A program made the position numbers and the translations under genes. Below the pieces are notes generated by a model. It saw only the letters and a program-made list of their open reading frames with translations, made no database searches and had not been told where the DNA came from. A stretch of DNA of 64,000 bases from Gracilaria domingensis (lineage: Eukaryota; Rhodophyta; Florideophyceae; Gracilariales; Gracilariaceae). Numbering within the stretch: position 1 is the stretch's first letter; each line of letters starts with the position of its first letter. The stretch covers positions 1 to 64,000 of the forward strand of contig VCMS01000160.1 in the NCBI GenBank assembly GCA_022539475.1, written 5' to 3'. Of the stretch, positions 1 to 64,000 are shown piece by piece.

Positions 1-300
1 CAATGACGTTTTGACATTTGGTGTCAATGTACAGCCTGCTGGCATATCCTTTCTATGTTCATATGTATATGCTTTGTAATAGTATTACTACTGCGTATAA
101 CTTCGCTGAAGAACTCATAAGTGGTTCTAATCGATGGCGTTCTATTCTCACTTCCACTTCGAGGCGCCTGCGTCCTCATTATTGGCAGTCGTCATTCACT
201 ACTACTTTCTCTCAGCACTTCATTCAACGCTGGCCTCCGCTTCCAGCAACAATTCTCCCTACGACCATTGGTCTTCTCCATGTAACCGCCTATCCCATCC

Positions 301-2395
301 TTATCGGACAACAGTTCCATCCTCCGCCTCCTCCTCCTCGTCACATGACAAACATAGGTCGATATCTCGACCCGATGAAGCAGCATCAGGTAGTGTGTAA
401 CCTTCTGGTACATGTACATGTGGTATCTTAACCGGCAAATCCATAGACTCGGGCCTTTCACGCTTGTCCATCCCCACTTTGCTCCAGCATGCTGTCAACT
501 CACCGACGGCCCACGAATACGGTAGCGGTGGATGATTATCTTCTTCGCTGGATACACCTCCGACATACTCGCAACTGTTGGTTTGTTCATTACCGCACCA
601 GTTGATGGCTTCCAGCGCTCACGCCAGAGAGGAGCCCTCTTTACCAGAGGCCATTACAAAGTTACCGGGGTTTACCCCGAGTGATTCATTTGTTTCCTCG
701 TAGCCAGACCACTGAAGTCGGTGTGCAGACGTCTGCGCCTTTGGCACTTTCTCGTCGTCCCGCAGAAATGCTGACCACCTACAGTTTTTCGGAGTGTTAC
801 AATCTTCACAGCTTCCCTTGCATTGTCCCATAGTACAAAGCCGCGCAAATTGTACCCATTCGAACATCAAGTAAAGCACGCGACCTTACAACCCACTGAG
901 CTCCTCATTATCCTTCGGCTTCTCCACCGTACCCCAACGTGTCGACATCACTCTCCTCTCAAATAGTCCATCGCTACCGTCCTTCCATCCTTGATCATAG
1001 TTGATTATTTGAACAAACGACTTCTGTTCCTCCCCTTTCCGTATATCCGGCATCGCTCCATACTCATTCTCGAAGAAGTCCACCAACTTCCCCGACACAT
1101 CTCCGAACTCCCGAACTTTTTCCCAACTCCTCCCATTTAGAGACACCATTATCCGTCGCAAAGCCATCAAGCACGCAATATCCATTCTGCTTTAGCTCAG
1201 CTTGCATTCGGGCGAAGCACATTTGCCCAAATTCGTCATGCTCCTTCGCCGCAACCCACAGCAACTCTTCATCGTCCATACCTGTCGGCCGAGTACGAGG
1301 ATACTGCATACCAAATATCTCCGCCCGTAGGCGATGTTCAGCCCTTGCAGCGTGCCAAAAGACAAGATGGTGTACATCTCTGAGATTCGAGACATTTAGC
1401 AGCTCCTACCTATGTCCCTTCGGCAAGTGAATGACTCTGAGCCAGGGGTCCTTGTGCTCAATTACGTTCTTCCCTTGCCATTCCTGCGGTCTCAGCCTGA
1501 CATACCCGCACCATGATGGGTTCAGTGGGCCATCATATGGGTCACCTCGAACAAGTCCGTGCTCCTCAGATTCCGGAAGAGCTGTAGGTAACTCGTCATC
1601 AAATGACCCCCCACCTGTCTCTTGCTGATCGTCTGGCGCAGCATCTTTCTCGACGGTGACAACCCGTGGAACTGTCACAGAAAGAAGCTCATCGTCATCC
1701 ACAAATGCAGAACTGCCTGCGTTCTCTGCATTCGCTCCCTCTCCCAATGCCACGAACTGAACCTTCATCGACCTTCCTCTCAGCACATGTTCATTTAGTT
1801 GAGACATCAGATCATCCGGTGTCATGCTGTTCAGAGTAGATCTCATCTGTTGTGTGAAAGTCTTTCTCCGTTTCTTCCTCGGCGGAGCCCGCTGTTCTTC
1901 TTCAGAGCTATCCAGAACTTCTATGGCACCTCGATTTCGGCCGTGCTCAATTTCCCTATAACTCACCTGCGCCCGTTCTCGTGCACTTCTTCGCGGCTCC
2001 CCTTCTTCACTGGCAGATGTTGCAGCAGCAGCAGCGGGAGTTCTCCTCTTCGTCACGGACTGCTTCACTGGTGCGGGGGGCGGAATTACTTTGAGCATCG
2101 TCCGCAATCGATTCTGAACGGAAGTCGTGGCAGTTCTAATTGAGTTCGTCCTGCTCCGAACACGCGGCAATGTGTTGAAGTTCACAACTTGTCCCAAAAG
2201 GAACTGATACACAGCTGCGTTTTTGTCTGGGTCTTCAACGTCATCTTCATTCGATAGAGCAGAAAGACTGACTTCGCGTTTCAGGAACACTTCCATGGAC
2301 TCTTCCTCGTTTAGTTCATTCCTCACTGCTCGAGCCGCGTGGAACAAAGACGCTGCTCTATCATAAAAGAAACCTCGAACCTCCTCAAAGCTTTT
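301..2395 (-). CDS. 2-oxoglutarate/Fe(II) oxygenase-like protein, several reading-frame segments
   Basis: This stretch follows the ParB-like ORF on the minus strand; an in-frame TGA separates them. The first part (2395-1406) is a linker rich in Ser, Glu and Arg, with a basic PPRKKRRK stretch. From about 1400 down to 301 the reading frame changes several times, but the segments carry the signature order of a double-stranded beta-helix 2OG-Fe(II) oxygenase: NGYCVLDGF near 1200, then LHTDF (metal-binding HxD, near 720), SSLW near 635, HAGA (distal His, near 487) and LRYHMY (candidate 2OG-binding Arg, near 435). A GTAAGG...CAAG interval at 817-889 (73 nt) links the frames before and at LHTDF and matches the intron size of the GH16 gene in this window. 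A 30-nt GT...AG interval at 1380-1409 removes another stop. Other breaks look like mutations. TET/JBP kinship is possible but unproven. Confidence 0.5.
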
Positions 2396-3157
2396 TCATT
2401 GCTTTGTCTTCGTCGACTTGCCCTTCAATAGAAACATCTGAAAACAATCAAGAATGAAGGAAAACTCCTCGGCATCCAAAACATATAGCGGAGTATGGGA
2501 CAGATGTGTGAGACCTATGTCACTCATACTCTCACATATATTCTCGAAATGGGCCAGCATTCCCTCACGAGACATGAGTTGCAGGGCGACATTGGCATAT
2601 CTCAGATACTGACGCTCTTGCACAGTCCCAATCAGTTGGCTCTCCTTCAACACTTCTGTCACTTCTGCAGGATCCACGTCTGCCGGCGTCACCCACTCAA
2701 CATCTTCAATTAGAATGGCGACCACACTAACTATAGAATGTATCTTGTCTGCAAACATCATCCTTCGCATGGTACTCGTCGACTCATTGAGGTACGAAGC
2801 AACACATAACAATTCCTTCATCCGAATGGGCCTCCCATCTCTTCGTATCAGCAGATTGCAACTCCAAAACTTGGCTAATCGCTTCCACTTCGGTGCACCA
2901 GTCGCTGCCAAATATTGTATAGCTTTCAGACGATGCAAACCATCTACAATGAAGCACTTCTTCGTTAGGCGTCCCTTGTCAGTATCGCTATCTCCCGTAG
3001 TAGCATCTTGTAAGGCCACCACTGGAGAACCCATCGACTGCAATATCCCCCGCTCCTCCATACTCTTCACAAGGGCTTCAACGTGGCTTTTACTTACTCC
3101 ACGGAGTAAATTGGGCGGAGTGTGCACCAGATTGATGTCAACAAAAACAACAACCAT
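2396..3157 (-). CDS. ParB-like nuclease-domain protein
   Basis: The reading frame opens with MVVVFVDIN and contains a ParB/Srx-type domain. Visible parts are a first strand (VDINLV), a helix that scans with SKSHVEALVKSMEERGI, and the family's FIVDGLHRLKAI motif, the counterpart of the GERR/DGHHR box that binds phosphate or nucleotide. ParB-like domains act as DNA-binding CTPases or nucleases and recur beside DNA methyltransferases in phages and mobile elements. The frame runs into TGA at 2396 but stays open on the far side in the same frame, so ParB and the oxygenase-like region may form one protein through an intron or read-through. A 27-nt GT...AG interval spans that stop, weakly. Upstream the frame continues without ATG to a TAA shared with the end of the 3206-4090 gene, so the first ATG at 3157 was chosen. 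Confidence 0.65.
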   Translation of the reverse strand: MVVVFVDINLVHTPPNLLRGVSKSHVEALVKSMEERGILQSMGSPVVALQDATTGDSDTDKGRLTKKCFIVDGLHRLKAIQYLAATGAPKWKRLAKFWSCNLLIRRDGRPIRMKELLCVASYLNESTSTMRRMMFADKIHSIVSVVAILIEDVEWVTPADVDPAEVTEVLKESQLIGTVQERQYLRYANVALQLMSREGMLAHFENICESMSDIGLTHLSHTPLYVLDAEEFSFILDCFQMFLLKGKSTKTKQ

Positions 3158-3205
3158 CCGGTAGTGATTGAGGTTCACCTTTGGTACCTTCTGACGAATT
3201 CGTCT

Positions 3206-4090
3206 TTACGTCTTGCTCCGAGTAGGTGTCCCTTGTGTTCCAGACCGCTCGCCAGAAACACTTGAACGTGCTATTCTTGCGTACAGAGGCACAACGTCAT
3301 CGTTCTGCTGCTCCGCAGTTTCTTGTGCAGTTTGGGGTACAGATGAACCAGCTCCTTGTGCGGATTGCGCATCCGCGTCTGGAAGGGAACCTTTTATGAT
3401 CTCATCTTCCTCTTCTTGCACAGCCGTCCCGTGCTGAACCGTCTGTTTCGACGCAGAAGTTCCCCTTAGGTCGACGGTCTGATTCATCGCAGGAGATGCC
3501 CTTTTCGACGCAGTGGGCTTCGTAGCGGAGGTAAACTTTGTTTGACCTGTCCGCTTCGTAGTTGGGGATGATCTCGTCTCTATAGACCGCTTCGTAACAA
3601 ACGACGGACCTGCCCGCGGAGGTGCTACTGATGCGCTACCTCTCGGTGTTGATGAACTTCGAATTGGCTCCGTGCGGCTTGTCGGCGTCATCAACTTACT
3701 CATAGCGCTCACCGTTCGTCGCTTGGACGCCGGAATGCTGGCTGCTACCGGTTCTATCATTTTCTCATCCCAAGAAGCGGCCGTCCGGAGATCCTGGATG
3801 TATTGTGGAAGATTCAGGCCCTCCGCCCGGTAAGGGTAGAACGTCTGACCGCTTCGACTGATGAGAATATTATAAACCACCACAAGACCTGGGTCCAATT
3901 GCTTCCCGTTCAACTCGCGGCGTAGAACACTTCCAATTCCATGCAACAACGCTTCCCCGACTATCACCTTTCCTTTATTCTCAATATCCATCTGCAGAGA
4001 AACCCGCATTCCACCTTGCAATGATCGAGTGCTCCGCCGAGTGCGAGGAGTCACGCTTTGCGTACGCCTTCGAACAGGAGTTGGCTTCAT
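3206..4090 (-). CDS. Basic Ser/Thr-rich protein of unknown family, first leftward gene
   Basis: A 294-residue protein starting at an ATG about 75 nt downstream of a TTTAAA box in the divergent promoter. The first 25 residues are strongly basic (RRRTQSVTPRTRRSTR). Residues 30-125 look folded, with alternating hydrophobic stretches (VIVGEALLHGIGSVL, LVVVYNILISR) and a YPYRAEGLNLPQYIQ segment. The rest is low-complexity Ser/Thr/Lys/Arg sequence followed by an acidic QEEEDEII patch. I do not recognise the family. A basic tail suggests nucleic-acid binding, which is inference only. It is followed after 48 nt by the ParB-like gene on the same strand, suggesting co-expression from one promoter. Confidence 0.6.
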   Translation of the reverse strand: MKPTPVRRRTQSVTPRTRRSTRSLQGGMRVSLQMDIENKGKVIVGEALLHGIGSVLRRELNGKQLDPGLVVVYNILISRSGQTFYPYRAEGLNLPQYIQDLRTAASWDEKMIEPVAASIPASKRRTVSAMSKLMTPTSRTEPIRSSSTPRGSASVAPPRAGPSFVTKRSIETRSSPTTKRTGQTKFTSATKPTASKRASPAMNQTVDLRGTSASKQTVQHGTAVQEEEDEIIKGSLPDADAQSAQGAGSSVPQTAQETAEQQNDDVVPLYARIARSSVSGERSGTQGTPTRSKT

Positions 4091-4536
4091 GTTGAACAGC
4101 TATTTCAGTGAAAGGTGTATATCAACAATACGCTCGCTCTGGACGATACAAGAACGGAGGCGAGCCTTTAAATGGCGATTTACGCTGGGCATCCCCGCTT
4201 TCGGAAGCTCCTTCCAGCGCACTTCCAGTCTCCTCCGTGTCCTGTCCGTGGCCGCTCGCACGCTGATTGTACGCCTTAGAGTCGTAGAGTTCGCGCAATG
4301 ATGACTCACGCGAGCAATGGTCGCGCTCTCTAATCGTGCTCTTCAAATGCTTTGCATAGTAGTCAAGAGTACACTCATTCACTTTCATGTACAGCCTACT
4401 CCCGCCAATACACGTGGACAGCGGCGCCAACGTACCGGCGGCCGGTTGTAGCGAAATCACTGCGGGGCGGCGTGTTTTGGGAGGTCCCGGAAAGGCGCCG
4501 GAATGTGGCCAGAACGTGCCCGCGGGCGGGAAGGTC

Positions 4537-4568
4537 GGTCGTGTTAGGGTAGGTACCCTAACACGACC
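4537..4568. repeat. 32-nt palindrome, left copy
   Basis: A near-perfect palindrome with arms GGTCGTGTTAGGGT and its complement, and a 4-nt centre AGGT. It is duplicated exactly 100 nt further right with centre ACCT, the reverse complement, so the two copies are mirror images about the promoter axis. A dimeric DNA-binding protein is the natural reader; a transposase or the element's own ParB-like protein are candidates by inference. Confidence 0.75.
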
Positions 4569-4636
4569 GGACCCCCCGGCCCGCGGGCATAAAATCGCAC
4601 ATTTTTCAAAAAATCGCCCAAAACGTGCCCGCGGCC

Positions 4637-4668
4637 GGGGGGGTCCGGTCGTGTTAGGGTACCTACCC
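4637..4668. repeat. 32-nt palindrome, right copy
   Basis: Second copy of the palindrome, with identical arms and centre ACCT. It is flanked by G/C runs (GGGGGGGTCC and CCCCCCCGCC) that mirror those around the left copy. Together the two copies form the core of the symmetric control region. Confidence 0.75.
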
Positions 4669-5100
4669 TAACACGACCGACCCCCCCGCCCGCGGGCACC
4701 TTTTGGCCACATTCTGGCGCCTTTCGGAGACCTCCCAAAACACACCCCCCGGCACTTCCGGCAGTGATTTCGCTGCACACGCCGTTCACATATATCGAAC
4801 TAGAGAAAACTAGCGCTTCACACCCACTTGGTCCGCGACTATTAGCACAATACGCGACCTTTGCAATAGCTCCGAATCGCGACGTGGCCGACACGCGACG
4901 CTATGGCACCCGCTCGAAGCGGCACGGACACCGACCTCAGAAGGGAGCCGACACGGACACGGACGAGACCGGTAGTGCGCTGGGAGGAGCTGCCGAAAGC
5001 GGGGATGCCCAGCCTAAGTCGCCATTTAAAGGCTCGCCTCCGTTGTTTGCGCTGAAGCGATGGATTCCAACGATAATGGAGAGGAGATACTCCTATCGAC

Positions 5101-6063
5101 ATGAGTGCTCCGGCTCCCGCGTTCCATGCATATGTCAGACTTTTCTTGGTTCTTCGCGATGCTTTGGCAAACAGCGATGGAGGCCTTGATCGGCCACGGG
5201 ACGTGGTGTTTAGAGGGCTAATAGAGTTCTGCGCCGAGAACTATAAGAATATTCCGGAGGCAAGGAAGATGTTTGAGGAGGCCACTAACTCCAAGAACCT
5301 GCAGAACTTGACACTGCAACAGCTGCGAAAGAGTGTTGTGAATAACAAACCTGTAGAACAACGATATCTTGTAACGAAGCTTCTTGACAAGAAGGACGGG
5401 AATGAGGACCAGATACTCAGCGATTCTTTGCTTCTCTCTATGGATATGGGTATATACCTACCGGTGCGATGCCTGGTTGGTTATTTCATGACCAGGAGAA
5501 AGCAGGTTCTGAAGACAACAGTGTTCATCCCACCAACATCTCTGAACCCATTTGAGGTCGTTATATACTTATCATACCTCGGCCACATAATGGGAGAGAA
5601 CGACAACATCAGAATGATGAAGAAGAAACAACCGAAAAAGAAACGAAAAGTGAACCATGCACCATCTGTGTACATACCCACTTTTACGCCGTTCTCCAAA
5701 GACAACTGTGATCGACTGGGATTCGCTATCAGTGAGGTCGTATGGGCATGGAGTTGTTTTGCGGCTCATCTTGGATACACGAACGTTCAGAACATGGTGA
5801 AACCATACATTTACATGAATATGCAGACGTTGAAGTATACAGCGCTAGAGACACGGGAGTCTGGTTATGCCCTGCCGAGCCAGAGTACTCAATTCAACAC
5901 ACAGGATGTGCCACAGAGCAGTACTAGTGGATCGGTGGAGACCTTGAGTGATGAATTCGATACAAACCTCCGAATACTGGCTAAGGAATTTTTGACAGAC
6001 CTCGAAACCATATGCACTCACGATAGCCTCTATAGCTTACGGGCTGATCAGATGAGGAACTAG
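5101..6063 (+). CDS. Unknown protein, first rightward gene of the transposon
   Basis: A 320-residue protein whose ATG lies 70 nt after a TTTAAA box. It has no signal peptide or clear membrane segment. A Lys-rich stretch (KKKQPKKKRKV, about residues 179-189) is a good nuclear localisation signal, resembling the SV40 type. The rest is mostly helical-looking, with an acidic C-terminal third containing Ser/Thr-rich sequence. I do not recognise the family. The next gene follows after only 21 nt on the same strand, and the pair probably shares the divergent promoter. Nuclear action fits the DNA- and chromatin-modifying neighbour. Confidence 0.65.
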   Translation: MSAPAPAFHAYVRLFLVLRDALANSDGGLDRPRDVVFRGLIEFCAENYKNIPEARKMFEEATNSKNLQNLTLQQLRKSVVNNKPVEQRYLVTKLLDKKDGNEDQILSDSLLLSMDMGIYLPVRCLVGYFMTRRKQVLKTTVFIPPTSLNPFEVVIYLSYLGHIMGENDNIRMMKKKQPKKKRKVNHAPSVYIPTFTPFSKDNCDRLGFAISEVVWAWSCFAAHLGYTNVQNMVKPYIYMNMQTLKYTALETRESGYALPSQSTQFNTQDVPQSSTSGSVETLSDEFDTNLRILAKEFLTDLETICTHDSLYSLRADQMRN

Positions 6064-6084
6064 ATAGAGTTTTCGGAGATACGG

Positions 6085-8195
6085 ATGGATATCGTATCTG
6101 GTTCTGACTCCGGTGAGTTGCCTGCTCGATTTCAGAAGTTTTCGGAGTTGCTATGGAAACCGATACAGGATATGCGTCATGCAGCAGGGTTCCATGTCGG
6201 CATTCACGCCAAACCTGATATTGAACTGACGAAAACCCCTAAAACTTCCGGTAATGCCGAACCTTCTTCGACCAAGTCTGCCCCACTCCCACCTCGTCGA
6301 GAGTATATGGACCTCGTGAGCTCCGATAGCGACGTCTTCGAGAAACCAGTGAATCTTGCGGAGCATGAATCTCGGGTTGCCGGTTACAACATCCAAAAGA
6401 CTGGTATTGAGCCGCCCATGAAGGGGATATCCAGTCTCCTTCGAATGAATATGGACAAGGTGTGGAAGGGGATGAGAAAGTCATACTTTGTAGCGTACAA
6501 CTGTGACATGAAGGACCTGAGGCACACACACGAAACGTTTGTGAATCAGAGTGAGATTTTATGGGGTGAGGCACAGCTTGTCCTAACAGACCCTCCCTTT
6601 AACACTCGAAGGAAGAGAAGCAAACGGAATAGTGCTCACGATGTCTTCAGTGAGGATGACATGATCAGTACGGCTGACTTAATAAGTTCCGCGCTTCGGT
6701 CAGGTGGGCACTTCATTATATTCTATGCCATGGCACAGTTTCATGTTTGGCACAGGATACTTTCGGAAACGGCGAGTACGAAAGATGAAGCTGGAAGCGA
6801 AGGTAAGCCAGAACTCATGCCTTCGTTTAAAGTGGATGGGAATCCACTGGTGTTCATCCGGGATCGAAGTAATGTTGGAGGGAATCCACGGAAGTTTGGG
6901 ATACAGCCCGTAACGGAGTACGCCGTTCATGGGGTGAAGCGTGGATTGCGACCATCGGAGGAAGCCAGTCTTACTCCATTTGAGGAGAACAAATTCATTC
7001 CTTCTACTTTCCCGGCTAACAGGAATGTAATTGACCGGGTGCCAAAACCGAGAGCGGTGAAGTGGTTGACATGGAAGGTAAATGATCCAGGTAGTTCAGT
7101 ACCAAGTAGGCAGTACATAAGACCGGAGCAGAAGTCAAGGGAGTTGATGAAAGAGTTGATATGTCGCTTCACAAGACCGGGTGATCTTGTCATGGACATG
7201 TTCGCGGGAACTTTTTCTACGGGTATGGCGTGCCTATCGCTGACAAAGCATATGAAGTTCTTGGGGTGCGAGAAGAATAGGCCATGTTTCAGCCATGCGA
7301 AGCACCATATAACGACTCTTATGTCCGAAGTTCTTCGCGGGGGAAAGAATGACATCGTGGTTGAACAGGAGGTCGTGGATGCTGCTTCAACGACTTATGA
7401 ACGGGTTCCACATCAAGACCGAGATCGGCTTGAATGGGAGGCTCCATTTGAATACCCCGAGTACCAAGTGATGCCTGCACATATTACTCAGTTCCTAGGA
7501 AGATACTGGAAGGACTGGGACTTTGTCGACAAATGTGGACAGCATACTGTACATCTTTGGGAGGAGAAGTACCGAGGAGCTCTGAATCTAATGGATATGC
7601 ATATGCTGTTGACTGTTGAAGCCAATCGCTATGGCTTACATGTAGCATCTTCTAAGATTCGACATCCCCGTGCTGGTATGGGGGTGTTCACGGAACATAA
7701 CATATTGGCTGGGGAGACTATCTGTCATTTTTATGGAACTTTGGTATACACGGATCTGACGAACCGGAAGGAAAGACACTTAACGTATGGAAGTGGCTGT
7801 CTCGGAGCAACTCCAGTGCGGTACAAGTTGTTTTCTATGATGGTCACTGTGACTGGTACGGAGTTTCTGCACCTGAAGAACAGACCGGGACAGGCTCAGA
7901 ATAGAAAGGAGAGCGAAGTGTACATTGTCCCGGCGCCTTTTCGTATCGGGGCTACATTAACGACGCCGGATATCATGCCGGGGATCCTGATTTATCGTAG
8001 CCCCGGTCAAACAGGACTCGAAGTGCAAATGTGCAGATGGTGGAAGCGAAGTCCGTGATACAGTTTAAGTCCGACCTTTCTAACTATGCTCTACTTCGTT
8101 GTAGAGCAGTAAGAGAGATTGAGAGGGGCGAAGAGTTGTATTTCAACTACGGAGAGCAGTACCCCTGGGACTGGGCTCTGACATTGGAGCAATAG
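6085..8195 (+). CDS. DNA amino-methyltransferase fused to a SET domain
   Basis: The first 480 residues form a Rossmann-type methyltransferase with permuted (beta-like) order: catalytic motif IV DPPF at about residue 169, a variable target-recognition stretch, then the AdoMet-binding motif DMFAGTFSTG at about 371. DPPF-type enzymes methylate N6 of adenine or N4 of cytosine. From about residue 525 a SET domain begins (HPRAGMGVF, then ETICHFYGTLVY), as in histone lysine methyltransferases. The first frame ends at 8058, but the SET core continues in another frame with GYINDAG (near 7960), ANVQMVEAK and GEELYFNYGEQY, ending with TAG at 8195. The frame changes around 7860-7920 and a TAG lies at 7998; short GT...AG intervals could remove both, or the copy is damaged. 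The joint architecture would allow marking of both DNA and histones. Confidence 0.72.
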
Positions 8196-8425
8196 ATGAG
8201 TTCAGTACCAAATAGGAAGTAAATATGCTTGTGAATGTTGCAGCTGCCTGCAATACGCATTGTACATGTACACTGGAGCTCTTCATCTGTAACGGCGATA
8301 TTTGCGACCCATTGGGCACCTCAAATTCCTAAAAAGCAGGAACTGCGGAGTCTCCCGGAATATCTGAACCATGCACCCCCCCCCCCCCAACAATTTCGTT
8401 TCATTACCCCATTTATCTCCACAAT
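8196..8425 (+). other. Spacer between methyltransferase-SET and the next gene
   Basis: No ORF or clear promoter box was found. It contains a run of 13 C residues at 8376-8388 shortly before the next ATG, a site prone to length change. Confidence 0.5.
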
Positions 8426-10820
8426 ATGGGTATAACGCCGAGAAAGCGAAATAGTACGCAGCGGAACAAGAAAGAACAGAAGAAGAGAAGAGCATCAGAT
8501 GATAAGAATCAGGCTACAAGCACCGCACGTCCTAAACGGAAGTCGTCCTCGACGAAGGAGAGAGTCAGTGGGCGTCCTTCTACAGTACTCTCTCGCCCAT
8601 CTCGCAGCGGAGCGTCTTCCGGAATTGCGTCAAGAATTCGTGGATCAGCGAACGATGTCGTGCCGTCAACTGCCGGTAATGCAAATCGTGCATCTGTCTC
8701 TGCTCCTCAAGAAGATGAGGTAACTCGGCCCAGCGGGTCAGGACAAGAGGGCATGACAACTGGAAATGAAGAGGTTCGTATGACACCAAAACCTTCATGT
8801 CCCCGGCCGATATCGAAGACCGGAGCTACTGGGGCGCGGGTTACGCCGCCCAGTGGATCTGGACAACAAGGGACAATGAAGAGAAGTCGTGAGAGCCCTA
8901 GTATATTAAGATCGTCACGTCCCTCCCTGTCTTCTAGAACTGGGGCCGCTATGAATCGTATCATGCCTCGCAATGGGTCCGAACAAGGGAGAAAGACAAT
9001 AAGAAATCGAGAGACAACTGATAGACGAGTTACTCCTCGACCTTCCCCTCTTTCTAAAACGGGGGCCGCTGCAGCTCGTACGTGGCCCAATTCATCTGAT
9101 ATACGATGCCATGGAGGAGAACAGACACGGGAGGTGGAGCTCGGAGCCGTTGCAAGGGTGGAAACAGAACGCCTGCAGCCTCTCGTGTCTAAGGGTATGG
9201 CACATGAGGATAGTTCCGATAACGAAATAACACCGAATCCTGCGGCATTACCGGGGCCTGTCGCCGGAGAGGCTAGAGAAATACCGGAAGATATCCACAC
9301 TGGTGTGAATTCAACCTCTATGAACAGACGTGATCTTTTAAATGAACTGAATTGCTTGAAAGGAAAGGTTAAGACGCTACAAGAGGACTTGATGGTTCGG
9401 GGAATTCTAGTGAAGGTCGCCCAAGAGCAGAGTACGGCTCTGAAAAAGAGGCTTGAAGAGAAGGATCTAGTCATTGAAGGGCTAAGAGGGGCACTGAAAC
9501 AGGAGGGAGATAGGAGTACACGTGCTGGTGAACCTGGGCAGACTGGTCGAAAGAAGCATAAAATTGAGGTGTGCGACGAGTTTCGAGGGGTTGCTCGAGC
9601 AGTGTATCAGAACATGCTGACGTGGGTAAGGAGAGAAACAAGTGAGCTATGGCTCGAAGGTGAGTCGCTCACCCGAAATTGGGGTAACCGTGCCGAGAAG
9701 GTGGAAGACGCAACTGAGAGTGGGGAAGGGCTTATTGAGTCGGAGGAAGGTGGTTCATACATGGTTCCTAAAAACCCCGTGGAGCTCTTGAGCAGTTTTG
9801 GCATGTTCACACCGTCGGTAGAGGGGGGCCAGATGCTTTGCTGAAGAAAATGGTTGAAAGTGAGTTGAAGGAGTTGAGCTGGGAAGGTATTAGAAAATCA
9901 TCTCTTACCGACAGGTGTATACTAGAACTTTGTGCATATATGTGCCTTAGGCAGAGAATGCGGCAGACCATGAGTGACGTCGTGGGCGTTCGGAAGAGAA
10001 ATACGAGGGATAAACTATTTCTGCTCCTGGGGTACGATCTGATTTGGAGAAGAACAAAGCTGGTAGAAGAGAATGCTGACGAACTCACAATGCAGTTGAA
10101 GGAAGAGCGGAAGAACATACTGCGTCTTGACGAAAATGGTGTACCGAACACTTCATGGTGGAGGAAAGCCCCATTTGTTCGTCTAAAGTACTCCAATGCG
10201 GACAATGTCGAGGATATGCGGACGGAAGATCAAGACTTGTTCTTCCGAAACCGTGCCGGGGTACAAGTACTGAAGGAGTTTATTGGGTATGATGTGGAAG
10301 ACAAGGATACGGGCACCTTTTTAGATGGCACAATACTGTTGCTGGCACGTTTGGACGTTTGGGTGTTGACGGTTGTGACCCTTCTAAGTACGGATGTGTC
10401 AAGGGGTGGCCAGAGACAGAAACTGTTTACAAAGAAGTTTGCCCAACTGCTACCTCTGTGTTTAAAGAATGTTCTGGGGGATGTTAGGCAACGTGTCTTG
10501 AGGACCAATTCCAGCGAGTTTCATAAGTTTGGAACGACAACGGAAGATTGGACTAAGGTTCTTGGTAATGACATGAGAGAGGCTACATTTGGATATCGAA
10601 TGCCGTCGAACGGAAGACTTTACCTCACTGTGAAAGAACAATTTTTATTGACAGTGTGAGCCGACGATTGGGTTCTATTAGCGATTGTTTCGTTGGTGAA
10701 TGCGAGGAAGGGGATATGGAGTTCAAGGAAATGGACATGAACGATTTCAGAAGTAGCACAGGATCACAAGAAAAGGCACCACAAGGTGAACATGTAGAGG
10801 ATGGAGCCCTTAATGTTTAA
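8426..10820 (+). CDS. Basic repeat/coiled-coil protein of unknown family
   Basis: The N-terminal 80 residues are extremely basic (KRNSTQRNKKEQKKRR). Residues about 85-230 contain diverged repeats of some 40-45 residues built on P-S-G-S-G-Q/E-Q-G ... R-P-S-x-x-S-K/R-T-G-A. A coiled coil follows (ELNCLKGKVKTLQEDL to IEGLRGALKQ). The first frame stops at 9844; a second, open from before that point, continues with LLKKMVESELKELSW and stops at 10659; a third runs from there to TAA at 10820. The first change sits in a G6 run and the second in a T5 run, so homopolymer indels or assembly errors are the simplest explanation of one original gene of about 790 codons. The C-terminal half looks globular and helical. 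No known family is recognised. The last codons overlap the transposase stop on the other strand. Confidence 0.55.
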
Positions 10821-13800
10821 GACTGTACAAGATCAACGTGCTCAGTTGGTCCTTCATCTGAATCATGATAGAATCGATTGATGTAGAATCGGTGTTGAAA
10901 ACATTGAAGTGGAGGACAAAAAGGTGGAGCAGGGTAGTTTGATCGAACAACATGGACAGTTCCCTGTAGTGCAGAAGCCGGAACCATCCCGTACCAAGGA
11001 GTTAACTCTACGATAGTCTCCGCTTTGGAATGACGAGGGAACGGAACAGTGTGGTTCTTTTCATCGTTTGTAGCCCACCGTAAAGATATGCATTTCAATA
11101 TGTAATCGATGTTTGTTGCGGGGGGTAAAACCTCGAAATACCGGACGAATGCCACCTCTGGTGCGGTAAGTGCAGAATCAAGGAGAGATATTCGAATCAG
11201 AGCGACTACCTGGGCAACCCAAGTCTCTGAATCTTCTCCGCTTATCAATACAGTGGAAAACTTTGGCTTTATATTGGGACCAAATGCTGGAGAAGCGAAG
11301 ACTCGTTGGATGATGGGGTATTTGGGTCGTCCTAGCTTAAGTGCCTTAGAAGACGAATCGAAGTGTTCAAGAGTCGGAACGAAACCGCCTTTCACAAGGG
11401 CCGAATTCACCAGAGTTATCATTGTCTTTTCTGGGAAGTATGTAATAGAGTGCTCATCCAGTGTTTCTTTCATGAGATTGAGGAAAGGAGGAAGGGCCTG
11501 TTCACCAATTTGGTCAAGAATCGACCTTGTGTCCGTACTTGAGAACATCTCTCTAACAGCAGTCCATGTTTTTGAACTGGACATACTTGAAACACAAAGT
11601 TGAAGAGCTCGTAAAGTGAAAGAACGCCCTCTCATTGCAAATCGAGGAAGCTGTGTGGAGGTTCCTGGTAAACCTGGATTACGCTGGAAAGGAGTATTGC
11701 CATTCCATTGCTTTCTAACATGTCCGTGCTCAATGGAGCGAATAGTCTCCTCCACAGCCGTTGCTGTTTTTCTGGACGTCTTTTTGTAGTGTCTCATAAA
11801 TAGCAGGTGAGCATGTTCGTATATGCCTGCGTCGTAGTACTTGATACTTTCCAGACGGCGAATATCGTCCACGAGATGATCGAGAAGATGAAACTTCAGA
11901 GTTCCCAGTCTGGAGGGATGAAAATCCGCCAGAGTCTTTGTTGCGGAACGCTTGAAGGCTTCAATCCCCGAACTAAGACACAGGAGAGAGCTTTCAGTCC
12001 AATACGGGTCACGATTGTATGTGAATAAGGTCGAAAGCAAGTCCGAGTACTGAGAGAAAACGGTTGTGATTGGGGCAACGTCCTGTTCTCCACAGCATAT
12101 GTCAAAGAATGCTCCTATGAAGGGGAAGACCATGTCAAGTGCTTTGTAGTTTTTGGCCTCCAGCATTCCACAGAGACCGTCTTTCGTGAAGATACCATTC
12201 AAAGATTTGCCTTTCTCCTGCGTGGAGAAATCGATATGTAAACCTTTGGCAGGAGAATCGCGTTCTATGGCAGCTAGAATTGCGTTTGCATGGTTGAGGA
12301 GTTGGGTGCGTATCATTCGAAATGAACGCGATGCAGATGTTTCTGTTGTGGTGCACAGGGTGTCTGACTGCAGTCTCTCGATTGTGGCCATTTTTATCAG
12401 CTTCGAGATGCCGGGATGCAAGTTGTGTAATGGTTCGAATGGAAACAGAGTGTATGGAGACAATCCCGCGATCATTCCAAGGCTTACGGAAGTTTCGAGG
12501 AACGAAGGAATGAGAGATATGGAATTTGAACGCATCAGAGTATCCGCTTGAGATCTCCTCTCCCTCGCACGACGTGGACGTCTTTCCGCTTCGTCTTTTT
12601 GCGCATGTTGCAAGATAGCTGTGTATGTCTTTCGGATGCTTTTCGTGTGCTTTTGAGAACGTCCGTTGAATGAGGTGGGAATAGGACTGCATAAAGATGA
12701 GCGAGCAGCTTTGCATCTATGACACGGGCTTTCCGTTTTGGTCCCATGAAGAATGGACAGAATGCCCTTAGCCTCAGGAATATCCGCACAATAACTTGCA
12801 AGCAGAGGATGGCACACTCGACTTAGTTTGTCTTCGCCGATGAACTGAAAACCTTTCTGCGTGAGATTTAGAATGGACTCCAGAACTTGACAAAGAGAGT
12901 CTTGAAGGATTTGCATCCTGGACTCGCGTAGAGACTTGCTAGACACGAATGGCATTGCGTCTGCTTCAGATGCGGAAACCTCGATCAGTGTGGTAGGGAA
13001 GTATGCCACTACTGTGAGGTCATCACGGATGCACTTACGGCGTAGCTCTTCGGAGAAGTTGAGAAATATGAGGTGAAGAGGATAGGCGGTAACCGATGTT
13101 TGCTTTAGAGTTGTTGAAGACTTATCGGTGTATACCTGCAGAAGACCTACGAAAGATTCACTGTAACTTATTTCTTGGGAGTACCACACTATTCTACTAT
13201 CCAAAGAGCCCATGACCATTTCCTTCAGTTTTGAGGTGGCGTCTCTTGCGAGAGAGCCGGACATGGGGTGAGATATTTTCGTGGAGTGGGTCTGAGGTAT
13301 AGGATGGAAGAATGTGTTTTCGTTGTTAGCCAACTGGAGCTGTTTCACAAGTGTCTGAACGAGGTCTCTCGTGTAGAGGGTGGCGCTGAACTTACATCCT
13401 TCTGGCGAGACAGTTCTTCGATTGAAACCGTCCTTTGAGGCGTATCGTTCGAAAATGGCGTTCTTCAGTTCTGTACAGCGCTTGGAACTTGTTATGGTCT
13501 CTTTGAATCGATTTTGCGAGAATCGCGGGTCCCGAAGTAGCCCAATTAGCTCGTCTGCCTCACGATGACCAAGGTTGGAAGCTACTGAAGCCAGACAAAC
13601 CGTGAGATAATCCATATGCAAATCACCGAGGGCCTCCTCAGAAGGCACTGGGCGGGAACTGCTTCCGTGTTCTCGCTCTAATGACGCGGGACTCGGGGAA
13701 GGAGAAACACAATGCGAAGTGTCCGGAATGGGAGGGGCACACGGAGTGGGGTCAACGATTTCCTCGGACACCGGAGGCTCGAGAAGGCGACAAGGAGCAG

Positions 13801-13996
13801 TGACGGTTTCGGAAGATGCGGCCGCGGGCGTGGAAAGCTTGAGACGCTTGCTTCTCCGAATGGGCGGCCTATTTTCGTCTTCCAGCGCTGCTTTCAGACG
13901 AAACGGGCAATGGTTGACATGCTGTTGAAGAGATAAGACTCCTCGGCGAGTAACGAACGGGCACCCACGCTTCTTATGTGTACAGTAGTAGACCAT
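10817..13996 (-). CDS. Plavaka/CACTA-like transposase
   Basis: An uninterrupted 1059-residue ORF; the first ATG, MVYYC, is used, although the frame is open upstream through non-ATG codons. The N-terminus has a Cys/His finger (YYCTHKKRGCPF with H-x4-C after a helix) and a basic RRSKRLK stretch, as in DNA-binding ends of Plavaka proteins. The central part shows ADIPEAKGILSI followed by CHRCKAARSS, matching the 'D-P-E ... C-x-x-C' insertion of the CACTA-type DDE nuclease. It is followed by EPLHNLHPGISKLI, LKFHLLDHLVDDIRRL and EHAHLLFMRHYKKTSRK, which mirror the conserved LH, HxLxHYxxxIRxxG and ExxH blocks of the fungal Plavaka group. It would cut and join the ends of this element. It converges with the neighbouring gene, the stop codons overlapping by 3 nt at TTTAA. 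The coding frame is intact, suggesting a young or selected copy. Confidence 0.72.
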   Translation of the reverse strand: MVYYCTHKKRGCPFVTRRGVLSLQQHVNHCPFRLKAALEDENRPPIRRSKRLKLSTPAAASSETVTAPCRLLEPPVSEEIVDPTPCAPPIPDTSHCVSPSPSPASLEREHGSSSRPVPSEEALGDLHMDYLTVCLASVASNLGHREADELIGLLRDPRFSQNRFKETITSSKRCTELKNAIFERYASKDGFNRRTVSPEGCKFSATLYTRDLVQTLVKQLQLANNENTFFHPIPQTHSTKISHPMSGSLARDATSKLKEMVMGSLDSRIVWYSQEISYSESFVGLLQVYTDKSSTTLKQTSVTAYPLHLIFLNFSEELRRKCIRDDLTVVAYFPTTLIEVSASEADAMPFVSSKSLRESRMQILQDSLCQVLESILNLTQKGFQFIGEDKLSRVCHPLLASYCADIPEAKGILSILHGTKTESPCHRCKAARSSLCSPIPTSFNGRSQKHTKSIRKTYTAILQHAQKDEAERRPRRARERRSQADTLMRSNSISLIPSFLETSVSLGMIAGLSPYTLFPFEPLHNLHPGISKLIKMATIERLQSDTLCTTTETSASRSFRMIRTQLLNHANAILAAIERDSPAKGLHIDFSTQEKGKSLNGIFTKDGLCGMLEAKNYKALDMVFPFIGAFFDICCGEQDVAPITTVFSQYSDLLSTLFTYNRDPYWTESSLLCLSSGIEAFKRSATKTLADFHPSRLGTLKFHLLDHLVDDIRRLESIKYYDAGIYEHAHLLFMRHYKKTSRKTATAVEETIRSIEHGHVRKQWNGNTPFQRNPGLPGTSTQLPRFAMRGRSFTLRALQLCVSSMSSSKTWTAVREMFSSTDTRSILDQIGEQALPPFLNLMKETLDEHSITYFPEKTMITLVNSALVKGGFVPTLEHFDSSSKALKLGRPKYPIIQRVFASPAFGPNIKPKFSTVLISGEDSETWVAQVVALIRISLLDSALTAPEVAFVRYFEVLPPATNIDYILKCISLRWATNDEKNHTVPFPRHSKAETIVELTPWYGMVPASALQGTVHVVRSNYPAPPFCPPLQCFQHRFYINRFYHDSDEGPTEHVDLVQS

Positions 13997-14414
13997 GGGA
14001 AGAAGAAATGAACGAGAAACGACGACAAAGACTGCAAGGGAAGGTCGTCCGAAGGGAGAACGAGGTCGAGCGACAGTCAAGATCGACGTAATGCTGAGAA
14101 AGGAGAATATATTTTGAGTTTAAATCACGTGCTTTCGTTCAAAAAGGAACGTAGGTACACGTCGAACTCAACACAAGGGTGTACTTCTCGTATTATCTAC
14201 CACTGGTTATAAACCTGTGGTTTTGCAACGTTGTACGCTGTACACCTGTCCAATCTCGCCCACGAAAATAAATCTCTTCCCTCCGCAGCCGCGCCGCCCG
14301 TCCGACGTCCGACCTTCTGTTACCGTCGTGATCCGTGCCATTCACATCCACGCGTTCTACTCCGCTCCGTCGTACTTTTTTGCGCCCTCGCACTCGCTAC
14401 GAAGCAGCGTGCTG

Positions 14415-14493
14415 AGAAAGAGAATGAAGTACGCTTCATCTCTGCTTAATGGATTTCATTAAGCGGACATGAAGCGTACCTCATTCTCTTTCT
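14415..14493. repeat. Long hairpin with nearly perfect arms
   Basis: Arms of about 24 nt (AGAAAGAGAATGAAGTACGC and its complement, one mismatch) are extended by a second stem around GCTTAATG/CATTAAGC, with a 5-nt loop. It lies 0.4 kb upstream of the transposase start. It may be a fold-back insertion or a regulatory/terminal structure of the large transposon. Confidence 0.7.
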
Positions 14494-14499
14494 TCGCCC

Positions 14500-14930
14500 T
14501 CGTCGGACGCCTCCATAAAGCGGACATCATCCGTATCTCACGGATGTATTCCGTGCAGTCTTTTCGTAGGTTCTCTTCCATATTCTTCTATGTATCTTTG
14601 CTCTAAACTAATCCATCCTCACCACGTTTTTTCGCGCTATGCGACATGTAAACGGCAGAAAATAAGCTTTGGGTTACCGGGTTCCCGTTTTCAGCCTCCA
14701 ACTCGTTCCATTTGTTCAACTACGTTCTGCTTACGATATGTTCCATCTTGTTCTACGTCTTGCTACTAACATTGTCTTGATTGAAGGTAACCACTCTTTG
14801 ACGTGCGTCCTTTGTATTTCTTCCGACGTTCACAACGACTGCAAGTACGCAACCAGTTTCTTTTCGTCTCTCAAGATCGATCTCTGACTGCTCGTGTAAC
14901 CTATCACGCTGTATTGCCGATCTTGGTTCA
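14500..14930. other. Non-coding stretch without recognisable feature
   Basis: Only short random ORFs are present. No RNA gene or promoter could be supported. Confidence 0.4.
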
Positions 14931-15400
14931 CTTTGTTGCGCTATAGGCGTCTCTAGCTTCTCGCATCTTGCGCTACTTTTGGTTTGTTGGCGATCTTGGT
15001 TCCGCCATAGACTCTTCTCTCTTCTCGCGTCTTGCGCTGCTTTTGGTGTATTGGCGATATTGGTTGATATTTGTTGACTGGCTCGGGCGATAGGTTCATC
15101 ATTGGCGATCTTGGTTGACTAGGTTGCGCCATAGGATGGTCTCTCTCTTCTCGCGTCTACCGTTACTTTTGGTGCAATGGCGATATGGTTTGACTTGGTT
15201 GCTTCATAGGCTCGCCTCTCTTCTCGCGCCTTACGTTGATCTTCTTGTATTGGCGATATTGGTTGACTACCTTGCGGGATAGGCGATTCTGGTACTTGAT
15301 TGCGACATAGGCTGCTCTCTCGTTTATCGCATCTTGCGGTATGTTTGCTGCATGGGCATTCTTGGTGTCGTTGCTTGTGAGTTCTCGCTTCGGGACCTTT
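14930..15400. repeat. Degenerate tandem repeat, subterminal-like
   Basis: About six decayed copies of a unit some 70-95 nt long, each containing TTGGCGATNTTGGTT, a TTG.GCxATAGG box and CTCTTCTCGCGTCTTGCG. CACTA-type elements often carry subterminal repeats bound by their transposase. This patch lies about 1 kb beyond the transposase 5' end, so a subterminal role is plausible but inferred. Confidence 0.55.
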
Positions 15401-15645
15401 CGCGTTTTACCATGAATGGATTGCTGGTAATCTAACCGATCTTTTTCCTTCTTCTTCTTCCTTTGCGGCTTACTAGGTTCCTCGAATTTTCTAGCGCAAC
15501 GTTTCTGTTTTGCTTTATCAATGGTACGTTCCATCGCATTTCAAATGTATCCAACGGAGCATTGACTAACTTATGAATACTTTCTGCTTGCGTATACAGG
15601 TAAATGACTTTTGATGCGTACGTAGCTCACGAGTTGCAGGTGCAG

Positions 15646-15731
15646 GTTCCTCAAGTAGGGAACCATGCATCTGGGCATGGTTCCCTACATGAGGAACGGA
15701 GAGGATGAGGCGCTTCGCGCCTCATCCTCTC
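15646..15731. repeat. Two adjacent strong hairpins
   Basis: The first (15646-15697) pairs GTTCCTCA..GTAGGGAACCATGC with its complement across a short loop. The second (15699-15731) pairs GAGAGGATGAGGCGC with a perfect complement around TTC. A smaller TGCGGCA..TGCCGCA stem follows near 15782. Such a cluster may mark the right part of the large transposon or be an unrelated fold-back element. Confidence 0.65.
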
Positions 15732-15829
15732 GGAGTGCGTATTTGTTCTACCGATACCGCACTTTGGTGCAGGTGCCCTCTGCGGCATCTGCCGCAGATT
15801 GCGCCTACACCCGCTTAATCATGGGGAAA

Positions 15830-17700
15830 TGGTACTTGTAATATAGCGAAGTAGTGGTTAGCAAAAGCGGTCGATAGAAGAATAGATACGAATAAAACGG
15901 TATGATTTCATAATGGACATCATCTGTACTAGCAACAGTATTCCATGCGTTGCAGGGTATCATTCCGCAGAAGGTATCGTGTAATGTGCACCTTAATGGA
16001 AACTGAACCTAGACTTCGCGAAATACCGTTCAGGTAGCCCTCGACTAAAGAAATAGCACGAGTGGAAAACCCACCTGTATTTACTGCACAGCGATTCTGG
16101 ACGACCCAAGCAATTATCTTCAAATTTTGAAATAATTGATCTCGATATTTCTTCAAAACATTTACTGGACGACCCTTGCCACTTTCTGGACGACCCTCGC
16201 CAAAAACTAGCATCTGCAAGAGACAGACAACAGTAGCATCTCAGAACATGAGGTGTCGAAGTTGGTAACGGATCAACGAAATATGGAAAGCACCTCAGCG
16301 CATCCCTCTCGAGGGCATTATGCTCTACAAGCTACAGATCGAATCTCACCATCTTACACTTCTTTTGTCTTTTTAACAAATTCGCAAGAAAAAGGCCACA
16401 CAACATGTTCAACTGAACCTCATGCTATATCCACATGGGTGCGTCATGATTACAGCCATAATATCGCGGACCATGCCCTCGCTTAACACCATGGTGTGAA
16501 CGCAGTACAGCGTCGTTAGGCACAAACATAACCGCATCTATCGCCCATTTCTCTCCCACATTGCTTTCGTAATAGATCTCGAGCAGATTCGCTTGGTCAC
16601 GTAGGAGAGAAACATTTGGCCTCTGCGTACATCAGCCAACGATAACCGGGCCGATAATTCTAACAGCCTCGTCCTTGTGGGCAACCTTGCTGTTTAATTC
16701 GAATGCTCCAGATGATAACGTGTGCGCGAGCGTGCACATGGCAGCAAGTCACACTCATAACGCCCGACATAACCAACTCTGTTCCATGGCTGCTGATGGC
16801 AGAGTCATTCCCGTATTGAATTTTCACACTATGCTCTGTACGCATAAGTCGGCGCTTGATCAACCCCGCATAGCCAAGACCTGTATGAACGTGCCCTCTG
16901 CGGTCTCTCACTGTACGAATCTCGGGACTGTATAGCGCACCGATCTACATTACCTGGGCCGCGATGGCCGCAGTTGTCGCTCGCATGCGTCGCTCCGGTG
17001 CTGTCAACTCTCAGCCACCTGCATTCTCAAATCTTGGCGCACAGTTGTGGTTCGCATCCAGTACGCTGTTACCGTCGGGTTTCAATGAGGCCGGCAGCCC
17101 GTAGCAAAACGCCATATCGTTGACCTTTCTTCATCCCTTGATCGGCTTCACTTTCACTCCGTTTCCAATCGATCAGCTCCTCCTCTTCTTCTAATTCGCG
17201 CTCTATCTGGTGCGCACGAGACACGCACAGCACTGAAACAATGTGTCAGCTGCGCCCTTCTCTTGCCCGACGCGTTTAATAGATTTTAAACAGAAACGCT
17301 AATCAACGAACTACAAGACCGCCCTATTCAGACTGGGGGTGGATGAACTGCGCCTGGTTTCCGATTAAAAAATTGCTAACTATGCTGTCAAAGAGGCCCG
17401 CTCCTCTTTATAATCTTGAACTGTAGCGCAAGTGACTCGACAACGAAAAAATATTTCGTTGTCGTTAGTTTCTACGCCAGAGCTAGGTTGCGTTGTATTT
17501 GTTTATGTTTGCACGTCTCTTTGGAAATTTTGACTATGTGACGACCACATCTCCCTCCACGCTGGCTCTTCTACTTTCGATGCTTCTCAAGGAGTGGGAT
17601 GTAAAACTGACGCCAAGCTGTGCTGCTCCTGGCGTCCCGCTAGAGGTCTGACCGTGACTTCAGCGAGCTTTCGGGGGGAACTCACTATAAGGCAGCTGGA
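15830..17700. other. Region without supported gene
   Basis: Only short ORFs without coding character. Three copies of CTGGACGACCC occur between 16092 and 16200. No tRNA, rRNA or transposon end could be defined. Confidence 0.4.
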
Positions 17701-17725
17701 CGCACGCGAATACTACCAATAACAA

Positions 17726-19330
17726 GTGGTCTGCAGGGATCCGCCTCGCATAACCTGGGGGAGTATAAGGACTACTCTGGTCATTACAGCGCCAGTTCCT
17801 GCGCTTTTGCCTCAAGCTCGAGCAGCTCGCGCTGCTCAGCGCGAGCTCAATTCGAGCGCTCGCGACCGGAAGACAGACTCACTAAACAAGGGGCTGACGA
17901 CACAGCAGCCCCGAGCAACAAGCAGACAGAGAGGCCTCTGTGCTCTTTTGCTTGTCACCGTTCCCCTTTTTTCGCGTTTCTTTCCGCCCGCGCGACACCT
18001 GGAGCGCTGCGCAAAGCATGCAGACCACTCCAGTTATGGGCCCATCTCAGGTTTCTTTGAAACAATTTGCACCTACGGATCCTCCTATGTTCAATCCGGA
18101 AGGAGATCTGCAGTAGTACCGTAGAGATGTTTCTCGTTGGGTCCCCTCATGCATGTTTGCCTTTCAACATCTTCTCAGGTGAGTGAAGCGTTGGCCATTA
18201 CCTTCCTGAACAACGAAAACCTTAGCGGGGAGACGTTGACTAACGCTAAACTTCAACTCGTCGCCTTACCCAGGGAAACACTTTGATATCCGATTAATAT
18301 TCCTTGGATATGCTTTGGATATCCGAATGATTTCTAGGATATCCATCTGATTTTCGCATTTGGATTTACGGGCGATGTACATAGGATACACGACAATTCT
18401 CACAATATCTATACCAATGATATTCGTCTGATTTCTGGATGTCCGAATGATGTCCGGGCAATTACAAGAGAAGCAACTTTGGTTTTCGAAATCATTCGTC
18501 ATATCTAGTGTTATATCTTTCAAAGCAGTTGATGCATGTCTCAAAGGCATCGAAAGAGTATCATTTCGTACATCATCTATCATATCTACTGGATGTCACA
18601 GGGATATCATGGATATGCGTAAGATATCCAGATGATATTCGAAAGATATCCGGATTTCAAATCTACGGGGTATCATTCTAGCATATGTATACTTCTCTAG
18701 GTTAGCTGAGGCAAAGCAGAAGAAATAATCCGGGCAAGAAGTCACAATCACCAAAGAGTCTCACGAAGCTATGCTCGAATTCCTGGACAAGCTTACCGCA
18801 CACTACAGCGCCTATGATGCTCTATCACAGTCCACCGACAAAGCTGGCACCGTTCGTCGGGAGGCTACAGACCTGGTCGGAGGCACACCTGCGCTTCGCA
18901 AAGAGTACACATCAACATTCGAATACCTCAATGATCGCTCCGTTCAAGTGAACGAGATGCGAGACATGTTCTCAGCTGGTCCCAGGTGCAAGCTGAATCT
19001 TTGACGACGCTTTGAGGGTGGTCCGCAATCTGACCTTTTCTCCCAAGAGGACAGACAAATCGTACACTAAGGCTGACATCGATAATGTGGTGAGCCAGAA
19101 GGTCAACCAAGCACTGGCCGCGTCAAAAGCGCACTGAGTCGCAAGCAGAAGCTTCGATGCCGAACAATAGGAACAGACGTAACCAGTCTGGAAGCTCCTG
19201 TAAAGGCCGCAAGTCCAACAAACGCAAGTCTGATCGCGATACGGGATATTGATACGATTGTGGCTCCAAAACGCACCTCAGAGGAACCCTGGACAGCTAG
19301 ACACCTTCCCATGAGACGAAGCGTCTGCGA
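17726..19330 (+). mobile_element. Retroelement gag-like fossil
   Basis: Scattered short reading frames on the plus strand resemble a gag protein: a helical stretch near 18771-19004 and a zinc-knuckle-like YDCGSKTHLRG near 19250-19285. It is broken at several places and an unrelated repeat patch lies inside it. Family (Ty1/Copia or Ty3/Gypsy) cannot be told from this part. It looks old. Confidence 0.4.
18270..18680. repeat. GATATCC-rich degenerate repeat patch
   Basis: The words GGATATCC, GATATCCG, GATATTCG and GGATGTCCGAATGAT recur about 15 times in 400 nt in both orientations, spaced roughly 15-25 nt. This may be a decayed minisatellite or a fold-back insertion within the gag-like fossil. 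Confidence 0.5.
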
Positions 19331-19369
19331 GCTGAGAGGGACTCAGCATACAAGAACAAAAGAAGCTTC

Positions 19370-19475
19370 CACCCCCGTCGTCCCCGCGAGGGCGGGGACG
19401 GGGACCGCTAGGGGTTTTCCTGATCTCGACACATGTGTGGTGCCGCGTACACCACACGTGTTCCACACGCTCCCC
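19370..19475 (+). repeat. Twin-hairpin repeat, copy 1
   Basis: It consists of a G/C hairpin (CGTCGTCCCCGC with GCGGGGACG), the spacer AGGGGTTTTCCTGATCTCG, and a palindrome built on CACGTGTGGTG and CACCACACGTG. A second, diverged copy in the same orientation lies at 26883-26985, on the other side of the Gypsy fossil. Confidence 0.7.
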
Positions 19476-19568
19476 CGCCTAGCCCGCGCCAGCGTGGTGC
19501 GGGCCAATCAACTAGTGAAAAATCAAATGATTTGTCACGAGTAAGTCGTGGAGGGCAAATAAAGTTGT

Positions 19569-20687
19569 GTGCGCTCCACCCGGCACCTCATGTCTATTCC
19601 CCTCTCCGCTACACTTTTCGCCTTATTCCCCGAGCACCAGCGCTTCTCGTCTGCTCCTACAAAGCGCCGACGCGGTGCTTCTCTACTACGCCACCTCTGT
19701 AGCCTCGAAGAGCACGGCCCGTACTCCACTTTGCTCCTACGCTTCTATGCCGCGCAGCTAACGTTTCTGCGAGCCGTAGTGACTTCCGTTTCTCAAGCCC
19801 GCCAACTTCCTGCTCCCTTGCCACGCCGCTCTCCTGCTTCTGAGCTCAGGGAAGACTCGTGGCTTCTCCATCCCCTCGGCAAAGCGCGCGATAGCCCTGG
19901 AAATTCGCTGCTCTTCACAATGCCTTCAAAGTGCGAAAAGGTTCGCAGCCGCGAGTCTTCTCGAGCAAGGCGAAAGCAGAAGGGACAGGAGGAGGCAACC
20001 CTGCGCCAGGCCGTGGCATCCACTGCGTTGGCCTCCCCCACGGTGGCAATGAGCATATCACTTGCGCCCGTTCGTAGGCTACGTCCGGCCGCTTCGGCAA
20101 GTACGGGCCCAAGCCGTAGCGAAACAGCCAGATTCTCCGCGCCTCGTGCATCACGGCAGCAAAAACCTAAAGGCGCAGCTCCCTTTCGTCCGCGCCACTC
20201 GTTGGCTTCGAGAAACGCATCCTCTCTGGACGGCACGGCAGTTGAGAAGGCTCGTACTCCTCGGACTTCCGGCAGGAAGAGAAAGGCCACTCAGTGCTAT
20301 GTCCAACCTCTTTCCCCCGTACGGGCCAGCGCTGCTTTAGCCTCACCCCCGTTACGCAGTCCATCCCCGGAACCGCAGCAGCCCATGGTGCTGATGGCCA
20401 GCCCGACGCCCAGCACAGCCCGTTCGGGATGCTTTTTGCCATGCTTCAACGTTCCGATTAGGTTCCCGAGGAAGAGATCAGAGCGCGTCGATCCGCAGGA
20501 CGATGACGACATCCGCCCCGGGCCGACACCACCGACCCCGGCGAACTCTTCATATTCTCGAGAGCGTCGCAATCGGCGTGAGGCAGCCGACGACGATGTT
20601 CGCCACATTTTCACTCGCAGAATATCTTCTGTCCCTCCCAGCACTCCCCGCCCTACGGCGCGCGGGTTATCGTCTTTGACGACTTGA
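19569..20687 (+). CDS. Arg/Ser/Pro-rich ORF of unknown nature
   Basis: A 372-codon open frame in a GC-rich block. An internal start MPSKCEKVRSRESSRARR (near 19920) would give a 255-residue, very basic, Ser/Pro-rich product with an acidic QDDDD patch. No domain is recognised. Long frames also exist on the other strand, so base composition alone may explain part of the openness. Being among retroelement remains, it may be a nucleic-acid-binding structural ORF of a mobile element. Confidence 0.3.
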   Translation: MRSTRHLMSIPLSATLFALFPEHQRFSSAPTKRRRGASLLRHLCSLEEHGPYSTLLLRFYAAQLTFLRAVVTSVSQARQLPAPLPRRSPASELREDSWLLHPLGKARDSPGNSLLFTMPSKCEKVRSRESSRARRKQKGQEEATLRQAVASTALASPTVAMSISLAPVRRLRPAASASTGPSRSETARFSAPRASRQQKPKGAAPFRPRHSLASRNASSLDGTAVEKARTPRTSGRKRKATQCYVQPLSPVRASAALASPPLRSPSPEPQQPMVLMASPTPSTARSGCFLPCFNVPIRFPRKRSERVDPQDDDDIRPGPTPPTPANSSYSRERRNRREAADDDVRHIFTRRISSVPPSTPRPTARGLSSLTT

Positions 20688-21407
20688 CTCCTTTGCCTCG
20701 CCGCTGAGGGAAGACCCATCGTGTGCCAAGCTCCCGTTCGAACCCTGAAAGCTCTTCCTTCTCGGTCGAAACCCCTCGTTCCCCCGTTTCATTGTCTTCG
20801 GGCACCCCTTCGTCCTTTCAGTCCCGCTCAAAGACTCCAGACACACCATCGCAGTCTGATATCTCCTTTGAACGCCAATTAAACAAAGGGGAAGACGCCG
20901 AAATTGATGAAGAGGTGCTGGATGGGTCCGATGGTCGCAACGCTTGCGAAGCGTCCGTGAGTTCACGCCCCCAGTCGGCGGCCGATGGCCGCAGGGCTCC
21001 TTGGAGGATCAACAGCATCTTGACAGGCGATGGTTCCACCGTCGGGAATGCTACTCTGGAAGAAGGCCGTCTCTATGAGTCAGCCAACTCCAAAGGCGGA
21101 CCAGAGCACTACTGGCCCATTCACCGCCGTTCTCTTCGTGTTGATCTTCTTTCTTCGTCCAAAACCTACGATATCTACTCGCCACGTCACGGAAGCGAGT
21201 CGTCAGCGTGGTTCTTTGCCCAAGAGGCGCGAGCTACCCTCCGCTCACCCCGGACTGGGTGTTCCTTCTCGCGGTTCCCGCGCTTCGACGACGTCACAGT
21301 CGTACGCCAATAGAGCCATCCGAACTACCGAGATGTTCTCCGCCGCCAGCGTGATTGTCGAGGGACCCGGCGCTGGCCCTTCCAGTTAGGCCTCGCGCTC
21401 GCGACAG

Positions 21408-21875
21408 GTGCGTTTCGCTTGGCGACTCCGTTCGAGCTCGACCAACCCTCACGACTGTCTTGTTTCGGCCGTCGTGAATGCCGTTGACGGCCTTATCAAC
21501 CCTACGGCCGCCGAGGCGTCGAACCGCGCCCTCCGTGACTCCACGATTCCTATTGAGCACATCGGATCGGTTACCCGCGCGCTGCACAGTACCGGTCTTG
21601 GGCTGAATCTGCGTCAGGTCTCGACCGGCGACCTCGATTTCTCCGGAATAGTGAGGGGAGCCAACCGAGGACGAGATGGCTGTGTTCTCGTCCGGCTACA
21701 AAGTGGCAACGACGTCGACCACGTGGTCCCTATCGATGCCCGCCGCCGGCTTCTCTTGGATAGTGCAGAAGAGTATCCGCTTTGCCTCAGCAAAGAAACC
21801 CTCCGCCTTTGCGCGGGAAGAACCAACGCTCGCGTTACCGAAGTGCGCGAGCTATATCGTAAACGCCGTCGTTAG
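21408..21875 (+). CDS. Cysteine-peptidase-like ORF among mobile-element remains
   Basis: The 155-residue frame has the layout of a papain-fold (OTU/Josephin-like) peptidase domain: a candidate catalytic Cys in NPHDCLVSAVVNAVDG, a middle helix region, then GCVLVRLQSGNDVDHVVPID with candidate His, and RRLLLDSAE with candidate Asp. It ends in a basic RKRRR. Similar small peptidase-like ORFs are, to my knowledge, seen with some retroelements. No ATG lies near the beginning of the frame, so the true N-terminus is unknown. It sits just beyond the 3' end of the Gypsy fossil, in opposite orientation. Confidence 0.4.
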   Translation: MRFAWRLRSSSTNPHDCLVSAVVNAVDGLINPTAAEASNRALRDSTIPIEHIGSVTRALHSTGLGLNLRQVSTGDLDFSGIVRGANRGRDGCVLVRLQSGNDVDHVVPIDARRRLLLDSAEEYPLCLSKETLRLCAGRTNARVTEVRELYRKRRR

Positions 21876-22115
21876 TTCCTCTTACGACAAGTGTGGTAGA
21901 TCTGCTTGTCGTTAGGTACATGCATCGTACTTTTCCCAATGCGTAAACTTGGTCTTCTCTTTTCTGCTTTCAACATTCTCCAGTTCCCGATTCTGTTCTC
22001 TTCTGCAAGTCGTCAGCGCTTTACATGTGCGACAGGGCACACAACCTCTGGTGCGCCCCCGCTAGTGCCACAAATGGCCCTGTCCGAACGACTCGTGTTG
22101 TCCTCACGACCGTCC

Positions 22116-25100
22116 TTAATCCTGGAGGTGACCAGGGCGTCGCTTGTACAGCACTAACCTGCGGGCGTGTACCGCGTTCCTCGTCACCCTGTCGTGTTCT
22201 GACACCAGTTCGTAGCGCGGATGACCAGCCTTCGTGATTTTGCATGGGCCGTAGAAGAACGACTCGAAGGCCGGCGCTTTCTTGCGGGGATTTAAGGCCT
22301 GGTCGTGAGCGACTAGTACTTCGCCGCCAACTACAAAAGTATTCACTGCCTTCCTCACTTCCCGTGGGATGAACGCCCGAACCACCTGCATCGCGCGCTT
22401 TCCGGCCTCGCCCAGCAGTTCCAAGGTTCTCTGTTCCGGCCTGGCATCTGAAAGCAATGCCACGTTTTCGTTCGCGAGCATTCGAGGCTTCAAGCGATAC
22501 ATTAGTTCGAATGGCGAAGCCACCATACTCCGAGGACGCCGACGGTACCCGTATACCACTTTGGCAGAGCCTCCTCCCAATCCATCCATGGGCGCATCAC
22601 CATCTTCTTTATCGCTCTCTTGATCGAAACCACCATCCGTTCGCCCCTCCCATTAGACATGGGGGCGTACGGCAACACAGGCTTCCACGCTATTCTTTTC
22701 TCCTTCATGTAGTCCTCCACGGCGTGCGATAGGAAGGAGCTGGCGTTATCAGAGTCTATCGCGGCAGGGGAACTGAACGGTCAGATGATCTCTTCCTCTA
22801 AAAATTTGATAACCGTGTCTGATACCGAGTTATAAGTGGCCATTTTGATCGGGAAGCCCGTCAAGTGCTCTACGGCGATGAGTATAAAGCGCTTCCCTTT
22901 GGACTGCTTGTACGGCCCGCCAGAATCAATGGAGAACCTCTCAAACAACCCCGTGACGGGGGTGCGAAGCTTCGTTCTGTATATTGGGAGGTTCTGGGCG
23001 CGCTGGCATTCGTCACATCCTTTGACGTAGTCCTTAACGTCACCATACACTGACGGCCACCAGAATCTTTCGCGTATCATCTTTCTCGTAGAAGCCTGAT
23101 CCTAGTGCCCTATCTCGTCGTGGAACATGTGGAGGGCTTCCAGCCTTCCCGCTCGAGTGAGGAAAGCCGTACGTCCCTCCGGCTCACGTCTGAATAGTGT
23201 GTCGTTCCAAAGCACGAACATCTTCGCATTGAGACGAACGGCGAGTCGGAAGCGAGGGTTATCCTTCTGAATCGGCACCCAGGCGAGGAACCGTGCGATG
23301 TTGAGAACATACGGCTCCAGCTCGGCTAGGGTTGGCTCTTCCCACGCAACAGCCGTGACAACCTCCGCGACATCCTCGCCCGACTCTGCGACCTCCTCGA
23401 ACTCGATCCTCGACAGGTAGTCAGGTCCTTCGTTCTCCAACCCCGGGCGGTACCTTACTCGATAATTGTAATCTGCCATAAAGTCTATTCAGCGTGCCAG
23501 ACTTCCGTGGATATCTCTCTTCTGGAAGGCACACTGTAATGCTTTGTGGTCCGTAGCCACCTCAAAGGCGTCCTCGGACAGTAGATAGACCCGGAACGTC
23601 TTCAACTCAAATACTTCAGCCAGCGCTTCTCCCCCGCACGTGCTGCATTTCCTCTCCACCTGCGTCATCATACGGGAGGCATAGTGTACTGGGTGTACCT
23701 TCCCGTCCTCCTTCTTCTGGCTTAAGACGGCACCTAGCGAGACTGAGGACGAGTCCGTTTCGACGATGAACGGTTTGGGGAAATCAGAGTAAGCCAGCAC
23801 CGGAGGTGTGGTCAGCTTCTCCTTTAACTCGTCGAAGGCCTCCTGCATCTCTTCCGTCCACGCCAACCTTCCCCTTTTCGTCGAGGTGGCAGCGTGGAGT
23901 ACCGCCAAACTCTCGGCAAAATTCCTGATGAAGCGACGATAGTATCCGGCTAGCCCAAGGAAGCTTCTCAACTCCGACGCATCTCTTGGAATAGGGGAAT
24001 TCCTTATGACGGAAACCTTGTCTTCCTCGACGCAGACTCCGTCTTCATCCAGTACATGTCCCAAGAGTTTGATCTTTGACTCGGCGAAGCTGCACTTGGT
24101 CCGCTTAACCTTGAGACCTGCCTTCTGTATACGTTCGAACACCGCTCGGCAATGATTCAGGTGATCGTCCAACGTCTTCGAGAAGATCACCACGTCATCA
24201 ATGTACACCCTGACGAACGGAAGTCCCCGGAGAACCTCGTCCATCATTCTCTGGAAGGTCGACGGAGCATTCATGAGCCCGAAAGGCATTACTCCAAACT
24301 TGTACGTGCCGTAGCGACAGCTGAACGTCGTCATCTCCTTTTGCTCATCCGCCATTCGGACCTACGAGTATCCACAAAAGAGATCTAGGGTGGTGAACAC
24401 CTTTGCGCCACCCAAGTCGTCGAAGTTCTCCTCGATTCTCGGCAACGGCCAACGGTCTGAACTCATGACATGGTTCAGCTCACGATAGTCCACGCAGAAC
24501 CTGGACCTGCCCTCCTTCTTGCTCGCAATGACCACCGAGAAAGACCAGGCCGACGACGAGGGAGTTATAATTCCCGTTTCTAGTAGCTCATGAACATCTT
24601 TTTTCAAGATTTCTTTGTACCTGCATTCGACAGGCACGGGAGTGAATCGGAGTATCATCCGTCAACTCAAAAGAGTGAGTGACGGGGACATTGGATGGTC
24701 GTAACTCGCCAATATCCAATGCAATGATGTTAGTCCCTTTCAGTGCGTCCGTTAGCCCTTCCTGCACTTCCGCGATAAGGTGCTTCATCTTCGCAGAGAG
24801 GATAGCCGACTGTGTATCCTCCTGCTCCTCCGAACCTTCAAAGGGAGAGTATTTCTCCTCCTCTATACTTTCAAGGTCTGGTTCATAAGGTTCTTCGTCC
24901 AAGATGGTGAGAACCAAACCGGTATCTTCGCTAGATTCTTCCTCGGAAGACGAAGAGGAACTGTCCTGCGGGTATTCTCCTTCCGCAGACTCGTCGAGGG
25001 ACCTGAAGTCCTCACTATCCGTGCAGACCCGGTCAACTCTCGGCTTTTCATTCGACAGTTCCAGGACAACTTCCTCGTCCCCAACGGTCAACTGAACCTG

Positions 25101-26323
25101 CTGAGGGCCAAGTTCCAGTCGCGCCCGGAGGGTTTTTAAGGGCTGGCATTCAATGATGACGTCAAACGGCGTGTTCTGTACGACGAGAAAGTCTACTGGG
25201 ACTCCATTCTCTCCGAAGGCAACTGGTACTTCCTTCACACACCCTAGAACTGTGGCGACAGTCCCATCAGCGACGCTGACTCGTATGCTCGTAGGGGATG
25301 GAGTCAGAATCAGAAGCTCACAAATCTTCGCAGATATGAGGTTTGGGACCGTACCCGAGTCCAACAACGCGTTCGTGTGAGTCCCATAAACTTGACGGGG
25401 ACAACCTTCAATTGGCAGGGAAGGTTGACCCCCTGTATGACGCAGGCGTGACTCGCTGGTAAACTGCGCGCAAGAAGGACCCTCAACAGCTTCCGGGCCT
25501 CTTCGGCGTCGCCACCAAGCAACTTCCCAAAGATCAAGTCACAGTGTGCTGTGGCCAGCTCAGCCAGGAGGTTATACTTGCCCATCTGGTTTTGGATGCA
25601 GACGAATGTCTTTCTGCCCTCCCTGCTCTTCTTTGGCTTCCTTCTCGGCTTCAAGCTGACCACTGGGGGCGGCAACTTACCCGTGAGAACGTCAACGTTC
25701 ATGACGCCATGGCGGCGATGTTTTACGAGGGCCTCACCTTCCGAATTCTACTTCGCGGGGACGTCAACATCGTCTCCAGCGTTCTGTTGCACCAGCGCAA
25801 TGTGATCGCCCTGATCGTTCTTCTTCAACTTCAATTCAATTCCAGACTCGGACCTCAAGTTCCCGAATCAGAAGAGTTTTCTTCCTTCGGCTTTGATCAA
25901 CAAGTGGCCTCAGCGTGACCGAACTTTCCACAACAAGAACGCTTTGTGTCCCTATGCGGGATAGAGGGCTCTATGCGGGATAGAGGGGCAGCGACTAGAA
26001 CCATGGTTAGGTTTGCGACAGTAGCTACACCTTTTTTCACGTTTTCTCTCTGCCGCCGAGGCGCTTCTCAAGTTAAACTTTATCTTAACAAAAGCAGTTA
26101 TCTGGGCGAGTTGCCTAGCAAGCTGGTCGACTTTGCTCTCAAGCTGTTCAATAATTTTAGACCAAGCATCCGGAACGGAACGAATCCGAAAGTGGCCCAA
26201 ACATGAGCTATCAGCGGTTACACATGCAGCGGAGTATGCCTTATGGCCAACTTGGTACTCGATAATTGCCTTCTTTAGCGACTGAAAGTCAATATGGGCT
26301 CTATACATGACAAAGGCAGCCAT
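22116..26323 (-). mobile_element. Ty3/Gypsy-type LTR retrotransposon fossil
   Basis: On the minus strand the parts appear in Ty3/Gypsy order: a gag tail with a zinc knuckle (CSYCRKPNHGSSRC, about 26050), an aspartic protease start (LDSGTVPNL, 25360), reverse transcriptase with FCVDYRELN and YIDDVVIFS (about 24550-24190), RNase H (ETDSSSVSLGAVLSQ, about 23760), integrase with the zinc-finger end GCDECQRAQN and catalytic region (23080-22500), and a C-terminal tail. It is broken, with several interruptions. Typical LTRs are not evident; the twin-hairpin repeats about 2.6 kb and 0.6 kb outside are the only repeats noted around it. It appears old. Confidence 0.85.
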
Positions 26324-26329
26324 ATCTGT

Positions 26330-26880
26330 AATGCCAGCGACAAAGGTTTAAATAAAGCAAACAAAGCCCTATCGTAAAACACTGTTTTTTGAGGCAACTA
26401 GTCTAGCTTTTAAAAAAATTGTTGCGGTTTTGGGGTCACACGCAGGCGCTTCGACCAGTTTTTTGTCCTTTTATGCCGGGTTTTACGTATCTTACTCTGG
26501 CAAAAAGCGAGCTTTACCATGTGGATCAAAAGCAGCCTCTTTGTTAAGGCTGATATTGGTAGCAAAACTCTCATAAGAGAAGTCAAATGATGCATATTTG
26601 AAGTCACAAAAGAGTTGCAAGGCTTTATTCAAATTTAGCGTTGTGCTTTTTATTAAATTTTTGTATGCAAGAAAAAACAAGTAAACATTTGAAAAACATT
26701 TACTGTCAAACATGTCACAAGTAGTTCTAGACGATTCGGCTGTAATATGGGACGACATGCTAGAACAAATTAAATCAGTTAAACTGCACAAAAGTTATGA
26801 AGAAGTGGTTTTCCGTGAAAGTATCATGAAAGCTGCTCAACGAAACAAGAGCCAGCCTCTTTTTTCATTTTTACTTGTTG
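26330..26880. other. AT-rich spacer next to the Gypsy fossil
   Basis: Base composition is clearly more AT-rich than on either side. Short frames exist on both strands (for instance 26492-26791 minus), but none shows a recognisable domain. It may be the 5' part of the fossil or a separate insertion. Confidence 0.35.
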
Positions 26881-26882
26881 TC

Positions 26883-26985
26883 TTCCTTCAACCACGTCGT
26901 CTCCGAACTCGTGGGGACGACGAGGGGTTTTCCGGATCTCGGCACACGTGTGGTGCCTCGTACACCACACGTGTGCCACACAGAC
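26883..26985 (+). repeat. Twin-hairpin repeat, copy 2
   Basis: Same layout as the copy at 19370: CGTCGTCTCC/GGGGACGACG hairpin, spacer AGGGGTTTTCCGGATCTCGG, then a perfect 13-bp inverted repeat CACACGTGTGGTG / CACCACACGTGTG separated by 7 nt. Similarity ends abruptly on both sides. Confidence 0.7.
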
Positions 26986-27380
26986 TGTTCCAAATTTCGG
27001 CATATTGCCGCCAAAATAGAAGTAGACAGCCTTTTATTTTAAAAAATAGGTTGGTTCTGCTAATCAGCTCCAGATTAGATTTACGCCTATACTAGTAGGA
27101 GCTCGTGCGTTGACACATGCGCCACCGAGAAGAAAATATCGTAGTTTACACGGAGCTTCCACACGTCGCGCTTGTGAGCAGTTGCCGCGAGGGCAGCCTC
27201 GCTGCCGGCGCGCTGTATACCCCCAGCTTACGACGCACCGCAAGCGTTCCGCTCACCAGCTTCCAACGAATCTGCGGCCCAGTCGCCGACCCCGCGCCCC
27301 CCACACGCACGCGTCTTCACCATTTCTCACGCACCTTCCCGCGTAGCCTCTCGCCCTCCCTGCGTATTCTCATACGCACC

Positions 27381-29194
27381 ATGCTGTCCATGCCGACGGC
27401 CACAGACGACGAATCACCGCAGGCTCAGGCGCGCTTCTACGAGCGCGCTATCAGGCGACACAATGATCCGCAGGCAATGGTCAACCTTGCGGAGCTTCTC
27501 TTCTCTGACAAGGACAACCTCCTCGATGCCAAACGCGCCGTGCAGCTTCTCCAGCGCGCCATCAAGCAGCACAGTGATCCTACCGCCATGAACAACCTGG
27601 CGCTGTACTACTTGCACAAAGGCGATGAGTCGCAACGACGACAGGTCATCCCGCTTCTTGAACGCTCGCTCAGCATGGAGGAAGATTCCATCGTGCTTCG
27701 AAACCTCTCCGACGCTGTCAAGGATGCGCGATGCGGCACGCCAAACCCACGGATCGCCATACAGCTCTGCGAACGCGCCCTGAGATTTGGCGAAGACCCC
27801 AAATGCATCGAGGCTCTGGCGTACAACCTGCTCACAATTACGGGAATCAAAACCGATAGCCGGCGTGCAATTAGGCTTTACAAGAAAGCCATTCGCATTT
27901 CGGATGACGCCGAAGCCATGAACCGTTTGGGAGTGTGCTATGTAGATGGCACACAGCACCTCGAGTCATGTAGCAAACGCGCTGCCAAATGGTTCGAACG
28001 CGCCATCAAAGTTGGTAACCTGCCCGAAGCCAAGTGCAACCTCGCGTATCTACTCGCTGGCAACGATCTTCCAGAGTCATACCGAGATCCTGTACGCGCC
28101 GTTTCTCTTCTGGAAGACGCATGTAAACAGGTAAGATCAGACGTTTGCATGCGAACGTTAGCCAAGATCTACAGAGATGTGGATGAGGTATACAATCTAC
28201 CCCGGTCAATACAGCTTTTGGAAGAATCTCTCGTAGAATTTAAGTCTGCGGCCGCAAGGGTTTCTTTGCTCGACATCTTCCTTGGCTTCAAGAGACCCCC
28301 ACCCGATCATGCGAAAGCGCTGCAGATATGTCAACAAGATTACGAACGAACGCAAGACGTGGCGTCGTTGCGCGTCATGAGCTGCATACTATGGAGCGGT
28401 GCGATCAATGTAGAAGCGAATCCGGACCGTGCATTAGAACTGATGCAACTACACAAGACAGAAAAGCTTCCGGAAGAGGTTTCTGCGCTTCGGTATCTAA
28501 GCAAAACGCCAGAAGAACAGCAGAAACTGGTCGACCCTCTACCCGAGATCGGTTTCTACAGCACCAAGCTAATCCATGCAATCCTTTTGAGTGAATCTAA
28601 CATCGAATCTAATCTGACTAAAGCCGAATCCATTTTTCGTGAGATATTGGAAGAATCTGACGCGAAGGTGATGTTTGCGTGGCTTCCTCTGTCACTGCGG
28701 ATATGCCGCTTCGAGTTGCCGTTTCACGGCGATAGACATCGAATGACGCACGCGATGATGCGAGCGACGCATTGCTACGAAGCCGGGTTGCTGAACCTGG
28801 CCAGCTTCATTCTTGAAAAGGAGTGCGAAGAAAGCGAGAAGGCCGAAGCGGTGCAATTACTTGAGAAGCCGCAGATACGGGCCTGAGGCTGAATGCCATG
28901 TTGAACCTGGGATACGTGCTGTGGACAGGGAGCGGGGGCGTTGCGAAGAACAGAGCGCGCGCAATGGAAATGTTCGAAACGAGTGTGGAAGAGAGCAATG
29001 ATACGTGCGCGCGGGTGCTGCTGGCAAACGCTCTGGTCGAGAGCGAAGAATGCGACGAGGAGATGGTTGAGAGAAGTTTGAGGTTGTGGAAGTCGGTGAA
29101 GGAGGATGATGGAGATGGCGAAGGGGAGGTTTCCAAGATGACTTGGATAATATCGGAGAAAACCAAGTGCACGTGGGAGTCTCATGGACTGTGA
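27381..29194 (+). CDS. Sel1/TPR-like repeat protein, gene 1 (frame change near C-terminus)
   Basis: Start chosen at MLSMPTATDDES, where similarity to the next gene begins. The protein is built of about a dozen helical repeats of roughly 36 residues of the type A-x-x-L-L-x-R-A-I ... D-P-x-A-x-x-N-L-A, as in Sel1-like/TPR scaffolds that bind other proteins. The frame stops at 28886, but the next repeats (AMLNLGYVLWTGSGG, near 28895) continue in another frame to 29194 and align with the end of gene 2, so one base appears lost near 28870-28880. It may be a young pseudogene, an allele difference or an assembly error. Cytosolic location is assumed because no signal peptide is seen. No catalytic motif is present. 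Confidence 0.7.
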
Positions 29195-29563
29195 ATAATT
29201 CTTACTTTTTGTATAGATGGCGACGGGGATGGCGCTGAGGGGCGCATCGTGCTGGAGCGGTTGCCTTCTTGAGCACTTTGAGCGCAGTACGTACCTTTGG
29301 TATCTAAGGGTTATCTTAAGGATACCTCCGTCGTCGCTTAGAAGCTGGGTGTGGATGTCGATTGACTTGTACAGACAAGGCTACCCGTGTAAAGTGCTCT
29401 TCCACCCACCCCGCTCCGGCGCCAATCACCGCGCAGCAAGCGCGTTTCCCGACGTGTATCTACCGTCGTACCTTTGTACCTTTGGTCGCTCTTTTCCGGT
29501 CAAAACGGAGCTGCGCGCCGGCGCGCGCGCCGCCGTGCGCCACCCGCCGCGCGCCGCTCCCAC

Positions 29564-31348
29564 ATGGCGCCACCCGCCGCCCGCGCCGCTCTTCGCGTCC
29601 GATTGCTGGAGCGCTGCATCAAGCGCAACTCGCCGCAGAGCGGCGACGCGCTCGTCGAACTCGCGTCGCTGCTGCTCTACAACAAGCACGTGGCGACCGA
29701 CGTGCCACGCGCGCTTCAGCTGCTCGAGCGCGCCATCGCGCAGCACGATGTGTCCGACGCGTACTACCAGCTGGTCAGCTACTTTCGCGCGCACGGCAGT
29801 CGCGCTCAGAAGCGGCGCGTCATTCCGCTGCTAGAGCGCGCCATCTACCGCTTTGGCGACACCATTTTCTACTACACGCTCGGCTGCGTTCTGTACGCCG
29901 GCGACGCTGGCGAGAGAGACGTCACCACCGCCATTCAGCTGCTTGAACGCGCCGTGCGAATGGATCGCGACCCGCAGCATATGGAAATCCTGGCGTCCCT
30001 CATGCTCTACGATGCCGCCGTCGGGGGCGATAAGAAACGAGCACTCAGAATGTACAGACAGGCCATACAAGCCTCAAACGATGCCTGGCGAATGTTTCGA
30101 CTGGCAGAGCTGTACGCCTCTGGGACCTTCAGTTTGAAACCATGTTTCAAGCGCGCGAAGAAGTGGTACGAACGCGCGATACAAGTCGGCGACTTGCCTA
30201 AGGCAAAAGTGGCGCTAGCGTACGCCCTCACAACTGCCGCCAATGAGCAGCATCGCAACCCTGTTCGCGCCGCCACTCTCCTGGAAGAAGCGTTGGTGCA
30301 GGCTCCGAACAAAGAGACGCTCATGCAGCTGGGCAACCTTTACTCGGAAGACAAGCGGCTGTCAAACTATCCGCGCGCAAAACAGATGTACCAACGCGCC
30401 ATGGACGAGTTTGACTGTCGAACCGCTATGATGTTCCTTCTGGGCCTGTACATGCTCGGCCACACACAGGTGCCACCGGACCACCAAAAGGCGTTAGAGT
30501 TCTGCACGGTGCAGTATGAGCGAACAAAGGACTCGGCCGTGCTGTACATGCTGGTGAGCCTGTTATGGAGCGGAAGCGATCGAGTACCACCGAACCGTCG
30601 TCGCGCGTACGAGTTGTGCAACAACGAGGAAAACGACACACACGCAGTGCAAGCTTCTCTGCTTCGATACGGCGAGGAGGGTGTGGTGGAAGCCGACATC
30701 AAGCTCGCCAGGACGCTTTGTGAAGGCAGAAACTCGGTGAACGCCGTTTTGACGTACGCCATCATCTTGAGCGAGTCAAGTTCGCGCCGTGATTTGAAAC
30801 AAGCCGAGGAGATATTGCGAAATGTTGTGAAAGAGGGGCAGAGCTATTATGCGTGGATCCCGCTTTCGTTGCGGAGAAGCGCGTTCGATTTACCGGTGGA
30901 TGGAAATCCAACGCGCGTGCTGCGCTGCATGAAACGGGTGGCGAACTGTTCGAGCTTGGCGGCGTTGAATTTGGTGTCGCTGTTGCTGGAAAAGCGTGAT
31001 GGGAAGGACGACTGTATGTACTTGATGGACTACCTGGTGAAGGAGACGAAGGAAGCTCTGTTGGCTCGTTTGAATATTGCTCATTTGCGGCTGGGTGGCG
31101 TTGCGACGATGTCAAAAGATGCTGAGGGTGCGGTGTCGATTCTGGAGAGTGCTCTGGAAGTGAGTGATGACATGAGCGCGAGAGCCATGCTTGCTGGGGC
31201 TTTGGTGGCATGCAATAAGGATTGGGAGAGGAGTGTACAACTATGGAAAGGTGTGAAAGAAGAGTGTGCTGAGGATGAGGAGGAGCTGGTGAAGGTTCGA
31301 CAACTGATGGCGGGTGAAACGCTAAGAAAGCTGGAAGGTGAAAGTTGA
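29564..31348 (+). CDS. Sel1/TPR-like repeat protein, gene 2
   Basis: An intact 594-residue frame from MAPPAARAAL. The frame is open upstream in a GCGC-rich stretch, but similarity to gene 1 starts near residue 6. It contains the same series of about 36-residue alpha-helical repeats (RALQLLERAI, KRALRMYRQAI, KALEFCTVQYERTKD), ending with a Glu-rich tail. It is a tandem paralogue of the gene just upstream in the same orientation, 370 nt apart, with higher GC content and stronger GCG codon use in its first third. Such proteins act as scaffolds or adaptors; its partner is unknown. It converges with the LURP-one-like gene on the minus strand, 76 nt away. Confidence 0.75.
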   Translation: MAPPAARAALRVRLLERCIKRNSPQSGDALVELASLLLYNKHVATDVPRALQLLERAIAQHDVSDAYYQLVSYFRAHGSRAQKRRVIPLLERAIYRFGDTIFYYTLGCVLYAGDAGERDVTTAIQLLERAVRMDRDPQHMEILASLMLYDAAVGGDKKRALRMYRQAIQASNDAWRMFRLAELYASGTFSLKPCFKRAKKWYERAIQVGDLPKAKVALAYALTTAANEQHRNPVRAATLLEEALVQAPNKETLMQLGNLYSEDKRLSNYPRAKQMYQRAMDEFDCRTAMMFLLGLYMLGHTQVPPDHQKALEFCTVQYERTKDSAVLYMLVSLLWSGSDRVPPNRRRAYELCNNEENDTHAVQASLLRYGEEGVVEADIKLARTLCEGRNSVNAVLTYAIILSESSSRRDLKQAEEILRNVVKEGQSYYAWIPLSLRRSAFDLPVDGNPTRVLRCMKRVANCSSLAALNLVSLLLEKRDGKDDCMYLMDYLVKETKEALLARLNIAHLRLGGVATMSKDAEGAVSILESALEVSDDMSARAMLAGALVACNKDWERSVQLWKGVKEECAEDEEELVKVRQLMAGETLRKLEGES

Positions 31349-31424
31349 TTTGTGTTGTTTACTTTTTTTTGTTGGTTCTGTTTATACGAGTTACAGGGAG
31401 TGGAGGGAGGGTAGTTAAGAAGAG

Positions 31425-32114
31425 TTAAGCGTCCGCAAGATGATTGATGGTAACTATTAACAAAAGAAAGAGCGGGGCGTTCAAACCACCGTCCACGTAC
31501 ACCGAGTGATGACATAGTTGCGCACAGCGAATGTCCTTCTCCACGACGGCCAGCACGCGTCCGCCGTCCATCTCCGTGAGGGAATACTCGGAGCCGGCGC
31601 AAACCTGCACATACGGGGCGCTGTTCTTCTCCTGCTCGCCTTGGAACACGTCGGTGATGGCGAACAGGGCGCCATGCTGCCGGGTGGTAAACATGACGTT
31701 GCCGGTTCTCTCGTCGCGTACACTGACGGTCTTGAACTCCTTGTTGACGGTGGCGCGGAACAGGGTGTCGCCGGAGGCGTCGTCGACGAGCTTGAGACCG
31801 CTGGGCGTCTTGTGGATGGCGTACAGATGGTGCTCGGTGTCGGCGCGCTGCACGTGGTAGATGTGCTTGAGGTGGTGGCGCTTGTTGCGGACCAGGTTGA
31901 AGTGCATGACGCGGTTGAAGGTCTGCGGCAGCTGCTCGTGCTTGGAGGACGAGCGGGCATGCAGGGAGGGCAGCGCTTGTCGGATGTGATCGGCGAGCAT
32001 CATGTTGGCGGCGAAGTTAGAGTTAGCGGCACGCGGTTCACGACGGGGACGCGGCGACGACGGGCGGGGCGGGCGCACGGGGCGAGCAGACGGGGCGGCG
32101 GGCGGAAAGCGCAT
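31425..32114 (-). CDS. LURP-one-related / Tubby-C-like protein, copy A
   Basis: Between about residues 75 and 225 it shows the repeated beta-strand pattern of the LOR/Tubby C-terminal-like fold: LYAIHKTPSGLKLVDDASG, VSVRDERTGNVMFTT, FAITDVFQG, VQVCAGSEYSLTEMDGGRVLAVV and a final hydrophobic helix LNAPLFLLLIVTINHL, the central helix threaded through the barrel. The family is thought to bind membrane lipids or signal in defence. The ATG at 32114 gives 229 residues; an inner MM at 32003 is where similarity to copy B (37733-38395) starts and may be the real start. Upstream lies a very GC-rich block. Confidence 0.6.
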   Translation of the reverse strand: MRFPPAAPSARPVRPPRPSSPRPRREPRAANSNFAANMMLADHIRQALPSLHARSSSKHEQLPQTFNRVMHFNLVRNKRHHLKHIYHVQRADTEHHLYAIHKTPSGLKLVDDASGDTLFRATVNKEFKTVSVRDERTGNVMFTTRQHGALFAITDVFQGEQEKNSAPYVQVCAGSEYSLTEMDGGRVLAVVEKDIRCAQLCHHSVYVDGGLNAPLFLLLIVTINHLADA

Positions 32115-32119
32115 GGGGA

Positions 32120-32490
32120 AGACGACGCGGGCGGCGGCGCTTTTACGCGGCGCGACGGCGCCGCGCGTTCCGACCGCGGCGGCGCGCGACGGAGGGGCGC
32201 CGCTGTGTGTCGAGCTGGCACATTTGAATTTTCAAAGCGGCCGCCCGGCGCGTGCGCGCGGAGTGCATGTGCCGCGCTGGCGCACACGGCGCTGCGCGCG
32301 CGCGATTGGACGCGGCCGCGCGCCCGCGGCTGCCGCGCGTATGGCGCCGCTCGCGCGCGGCCGCGCGCTGCCGCGCGCGACACGTCGCGCTTTTGTGGCG
32401 CGCGCGCCCATTCGCCGCGCCGCCGAAATGGTCCGCTGCCGCCGCCCGCGCACATCAGGCGCGCGCATGGAGCGCGGCGAGTGCTTCTCG
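32120..32490. promoter_or_regulatory. GCGC-rich, CpG-dense block upstream of LOR-like copy A
   Basis: Nearly 370 nt of runs of GCGC, CGCG and GGCCGC, very different from flanking sequence. The long open frames across it on both strands follow from low stop-codon frequency and are not taken as genes. It may serve as a CpG-rich promoter of the gene at 31425-32114. Confidence 0.4.
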
Positions 32491-32499
32491 CGTGCATGG

Positions 32500-34100
32500 G
32501 GAGGGTCGAGGCGTGTCCGCCGACAGATGCCTGTGAGCTGTTGAGCGACATGACCGAGCGGCTTTCATTCATCGACCGTCGCCGCCGTGGTGCTGGGCCG
32601 ACTGCAACAATTTCGCCAGTGCCATGTCCCGAATCCGGGTATCGACAACAAGTCTGACAACAACAAATGACAGCTGTGAAGCACTGCTTCACAACCTTGC
32701 GTTGATCAGCGCCCAGTTTTTTATAAACAACTGACTTGGGCGTTAATCGTCAACCATGAGCCGCATTTGCGCCGCACTTTTCTCCATAATGGAGCACAGA
32801 AAAAGCGCTTTGCCCCACAACGTAGGCGCAGAAATTCCGCCTCCTACTATCTTACACACCCACCTCTGTGCCCTGCACAGCACCGGCACCCAGCTCACCC
32901 CGCTCTCATCATCAATTGATTATTGGCTCCACCACTTGGCAGCCTTCGCTGTGAGCGCTGGTGCTACTCAAATGCACGCCCATAATGCTCTCGTCCACGT
33001 CTCCTCCATGAGGCAGCAACGGCTTTGCATCATCACTCAGCCACGCTGCACCTCCACGCTCATACCGCTTCTTGCGTGCTGCTTGTTTCCCATCAAGTGA
33101 GTGATCCTACTCGCGTAAAGTGCCAACATGGATCGAGTTGCCCTTTCCCGTCATATGACGTGCTATGGTCGACTGCACTACGTTCACCGTACTTGTGTAG
33201 CCTCCATGCAGCAGCTCAGATTCCAAATCTGTCTTCAACCCATTTCATCCCTGGACTTCATCAAAGTTATCCTCAAGTCGTTTCTCATGTAGTTGCCACG
33301 ATCCATTTTCAAAAAGTACACATGGCACAATATTTTTCCACACGAGTCTGTAGTGTGTTTACGCATCCAGAGCGATACTCTACAGTTTAATAGCACATCA
33401 ATTTCGCTGCAGCTGCCGCAACGACAGATAGTTTGATTTCTTTCGCAACATATATGCCGGCCTTCAGAGCAAAGTTAACGATCCGCACTAGGGTGAACTT
33501 CTCACAAGTGTCTGACACACGTATGCGACTACCTCATGCTTCAAGCCATTGTATGTTGCTCCGATATTATACCGTACTGCACCCCGGACGGGTAGGAAGC
33601 TAACAAAGCATGCTAAACTTAGTAGTGGCTGCTCACCTTAACGTGTACAGAAGATGCGTTGCCGAACACGGTGTAATCGGATCAACCCAGCTGCAAGCGT
33701 CTTTGAGACCACAAAAAAATACTTTTGGGCACTCGATAGTGAAATCCGCTGCTGGTACAACCATCAACACCGTCCTGAGGGCTTTTCCTACCTTGGTAAT
33801 CCGAGTTTAAGGAGATCAATTCAGCATGACACTCTCAACGGCAGAATTTGCTTCTCTTCCGACACTCCTTTGATGATAGACTACGTCAGATAGCATCGAT
33901 GAACGTGTTCGTCTTCTTTTTTTTCCTGCTGCTTCATTTATTGGCCTTGTTTCTACTGATCCCATCGGGATGAACCCCACCAGTACAAAAAGGGGCTGGC
34001 TCCTCGGGTTGTAGACCTCTTCGACGTCGCAAGCCTTCTCGTCGTCATCCACTTACTACCCCTCATACCGTTGAATTCTGCCTGGTCCATATCCATCTCC
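32500..34100. other. Region without supported gene
   Basis: Contains a short palindrome TGTGAAGCACTGCTTCACA at 32675 and an inverted GCGCCCAG..TTGGGCG pair around TTTATAAA near 32710-32745. Short frames show no domain or signal peptide worth calling. Confidence 0.35.
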
Positions 34101-34114
34101 AGAACGTTCCCACA

Positions 34115-34309
34115 ATGATCAAGACTACTCTATTCTCGCTTGTCGTAATCTCTTTGATCTCCCTTTCGTTCTCGATTGCACTTGTCAAAATATCGATTCG
34201 TCAATCAGATGCAGTTATTCTTTCACCTCGCCAGTGCCGAAGAATTTGTCGTGTCATAAACGAATGTGGGCTTCTTGCCTTCAGCTGCAGAGTGCAGAGA
34301 TGTTTGTGA
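34115..34309 (+). CDS. Small secreted peptide candidate
   Basis: 64 residues beginning with an apparent signal peptide (MIKTTLFSLVVISLISLSFS) followed by a short, Cys-containing mature part (QCRRICRVINECG, then CRVQRC), with five Cys in all. Size and layout fit a small secreted disulfide peptide. The family is not recognised. The mature part is short, and the frame could continue through an intron into the open region to 34529. Confidence 0.3.
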   Translation: MIKTTLFSLVVISLISLSFSIALVKISIRQSDAVILSPRQCRRICRVINECGLLAFSCRVQRCL

Positions 34310-34699
34310 AGGCGTGGCTACCATGACTATCTGGGGTGCTGGAGGCTCCGGAGATGAACAGCGCACTCGATTTATTTCAAAAGCGGGAAAGAATGCTCCG
34401 ATCGATCCCGAAACTTCGAGGACTCGTTTGGTTCCTTCATTCGCTATTGGTTTTGCAAATAGAATCAGTTGGATGTGGAACCGTCCCATCATCGGCAGCA
34501 GAAGTCGCTTCAATCACCCCCAAATTTGAAAGCCTCGAAGCAGGTACAGGGCCTAGAATGATGGGAAGCTACAAACGCCGGTGTGAATGAAAGTTTCTGA
34601 AACTAGTATTTTCGAGTTTGGGGCACTATTTATAATGAAGCTCATAGAGTTTATATATAATGTAATATTACTACATCTCATTAAACTCAGCTTTTCTTA

Positions 34700-35470
34700 A
34701 GATCGGGAAAAAACTCACTCACGGCGAAAATGGGCGATCTTCTCATGTCGCCGCTGGTGGAGAGCATTAGAGAAATATAGAGAACATGAAGAACACTCGA
34801 AACGAGAACGCCTTCCTTTGGGAAGAGCATGGCGTGCGTAGGAAGCAGAATTAATTTTTTCAGCTTTTCCTTCCCCTTCGAAGTTTCCTGTCTCAGGCCG
34901 CCCAGAATCACAAGAATCTTTGATCGAAAACTCCGTACCAAACGTGCTTCGTATAATTTCGGGAGCAGTGTAGCACAAATATCGTTTCGTCTGGTTTTCT
35001 TTCTCTCTTTGGCTCAATTCGTCTTCACGGGTGAACTTCAAGTCCATTTGTGGGCTTTATTTGTTTTAGTAATTTAAGCTTTTGTCTTCTGTTCCTCGAA
35101 TGTTCCGCAGATTTCTGTTTCTTATAGCTCTACTCATTTCGATAACCGAACAGTTTTATATTCCCGAGGAATACCAAAGTTTCCCAATTTTAAACGGAAT
35201 CGTGCAAAAAGAATTAAATATGAAAACCTTGAATGAAGTTTTTCATTGGAAATAATATAGTTTCACATATGCTCAGAACTGAAGCGTTTTTAAGATCTAT
35301 TTAATGTTTTTAGAATATGCATTATGAGAAATAGTAATATTTTTTTATCAGAGCAGTGTGGATTATGAATTAGAAGACAAGTTAAGATCTAGGCGCAAAG
35401 CTATCTGTCAGGAACACTCATTCCTCGTCCGAGACTGACACCTGCAAAGGTCTGACAAGCATTTTTGCCG
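34700..35470. other. AT-rich region without supported gene
   Basis: Short minus-strand frames (34687-35047) include a finger-like CSSCSLYFSNALHQRRHEKIAH near 34730-34800 that resembles a single C2H2 zinc finger, but no gene model around it could be built. Confidence 0.3.
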
Positions 35471-35480
35471 GATATCATGT

Positions 35481-36053
35481 TCAATCAGAAGTTTCGAGAC
35501 ATAGATCAAAGTTGTGTGCCACGCTGAAGAGATAAGTGATGGGAGCCGCTAACCATGGATGCAAGTATTCCTCTGAACGTAATTCAGGGTAGTTCTGTGG
35601 AGTCCAGCACTCATGATCCCGAAGGTAAAGAAGTCCCTCAATAGTCTTATTCATTCCGGCTGTAAAATGATCTCTGGTGTTTCCGTGTGGCCTAGATACG
35701 GTTTTCTGTCTTTCTTGCTCCTGGGAGCAATAATCGTTTCGGGCGTCAGCTGGCATAACCAGACTAGGAAGTTCAGTCAGTTTAGGAGACCATTTGTCAA
35801 TCGTGAAAATGAACTGTTGTTGACATATTAGACCCGCATTGAATGCCCGGGCGTAGCGCGATTGAAACGGTAGGTATCGAATTTCGTTTTGACTGACATG
35901 AACGCTTGAAATAACGGGGTCCATTGGAGGGTAGCATGGCCTTCGCACATGATGGTTTTTGCCAACAACGGAAGAAGAAAAAGGAAGATTGGCTGGACAT
36001 GTAGAGGCTGCTGCAAGGCAAAGCAGAAGGAGAAAATACAAGATCGTCATCAT
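35481..36053 (-). CDS. Secreted protein of unknown family
   Basis: 190 residues with a clear signal peptide (MMTILYFLLLLCLAAAS, cleavage near residue 17-20). The mature part has several Cys (CPANL, RPCYPP, ICQQQF, DYCSQ, ECWTPQ, DLCLE), suggesting disulfides, and an HNFDLCLETSD end. A TATATAAA box on the same strand lies about 62-70 nt upstream of the ATG, the usual close spacing seen for other genes here. No enzyme motif is recognised. It probably enters the secretory pathway to the wall or outside. Confidence 0.6.
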   Translation of the reverse strand: MMTILYFLLLLCLAAASTCPANLPFSSSVVGKNHHVRRPCYPPMDPVISSVHVSQNEIRYLPFQSRYARAFNAGLICQQQFIFTIDKWSPKLTELPSLVMPADARNDYCSQEQERQKTVSRPHGNTRDHFTAGMNKTIEGLLYLRDHECWTPQNYPELRSEEYLHPWLAAPITYLFSVAHNFDLCLETSD

Positions 36054-36114
36054 CTATGTTTTGTAAGGCATTCTAAAGTTTTCTCTGTCTTCATCCGTCA
36101 TGTTGGGTCCTCCC

Positions 36115-36124
36115 AATTTATATA
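36115..36124 (-). promoter_or_regulatory. TATA box of the 35481-36053 gene
   Basis: Minus-strand CTATATAAAT lies about 65 nt before the ATG at 36053, the same word and similar spacing as in front of the haloperoxidase-like gene. Confidence 0.55.
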
Positions 36125-36149
36125 GGCTCTGTTTCAAGAAGTGCACGTT

Positions 36150-37730
36150 AACCGATCTTTGTTTGGTTCTGCTTGTTGTGAGTATGAGCATGCGGCAGCT
36201 TTAGGGCCACGCTGTGCAAAAGCCTTAGGTTGTCATGCCCTTGTAAGTAAACCCAGGATATACGCAGTACCGCAGGCACCCCTGTACGGTCTATACGTCT
36301 ATACCTCTGTGAAGAACGCAATAATGCTGCATCGCGTACGAGTTGCATCATGTGGAAGACCAAGTTGTGATTTTGCAGGTTTTTTGTACATGCCCTGCCT
36401 ATTGGCTGGCTTGGCATATCCGACCGTATTCCAAATTAAACTTTAATTTTAAATCCAGTTTTTTAGAAACATTTTTATAAGTGTGGAGACACAAGAACAA
36501 GAACCCTCACCCTTGTACCGGTTGAACCATGGTCGTACTATCATGAGCAAGATATATTTAAACAGAAAACTATATCTGTGGGGACAATCAGAACTATGAC
36601 AGAAATGAGACAGCGTTCATTTCCATGCGCGGTTCTCTCAACCATGTCTTTCCAAGCTCGCCCGCTGTTGTCAAGCATTACAAATAAAGTTGGTTAAAGT
36701 ACTTTGAGTAAGGAAGGAAACATAATGCGTAGTTGACAAGATTGGAAATGTGCTCTTACGTATGATAGGGCAGATGAAGCAGTGAATGCCAGCGTTTTAA
36801 CCGCATTTCTGAGGAAGAAAGCTTGCAGACGGTCCTCCTGAAGTCTAGTATTGTAGTTTCCGAGGAGATCGAGGACAAAATAAGGGGATTCAGACCATAC
36901 AAAGGAAGAAGAATTTAACCGTTCTGCCGATCGTCATATGGTGATATGGAGCAATAATGACGAAGAACTTCATTCGTTAACAGTTTGCACTTTTCGAGAA
37001 ATGTACGAGCATTTGGTCCCCACAGATTCCAGGTTGGAATCTGAAACCGAAAATCCAGAACATCTTGCATGCATATCAGAGGCTATAACGAAACGTTCTA
37101 CAAGATTCTCTACATTTTGTTCTAACTGATGCACGTGCGGCACGAATGCCTCACATTTGGTCGAACCCATGTAAATTATATCAGCAGCAATCTGGTGCAA
37201 CCTTGGCCGATTGGCGAGTTGTGCTCTGGAAGCTCTATTTTGGGAAGCAGTACAACCTTTGATTTCTTGACTCTTATTTGGGCATTTCAGCGCATACCGT
37301 TGGTAACCTTCCAGCCCAAATTGTTTGCGGCCTCTGAATTGGTACACGTAGACTGAGTGAAAAAACTTTGAGCGGGTGATTCCTCATAGAAAGTCGATGG
37401 ATAGGGCGATGGATAGCGACAACGCAAGCCAACCACGTTGTGCCAATACTGGCATTTTGATATTTGAAGAAATCCAAAAGCTGATACATATGTAACTTAC
37501 CTGCAAAAGTCAATCCCTACCCTTGGTACCAAAGGTAGACTGCACAGCATCGATAGGAAACTATTGAGATTTATTTTTTGCCTAAAAGAGGTATCTGAGA
37601 TGCGGTAAGCCTCCGAGAAGCATATGGCCTCTCGTGAATCAAAGTGATTAAACGTTAAGCATAGATGGTTGCGGAGAAGCCAGCTCGGAAACAGGAGGAA
37701 TGAGGAAGAGTATTCGAAGAGGACCAATAA
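36150..37730. other. Region without supported gene
   Basis: The longest frame (36970-37347, minus, 125 codons) has no signal peptide, domain or promoter that would support it. It is left uncalled. Confidence 0.35.
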
Positions 37731-37732
37731 AC

Positions 37733-38395
37733 TCAAACTTGTGAGGCTTCGTTGACTATAGTTACGAGCAAGACGAAAACAGCCACGTTCAAGCCAGTCT
37801 CAACCCGAACCGAACAAGTCGGAGTTTGATGCCATCTAGCGACACGTTGAACCGCAGCCAAGACCTTCCCGCCCTCATTCTCGGTCAACTCATAATCCAA
37901 AGCGCTGCAAACCTGCAAATATGGAAGTCCCTGGTCATCTTTGCCAAGGAAGACATCCATAATCGGAAAGAACTGACCCCTGTGCTGAGTGGTGAAGAGG
38001 ACGTGGTCAGAATTCGATTCTCTGATCTGTACTCCTTTACCATCCTGCTTCTGAACTGCGTAATACAGCTCCTTCCTCTTTGCGTTAACTAGTCTGATTC
38101 CATCAAAGGTTCTCAGGATCTTGAACACAAGTTGATTGGTATCTGCATTGTGCACGTTGAAGAGGAGTCGCGAGCGCGGAAGTTTGGAGGGTACTATGTT
38201 GAAACGAGTAGAGCGATTGCAGATGAGCGGCGTTGATATTTCCCTTGGCATATGAGTCTTGAGCGACATGAAGGCAAAAAGAAGTTGTTCAACGAGCATC
38301 ATACTGAGAAAAGAACGAAGAGAACGAGGCGAAGAGACGAGGAAGAAAGCGGTGGGTGATTGTGGCGGAAGCACTTTCGATGGGGTTCGGTGCAT
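37733..38395 (-). CDS. LURP-one-related / Tubby-C-like protein, copy B
   Basis: A paralogue of the protein at 31425-32114. Shared blocks in order are MMLxExLLFAFMSL, RFNIVPSKLPRSRLLF (counterpart of FNLVRNKRHHLKH), FKILRTFDGIRLVNA, VQIRESNSDHVLFTTQHRGQFFPIMDVF, LQVCSALDYELTENEGGKVLAAVQ and the closing hydrophobic helix LNVAVFVLLVTIVN. The frame is open upstream without ATG; MHRTPSKVL (38395) or MM (38302) are possible starts. Same strand as copy A and about 5.7 kb away; divergence is substantial, so the duplication is not recent. Confidence 0.6.
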   Translation of the reverse strand: MHRTPSKVLPPQSPTAFFLVSSPRSLRSFLSMMLVEQLLFAFMSLKTHMPREISTPLICNRSTRFNIVPSKLPRSRLLFNVHNADTNQLVFKILRTFDGIRLVNAKRKELYYAVQKQDGKGVQIRESNSDHVLFTTQHRGQFFPIMDVFLGKDDQGLPYLQVCSALDYELTENEGGKVLAAVQRVARWHQTPTCSVRVETGLNVAVFVLLVTIVNEASQV

Positions 38396-38499
38396 CAGAA
38401 TGAATGCGGCTTTTGAATGCGGCACATCGTAGCATGCAGTTCATTTGAAAGCTGATACCAAGGCTGCGCAGCAAGCGGCGCACAGCCGGACACGTACCG

Positions 38500-39690
38500 G
38501 ACGTGTGCTCCCTGTGGCTTCGCTCGCTGTTCTCAGATCATAATGCGCGGCGAAGGGCCGCCCGTTGCGAAGATTTGAGTTAGGTCTCGTAGGTGAGCTC
38601 ATGTTGGTGCGTAGCTCGCGACTCAACACCAGAAGGAGGTGTTGAGTTTCGGGCGACTTCTCCTCGGCTTGCGCAAGTCGGCTGTCATCGCTTGCATTCG
38701 CCTCAAAAGAAGGATGTGAGTTGATGGGACCATTAGACACAAAGTTGGAATACAGATTCCAAGAGTTGCATTTGGCACGTGATTGTTAACATATCTGCAA
38801 GTGAGCCACATAGCGTTGTGCTATGTCGTGCCGCTTACCGCCTTTCGACGATTCATTTAGGATCGGCAACGCGCAGTTCCTGCTGCTCCATAGATGAGAA
38901 GTGTGCCTACCTTCGCCATGCACCCATGGTGCTGGGTTATGAGCAAGTTACGACGCCTGCGCCTGGCGACTTGCGAATGGGAAGACATGACATTTGATGA
39001 ATAAAAGAAAAGAAAGCCTTCGTTCCGTGCCTAGTAGATTTAGATAATCTGTCCTTCATACGAGCCGCATACCTCATACCGCAACAACCTTACCAGAATA
39101 TCGCAGACGATTCACATTCTTCCAACTTTTCGACCGGATTGATTATGAACGTTGCCAATCCCCGACTGGCTATGACTTCTGATCGCAGCCAAATCTTGTT
39201 GGCCAGAATCTGAGAAAGGAGTACTTATTCTAACTTGCCTCTTCTAGTCTTCTTCTCCAGTTTTTGGTACTCTCCGGAAACTGAACGCTTCTATATCGAT
39301 TGCTTACAGTCGTTCTCTTGCAAGAGAAGCATGTGTGCAGGAACATATCTATTACGTTTACTTCCTGCATTCACAGCAGACGGAGGTTGTCCCGTATTCA
39401 TCTCTTTACTCGAAGGTTGAAAGGGTATCCTTATACACACTGTCCATTTAGGGCATGCAGTCTGTTTCCGCACCTAAAATCATCTCCCTCCCTCGAAGAA
39501 TGACAAGAAAGAGGGGTATGTCAGGGGGGCCAGCTTAATGCATCCGGAAGCACGGTGCCATAGGAAGATGTGCGCTCATATCTGAAGATGGAGGCCAGGT
39601 CTCGAGCCTTCGCATGCTTCGTAAGGGCCGTGGAAACTATTACCGCGTGTAAGGTGATTTGCGATAGTGGTTTCCAGAAGGCAAACAGTC
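38500..39690. other. Region without supported gene
   Basis: A 99-codon minus-strand frame (38441-38740) is rich in Ser/Arg/Ala but lacks an ATG near its start and any motif. Nothing else could be supported. Confidence 0.35.
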
Positions 39691-39694
39691 CTGT

Positions 39695-41387
39695 TTAAAG
39701 GTACTTATATCCTCTGTTCTTGACTGAAAGATTCATTCTAGGGGGTCTGTGCGTCCAAAGCAGGGAGTAGGGACAAATATGCCACCCAGATTCTAATAAC
39801 CATGTTATGTCATTGCAATGAACACAGCTTACGTCCCTAATATGTTCCTTGCTCTTGCCCAATAGGTCTGAACGAAATTGACACATAATGCCATCACTTG
39901 GGTTTAGATTAGGGCATGCAAGACAACCACTCAAGGTACAAAAATGTCCTCCAATTTCCTCTGCTGAACTCCTGCGGGCCGATACAGGACATTGCACATC
40001 AGTTGCAATCCACGGAGGTACAAGATGTAGCACTATCTTCAAGAGAAACTGTGCCGACAGGATTCTTCTCAAGTATTTCATCTCTGAAGATCTCTCGGGA
40101 AACTAATGGACTTTCGAACTTTTTAAGCAGGCGTTCGAGACTGAACATATAAGTGTATTGTATTGTATTGTGTTGTTTACAATACGGAAGGCTGCAATGC
40201 ATCTGAAAATTTCTGAAGGGCCTGAAGTTGGAGTTACGATCCATAACTTACCCAGACGATAAGGTTAAGAGGCAACGCCAAAAAGAAGAGGTGGCCACTA
40301 CACAATGGTTACTACTGTGGAAGGTCCACCATCAGCCACTTCAATTTCCTCCGAAACCGTGGGTACACGAATCGAAATTCCAGAAAGCGCCTCAACAAGC
40401 CGTTTCCTTAGCAACGTGTTTGCAGCATCAGAGAGGAACATGGGTACACAAGACCTGTGGATCCCTTCGAAGTGCATATGCAGCTATTCAGCAAGTTGAA
40501 TGTCCATATAGGGCAACACGTCTCCAACACAAATGGATGGACATTGAAGTAGCTGCATGAAGAGGTTTTTGGTGGTACTCCCTTTTCCTTCAATAACCAA
40601 TCGTCCCGCGTAATTTTTGAGAAGTCACGGCCATCCAGGTCCAAACCAAGGATTGTTGGACTTATCCAGTTTCTGTTGTGCCGGATATCCCGAAATATAC
40701 AAATCTTCTTCTTTTTTATTTTGGACAGTAAATATACAAATATCTGACAAGTCGCAAGACGTTTTGTTGTCGGCACAAGAGAGAACATGCGATGATACAC
40801 AGTCGACTCCGTAGATCAGTTCCCAGTGAGTGACTTCAAGCTTTAGAAGAATAGGGTGCTTATTCTCAGGCTGACCGTCGAAAAAGAGTTCCTGGATCTC
40901 CTGGAGCACAACGATGCTTTCGGATAAATGTCGGCGTACTAGTGGGTTCTTCTGCATATGAGAAGACGATTGCAATGCTCGTGAGCTTGTAACGCAGGAA
41001 TCGCCATCATTTGGTTTAGGGTAGTGAGATAGAAACACGAAACCTTCACATCTACAAGACTCTCAAGACCAAATATCTCAGAACCCCAGTAGCGAGAAGC
41101 CTGGTCCCCGTTTTCATCGAGCATACCAGTGAAGTCACAAACCGTTATGTCCAGTTTGATGCAGTATTCTCCGTAGTGCAGCCAGGCACAAGAATAATTC
41201 ATACTTCTGGTGCCGCTACTGCAATACTTTCATCTACAGACATCAATAAAACCACTTTCTCATTGTTGCATTTATCTGACATTTGGTCAATATTAAGTAG
41301 TTCTAGCTCTTCGGTTGCGTCACGGAAGTGTAGTTCTGTATCATTCGACAAAAGACAATAAGTTCCGGAACAGCAAAAACAACACAA
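39695..41387 (-). pseudogene. Possible decayed Cys-rich gene, several frames
   Basis: A run of neighbouring minus-strand frames (41387-41199, 41202-40939, 41038-40625, 40800-40408, 40081-39695) has protein-like composition and follows on from one another. The joins near 41200 and 41000 look like frame shifts (TLNQMM and KPNDGDSCV come from the same DNA). Cys are frequent (TLSGCLACPNLNPSDGIMC, CVHCND). I do not recognise the family. It may be a multi-exon gene rather than a relic, but no clean splice sites were found. Confidence 0.3.
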
Positions 41388-41389
41388 AT

Positions 41390-42650
41390 AATGCCGAGGG
41401 GGAAAGTAGTTTCAATTTAGATAAGAACTAGTACAGAATCCAATACCATGCCTGGGTGATTATTTGAATAACTTCAGACACGGAGCAAAGGGTTTTCATT
41501 GCGCGAATGCAGTAGCGTCGAAATCTGAGCTGTTATCCGAGAGATGAGCAAGGTAAAAAGAACGATAAACAGTGCAGTATTCAGAGAGTGATGAGGTTCA
41601 CGACCCAAATCTTAACTTTAGGTGGGTCAGCCATAGCCTTTTCGTCAGGGTAGAATGTTTCGTGAATAAACGGATCAGTGCTCGATAATGTCCTTAGTAG
41701 ACGACATTGCAGGTTTAACAGCCTTGGCAGCGAGTACTCCATGCGTTCACTCGTTTCGTTTTCTTCTTTAATGCGGACAACATCCTCTACCGGCCCGGGA
41801 GGTCGTTGAACTCGTCCGAGCGATCGGTCAGCTCGCTGGTCGCCCTCATGGACCTGGGTGGCACGTCGCTAAAATGCCCCCGTTTAGCTGCACGTAAGCA
41901 GTAGGTCACGAGCTGGTCATTGGAGCAAGATCCTACCGCCGTTTCCCTTCCCTCTGAAGGAAGAGCTCTAACAGGGGGTTTTCCAGGGTTTTCTCGGACG
42001 GACTACACTAAGGTCGGATTACGGTGAAAGGCTACGGACTGGTTCTTGCACCTCGTTTCGCCGATGATATGAGGATCAGGTGGAAAGAACGTCGCTCATG
42101 GTTTCTTGAGTGGCCAATGTGGTACATGCGGAGCGCCTTGTCGTGGTGTGCTCCTCTGCCGACGGTCTCTCTAGGATGAATGAAGAGAGTAGTGGGAGGA
42201 AGAAGGCGATAAGCGTAGGTAGCGAAACGCCCGCGGTCGGAAACACCTAAGATATCTAATATCTCTCATCGTAGTCCAGTAAGTGTAGTACGGCTACTTC
42301 GTTGTGGTCAGTGGTTGCGATGTAGAAGTATAATAGGTCGTTGGGTCTTGAGCAAACCCACGCGTAGGAGTGGAATAAGCTCCACCGTTTCCATAAATGA
42401 GAGAGAGAGAACATCCTCTAATTCCTAAGATGTAGTAAAACTATCCTTAAAGAAAGTTTTCTCTCGTTCACTCGTTTAGATCGGGAACAATCACAGTGGC
42501 CCGTCTGCACGTAACTTGTTCTTCTTTAATGTCGATGACTCTAATTCGTAGCAGGAGGTAGGACTTTCGCTAAAAGAAGCTCTCTATCGCTAGAAAGGCA
42601 CCCACTCTATGTGGATGTTGTCTAACATTCTTGGAGACTAAGTTGTTCAG
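41390..42650. other. 1.26 kb without any open frame
   Basis: Stops are dense in all frames, unlike the surroundings. The words TTCACTCGTTT and TTCTTCTTTAATG each occur twice, at 41751/42466 and near 41760/42510. A GAGAGAGAGAG run lies near 42400. It could be a solo terminal repeat of a retroelement or a non-coding RNA, but neither can be shown. Confidence 0.35.
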
Positions 42651-43734
42651 CTATAGAACGGGGGGTCTCGCAACAAGGGGCATTTGAGAGAGGGCATATT
42701 GGACCACACGCTGTGCGCCCTTGTTAATAAGTGTCACATATTGACGCCGTTCGAAATTTCTGTTCATGTGGGACGGGACGAGAAGCTCAGGAACGTGCCC
42801 CGCGAAAACCTGAGTTAGAACGGCTTTCGGTTTTTGCACAACGAATTCATTTGTCACACTCGAGCCATTCTGCCGTGTACGGAGCCGAGGGCTTGTAGGC
42901 CCCGGAAGGTGTGATCCTGGAACAAAAGCATTAGAATATTGCTTCAGCTCTACCTAAAAAGCTGATGCAAAAAGGGGGCACAGGAAAGCTGGATGTGTAT
43001 GAATAGATTTGCTCTCTTATATAAAATCCGATAGGTAAAGCAACCTCACAAGACTAAGGCCCGTTCCACATCGGGGCAATCGCATTTCCTGCAAACGACA
43101 AGAATCGTCTACGAAGGTAAGAGGGTTGTGAGGCCAACTTGATTGGAGATGATCTGATGCTCGCTGCGCGTGGGTGCCAATGTCGCGTGATTCTGTCTAC
43201 ATTTCAAAAACCACCAGGGCAACGTTTCCCCCTTTCTATTTCTGTTCGCTCGATTCTGCGGCATTCTTCTTCGCCATTGATCTGCCTCTGATGGAGTCTT
43301 CCGGCGTGGCCCGTCCCCCAAGCTGCGTAGACACTGTATTAACCATGCTAGCCTCTACTTCTTTCGGCCGTACCTTCGGCGGTGGCGAGGTCGTCAAGTA
43401 TGCTTGCATGCACGCTTCCCAGCCTAGTTCGGATTCGGTCATGTATCGAATAGCATCGAGCCGAGCCGAGTCTCCCACGAGACGAGAGCTGCAGACGCCT
43501 ACTCCACCATTTTTCCTCGTGAACCGTCGTGGTTAAACGCGTTTGCCGCGTAAAATGCCTGTCATCATGACAGAAACCAGTCGCCGTTATGAGAATGGGG
43601 GACTGGTTGCCGCCCTGATCCGAATGCATGCGCCACCAATTTCGCAATACCCTGCATACAAGAACGCCTTCACGGCCTACTATAGGCACAGGAGGACAAT
43701 CTACAACGTACCGCCCCAGCAACGACTGTGCGCA

Positions 43735-44094
43735 CTATGTTTCCCTGGTTGAAAACATGACCTCCCGGTGGAAGTTGTGGGTTGGATCGTCTGCGAATGG
43801 AAACAACGTCCTCAATACCGGTTCAAGTGAGCTGAGTCCCAGGCGGCGCACTGAACAAGACTTGACTTGGCATGCTGCGTTTCCGATGCTCTCTACGTGC
43901 ATCACCTCTTCGTTGTCGAGCGTCGTCCGAGGAGCGAAAACTATCGTGCCGCAGGAGGCACAGGTGCCTGAGAACATGGTACCCGCACAGCTTGTGCTTT
44001 CGTAGACGGGCACATGGTACAAGCAGCTACCGTTGTCCGCGTGGCCGCTCACTGACATAACCCCGGCGGCTGCACTTAAGAGTGCCCTCGACAT
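43735..44094 (-). CDS. Small Cys-rich secreted protein candidate
   Basis: 119 residues from MSRALLSAAAGVMSVSG, a short signal-peptide-like start. The mature part has Cys spaced as GSCLYH, TSCAGTMFSGTCASCG, AACQVKSC, about seven in all, suggesting disulfides. No family is recognised and the plus strand also has open frames here, so support is moderate to low. Confidence 0.35.
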   Translation of the reverse strand: MSRALLSAAAGVMSVSGHADNGSCLYHVPVYESTSCAGTMFSGTCASCGTIVFAPRTTLDNEEVMHVESIGNAACQVKSCSVRRLGLSSLEPVLRTLFPFADDPTHNFHREVMFSTRET

Positions 44095-44160
44095 AGACAG
44101 CACTCTGCCTCACTATTCTACAACAGGAACCAGGTAAACCTCAGCGCACTTAACAACCCG

Positions 44161-44766
44161 CTAGTCATGAAAGCGTGGAGCACCCTTTGAAGCTTGAAGC
44201 TTGTCACCTACCACCGCAACTTCTTCTACACGACCCATGTGTGAGGAGGATTTGCGCATAGGAAGCTCAATCGCAGTCAGCAGATCATTCATGTCCGCCA
44301 TCAGTTCGTCCGGAGTCACTTCCACTCGCAACATTCCTTGTTTTCCCAACTCACTCAGAAACGGTGACACTTGAGTTTTCTTGGATGCCCGCAGTTCAAA
44401 ATAGTTTCGGGATCGCTTTCTCTTCTTACGCCCACCTTTCATCGCATCCAATCGTCTTCTTCTGTCCATGTTCACTTTCAGCATCTTCCTGCGCAACCTT
44501 CGCTTGCCGCACTCAAATTCATTATACGCCTGTTGTACCTGTAGATGGAAGTTCGCACGCAAGTTTTCAAGTTGCAAGGCGCGATGATCGGCCGCGATTT
44601 GCAGCCGCTTCAGGCATAGAGTTAATAGTTTGTCGAACAGCGGGGAGGAAGTCGCGTTGAAAGCCGCCTTGATTTCTTCGCGCTCGCGACGGAGACTTTG
44701 TAGGTCCGCCGCTAACTGACGTTCTCTTAGCGCATCGGGGTCGGCGCAAGGTGACGAATCGCGCAT
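44161..44766 (-). CDS. Sds3/BRMS1-like protein of a Sin3-type deacetylase complex
   Basis: 201 residues. Residues 10-120 form the long, charged coiled coil typical of the Sds3-like family: LRREREEIKAAF, LCLKRLQIAADHRALQLENLRANF, then VQQAYNEFECGKRRLRRKML and MDRRRRLDAMKGGRKKRKR, the place of the conserved 'E..K..L+..l......' block. Members bridge Sin3 and Rpd3-type histone deacetylases and act in the nucleus; the basic KKRKRSR stretch is a likely nuclear signal. The C-terminal part with VTPDELMADMNDL may be the partner-binding segment. Family assignment rests on pattern only; a generic coiled-coil protein remains possible. Confidence 0.5.
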   Translation of the reverse strand: MRDSSPCADPDALRERQLAADLQSLRREREEIKAAFNATSSPLFDKLLTLCLKRLQIAADHRALQLENLRANFHLQVQQAYNEFECGKRRLRRKMLKVNMDRRRRLDAMKGGRKKRKRSRNYFELRASKKTQVSPFLSELGKQGMLRVEVTPDELMADMNDLLTAIELPMRKSSSHMGRVEEVAVVGDKLQASKGAPRFHD

Positions 44767-45384
44767 GGCTTCTTCGTTTGACTAGAGCCAGACAGGGAGA
44801 GAGAGACGTCTGTTTGTAGACAAAAGTCCAGTTTTTCGGGGACGTCCCGCCAAAGATCGCATTCATACTCCTACAAGCAACAGAGTACAGAGCTACGTGT
44901 GCACGTGGTCATGGTGCCAATTTTTTCTCGACCAAAGTAGGAAGGTTAGAAGGTTACCTCTGGACAGACTCCGTATCCATTCCATGGACAGAACGGAAAA
45001 GAAAGAAGCTTTCCCTCGCAACAATTTAGTAAATTGCTATAGAAATTTCCAAGCATGCACAAGATTTACCCTTGGTATCGCTCCGCAGAGCCAGACTTTG
45101 GATCATCGATTCAGAGAAGGGGCGGAGATTGGCAAAAAGGCGCAAACCCGTCTGCGACGTCAGTGTGTCCGCGCCGCCCTCCAATGTCTGCTCGGGTCCC
45201 GCGCCGTCCCCAGCTTCTTCTGATTACGACAAGATCGCAACAAGGATCAGTTACACTTGGCGCACCCTGGACGAGCCAAATGTAACTCAGCCTATTCAAA
45301 CCTCAAACTGTAATAGTGAGCCCCTGAGACGCTTGCAGCAACCAATGACATCGGTAGAGACGTGGAACAAGAAATAGCGTTGCG

Positions 45385-45690
45385 TTACAAATGTGTCCAA
45401 GCCATAGTGTGGAATCCTCTTTTATCTTTAGAAGAGCCTAAGAGGACTAGCCCCATGACTACGCGACTCGAAACTCCAGACTCCGCGTCGTAGTCCAATA
45501 CATTGCTGTTAGGATCAAAGACAGCGGAAAAGTTCGGCACGGCTTGCAGACTGGCGTAAGCATTTTCGTACACGGACTGGATCCACTTGACAATCCAAGA
45601 GTGGTAATGATGAGAACAATGCCGCAGGGAAGGGCTACCACCTTCGCACGAGCACAAGTGTATCCTTGGTCGACGAAGAACGGGGCGCAA
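45385..45690 (-). CDS. Possible fragment of a secreted protein
   Basis: The minus-strand frame shows a protein-like run (WIVKWIQSVYENAYASLQAVPNFSAVFD in two parts) after a Cys/His-rich start, and ends with a hydrophobic MGLVLLGS stretch. There is no clear start, and upstream frames do not connect. It may be a last exon or a relic. Confidence 0.22.
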   Translation of the reverse strand: MRPVLRRPRIHLCSCEGGSPSLRHCSHHYHSWIVKWIQSVYENAYASLQAVPNFSAVFDPNSNVLDYDAESGVSSRVVMGLVLLGSSKDKRGFHTMAWTHL

Positions 45691-45947
45691 ATTTTTTGAA
45701 CCCGTCTGGCTTGCCGTACCGGAGAAGCGGAGACATTGAACCTTTCGGGGTTGGAAGCGGAGAGGGAGACAGAGAGGGCGCTACTGTAGGAATGAATGAA
45801 TGAGGCCTTTATTTATGCAAAAACGGAACGGCGCTTTCGCTAAGGCGCCGCGTGGGCTTCCTGTGGGAGGGCAAGGCGCCGGCGGTTGAGGTGCAGGACC
45901 GTTCTTTCGAGGCGTAGCATTAGCCTGGGGTATTTAGACTCTGAATT

Positions 45948-46217
45948 TCAGAGAGGACAACACCGGTATGGGCGTGATGTCCAAACCATGAACAAATCTA
46001 ATGCGCCTGGAGATGCTACAGCAACGCCTTGATCAGGCAAGTCGGAAAATTCTTCAGCCGTGCACAATTCGAAACGGCATGCGCCTAGACAAGGCATAAA
46101 GACCCTTGTGCACGTACAAAGACAATTATTCCCCAAACCAGGTTGCGAGTTGGCGACGCCGAACATGTTGGCCAAACAAAAAAAAAGAAAGGCTGCGAAG
46201 AGACGGGTTGAGTTCAT
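45948..46217 (-). CDS. Small Cys-rich secreted protein
   Basis: 89 residues from MNSTRLFAAFLFFCLANMF, a clear signal peptide ending near ANS. The mature part has eight Cys in NNCLCTCTRVFMPCLGACRF, ELCTAEEF and a terminal RCCPL, typical of a disulfide-stabilised peptide. The ATG at 46217 is preferred over an upstream one at 46244 because it begins the signal peptide. The function is unknown; secretion to the wall or exterior is inferred. Confidence 0.55.
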   Translation of the reverse strand: MNSTRLFAAFLFFCLANMFGVANSQPGLGNNCLCTCTRVFMPCLGACRFELCTAEEFSDLPDQGVAVASPGALDLFMVWTSRPYRCCPL

Positions 46218-46249
46218 GGTGCCGAGACTATCCAGTGAGCGCAACAGAA

Positions 46250-47010
46250 GAGAGTGTTTGAAAGTTATGAAACAGATTCTGCTCGCTGGTTGCGCTTAAG
46301 TAGAGATTGGGGGCAGCATGACAGTCGGAAAGGTGGCAAAGAGAAATGAAAGCACAGTCGCTTGAAGTAGGGTTAAGAAAAGGGACACCATGGCGGAAGG
46401 GCTTTGAAACAAAGAGCAGAGGTGGGCCGAAGCTTGTTCCCGAAAACAAGAAGCAGCAAAACGCTGCAGAACTCCTCTCTCTAGAGTTGTGATTGAGCCC
46501 TTGAGGTGAGCTGCTTCTTGCTCTGTTTATGCCCCTGATTCAACCTCCTCTTCGGCGACTCTGCCTCAGTTGTACCGTAGTAGCATTAAAATCACTGGGC
46601 CTTCTCTACACTATTTATGAGCAATAGTATTGCAGTCATCATATTTTGATGATTGCAATATCATTGAAATGTTCTACGGCACGGCTCGTCTCTGCAAAAG
46701 GCCTGGAACGATGGATTGCGGAAGAGAGCGGCCTATGTCGAGATTGAAAGAGTGCGGGCGCTCGAAGGGGGAGAAGGTACAATACCAGCGAGTGATGAGC
46801 GCTTTCGCCTCATCTCATGTTGCTGCTCGGGCCTCGGGCCACTTGCGCCACTAGGACACCAAATGATACGCTTTCGCACCAGCATGCAATCTGCGTTCGG
46901 CACGTGCCGCACGTGATGAACGAACACCTACCCCTGGTACACCGTGTAGCAGGCTACACGTACACGTTGTTGCTTCGTGGCAGTGTTCTCTCCCAACGGC
47001 TCCCATCCCA
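46250..47010. other. Spacer before the Harbinger element
   Basis: No supported gene. A TGTAGCAGGCTACA palindrome lies near 46945. Confidence 0.35.
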
Positions 47011-47133
47011 TTAGGGGTTTTTAACTAGGATTTCTGTCTTTATGAAATAAATCCCTCATTGCAGGCCATTCTTAGATTTGAAATAAAGGTCGTTCTTGTC
47101 ATTGACCCTTAGATTCAAACAGAGATCCGTGCC

Positions 47134-48366
47134 ATGGGAGACTCAGAACTACCTCTTCCTTTCTTCATGCTGCCTGAAATATGGCAGACTGCGTCCCACA
47201 CCGAAATGCTGGTCCAACAGGGACTCATGTTGAACATGAAGCGCAATCAAGAGCATGGCCAAAACAGCGATGGTGATAGCTCGGAATCTGACACAAACGG
47301 CCCCGGCAAGGGCAACGCGATTGCAGGAGTCAAATCGCTCTATGCACGTCGTACTGCATCACATGTTTACAAATGCATGCGTTTGGAGGATCCAGATGAT
47401 CGTCTCTTTGAACGCACAGTCCATGTCAGCGTAGAAGAGTTTGACGAGTTGTATGCGGTTACAAAGAGCCACCTGGAGGAACCTTTCAACGTTCGAAATG
47501 AACATACACTACCTAACCGTGTCCCTCGACGACGACGTTTGTCGGCAGAAGAGATGCTTTTCCTACTACTTGATATTCTGGGTGGCTCAAACGAAGGCGG
47601 TCTTGGAGTACAGCGTTACGGGCATGTATATGGCATATCAACGGGGACAGTTTCAAACTACTTTCGACATGCCTTGTTCGCCCTGTACAAAACATTAAAG
47701 GAGATCCAACCACCACTGATTTCATGGCCGCTATCTGAGGAAAGGAGTGACATGGAGGGTCTCATACTGGGGTTTCCAAAGTGTGTCTTTTTTATTGACG
47801 GCAACAAAACCAAGAGATGGCGTCCAGTAGACAATCACGAACAAGAAAGGGCTTACGATGGATATAAGAGGGCCCACGTCTGGTCAATTCTTGTGTACTG
47901 TGACCTCTACGGTAGGTTTATTAGATTAGAGATCAGCGACAAAGGCGCCGAAAGCGACAGGACCTTATATACAAACTCGAGTGTGTACCTTCATGCCGAG
48001 CAATACCTTGAAGATGGTCAACATGACATGGCGGACATGGGATTTGGAGGAGATGGGAAACTTGTTGTTCCGTTTAAGCGAAACGAAAGCACAAACTGGA
48101 TGCATCGTGTGTCGTACAATCGATATATTCGTACTCAACGAATGGTAAATGAATGGGGAATAGGCCACATTAACAACCGGTATCGCATCTTTTTAGGACG
48201 ATGGCCCTTTGAGAAGTCCTTTTTCCCAATCGCTTACGAAACAGCCGCTCTACTATCAAACTGGAGTTTTAGGCGTCGCGGATTTGCCTTGATGACAAAA
48301 GAGATGTACGAACGGAAACTAGAGGCGCACAGAAACAGAACGTCTTCTGAAGAAGATGAACCTTAA
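47134..48366 (+). CDS. PIF/Harbinger DDE transposase
   Basis: 410 residues, intact. The N-terminal half contains a helical region resembling the family's helix-turn-helix (LSAEEMLFLLLDILGG ... GHVYGISTGTVSNYF). The nuclease domain shows FFIDGNKTK (first Asp), a second block VYCDLYGRFIRLEISDKGAESD (candidate Asp), ADMGFGGDGKLVVPFKR, and NEWGIGHINNRY with the last Glu, the order seen in DDE_Tnp_4 proteins. It cuts at the terminal inverted repeats and inserts at A/T-rich 3-bp sites, working with the second element protein. Stop codon TAA directly abuts a fold-back at 48363-48495. Confidence 0.85.
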   Translation: MGDSELPLPFFMLPEIWQTASHTEMLVQQGLMLNMKRNQEHGQNSDGDSSESDTNGPGKGNAIAGVKSLYARRTASHVYKCMRLEDPDDRLFERTVHVSVEEFDELYAVTKSHLEEPFNVRNEHTLPNRVPRRRRLSAEEMLFLLLDILGGSNEGGLGVQRYGHVYGISTGTVSNYFRHALFALYKTLKEIQPPLISWPLSEERSDMEGLILGFPKCVFFIDGNKTKRWRPVDNHEQERAYDGYKRAHVWSILVYCDLYGRFIRLEISDKGAESDRTLYTNSSVYLHAEQYLEDGQHDMADMGFGGDGKLVVPFKRNESTNWMHRVSYNRYIRTQRMVNEWGIGHINNRYRIFLGRWPFEKSFFPIAYETAALLSNWSFRRRGFALMTKEMYERKLEAHRNRTSSEEDEP

Positions 48367-48495
48367 GTAAAGTGCAAGAGCCTGGCGAGCGCAAAGTCTG
48401 CAGCGAAGGAGCCGAGGCGACCGAGCTTGCGAGGGAGCCGAAGGCGACTGAGCGAAGGACTTTGCGCGAGCCATGGCTCGCGCACTTTACTTAAT
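48363..48495. repeat. Fold-back between the two convergent transposon genes
   Basis: Arms TTAAGTAAAGTGC / GCACTTTACTTAA at the edges and GGCGAGCGCAAAGTC / GACTTTGCGCGAGCC inside, with a centre holding two copies of GAGCCGAxGGCGACxGAGC. It starts in the transposase stop codon and ends 42 nt before the stop of the minus-strand gene, so it could be the shared 3' end signal, or a MITE-like insertion. Confidence 0.7.
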
Positions 48496-48536
48496 CAAGG
48501 TACCCGAATCAAGAAAGACCGCTCCCGCATGAACCT

Positions 48537-49616
48537 CTATATCTGATCCAGACAAGTCTGTTCCTCTCTTGCAGACCCTGGACACTCTGCATCACTTTCA
48601 AGGGTGGTAGCTTCCAAAGTGCGATTTTCCGCTGTCGCATTGCTCGGCGCAGTTCCGCCAACCGAACTAGTAGCTTCCACGAATGCGTCCATGGTCAACG
48701 GTTCCGAAGCGATGGGCGGGGGAAGAGGTGTCTCAGGCTCCGGAGCGGTCAGGTTCTGACTCTGTGCGTAAAGACTGACGAGGATACCAAACTGTTCACT
48801 TTGTCTTCTTTGCAAAGCTGCACTAGCCGCCGCAGCGTTTGCAATGCGTGTTTGAGCCCTAACGCTCTGGAGATCAGCTGCGGATCTACGTCGTTCTCGA
48901 GCTTCACGGACTGCTTTACGCCGCTTTTTGTCTTCTTCAAAGGTAGCCTTGCGCTCACGGTTACGCTTGAGCTTTTGCGCGCGTGATTCTTTTGCTTTCT
49001 TCAAAGCAGTCTTGGCATCGTCATCGGTTGTAAGTGCCTTGCGGTTGGCATCGTGCTTGTAGTCCAATAAAGCCTGATCCAACAAATGCTGTGCATCTCC
49101 TTCTACACCCTTTGGGGCCGCCACAGGACCATCGTCATCGTTGTGCGAGAGAGACGCAACTTGAACCTTCTTTACCATTTCGCCAACGTTCTTCGCAACG
49201 TGCATAACGTTTTTGGTTGTAATTTTTGACATGTACTCTCTGCGCCATGCTATGCCGTAAGTGTTGGTTTCATGCAGGATTTCGTTGTCTGGAACATGAC
49301 GCATTTGTGCGTTTTTGGCTACTGATAGACATGTCTTTTCCAGGGTCTTCAATTTTTGGAGAGGAGCTTGAAGCGCGATTAGTTGTCAAATGACCCATGT
49401 CTTCTCGACCTTATTCATCACGAAGCGCTTGTTGTGCGCTTTTGAAGGTGTTAAGTTTGAAGGTGCGCTTGAGCGCGAGGAGACACTTGCCGAGGTAGTA
49501 GGAGGAGCAGTTGGTGGCGCAACTGCGTTTTGCGAATCATTGCTGTTCATTTTGGCGTTCGATGGTGGTGGAATGTTGGAATTTGGTGTGAGTGTTGGTG
49601 GAAGTGGTGGCACCAT
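48537..49616 (-). CDS. Second Harbinger protein (Myb/SANT-like candidate)
   Basis: Starts at MVPPLPPTLTPNS. After a Pro/Ser/Thr-rich leader comes a segment with RFVMNKVEKTW ... TLEKTCLSVAKNAQ ... YGIAWRREYMSKI, the helix spacing of Myb/SANT-like proteins, then a long Ala/Arg/Lys/Glu coiled-coil region and an acidic C-terminus. In this superfamily the second protein brings the transposase into the nucleus and onto the ends. A TGA at 49386-49388 interrupts the frame. A 48-nt GTCATT...TTGAAG interval (49347-49394) with CTAAT would remove it in frame, but the sequence within also reads well as protein, so a point mutation is equally likely. Confidence 0.55.
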
Positions 49617-50122
49617 GGACGAGGGTGCACACCATGAGAGGAGGTAAGGAAAGAAGCTCATACAGGTTTGCCTCAAAGATGGGAATCGCGGGGTTAATCT
49701 TGTCTTTATTTTGAAATAAAGGAAAGAGCTTGATCGTAATTTAAACACAGCAGTGGTTCAGAACAAGCCTTAGTCCGAACATAAGGGCCAAAACACCTTA
49801 ATTAAAAACCCCTATTTGACTCGAACTCTTGCTGCACCTTATATCCCATTCACCGACCCGGAGCATTTTCAAAAGAAATCCATTCAGTCACGACCTGCAA
49901 AATGCCACTGCCCCTGCGTAGGCTACAGTACATGTCCGGTGTATGATATCTAGACTGATGACCGCAGCAGGTCAGGGAGGCACATTTCGCAGGTCATCAT
50001 TATCGACGGCGACACCCAAGATGGAAGCGTGATCATGACGTCGTCGTCAAAGAATAAGGCAGGACAATGGGAAGGACATTAGAGGCCATCACATTTGTGG
50101 GACTGAAGGATTCAACTCTCAT

Positions 50123-51841
50123 TTAACAAGCTGTAGGAATTGCGCAACATCCATATTGATCCAGCTTCTCATACCGAATCCACTGATACTCTGCACTCGC
50201 ACTTGTGAAGCCGTTCATGTCAAAAACTCCCCCGAAGAACGGCTCTGACGCAACAGGCACAACCCAAGCGTTTGCCATCACCTTTTGCACAGTGGTTGCT
50301 GTCACAATTGGTGTCGTGTTTCCGTTGTCATTGGATACTTGTCTTACGACCTGCCCATTTACTTCCCATTCGATTCCCCATGGTGTCCATCGGAAACCTT
50401 ACAGATTCATACCTCTTGTTAGAATTGTTTTAGCACCCATGTACCACGTAAGCGTTTGAAATTGACGTACCGTATACATTGAAGCTCTGGGATGCATCAA
50501 AACCCAGGTCGTAGTCATGTTCGTTTCTCTGAACTACGCTGCCATCATCATCAGTATCTTTGACACAAGCAGATGTTGCAATGTCAGCATGCTAAAACAT
50601 TTTTCCAACAATAAGAAACCGTTTAAAGCAGAGATGAGGATGCACTTACAATAGTTAAACTGCACCTTTGTCGTATCCTGCCCCTCAAATTCGATATCAA
50701 TCTCGTTATGATTCGGGGAGGTTCCCCCAATGCCATCATAGTTGCCGGTATATGTGAAGAGAGAAGATATTATACCTGACACTCCAATGGGTTTCATGCA
50801 AGCACTCACACAACCATATCCGTACCAATGCGAGTTTGTGCGTAACTCAGCGCCATACAAGCTTCCATCTGCCCGTTTTTGGACAGAGAGTACTAGCTTC
50901 GTACCGTCCCACGTAACCAGGTTTTCATCCCAACTGCTTCGAAACACAGGCCCAGCTGGAAAGTTACTTGCAAAATATATGGAGCTTTGACCCGAACCGA
51001 AATTTTGCAGTTCAGTTTTGTCGAAAGATGGCTCGCCAAGAAGCTCTCCTGGTGATTCACACCGACATCCGTTCAGACACGGAGAGGAAATGGATGGGGA
51101 AGGAGATGGTATTGTGGACGAGCTCGCTGCAGGGGAGAACGAAGGTGAGGCTGACAATGAGGCTGAGGGTGATGGGGTAGAGTACGAGGATAATTGCGGT
51201 GGTGGTGATAACGAAGGTGACGAGGATGAGGATGGTTTCGGTCGTGGTGAAAACGAAGGTGTCGAGGAAGAGGATGGTTGCAATTGAGATGAAGATGAAG
51301 GTGTTAGAGGCCGTGCAAAAGAAGGAGAGTTTGATATTGAAGAAGGTGGCAACTGCAGAGATATTGTCGGTGAAGAAGAGCTTGTCGCTGGGATCGGAGA
51401 TTTCGAAGCGACGGGTGAAGGTGATGGGTCATTAGATTGGGGCCCTGATGTAGAAGGAGATGGAGTGGCCTCAAGTGACGCAGATGGTGCTGGTGAAGAA
51501 CTCGTTGACGGAGAAAGGGATTTCGAGGCTGATGGTATTGGGGAAGAGCTGCTCGAAGGCGTCAGGGATGGTGATGCTGTTGGTGTCGGAGATTTTGAAC
51601 TGAATTCGCTCATCAACTCGCCGACCAACGGTACATTGTCATTGATGGCGTCAATGAATGCTGGTGGCAGGGGTACATTTTGTGGGAATGGAGAATCAGT
51701 GAAGGACGAGTTTGAAAGTAGCGCACCAAGGTTAAATCCGAATTCGAATGCTGGGGGCTGTGCCGAGTTCTGAGACGCGTAACAAAGGAGCAGAAAAGAT
51801 AAGACCAGGGTACGACTGGGGATAAGCTGCGCCCAACTCAT
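50123..51841 (-). CDS. Secreted GH16-family glycoside hydrolase, three exons
   Basis: Model: join of 51841-50650, 50557-50471 and 50397-50123. Introns of 92 nt (GTAAGT...CAAAG) and 73 nt (GTACGT...GTAAG) restore a continuous GH16 domain. Order: signal peptide (LVLSFLLLCYASQNSAQ), a 180-residue linker of Ser/Pro/Thr repeats (SPSPS type, about residues 85-265), a Cys pair CLNGCRCESPG, then the beta-jelly-roll with catalytic EIDIEFEG (ExDxxE, about residue 378), VQFNYYTDDDG and DLGFDASQSFNVYG across the first and second junctions, FRWTPWGIEWEVNG, and a Cys-containing end. The family cuts beta-glucans, agars, carrageenans or xyloglucan; the substrate here is not decidable. The linker suggests wall anchoring. 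The ATG at 51841 heads the signal peptide. Confidence 0.8.
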
Positions 51842-51849
51842 CACTCATG

Positions 51850-53430
51850 ATCAGGAAGACACGAACTTGATGTAGAATAGTGTTGGTGGAAATTGTTGGC
51901 TATCCGACTTCATAGATGGTGAATAGTATTCCACAGAGCTGTCTTGGTCTGTTGAATTTTCAGTGGACCAGCAGCATGAACATCTGAGAAACGTTAAGAA
52001 TGCATCTAAGAGCGCACTTCAACTCGGCGTTCTCGCAGGCCCATTGTCAGTTGTAAAGAGAACATTTGTGAAGTTTTCTACATCATTTGGTTTGGACTAT
52101 GCATTCTGTTAGGGCCATAGCATGAAAGCTGATTAGCATGAAAGCTGATTACGCAGACATGCACGTCAGACAACGGAAAATGTCAGACTGCGAAGGGTTT
52201 TTGTCCCGTCTAATCGTTTTCTTTTGCCGTCCGTATCTGGACAGCATCTGGACAGCACTATGCCCTCTTTTCCACTCCAAACCGGTTTGTCTGGATGCCA
52301 GACTCCGAAACCTATTGTCGTTCTTATTTGAATGTAGTGAAGAAAAGGCATTGCATTCTTTGCGAGATTTTTATCAAACTTCACGCGGCTTGGGTATCGA
52401 AAGAGTTGAGAAAGAAGCGATCATGTGTATTCCACCTGTCTATGTGTTCCAAATATACACTGAATCATGGGACATTTCCATAGGGTGAACTTCACGCGCT
52501 GCGGCACAAACTGCGAGAGTTCGCGACATATGAAGGCTACTCTTCATGCCATTGTTTGGGAATAGCCTTTGATGCAAACGTCTTCAGAATTGCAGAGCTT
52601 AACGTCTTTTCTTCATTTTTTCCGTGCGGCTTGCATGCAGCCTGTGAAGAGGGATAAAAAGAGGATAGCTGTCCTTAATTTTAAGGATCTCTTCTGTGGG
52701 GGAACATGAGAGGTTCCCCAACTTCACGTTTCGCGTATGGCACCGTTGATTTGAGCTGTGCGATTTGAGAAGCGACTAACTCAGTGGACTGGATTATGTG
52801 TGAGACAGCAAGTTTCAACGGTGACGAGAGAGCAGCATTGTCAAACGAGCGTCTGGCAGATGGAGGCTGATCACCAGCGTGTTGCGTTCAGCTTGTTTCA
52901 GGCGCGAGGCTTGAGTCCACCGCATCGACGTAGGGCGGCGTCCTTTTGATGATGATATTTCTTTCCACTGTAAAGATACGGGAAGGGCGATATCGAAGCG
53001 GCAATCTCGTCGGGCACGCGCCTAGGCTGACGAGCTGATTGGTAGAACGTGACAAGAAGTTCGAAAATGACAAATATTGCGACGCCGCGCGCACGTGACC
53101 CCATTGCTCCTCAAGTCAACAGAAACAGCACGCGCAGAGCGCGTGCGATGATTCATTCGGTTGGCTTACCGAATTCTAATCACCTCCCTTCTGCATCCTT
53201 CTCATGTTGAACCGGAGCTTGTCCACATTCTCATCGTCTTCCCTCTACCTATACTATTCCTAATTTCTCAGCATCACATTTTACACAAGTCGGGAACAGT
53301 CAATAGTCCCTCATGAAACTATCAACTTCAACTCGAATCCATATCCACAATAGACATAGAACACCACAGGAGCCATGTAATAGTTGTAGTAAACCAGCAG
53401 TGCCTTCCCGGATCCGACTTGCCCCCAACC
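51850..53430. other. Region without supported gene
   Basis: The 116-codon plus-strand frame at 52138-52488 and overlapping minus-strand frames lack motifs or signal peptides. A 13-nt direct repeat GCATGAAAGCTGA is present at 52120 and 52137. Confidence 0.35.
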
Positions 53431-53431
53431 A

Positions 53432-53441
53432 CTATATAAAT
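53432..53441 (+). promoter_or_regulatory. TATA box of the haloperoxidase-like gene
   Basis: CTATATAAAT lies about 90 nt before the chosen ATG at 53530. The same word is found, at similar spacing, before the secreted protein gene at 35481-36053. Confidence 0.6.
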
Positions 53442-53529
53442 TCACCCTCTCCCTCATCTGCTGCCGGTTTGAGAACAGCAGGTGAAGCCTCCCATTCCTT
53501 TGCATACTGCCAACGCTACCTACGACACG

Positions 53530-55119
53530 ATGACCAAGTACTTGCTGCTCTTGCTCGGCTTGTTGGCCGTAGTGGCAAACGCCCAGCCAATGAACAAGAC
53601 CGAGAACACCATCGATCGCGAAAGTTCTGTCTTTGCGTTCATCGCCTTCCCGCGCGTCTTTGACTTACTCACTATAGACTCCTTGGAAACTCCAATTCAA
53701 TTCCGAGCAATTCTATACCTCAGCATGGCTACATACAACGCATGGGCTAGCTATCACCCCACAGCTGTGGATATCTTTGGCAGATCCCGGTTCAGACGCC
53801 CTGCAAATGAGCACACTCGTGACAACAAGAACCTCGCTGTTCTGTACGCCTTGTTCCGTGTGTACGAAGAATCTCCACACAGCTTTGGAGGTGATTCTGG
53901 AATACCAGTGTACAGAGAGCTCATTGAGGAACTTGGCTATGATCCGGACGATCGTTCTACCGATCTTACCACCCCAATTGGTATCGGTAACCGTGCTGGT
54001 TGGGATACTGCCCGTCTAATGAGGATTGACGGCTGGAACTCTGAGGGTGATCTCACTGCCACCCAGAAGAACTACAAGCAGTTCTTTGCTGACTATACAG
54101 ACTATACCCCATTCAATAACCCGTGGAAGATTGACTTCCCGTTCAAGTGGCAACCGATGCTTGAGGATAACGGCCGAGGTTTCTTCTTCCGTCAGGAGTT
54201 TGTAGCCCCATATGCCGGATCTGCCATCTCCTTTAGTCTTTCTCCTGAGGAAGTGGAAAGTCGCAAGGTCACATCTCCGTATCGCAAGGATACCGCTACC
54301 ATTGACGAAGCTCTACCACGGGATATCAAGACTTTGCGTCGCCAGGCTAAGAAGCTGCTGAGTGTATCAGAGAATTTGACGGAAAAGGAAAGAGTACTGG
54401 CTGAGTTGTTTGACAATAAGGCCAAAGCATTCCGTACAGAAGAGAATCCAGCTGGAATTGCAAGTATTGCTACGGCTGTTCGATTCTTACTTGTCGGTCC
54501 TGGCCTTGACCTGAACTTAGATGAGGAAATCATTTACGGTATGGGTTCTAACTTCGCTTCGTTCGACTCTTTAATGACAGCGTGGAAGGAAAAGCGTCGT
54601 GTGGATGCGATCAGACCAACTGGCCAGACTATGAAATTCTTGTTCGGAAACCGCAAGTTCAAGGTTTGGGGTGGACCAGGCAAAAAGCCAGTCATGATCA
54701 AGGCCGCCGAATGGCAACCATACATTCGTACCATGCCCCATTCCGATATTCCCTCTGGATCTTCTTGCTCTTGCACAGCCGTTGTGGAATTCGCCTTAGC
54801 CAACACAAAGGGTCGCGACTTCTTCCCATACAAGTTCACCGTTCCCAAGGGCTCCAGCAAATTCTATCCTGGACAAGTGCCAGCAGAAGACATGGAAATT
54901 GAGATCAACCATCTCTCGGAGTGGGCGGAGCTTTGTGGACAGTCCAGGCTATGGGCTGGCGTTCATTTTGAACCAGCCATTGAGGCTGGCGCGAACCTTT
55001 GCAAGGGTATCGGCCAAGCTTCTCAGAACCTGATGGATAGGCTTGTCGCTGGGGAGGCAGATTTCACATGGTTGAAATCGCTCCCAGATGATGTTGAGAG
55101 GTTCTGGGAGGAGGAATAA
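53530..55119 (+). CDS. Secreted vanadium-dependent haloperoxidase-like protein
   Basis: 529 residues, single exon. The start MTKYLLLLLGLLAVVANA is a signal peptide; the frame is open upstream but that part has no coding character. The C-terminal half has the vanadate pocket: K355 and R362 in KEKRRVDAIRP (spacing 7, as K353/R360 of fungal chloroperoxidase), PSGSS at 408-412, and SRLWAGVH with R473 and H479 (spacing 6, as R490/H496), the His being the vanadate ligand. In the classic enzymes a His follows PSG and acts as acid-base; here the residue is Ser411. The family oxidises halides with hydrogen peroxide and is common in marine red algae. Activity may be altered, or the protein belongs to a PSGSS subfamily. 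Confidence 0.8.
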   Translation: MTKYLLLLLGLLAVVANAQPMNKTENTIDRESSVFAFIAFPRVFDLLTIDSLETPIQFRAILYLSMATYNAWASYHPTAVDIFGRSRFRRPANEHTRDNKNLAVLYALFRVYEESPHSFGGDSGIPVYRELIEELGYDPDDRSTDLTTPIGIGNRAGWDTARLMRIDGWNSEGDLTATQKNYKQFFADYTDYTPFNNPWKIDFPFKWQPMLEDNGRGFFFRQEFVAPYAGSAISFSLSPEEVESRKVTSPYRKDTATIDEALPRDIKTLRRQAKKLLSVSENLTEKERVLAELFDNKAKAFRTEENPAGIASIATAVRFLLVGPGLDLNLDEEIIYGMGSNFASFDSLMTAWKEKRRVDAIRPTGQTMKFLFGNRKFKVWGGPGKKPVMIKAAEWQPYIRTMPHSDIPSGSSCSCTAVVEFALANTKGRDFFPYKFTVPKGSSKFYPGQVPAEDMEIEINHLSEWAELCGQSRLWAGVHFEPAIEAGANLCKGIGQASQNLMDRLVAGEADFTWLKSLPDDVERFWEEE

Positions 55120-55199
55120 AGTACGGAGTCTAGTGTGAGGACATTGTCCGTCACCTACTTTTTTCATTACTAGTAGACACCAGGCTAAGTCTTTACCAA

Positions 55200-55930
55200 T
55201 TCATAGGTTTAATTAAACTGAAAATGTCTGAGGGATCAAAGATATAACGTGTTGATGAGGCTCTTCACGAAAGGAACGTAGTCAAGTTCTTTCCTTCCTG
55301 TACCCACGATAGTGCTCAGATTTGTTTCAGTAAGGTCAGAAGCTGAATAGTGAGGAAAGAAAAAAGGAAGTGCAGATATTGCATGTGAAGTTCAAAAGCT
55401 AATCAACGTAGTCTGTCGACCAAGTCAACACTTGTTGCTCTCAGTAAAAGACACTGGTCTTCTACCTGCTCACAGGAGCGGCGAGCGAGAAACAAACGCG
55501 GGCACTGACACAGGTCAGATGCTTTAGCAGTAGATAGTTTACTTTGCGGCGGTAGTTTCTGCCGGAGAAGAACACGAGCAGGGAAACAGTTTCCTCTCTA
55601 GCAGACATATAACTATCCGGTCCAATACAAACAATTGTCGATACACTACAGAGTATCGATAATATCAAAGATGCAATGTTGACGTTGTCCGATATCACAG
55701 AACTGCGATGCACTCTTAACATAGTCCCTGGGTGAAGAAAAACCGAAGTTCTGCTCTTCATAATAGTCTCAATTATCTGTATTGTGTAGTGTATCACGAA
55801 TGGCAACATCAATTTTTACCCTAATAGGAAAACACCAGGAAGATATTCAGTGAGTTTGAAACTTGCAGCTTAAAAGGACAATCTGATAAGAAACTATTAC
55901 GCAGCAGCATTGGGGCTATTTTGCCATGTT
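55200..55930. other. Intergenic region, no gene seen
   Basis: A 116-codon minus-strand frame (55462-55812) lacks any motif. Nothing else was found. Confidence 0.35.
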
Positions 55931-55931
55931 C

Positions 55932-58838
55932 TCAGCGACTATGAGTACCTGCGACGTTAAAATCTCCATCATAAATCGTATTCGGCTTCAGAGCATCCGC
56001 AAGCTCTTCGGCAGTGAGTTCTTTTCTCTTATCGATGTGTCCATTGCTCACTCTAAAACCTTTTCCGAGTTTCAGGTAAATGGCAACGTTTTCAGTGATT
56101 AGCAAGCCCTCCTTAATTGCATCTGAAGCAACTAAACCTCCAAAGATTCTCACACTTCCAGTACACTTTGGATTTGCGAAACGAAGATCCTCTGCACTCA
56201 GCCAAGATAGGGAGGTTTGTGCGCAGTTAATCAACGCAAGTTTGCAGGTATTAATGTCACCAACAGCCGTCCTGACGTCTTCTTCTTCTCGGATAATCTT
56301 CTCTCCAAAGATTGTGTGTCGAATAATATTCTGGTCTTCGTTTGTTAATTTCAGGAGTCCAAAGACACCGACCCAAAGAAATGTGAGTGTCTGCACACCA
56401 TCGAACAATCTCTCGTACCAGTTCTCTCGTTTGGCAGGATTTATAATTCCAACTAGAACAGAACCAATAGCTGAGCATATGACATAAGATTGCCAAAGGA
56501 ACGTTTTTACGGGGTGGAGACGAACCCGTCCGCCTTCGACGTGATACCCAATTTGACCAATCTTGAATTGGGCGTGCCTAATTCTCTGCGTTAAAGGCAT
56601 CTCGTTTTGTATTTCATCGTAGAAATGAACCAAAGACTCTCTGTCATTGCTCTCTCCCTCATGATCATAATTCTCACATGGGCTCCCAGAACTTTCAACG
56701 CGTTTGAACTGTCCATATTTGAGCTCTACAAAATTGTTCGGGCGTGCTTCCATCGCATGCCAGTAAAGCTCAGGAGCTGATCTCAAACGGTGGGCAATGA
56801 CATGCTTCAGACGTGTGAACGAATAGCCTCTCAGGGAATTCAAGATGCTTTGAACTGAGATATACCTTGGGTATGCGAACCAACGACCACGTACCATTTC
56901 GTATCCAGAACGTTTGATCGATGGTGCTTCGGGAGGCCCTGAGAAGGAGGCAAAATAGGATTTTTTTTGGTTTCGATGGTCTCGTGTTAGTGCCTCACAA
57001 AAAGAAATGAGCAATAGCCCACTACTCTTTGAGTCGTACGGGTTTGAATCCATGGACACATCTCTTGCAAAGGGTTCTAACTTACCGATTGATGCAGGCA
57101 GTCTTGAGCCGTAGGAGAACCATTCATCTACTCCATGTTCAATGTACAGAATAACTCTTCCTACCCTATACGCTCCACGAGGTGCAAAGGCTAGGAGCGC
57201 ATACCAATTCGAAACTACTTCCTGAAACTCGAATTCGAAGTCCATATCTCTTTGCTTCTCTCGATAGGCTGTATTCATCCTGCGCACCCTGCTGACTTCA
57301 CTCCTTGAACTACTCACAGGAGTGTCTGGTTGCGGTCGCAACTGCGACGCTAAAACCAGACCGTAAATTGCAGTAGCCCATTCTTTCGAGTCCCATTTGC
57401 TCGAAAAGACCGCAGCAAAACCATTTCGTAGTCTCCACCAAGAACCTTCTCGGAAAAAGAAGCTGCGATTTGTAAGTGGCCGAGCTAACTGCTTTGTGAC
57501 ACAAATATGACATGATTCTATCGAAGTTGAAAAAGACTGGAACAGGGTATCCTCTTTTGGAGAAAATCTTGCAAAGGCCTTTCTTGGGAGCGGCGGGACA
57601 GACCGTCCCAAATCAAAGCTTCGCGAAGGGCTTCGTTCTGTTTCTGGATTCCCATAAATTTCTATGAAGTCCTCGTTTATGCTCGCAGTGTCACCGTTCC
57701 TGAGAACAATTACTGACAGAAGCAAAGCAATATTAAGAAACGACCTGCGGGAAGAGCCATACGATGTAGCTTCCAAGACATAATCAAGATAATCTCCTAA
57801 GGTTCTTCCCTGGCTACCGTGCAACTTTATATCTACCCCTTTGCATAGAGTGACTTCTTCCAGGCCTTGAAACTCCGAATGAGACTCATCATCAGAATCC
57901 AAGACAGTCACGCTTAATTTTTCTAAAGCGGCCTGGAACCCCTCTTTTGCCCATGTCAATTCATCCGTATTGTAGTTTGCGGTCATGAGAGAACGAGAAG
58001 ATACCCAGTTTTGAGTAACTATGTTCACGGCATCTTCCAAAAGCTTCGATGGACCATGACCTTCTTCTGAATCGAGTTTCAGTATCAGTTCACAGTTCTC
58101 TATCAAATCCAATTCAGGATCATAGAGGTGAATTGTTTCCAGAGGTGTTTTGAATTGCACCCTGGTTTCACGAGGGGAAACTTCAACAGGGGCGGCTTCC
58201 ATGTAGCTTTCTGTTGACATTGTATCGCGCTCCTCTAAATGACCACTCGCACTTGCATCGTAAGGGCGCCGTCGTATGTAGGCAGTCGCATGGATACGAA
58301 CAGGGGTTGTACAATGTGAGGTAGATGACCGGACACTGTTCCAAGATGAGCCAGACAACGTCCTTCGGCTTTTCGAAGACGATGAGGTAGTAGCACTGTT
58401 GGAGTCGGAAACGTGAGAAATCGTCGGACTTTCCGAGGAATTCGAGGCAAAAGAATTGTTTGATATGGAAGCTGCCGAAATCGTTGTTTCCAGAGGTGTT
58501 CGGAATTGCACCCTGGTTTCACGAGGGGTAACTTCAACAGGGATGTCTTCCATGTCACTTTCTGTTGACATTGTATCTCGCTCCTCTAAGGTACTAGCAC
58601 CGTTGGAGTCGGAAACGTGAGAAATCGTCGGACGTTCCAAGGAATTTGAGGCAAAAGAATTGTTTGAGATGGAAGCTGCCGAAATCGTTGGGCTTTCCAA
58701 GGAACTTAAAGCATTCAAATCGTTTGAGTTTGAAGTTGATGTCTTTGTCGCACTTCTCAAGTGCGCGGAGGCATTTCCTTCAGTGGGGTTCACACTGGAC
58801 GAAGTCTCAAATTTCGAGGCATAGACATTTGTGTTCAT
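55932..58838 (-). CDS. Large protein with hydrophobic segments, unknown family
   Basis: 968-969 residues from MNTNVYASKFE, the first ATG. The first 210 residues are Ser/Thr/Asn-rich and contain a duplicated block (ISAASISNNSFASNS, then PTISHVSDSN, then EERDTMSTES, and VSPRETRVQF), visible in the DNA as a repeat of roughly 260-300 nt. The middle (about 240-640) looks globular with helix RSFLNIALLLSVIVL. Near residue 830-890 two hydrophobic stretches (SYVICSAIGSVLVGII and LTFLWVGVFGLLKL) may be membrane helices. The C-terminal part resembles a soluble domain. It has no signal peptide. It may be a lineage-specific red algal family. The frame is uninterrupted. Confidence 0.65.
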   Translation of the reverse strand: MNTNVYASKFETSSSVNPTEGNASAHLRSATKTSTSNSNDLNALSSLESPTISAASISNNSFASNSLERPTISHVSDSNGASTLEERDTMSTESDMEDIPVEVTPRETRVQFRTPLETTISAASISNNSFASNSSESPTISHVSDSNSATTSSSSKSRRTLSGSSWNSVRSSTSHCTTPVRIHATAYIRRRPYDASASGHLEERDTMSTESYMEAAPVEVSPRETRVQFKTPLETIHLYDPELDLIENCELILKLDSEEGHGPSKLLEDAVNIVTQNWVSSRSLMTANYNTDELTWAKEGFQAALEKLSVTVLDSDDESHSEFQGLEEVTLCKGVDIKLHGSQGRTLGDYLDYVLEATSYGSSRRSFLNIALLLSVIVLRNGDTASINEDFIEIYGNPETERSPSRSFDLGRSVPPLPRKAFARFSPKEDTLFQSFSTSIESCHICVTKQLARPLTNRSFFFREGSWWRLRNGFAAVFSSKWDSKEWATAIYGLVLASQLRPQPDTPVSSSRSEVSRVRRMNTAYREKQRDMDFEFEFQEVVSNWYALLAFAPRGAYRVGRVILYIEHGVDEWFSYGSRLPASIGKLEPFARDVSMDSNPYDSKSSGLLLISFCEALTRDHRNQKKSYFASFSGPPEAPSIKRSGYEMVRGRWFAYPRYISVQSILNSLRGYSFTRLKHVIAHRLRSAPELYWHAMEARPNNFVELKYGQFKRVESSGSPCENYDHEGESNDRESLVHFYDEIQNEMPLTQRIRHAQFKIGQIGYHVEGGRVRLHPVKTFLWQSYVICSAIGSVLVGIINPAKRENWYERLFDGVQTLTFLWVGVFGLLKLTNEDQNIIRHTIFGEKIIREEEDVRTAVGDINTCKLALINCAQTSLSWLSAEDLRFANPKCTGSVRIFGGLVASDAIKEGLLITENVAIYLKLGKGFRVSNGHIDKRKELTAEELADALKPNTIYDGDFNVAGTHSR

Positions 58839-58859
58839 TGTGGTACGCTTCACTATGGG

Positions 58860-60070
58860 TATTCAACGGCGATGAATGTGCAATAGTGCATAGGATTGAA
58901 GCCACCGGGTCAGTTGGTCGGGCTCTGCAGTTCACCGTTTTGCTTTTGTTGTCATTCATTAACTGATAATGCAAAGAATAATGGAGTGAACCCATGTGCT
59001 GGACGAGCGGAGGAAGTGACCTGGAGTCCCTTTTTTGATATGGCAATGTACTGAGATGGCTTCCATGACCTGGTGTTAATCGGAGATGAGGGCTATGATA
59101 TATATTATGCAACGTAATATTAGACGGTATCATCCAGACACGGCAGGCCATCGTTGCGATCTCATGATCGTTTGCACATGTATCCTTTAGGATTTCCCTA
59201 AGGATGCACGTGAGGTTAACCTCTACCGCACGTCTATAAAAAGACTAGCGGTTTTTAAGAAGGGCATGCATCTGTAAGGGTCGTGAAGAATTAATTCTTA
59301 ACGCCGCGGAAGAGAACTCGTATGATCCGTACCGTCGGCAACTGGAGCTTCCGTTCGACATGACATGTACAAACATTGTTTGCTGGCGCGACAACGATCA
59401 TGCCCCAAACTGCTTGCCGACGGTGCTCCGCCTGAGCGCGACGTGACTCACGACTAGTCGCTGAAGTCACGGCGCGCACACGCGGCGAACGCGTGTGTGT
59501 AGCAGAATAATTCACACGTGTGCCAAAATGATTATATATAAGACGGTCTATCTGTCACGAGCAGATAGGGCTCACGGGAGCCTGAGGGTTCTGCTGGTTA
59601 ACCTGTTTAAACAGGAGTGTCAAGGATTATAATGTCAAGGTAAACTTTAACCTTACCTGCTTCTACAATCTTTGAAAAGCCCGTCCGCAAAAATGTGTTT
59701 GGGGCAAGTGTACAATGCTTTACCAAGATTAAAGGCGCGGGTCTAGAGTTAATTTTACGAAGAAAGCGCACTTGAGATTCATCAATGCTCCCGAAACATT
59801 TGGAATGATCAACACAAGTCGTCAGTATGAACACGATCACAAATTCACTGCCACGTTCCGTAATCAATAGTAGATCTGTGTTCGAGATCTTTGACACGAT
59901 TCGACATCGGCCAAAACTCCCCCTAGTGGAAGAATAGTATTAATTTCAAGACTGCTAGGCTAGACACAAGATGTCGCAGAGTGTAAAAGGGTCTTCACGT
60001 TCTTCTGCGGCAGGTTCTACAAACTTGTCAAAGCCCTTCTATTCAATCCTGAGTACTCTCCATACTGCCG
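58860..60070. other. Intergenic region with a TATA box and hairpins
   Basis: No protein gene is supported. The notable part is 59530-59615, listed separately. Confidence 0.4.
59530..59615 (+). promoter_or_regulatory. TATA-like box followed by three hairpins
   Basis: ATTATATATAAG at 59531-59542 is followed by three consecutive stem-loops: CTATCTG/GCAGATAG (59548-59568), GGCTC/GAGCC (59569-59582) and CCTGTTTAAACAGG (59602-59615). This may be a small structured transcript or the leader of an unseen gene. Confidence 0.35.
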
Positions 60071-60073
60071 ATC

Positions 60074-60982
60074 ATGTACTGCATCTTATCTGTACTGAGC
60101 ATCGTTCTTCACATCTCATGGGTGTCAGCAGGCTCTTTCTTCTCTGCTGATGGGCATGTGTCACACGGAATCAACACTTTCAACGACAAGCCGTTAGTTG
60201 ACCTTGGTTCTTCGTCGAGCATATTTTCCTCCTTCGGTCGTATCTATGAGATTGGTGTGGTGAATGAGGACGGGACTAACGCGTCCGTTATCACAGAGCG
60301 GACACCTTTGTCTTCGCTAATGGCCACCATAGATGCCTTCGAATATCAAACTTCTCTCGGCTTCCCTGCAGGAGTAGGACCGTTCAATATCCCAGTTGCC
60401 GAAGCACCTGCATTGACCATTTTGTCGCAGGGCCTCAATGACCGAGTCCCTCCACCTTCATTTGCCGATTCGTCAGATCCGTCTGTGATTGCCTTGCCCT
60501 ATCTTTCTCGCGAAAGCGACGACCAAATAACTCTGGGTGACTGGAATAGAATGTCGACCCGAATCGTCGGCAAATGTTTCAACGACAGTGCAAAAGTGAA
60601 AGTTTTTGTTAAGAATGCGTTGCCGAACGGTCTGTACACTCTTTGGGATGTAGGAGTGACGGATCCTCTCACACCAGAAGAAGGACTTTCAGCTGGACCA
60701 TTTGGTGGTCTGCCCAACGTTATCGTCACGAATCAACGTGGTTATGGATCGATAATGCGCCATCTCAACTACTGCCCAGTCAACAAATGTCCCGGGTCAA
60801 AGCGATGCACACTATACGTCAGTCTCTTCTACCATTTCGACCATATGGTGTATGGAGGGTCACCTGTGCTCGATTTCGCCGGACAAGCAGTTGGCCATGC
60901 TGCTGCGAATCAGATACAGATCTTCTTGAACGGTGAAATCTTGATTCCTCCACAGAATCCATTCTTCGACAGATTCAAATGA
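60074..60982 (+). CDS. Secreted protein of unknown family
   Basis: 302 residues, single exon. The start MYCILSVLSIVLHISWVSAG is a signal peptide. The mature protein looks beta-rich, with FVKNALPNGLYTLWDVGV, GGLPNVIVTN and a four-Cys cluster (YCPVNKCPGSKRCTLY plus an upstream GKCFND), probably two disulfides, ending in VGHAAANQIQIFLNGEILIPP. I do not recognise a catalytic motif; the central NALPNGLYTLW is reminiscent of extracellular beta-sandwich domains. It probably acts in the wall or outside. Confidence 0.65.
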   Translation: MYCILSVLSIVLHISWVSAGSFFSADGHVSHGINTFNDKPLVDLGSSSSIFSSFGRIYEIGVVNEDGTNASVITERTPLSSLMATIDAFEYQTSLGFPAGVGPFNIPVAEAPALTILSQGLNDRVPPPSFADSSDPSVIALPYLSRESDDQITLGDWNRMSTRIVGKCFNDSAKVKVFVKNALPNGLYTLWDVGVTDPLTPEEGLSAGPFGGLPNVIVTNQRGYGSIMRHLNYCPVNKCPGSKRCTLYVSLFYHFDHMVYGGSPVLDFAGQAVGHAAANQIQIFLNGEILIPPQNPFFDRFK

Positions 60983-60989
60983 GAGGCCC

Positions 60990-63790
60990 CCGTGCTTGTC
61001 TTGAGGTAGAATGATCATATCAATTGAACGCAAACTAGTCTAGTAAGTATGCTGTCTGCAAACGCTGAAGGCAATGCCTCGCGAACTTGTTTGAGGAGCA
61101 GCGTTCAAGTAAAGAGTACGTGAGAAGAGTCACTTGTAGATAAGAGTTACTTGTAGAGTTTTCAGCACGAAACTTACGTTGACTTCATTTGCGGAAACTG
61201 TATGATGCTGTGCGTGTGCAGCGCACAGTGTGCACCGAGGGCCGTTCTGAACTAAGGCATGCAGAACAATGTTCTGATCTGCACAATGATGTCGGAACGT
61301 ATCTGACTTCTTGTTCTTTTGGGCAACCCCCCAATGTAAAGTTAGTCGTATGGCTTTCGTAGATTTAAAGCAAGTGTTGGCGCCAACACTTCTTAAGGGC
61401 ATACCTGTGGCGAGAAAGATTCTTTCAGAAACTCTCTGCAGCCAGTTCTAGTTAAAAGTATTGTGCTCTTAAATATGAGAGAGAGAGAGATTCATAGCTG
61501 TAATTAAGAAGGATAAACGCTAACGCTTCCTTCGTGATTCAAGGCAAATCGATCAAGTAGCTGCGAACTTAAGATCTCGAGCCTATCTCTGGCACAGCAG
61601 ATTATTCGTAGGTCAGATACAGCTACACGTAATAGGGCAATCCTTTTGACTTCCCAGCTCTATTTCTCTCCTAAAGCTCTTACCCTCCAAGTTAAAAAAG
61701 GTAAGGCCAGCATTCGCGTGTAGGCTGTGAAGACACATAGTCATAAAAAATGGCTACTCGGCTAATTCTGAACTAGAACTGCACTATCACGGATGCGATA
61801 GATGAAAGCGTGACACATGAAACATGTACGTGCAAAGGCCGTTTTGCAAGACAACATGACACAACAGGGCAGAATTCAAACTTGGATCATTTCGTCAGAG
61901 AAACTACATTGGCACACTTGCACGACACCCGTGTCGTGATAGGGTCACCATTCACCATCGGAACTCACTCGGTACACACTTCATAATCTTGTCGATCCGA
62001 TGACAAGCTTCTTTCGACATGTTCTTCGCCAATATGATACGGGCTAGATTGTCCCATAATCATGAAGAAGATGTCAGTCGCTCGCGAATCAGTCCCTGCT
62101 CCCAGATGCCAGTTCTTCTCATGCTCGTAAGCTGGATGTCAGTTGGTAGAGTTGCCCTCCATGACAGAAGATGTGTACTCTGGAACATCGGCATGGCAGG
62201 TTCGAAGACGATGTACAGTGTTGATTCAACACTGTTGAATCTCGCCGCCTTCCGCATTCCACACTGGTCGCCCTCTAAGCGAAGGTGCGTCACAGTACAT
62301 GGTTGTGCCCGTCCATATATGAAGGCACACACATCATTCACCATCAGAGAAGCACGCATCGACGCCATCGCTAAGCGAAGGGGTCGATGCGTGGTTCGTA
62401 CTCAAGAACCATTCGCACCACCTGTACGTTGAGTGATAAGCAGGCATGACGGCGCCAATCGATGTTACCAAAGCCCTATGAAGCACCACTTTCTTTCAAT
62501 ATCCCGATCCAGAGGTGGACAGAATCGTCTTCATCGTCATCTCCTTCGCTCGTCAAGGGTAAGAGTCCTCTCAAAATGGTATGAGAAATCCAACACGTAT
62601 GTAGTGAGTACTGAAAAAGTGTCATCGCAATGGTTGGAAATTCTTCCATGCTCACCCCCTGGCATAATTACTGGACACGAGGGGATGAAGCTTAAAGACA
62701 TGAACTGGAGCCGGCAAGTTGTACACCTCGAAAAACTCGGCAGTGACTGATTCGAAACCTAACTGGCTCCAATTCATTCGCAGCTGAAACTTGACGCCTC
62801 CAAAAATGGTCCTGTTCCCGTTTTGCCCTATAGCAAAAACAGTGGTGCTGACTCTGGTATGCAGGTGCAGAGCGATTTCTGATTCCGAAGAGAGCGCAAG
62901 AACAAAATGTCGTTGAAATCACAGAGATCGTTTCCGGAGGTCAGACGGTGGTGCGCAGCCACAGATTGTTTGCTTTCGACAATGAGGAAAAACGCGTTCT
63001 TGGATTTTGCTGGTACACGGTTCGCGACGTAGCGGGTAGCAATCTGGTGTTGACGCTCGTGGCCAGGTGATCGATTCGTCTGTTGGACGAAAGCGAACGA
63101 AAGATTGTGAAAGATGTCCGCATAGCAAGCGTAGAGACTACACAAAGTTTGGATGAACGCAAGGATACAGCCCGCGCCGCGGCGCAGCCCAAACAAAAGT
63201 TTGTGCTTTGCACAATCCAGAATCGCAGCGCACAAACTTTTGTTTGGCGCAGTGCATATTGTGCAAGCATTGCTTCACTCTGTAAGACTGGTACACGTAT
63301 CTCGCAAGATTTCAATTTCAATTTTCTGTACGTGTACACCCCCCAGAACACTACGTGTACTACACGGACCGTGTACACGGCGTGTAGTACGCTGTTGCTC
63401 GAGCCAGATTGACTCGTCGAGCAGCATTGCGAAGAACTTTTGGCGCCGAATCTTCCTCTTCCCCCGCTTGTCGGCTTCAAGGAAGCAGTATACCGTGTAA
63501 CTGCCTGCACCATCATTTGTTTGCCAACAGTGGACGGTGTTTGAGTCATGTTACCCAAAACAGCCTGAGAAGACCTCTCGCGTCAGCACAAGAAGGGCTT
63601 TGTGGTCGTCTGCGCCACTGGATTTTACCACATCATGATACGGTATGCAACTGCTCTCTATGGATTGGAAGCGAAACGATAAATAGTGTAGCAACAGTAC
63701 AACGAGAGATTTCGATATCTCTACTTGAAAATTTACGTTTTTCTCTGGCTAATCAACAAAGAGTTCTCGTGATCCAGAACCAAAACATCC
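60990..63790. other. Region without supported gene
   Basis: A GA dinucleotide run lies near 61473-61490. Frames of 100-205 codons on both strands overlap each other, lack ATG starts or motifs, and are not called. Confidence 0.35.
63189..63247. repeat. Perfect 18-bp inverted repeat
   Basis: CCAAACAAAAGTTTGTGC and its exact complement are separated by about 23 nt. A second inverted repeat GTACTACACG / CGTGTAGTAC follows at about 63356-63391. Confidence 0.7.
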
Positions 63791-63801
63791 TTTGGCTGCC
63801 C

Positions 63802-64000
63802 CTAACACTCATCATCAACATCATCTACAGCAGTTCGTCGATCGACCACCTTGCAATCTCTTGTGAAATTCGCCACTTCCGCAACGCATTCCTCAGCGGA
63901 CAAATCACGACTGCCAATAAAGAGCTGCTGCAATGTAGCGATAGTCAAAGGCTTTGCGTTGCCATTCAACGAACTAACCTTCTCGCTGAATTCATTCACA
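63802..64000 (-). CDS. C-terminal part of a gene entering from the right edge
   Basis: A frame of 65 or more codons is open to the window edge without an ATG and ends ...DDVDDEC. Visible sequence includes LTIATLQQLFIGSRDLSAEECVAEVANF in parts and an acidic tail. It is too little to name a family. Confidence 0.35.
   Translation of the reverse strand, partial: VNEFSEKVSSLNGNAKPLTIATLQQLFIGSRDLSAEECVAEVANFTRDCKVVDRRTAVDDVDDEC

Follow-up and report, generated by a model that had tools for sequence, protein, structure and literature searches.

The question raised by this locus of Gracilaria domingensis is whether a Plavaka-type transposase and the DNA- and chromatin-modifying genes predicted next to it belong to a single transposon. 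The window, that is, the whole analyzed stretch of 64,000 nucleotides (contig VCMS01000160.1), includes all of these genes in its first 16 kb, and their coordinates are listed in Table 1. The locus is interpreted here, with a probability of roughly one half, as one decayed copy of a large transposon of the EnSpm/Plavaka type which carried a DNA- and chromatin-marking module and the self-marking mechanism of that module.

Table 1. Features of the transposase locus (positions in the window).
Feature	Position	Strand	Remarks
Candidate decayed 2OG-Fe(II) oxygenase	201-1200	-	By-eye motifs over shifted frames; no profile support
ParB-like gene	1064-4090	-	Four same-frame ORFs split by single stops
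ParB/Srx-like domain	2891-3154	-	Motif VDGLHRLKA; weak PHROG ParB matches
Imperfect palindrome (inverted repeat), 898 bp	4150-5047		Between the divergent ParB-like and methyltransferase-SET genes
TTTAAA, TATA-like	4167-4172	-	77 bp upstream of the ATG of the ParB-like gene
First 34-bp palindrome	4536-4569		CGGTCGTGTTAGGGTA-GG-TACCCTAACACGACCG; inside the 4150-5047 palindrome
Second 34-bp palindrome	4646-4679		Identical arms, CC center; inverted relative to the first
TTTAAA, TATA-like, mirror copy	5025-5030	+	71 bp upstream of the ATG of the methyltransferase gene
Methyltransferase-SET gene	5101-8195	+	N6/N4 DNA methyltransferase, then SET domain
N6/N4 DNA methyltransferase domain	6574-7287	+	PF01555, e-value 1e-14 (Pfam)
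SET domain, N-terminal half (GMGVFTEHNI..)	7675-7824	+	PF00856, profile 1-37; weak
SET domain, C-terminal half (..ELYFNYG)	8067-8153	+	Shifted frame; PF00856, profile 80-105, e-value 0.003; weak
Third accessory gene	8426-10659	+	N-terminal part basic and of low complexity; no known family for the C-terminal part
Plavaka-type (EnSpm/CACTA-related) transposase ORF	10817-13996	-	Uninterrupted; first ATG at 13996
Degenerate direct repeats, period ~73 bp	14913-15366		Resemble subterminal repeats; upstream of the transposase
Two adjacent short palindromes	15646-15697 (85%), 15699-15731 (91%)		Possible right-end area

The transposase is the most clearly identified component. The first-pass annotation, made from the sequence alone, recognized a Plavaka/CACTA-like transposase, and this is borne out by the uninterrupted ORF and by its match to the Pfam family PF18759 (Plavaka) with the e-value 6e-17 (62 bits vs. 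the 26-bit cut-off), covering the positions 84-272 of the 325 positions of the profile. The comparison with PDB sequences returned a single, irrelevant match (e-value 0.22). Candidate catalytic residues recognized by eye are D332 (YTDKSS), D446 (YCADIPEAKG), and E768 (IYEHAH), the latter two being assigned without a reference alignment; they are numbered along the stop-free frame, which runs up to 14119, beyond the ATG. The protein carries one C(2)C at 466 and one H(3)H at 744. Plavaka belongs to the CMCT clade of DNA transposons, and TET+ PlavakaB transposons of fungi are described to have C(2)C and H(3-4)H between the second D and the E (Kojima 2025, PMC12730594). The locus resembles them in these motifs of a Plavaka transposase and in the association with an epigenetic enzyme. 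Unlike the fungal transposons, which in the same description carry an oxygenase and not a methyltransferase-SET-ParB set, neither a TET/JBP protein nor the CATCA..TGATG ends were found here.

A DNA methyltransferase-SET fusion had been proposed for the gene at 5101-8195. The methyltransferase part is confirmed by Pfam (Table 1), and phmmer indicated similarity to DpnA (e-value 1e-7) and CcrM (e-value 1e-5). The TDPPF motif precedes the DMFAGT motif, which we take to be the beta-type motif order. Weak matches to the methyltransferase were found in 98 phage and 20 plasmid records, each with <60% identity. The SET part consists of two weak halves in two frames, both below the cut-off of Pfam, which are co-linear on the profile with a frame change between them. 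The N-terminal half matched PF00856 with the e-value 0.034 when 7561-8058 was used and 0.19 when the whole ORF was used, and KMT2A among PDB sequences with the e-value 0.02, while the C-terminal half matched EZH2 among PDB sequences with the e-value 0.034. Three lesions interrupt the gene: TAG at 6061-6063, the above frame change (near 7900-7990), and, in the second frame, TAG at 7998-8000.

The gene in the opposite orientation is read through three in-frame stops (TAA at 3208-3206, TGA at 2398-2396, and TAG at 1408-1406) before its end at 1066-1064 (TGA). The 1009 codons contain 4 stops, whereas the stop-triplet frequency of the window predicts 36.8. In a coding-score scan from 4080 to 1200, the frame of this gene was the best in 30 of 49 steps, with one tie, which is moderate. 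Below 1130, coding-like sequence seems to continue in another frame. The claim of a ParB-like domain in this gene holds weakly with PHROG, where three ParB families were matched with the e-values 7.5e-4, 0.006, and 0.098, and not with Pfam, NCBIfam, or PDB. When the longer read-through was used, only the first family was among the matches listed (e-value 0.0053). The pattern DGx[HR]RxxA was found once in the six-frame translation of the window, where 0.16 occurrences were expected. No ParB family of Pfam was matched by the ORF, which gave only GmrSD_N (e-value 0.18), or by the read-through, which gave no match at all. NCBIfam gave no match to the ORF, the best PDB match of the ORF was an unrelated enzyme (e-value 0.92), the read-through likewise found no ParB among PDB sequences, and tblastn against phages with the ORF as a query returned no match. 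The single-sequence structure prediction of the ORF was uninformative (mean pLDDT 33).

The proposed 2OG-Fe(II) oxygenase is reduced to a motif-level candidate. The motifs GYCVLDGFA, HTD (725-717), HAGAKW (about 488), and RYHMY (about 425) were recognized by eye, and the order HxD..H..R occurs in one frame. All minus frames below 900 are disrupted. None of the three minus frames of 3-1500 had a Pfam match; the frame-joined translation of the region had no Pfam match, and 201-779 had no match to PDB. In the six frames of the window, HxD..HxG..RxH was found twice (1.46 expected) and HxD..HAG..R four times (1.06 expected); a tight pattern was found once with 0 expected, and it had been composed after the inspection of the sequence. 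Nothing connects this candidate, the suggested eraser, to the TET/JBP group.

The symmetric promoter proposed between the two divergent genes is a real mirror symmetry. When the two halves of 4090-5120 were aligned, the score was 334, against 42 for the best of 200 shuffles. The outer arms (4150-4242/4955-5047) and the inner arms (4461-4589/4626-4754) are each 91% identical, and 4447-4777 is predicted to form a DNA hairpin (z -22; none of 100 shuffles was equally stable). The second 34-bp palindrome is considered inverted relative to the first because its center is CC, not GG. The half-site core GTGTTAGGGTA is found at four places in the window with one mismatch allowed, all within the 34-bp palindromes, against 0.56 expected. 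From the sequence, we infer that this region serves as a bidirectional promoter for the ParB-like and methyltransferase-SET genes. The earlier view that all the genes are centered on it applies to these two; the transposase and the gene at 8426-10659 lie outside. A bacterial promoter scan, which is not designed for eukaryotes, found nothing in the palindrome, IMG/VR contained no exact match to the palindrome, and the Rfam and tRNA scans found nothing.

The third accessory gene had no Pfam match, and its best PHROG match was a family of unknown kind (e-value 0.0068). Its reading frame changes once, between 9772 and 9842. Lesions aside, the genes are long stop-poor stretches. All three accessory genes are interrupted by stops or frame changes, a point absent from the first-pass annotation, while the transposase ORF is the only unbroken one among the module genes: 8 lesions (5 stops and 3 frame changes) against 0. 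With lesions evenly distributed along ~11.5 kb of coding sequence, a lesion-free transposase would have a probability of ~0.08 by arithmetic. The unequal load could reflect different ages, and it is suggestive only. C-to-T decay (RIP or 5mC) was considered as the origin of the lesions and rejected: the CpG observed/expected ratio ranges from 0.86 to 1.12 over 1-16 kb and from 0.86 to 1.23 elsewhere, and these similar ratios give no signal of depletion.

Different ages would be expected if two neighbors were present: an old giant element, or its module, in decay at 1-10.7 kb, and a Plavaka element at ~10.7-15.8 kb that inserted alongside it later. This alternative is possible, if rather unlikely. 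Besides the lesion pattern, it is favored by the position of the palindromic region, which does not flank the transposase, and by the ParB-methyltransferase gene of Ectocarpus, which is on Sola1 and not on Plavaka/EnSpm (PMC12477816), so that such modules are not bound to one transposase. However, only 157 bp separate the stop of the third gene from the stop of the transposase, which leaves little space for a left end of Plavaka, and the ends of a separate Plavaka element were not seen. Ends were sought as TIRs of TGT..ACA or CATCA..TGATG with a 2-3 bp TSD, and no qualifying pair was found between 10560-10820 or 1-800 and 14000-17500. When TIRs were sought with a threshold of 17/22, the comparison of 9000-10830 with 14050-16500 gave one match, while 10 shuffles gave 0 to 4; the 44 matches between 1-5100 and 10600-20000 (best 18/22) are near chance by arithmetic, without a shuffle control. 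In the ranges scanned, with left ends at 1-5100 and 9000-10830, no TIR/TSD pair was found, and no matching left end was found for the short palindromes at 15646-15731; the true left end may lie in another range or beyond the window. With five protein queries, no other place in the window was better than the e-value 0.09. Single-sequence scans, which detect close relatives only, were performed against IMG/VR with the five proteins and against GTDB genomes with the methyltransferase-SET protein; pattern matches turned up in five of the six scans and none was confirmed as a relative. Because neither a TIR/TSD pair nor a second copy was found, we can only infer that the module and the transposase move together.

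It is improbable that the stops and frame changes are assembly consensus errors or small introns, with the accessory genes whole and active. A run of five A adjoins the frame change near 1130, the single stops leave the frame unchanged on both sides, and other ORFs of the window (417-976 aa) are unbroken, though they were chosen for that. Against this, the five stops in two genes include TAA, TGA, and TAG, frame changes are seen in three genes, and the disruption below 900 affects every minus frame. Divergent intron-free genes, as well as SET and methyltransferase genes, are also present in giant viruses. It is nevertheless highly improbable that the module is what remains of a large DNA virus that had integrated, with the transposase as a passenger, even though Amoebidium has giant-virus insertions alongside Plavaka giant repeats (PMC11244446), since no IMG/VR relative was confirmed with the five module and transposase queries in scans that reach close relatives only, and the Pfam matches of the scanned ORFs include neither a capsid family nor any other core family of DNA viruses.

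Proteins with ParB and N4C/N6A methyltransferase domains occur in algal DNA transposons and have already been proposed as a class of transposon accessory proteins (PMC12477816). Sola1-1_Ec32 from Ectocarpus, 21.5 kb in length, encodes such a protein of 1104 aa, and similar proteins are cited there for transposons of green and red algae (Iyer 2011; Petroll 2025). As in Sola1-1_Ec32, a ParB-like domain and an N4C/N6A-type methyltransferase are near a transposase, and the methyltransferase gene and the transposase are on opposite strands. Unlike Sola1-1_Ec32, in which both domains are in one protein, they are in two divergent genes with a common palindromic upstream region, a SET domain is joined to the methyltransferase, the transposase belongs to the Plavaka type, and the present copy is broken. 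By analogy, the module may work like the algal ParB-methyltransferase class; its architecture differs because the domains sit in separate divergent genes. In red algae, giant EnSpm elements that carry multiple accessory genes are described (Bostrychia; Petroll et al. 2025, via PMC12477816), and the combination of an EnSpm-related transposase and several accessory genes resembles them. According to PMC12730594, HarbingerS and MuDR transposons of Phytophthora carry SET histone methyltransferases; the SET domain on a DNA transposon is common to both, while the transposase superfamilies are different, and joining to a DNA methyltransferase is not mentioned in that passage. Amoebidium has giant repeats of intron-poor genes flanked by Plavaka (PMC11244446), which favors the reading of the locus as one large element. 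Here too, a Plavaka transposase adjoins long runs of intron-poor genes; the many tyrosine recombinases described there have no counterpart among the Pfam matches here.

The first-pass annotation suggested that a writer and a possible eraser together with a SET domain would be a new combination. This novelty is reduced by the ParB and N4C/N6A proteins of algal transposons (PMC12477816) and by SET in HarbingerS and MuDR (PMC12730594). Among the titles and abstracts of the literature matches listed, none concerned a transposon with a fusion of a DNA methyltransferase to SET or of ParB to 2OG. The methyltransferase-SET fusion and the palindromic shared promoter are unmatched in the papers searched, and their absence from print is not claimed.

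In the proposed transposon, the palindromic region would drive the ParB-like and methyltransferase-SET genes in both directions. The ParB-like protein would bind palindromic sites, for which the two 34-bp palindromes are candidates, and this binding would link the regulation of the gene pair to the DNA of the element. The methyltransferase is predicted to write 6mA (or 4mC), while histones on the element would be methylated by the SET domain. These marks would keep the element transcribed or label it as a substrate, and a mark may be removed or altered by the candidate 2OG oxygenase, which would be fused to the ParB protein. The present copy would rely on other copies for the accessory functions because its own accessory genes are interrupted. 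The full version of this scheme, a self-marking and self-regulating giant transposon of Plavaka type with co-regulated methyltransferase-SET and ParB-like-oxygenase fusions, in which a single protein writes a DNA mark as well as a histone mark and the ParB-like protein nucleates on the 34-bp palindromes of the shared promoter, is considered unlikely as a whole.

Since this copy is itself broken, it is valuable for the relatives to which it points. The version joined to SET, with an adjacent candidate palindromic binding site, would offer one concrete site and two concrete activities. If transposons with their own DNA and histone methyltransferases are real, they would provide a test of whether transposons evade silencing by writing marks, and not only by erasing them.

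A real, partly decayed gene module adjoins an unbroken Plavaka transposase in the window. The analysis drew on the 64-kb sequence itself, on profile libraries, and on published papers. The transposase ORF matches the Pfam Plavaka profile PF18759 with the E-value 6e-17 in a profile search, and it contains a single C(2)C at residue 466 and a single H(3-4)H at residue 744, both of which lie between D446 and E768, candidate residues assigned by eye. In the Plavaka transposases of Kojima (PMC12730594), C(2)C and H(3-4)H likewise stand between the second D and the E. The designation "Plavaka/CACTA-like" in the first-pass annotation is thus correct. Degenerate repeats and short palindromes, which resemble subterminal repeats, are seen upstream of the transposase, and their left partner was not found.

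Features of the module and of the rest of the window
Feature	Positions	Strand	Remarks
ParB-like gene	4090-1064	-	broken at 3206, 2396 and 1406
Imperfect palindrome	4150-5047		between two divergent genes (ParB-like, methyltransferase-SET)
METHYLTRANSFERASE-SET gene (methyltransferase-SET)	5101-8195	+	N6_N4_Mtase domain, then SET halves; TAG 6061-6063, frame change near 7900-7990, TAG 7998-8000
Third gene	8426-10659	+	frame change between 9772 and 9842
Transposase	13996-10817	-	unbroken
Imperfect palindrome	14415-14493		79 nt, 89%; upstream of transposase
Ty3/gypsy-type remnant	22000-25600	-	reverse transcriptase and RNase H 23489-24361; aspartyl protease 24588-25538
Two adjacent Sel1/TPR-repeat genes	27114-31348	+	look like paralogues
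Two mutually similar ORFs	31425-32231, 37733-38440	-	LURP-one-type by eye; no Pfam match
HARBI1-like transposase ORF	47113-48366		417 aa; DDE_Tnp_4, E 1.7e-17
Direct repeats	58133-58738		106-111 bp, ~92% identity; within 976-aa ORF 55932-58862

The methyltransferase domain was recognized by Pfam (N6_N4_Mtase, E 1e-14). TDPPF precedes DMFAGT, and the closest PDB sequences are DpnA (E 1e-7) and CcrM (E 1e-5). By general motif rules, the DPPF form suggests 6mA as the mark, with 4mC as a possible alternative. Downstream, two parts of a SET domain lie in different frames: the N-terminal half (profile 1-37, E 0.034) comes first, and then the C-terminal half (E 0.003 over profile 80-105). Both matches are individually weak, and in our view the predicted SET identity is convincing because they run in profile order. 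No Pfam family was found for the ORF 5077-6063 ahead of the first stop, nor for the third gene. The third gene and the transposase converge, with 157 bp between their stops.

The ParB-like frame contains 4 stops in 1009 codons, against 36.8 expected from the stop-triplet frequency of the window, and is therefore read as one interrupted gene. A codon-usage scan gives this frame only moderate backing: it scored highest in 30 of 49 steps, with one tie. The segment 3154-2891 (-), which contains the motif VDGLHRLKA, matches PHROG ParB-like families with E-values 7.5e-4, 0.006, and 0.098; for a longer read-through, the first family alone was listed (E 0.0053). Pfam returned no ParB match and GmrSD_N at E 0.18, a family that shares the ParB/Srx fold. 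NCBIfam gave no match for the ORF, PDB sequence searches gave nothing useful, and an AlphaFold prediction from single-sequence input was uninformative (pLDDT 33).

Downstream on that strand (-), the peptide GYCVLDGFA precedes three motifs in shifted frames, HTD, HAGAKW, and RYHMY, which by eye resemble the HxD..H..R of 2OG-Fe(II) enzymes. Loose 2OG patterns were found 2 times in the window against 1.46 expected and 4 times against 1.06; a tight pattern, composed after the sequence was seen, was found once against 0 expected. No Pfam family was detected in any of the three frames or in the frame-joined translation, and 201-779 had no PDB match. The odds that this region is a 2OG oxygenase are about even, and nothing connects it with TET/JBP.

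The halves of the palindrome between the two divergent genes align with the score 334; the highest score among 200 shuffles was 42. The intervening stretches (4243-4460 against 4755-4954) score only 25, below the 500-shuffle maximum of 42, which places the similarity in the outermost 93 bp and the innermost 129 bp of the arms. For the central segment 4447-4777, folding gives z -22. Mirrored TTTAAA boxes lie 77 bp from the ATG of the ParB-like gene and 71 bp from that of the methyltransferase-SET gene. Two centrally placed 34-bp palindromes (4536-4569 and 4646-4679) have identical arms, and their core is absent elsewhere in the window with up to 1 mismatch. They hold TTAGGG/CCCTAA back to back, a telomere-repeat likeness that may be chance. 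No flanking target-site duplication was seen by eye, and hence there is no clear sign that the palindrome was inserted as an element of its own. It reads most naturally as a putative bidirectional promoter with operator-like sites, to which the ParB-like protein may bind.

The first-pass annotation had treated 1-15800 as one element. No pair of terminal inverted repeats with target-site duplications was found within the scanned ranges, which covered 1-5100 against 10600-20000 and 9000-10830 against 14050-16500; a left end beyond the window is also possible. By our count, 8 lesions (5 stops and 3 frame changes) fall in ~8.4 kb of the three accessory genes, against 0 in 3.2 kb of the transposase. 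Under even spreading, the probability of this zero is ~0.08 by our own arithmetic, and therefore a single element that has aged and two adjacent elements that differ in age are both kept as compatible readings.

Long stop-free genes, a vanadium-chloroperoxidase-type enzyme, a GH16 glycosidase, and a weak RWP-RK match under the cut-off (E 0.0014) lead us to take the DNA as eukaryotic and the host as probably a red alga. Single-sequence scans of IMG/VR and GTDB confirmed no relative, a weak negative because such scans reach close relatives only.

The general idea of a transposon with marking genes is already in print, since PMC12477816 describes algal transposons with ParB and N4C/N6A methyltransferase proteins, and PMC12730594 mentions HarbingerS and MuDR elements that carry SET genes as well as fungal PlavakaB with TET/JBP. 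Among the literature matches listed, none reports the fusion with SET, the arrangement as two separate divergent genes, or the palindromic region.

The present copy, as read, could at most supply transposase. Starting from the observed gene content, gene order, upstream symmetry, and lesions, we infer a mechanism in which the ParB-like protein would bind the element's own DNA, the methyltransferase would mark DNA, the SET domain would mark histones, and a candidate oxygenase would possibly remove a mark, so that the element would stay expressed or recognisable.
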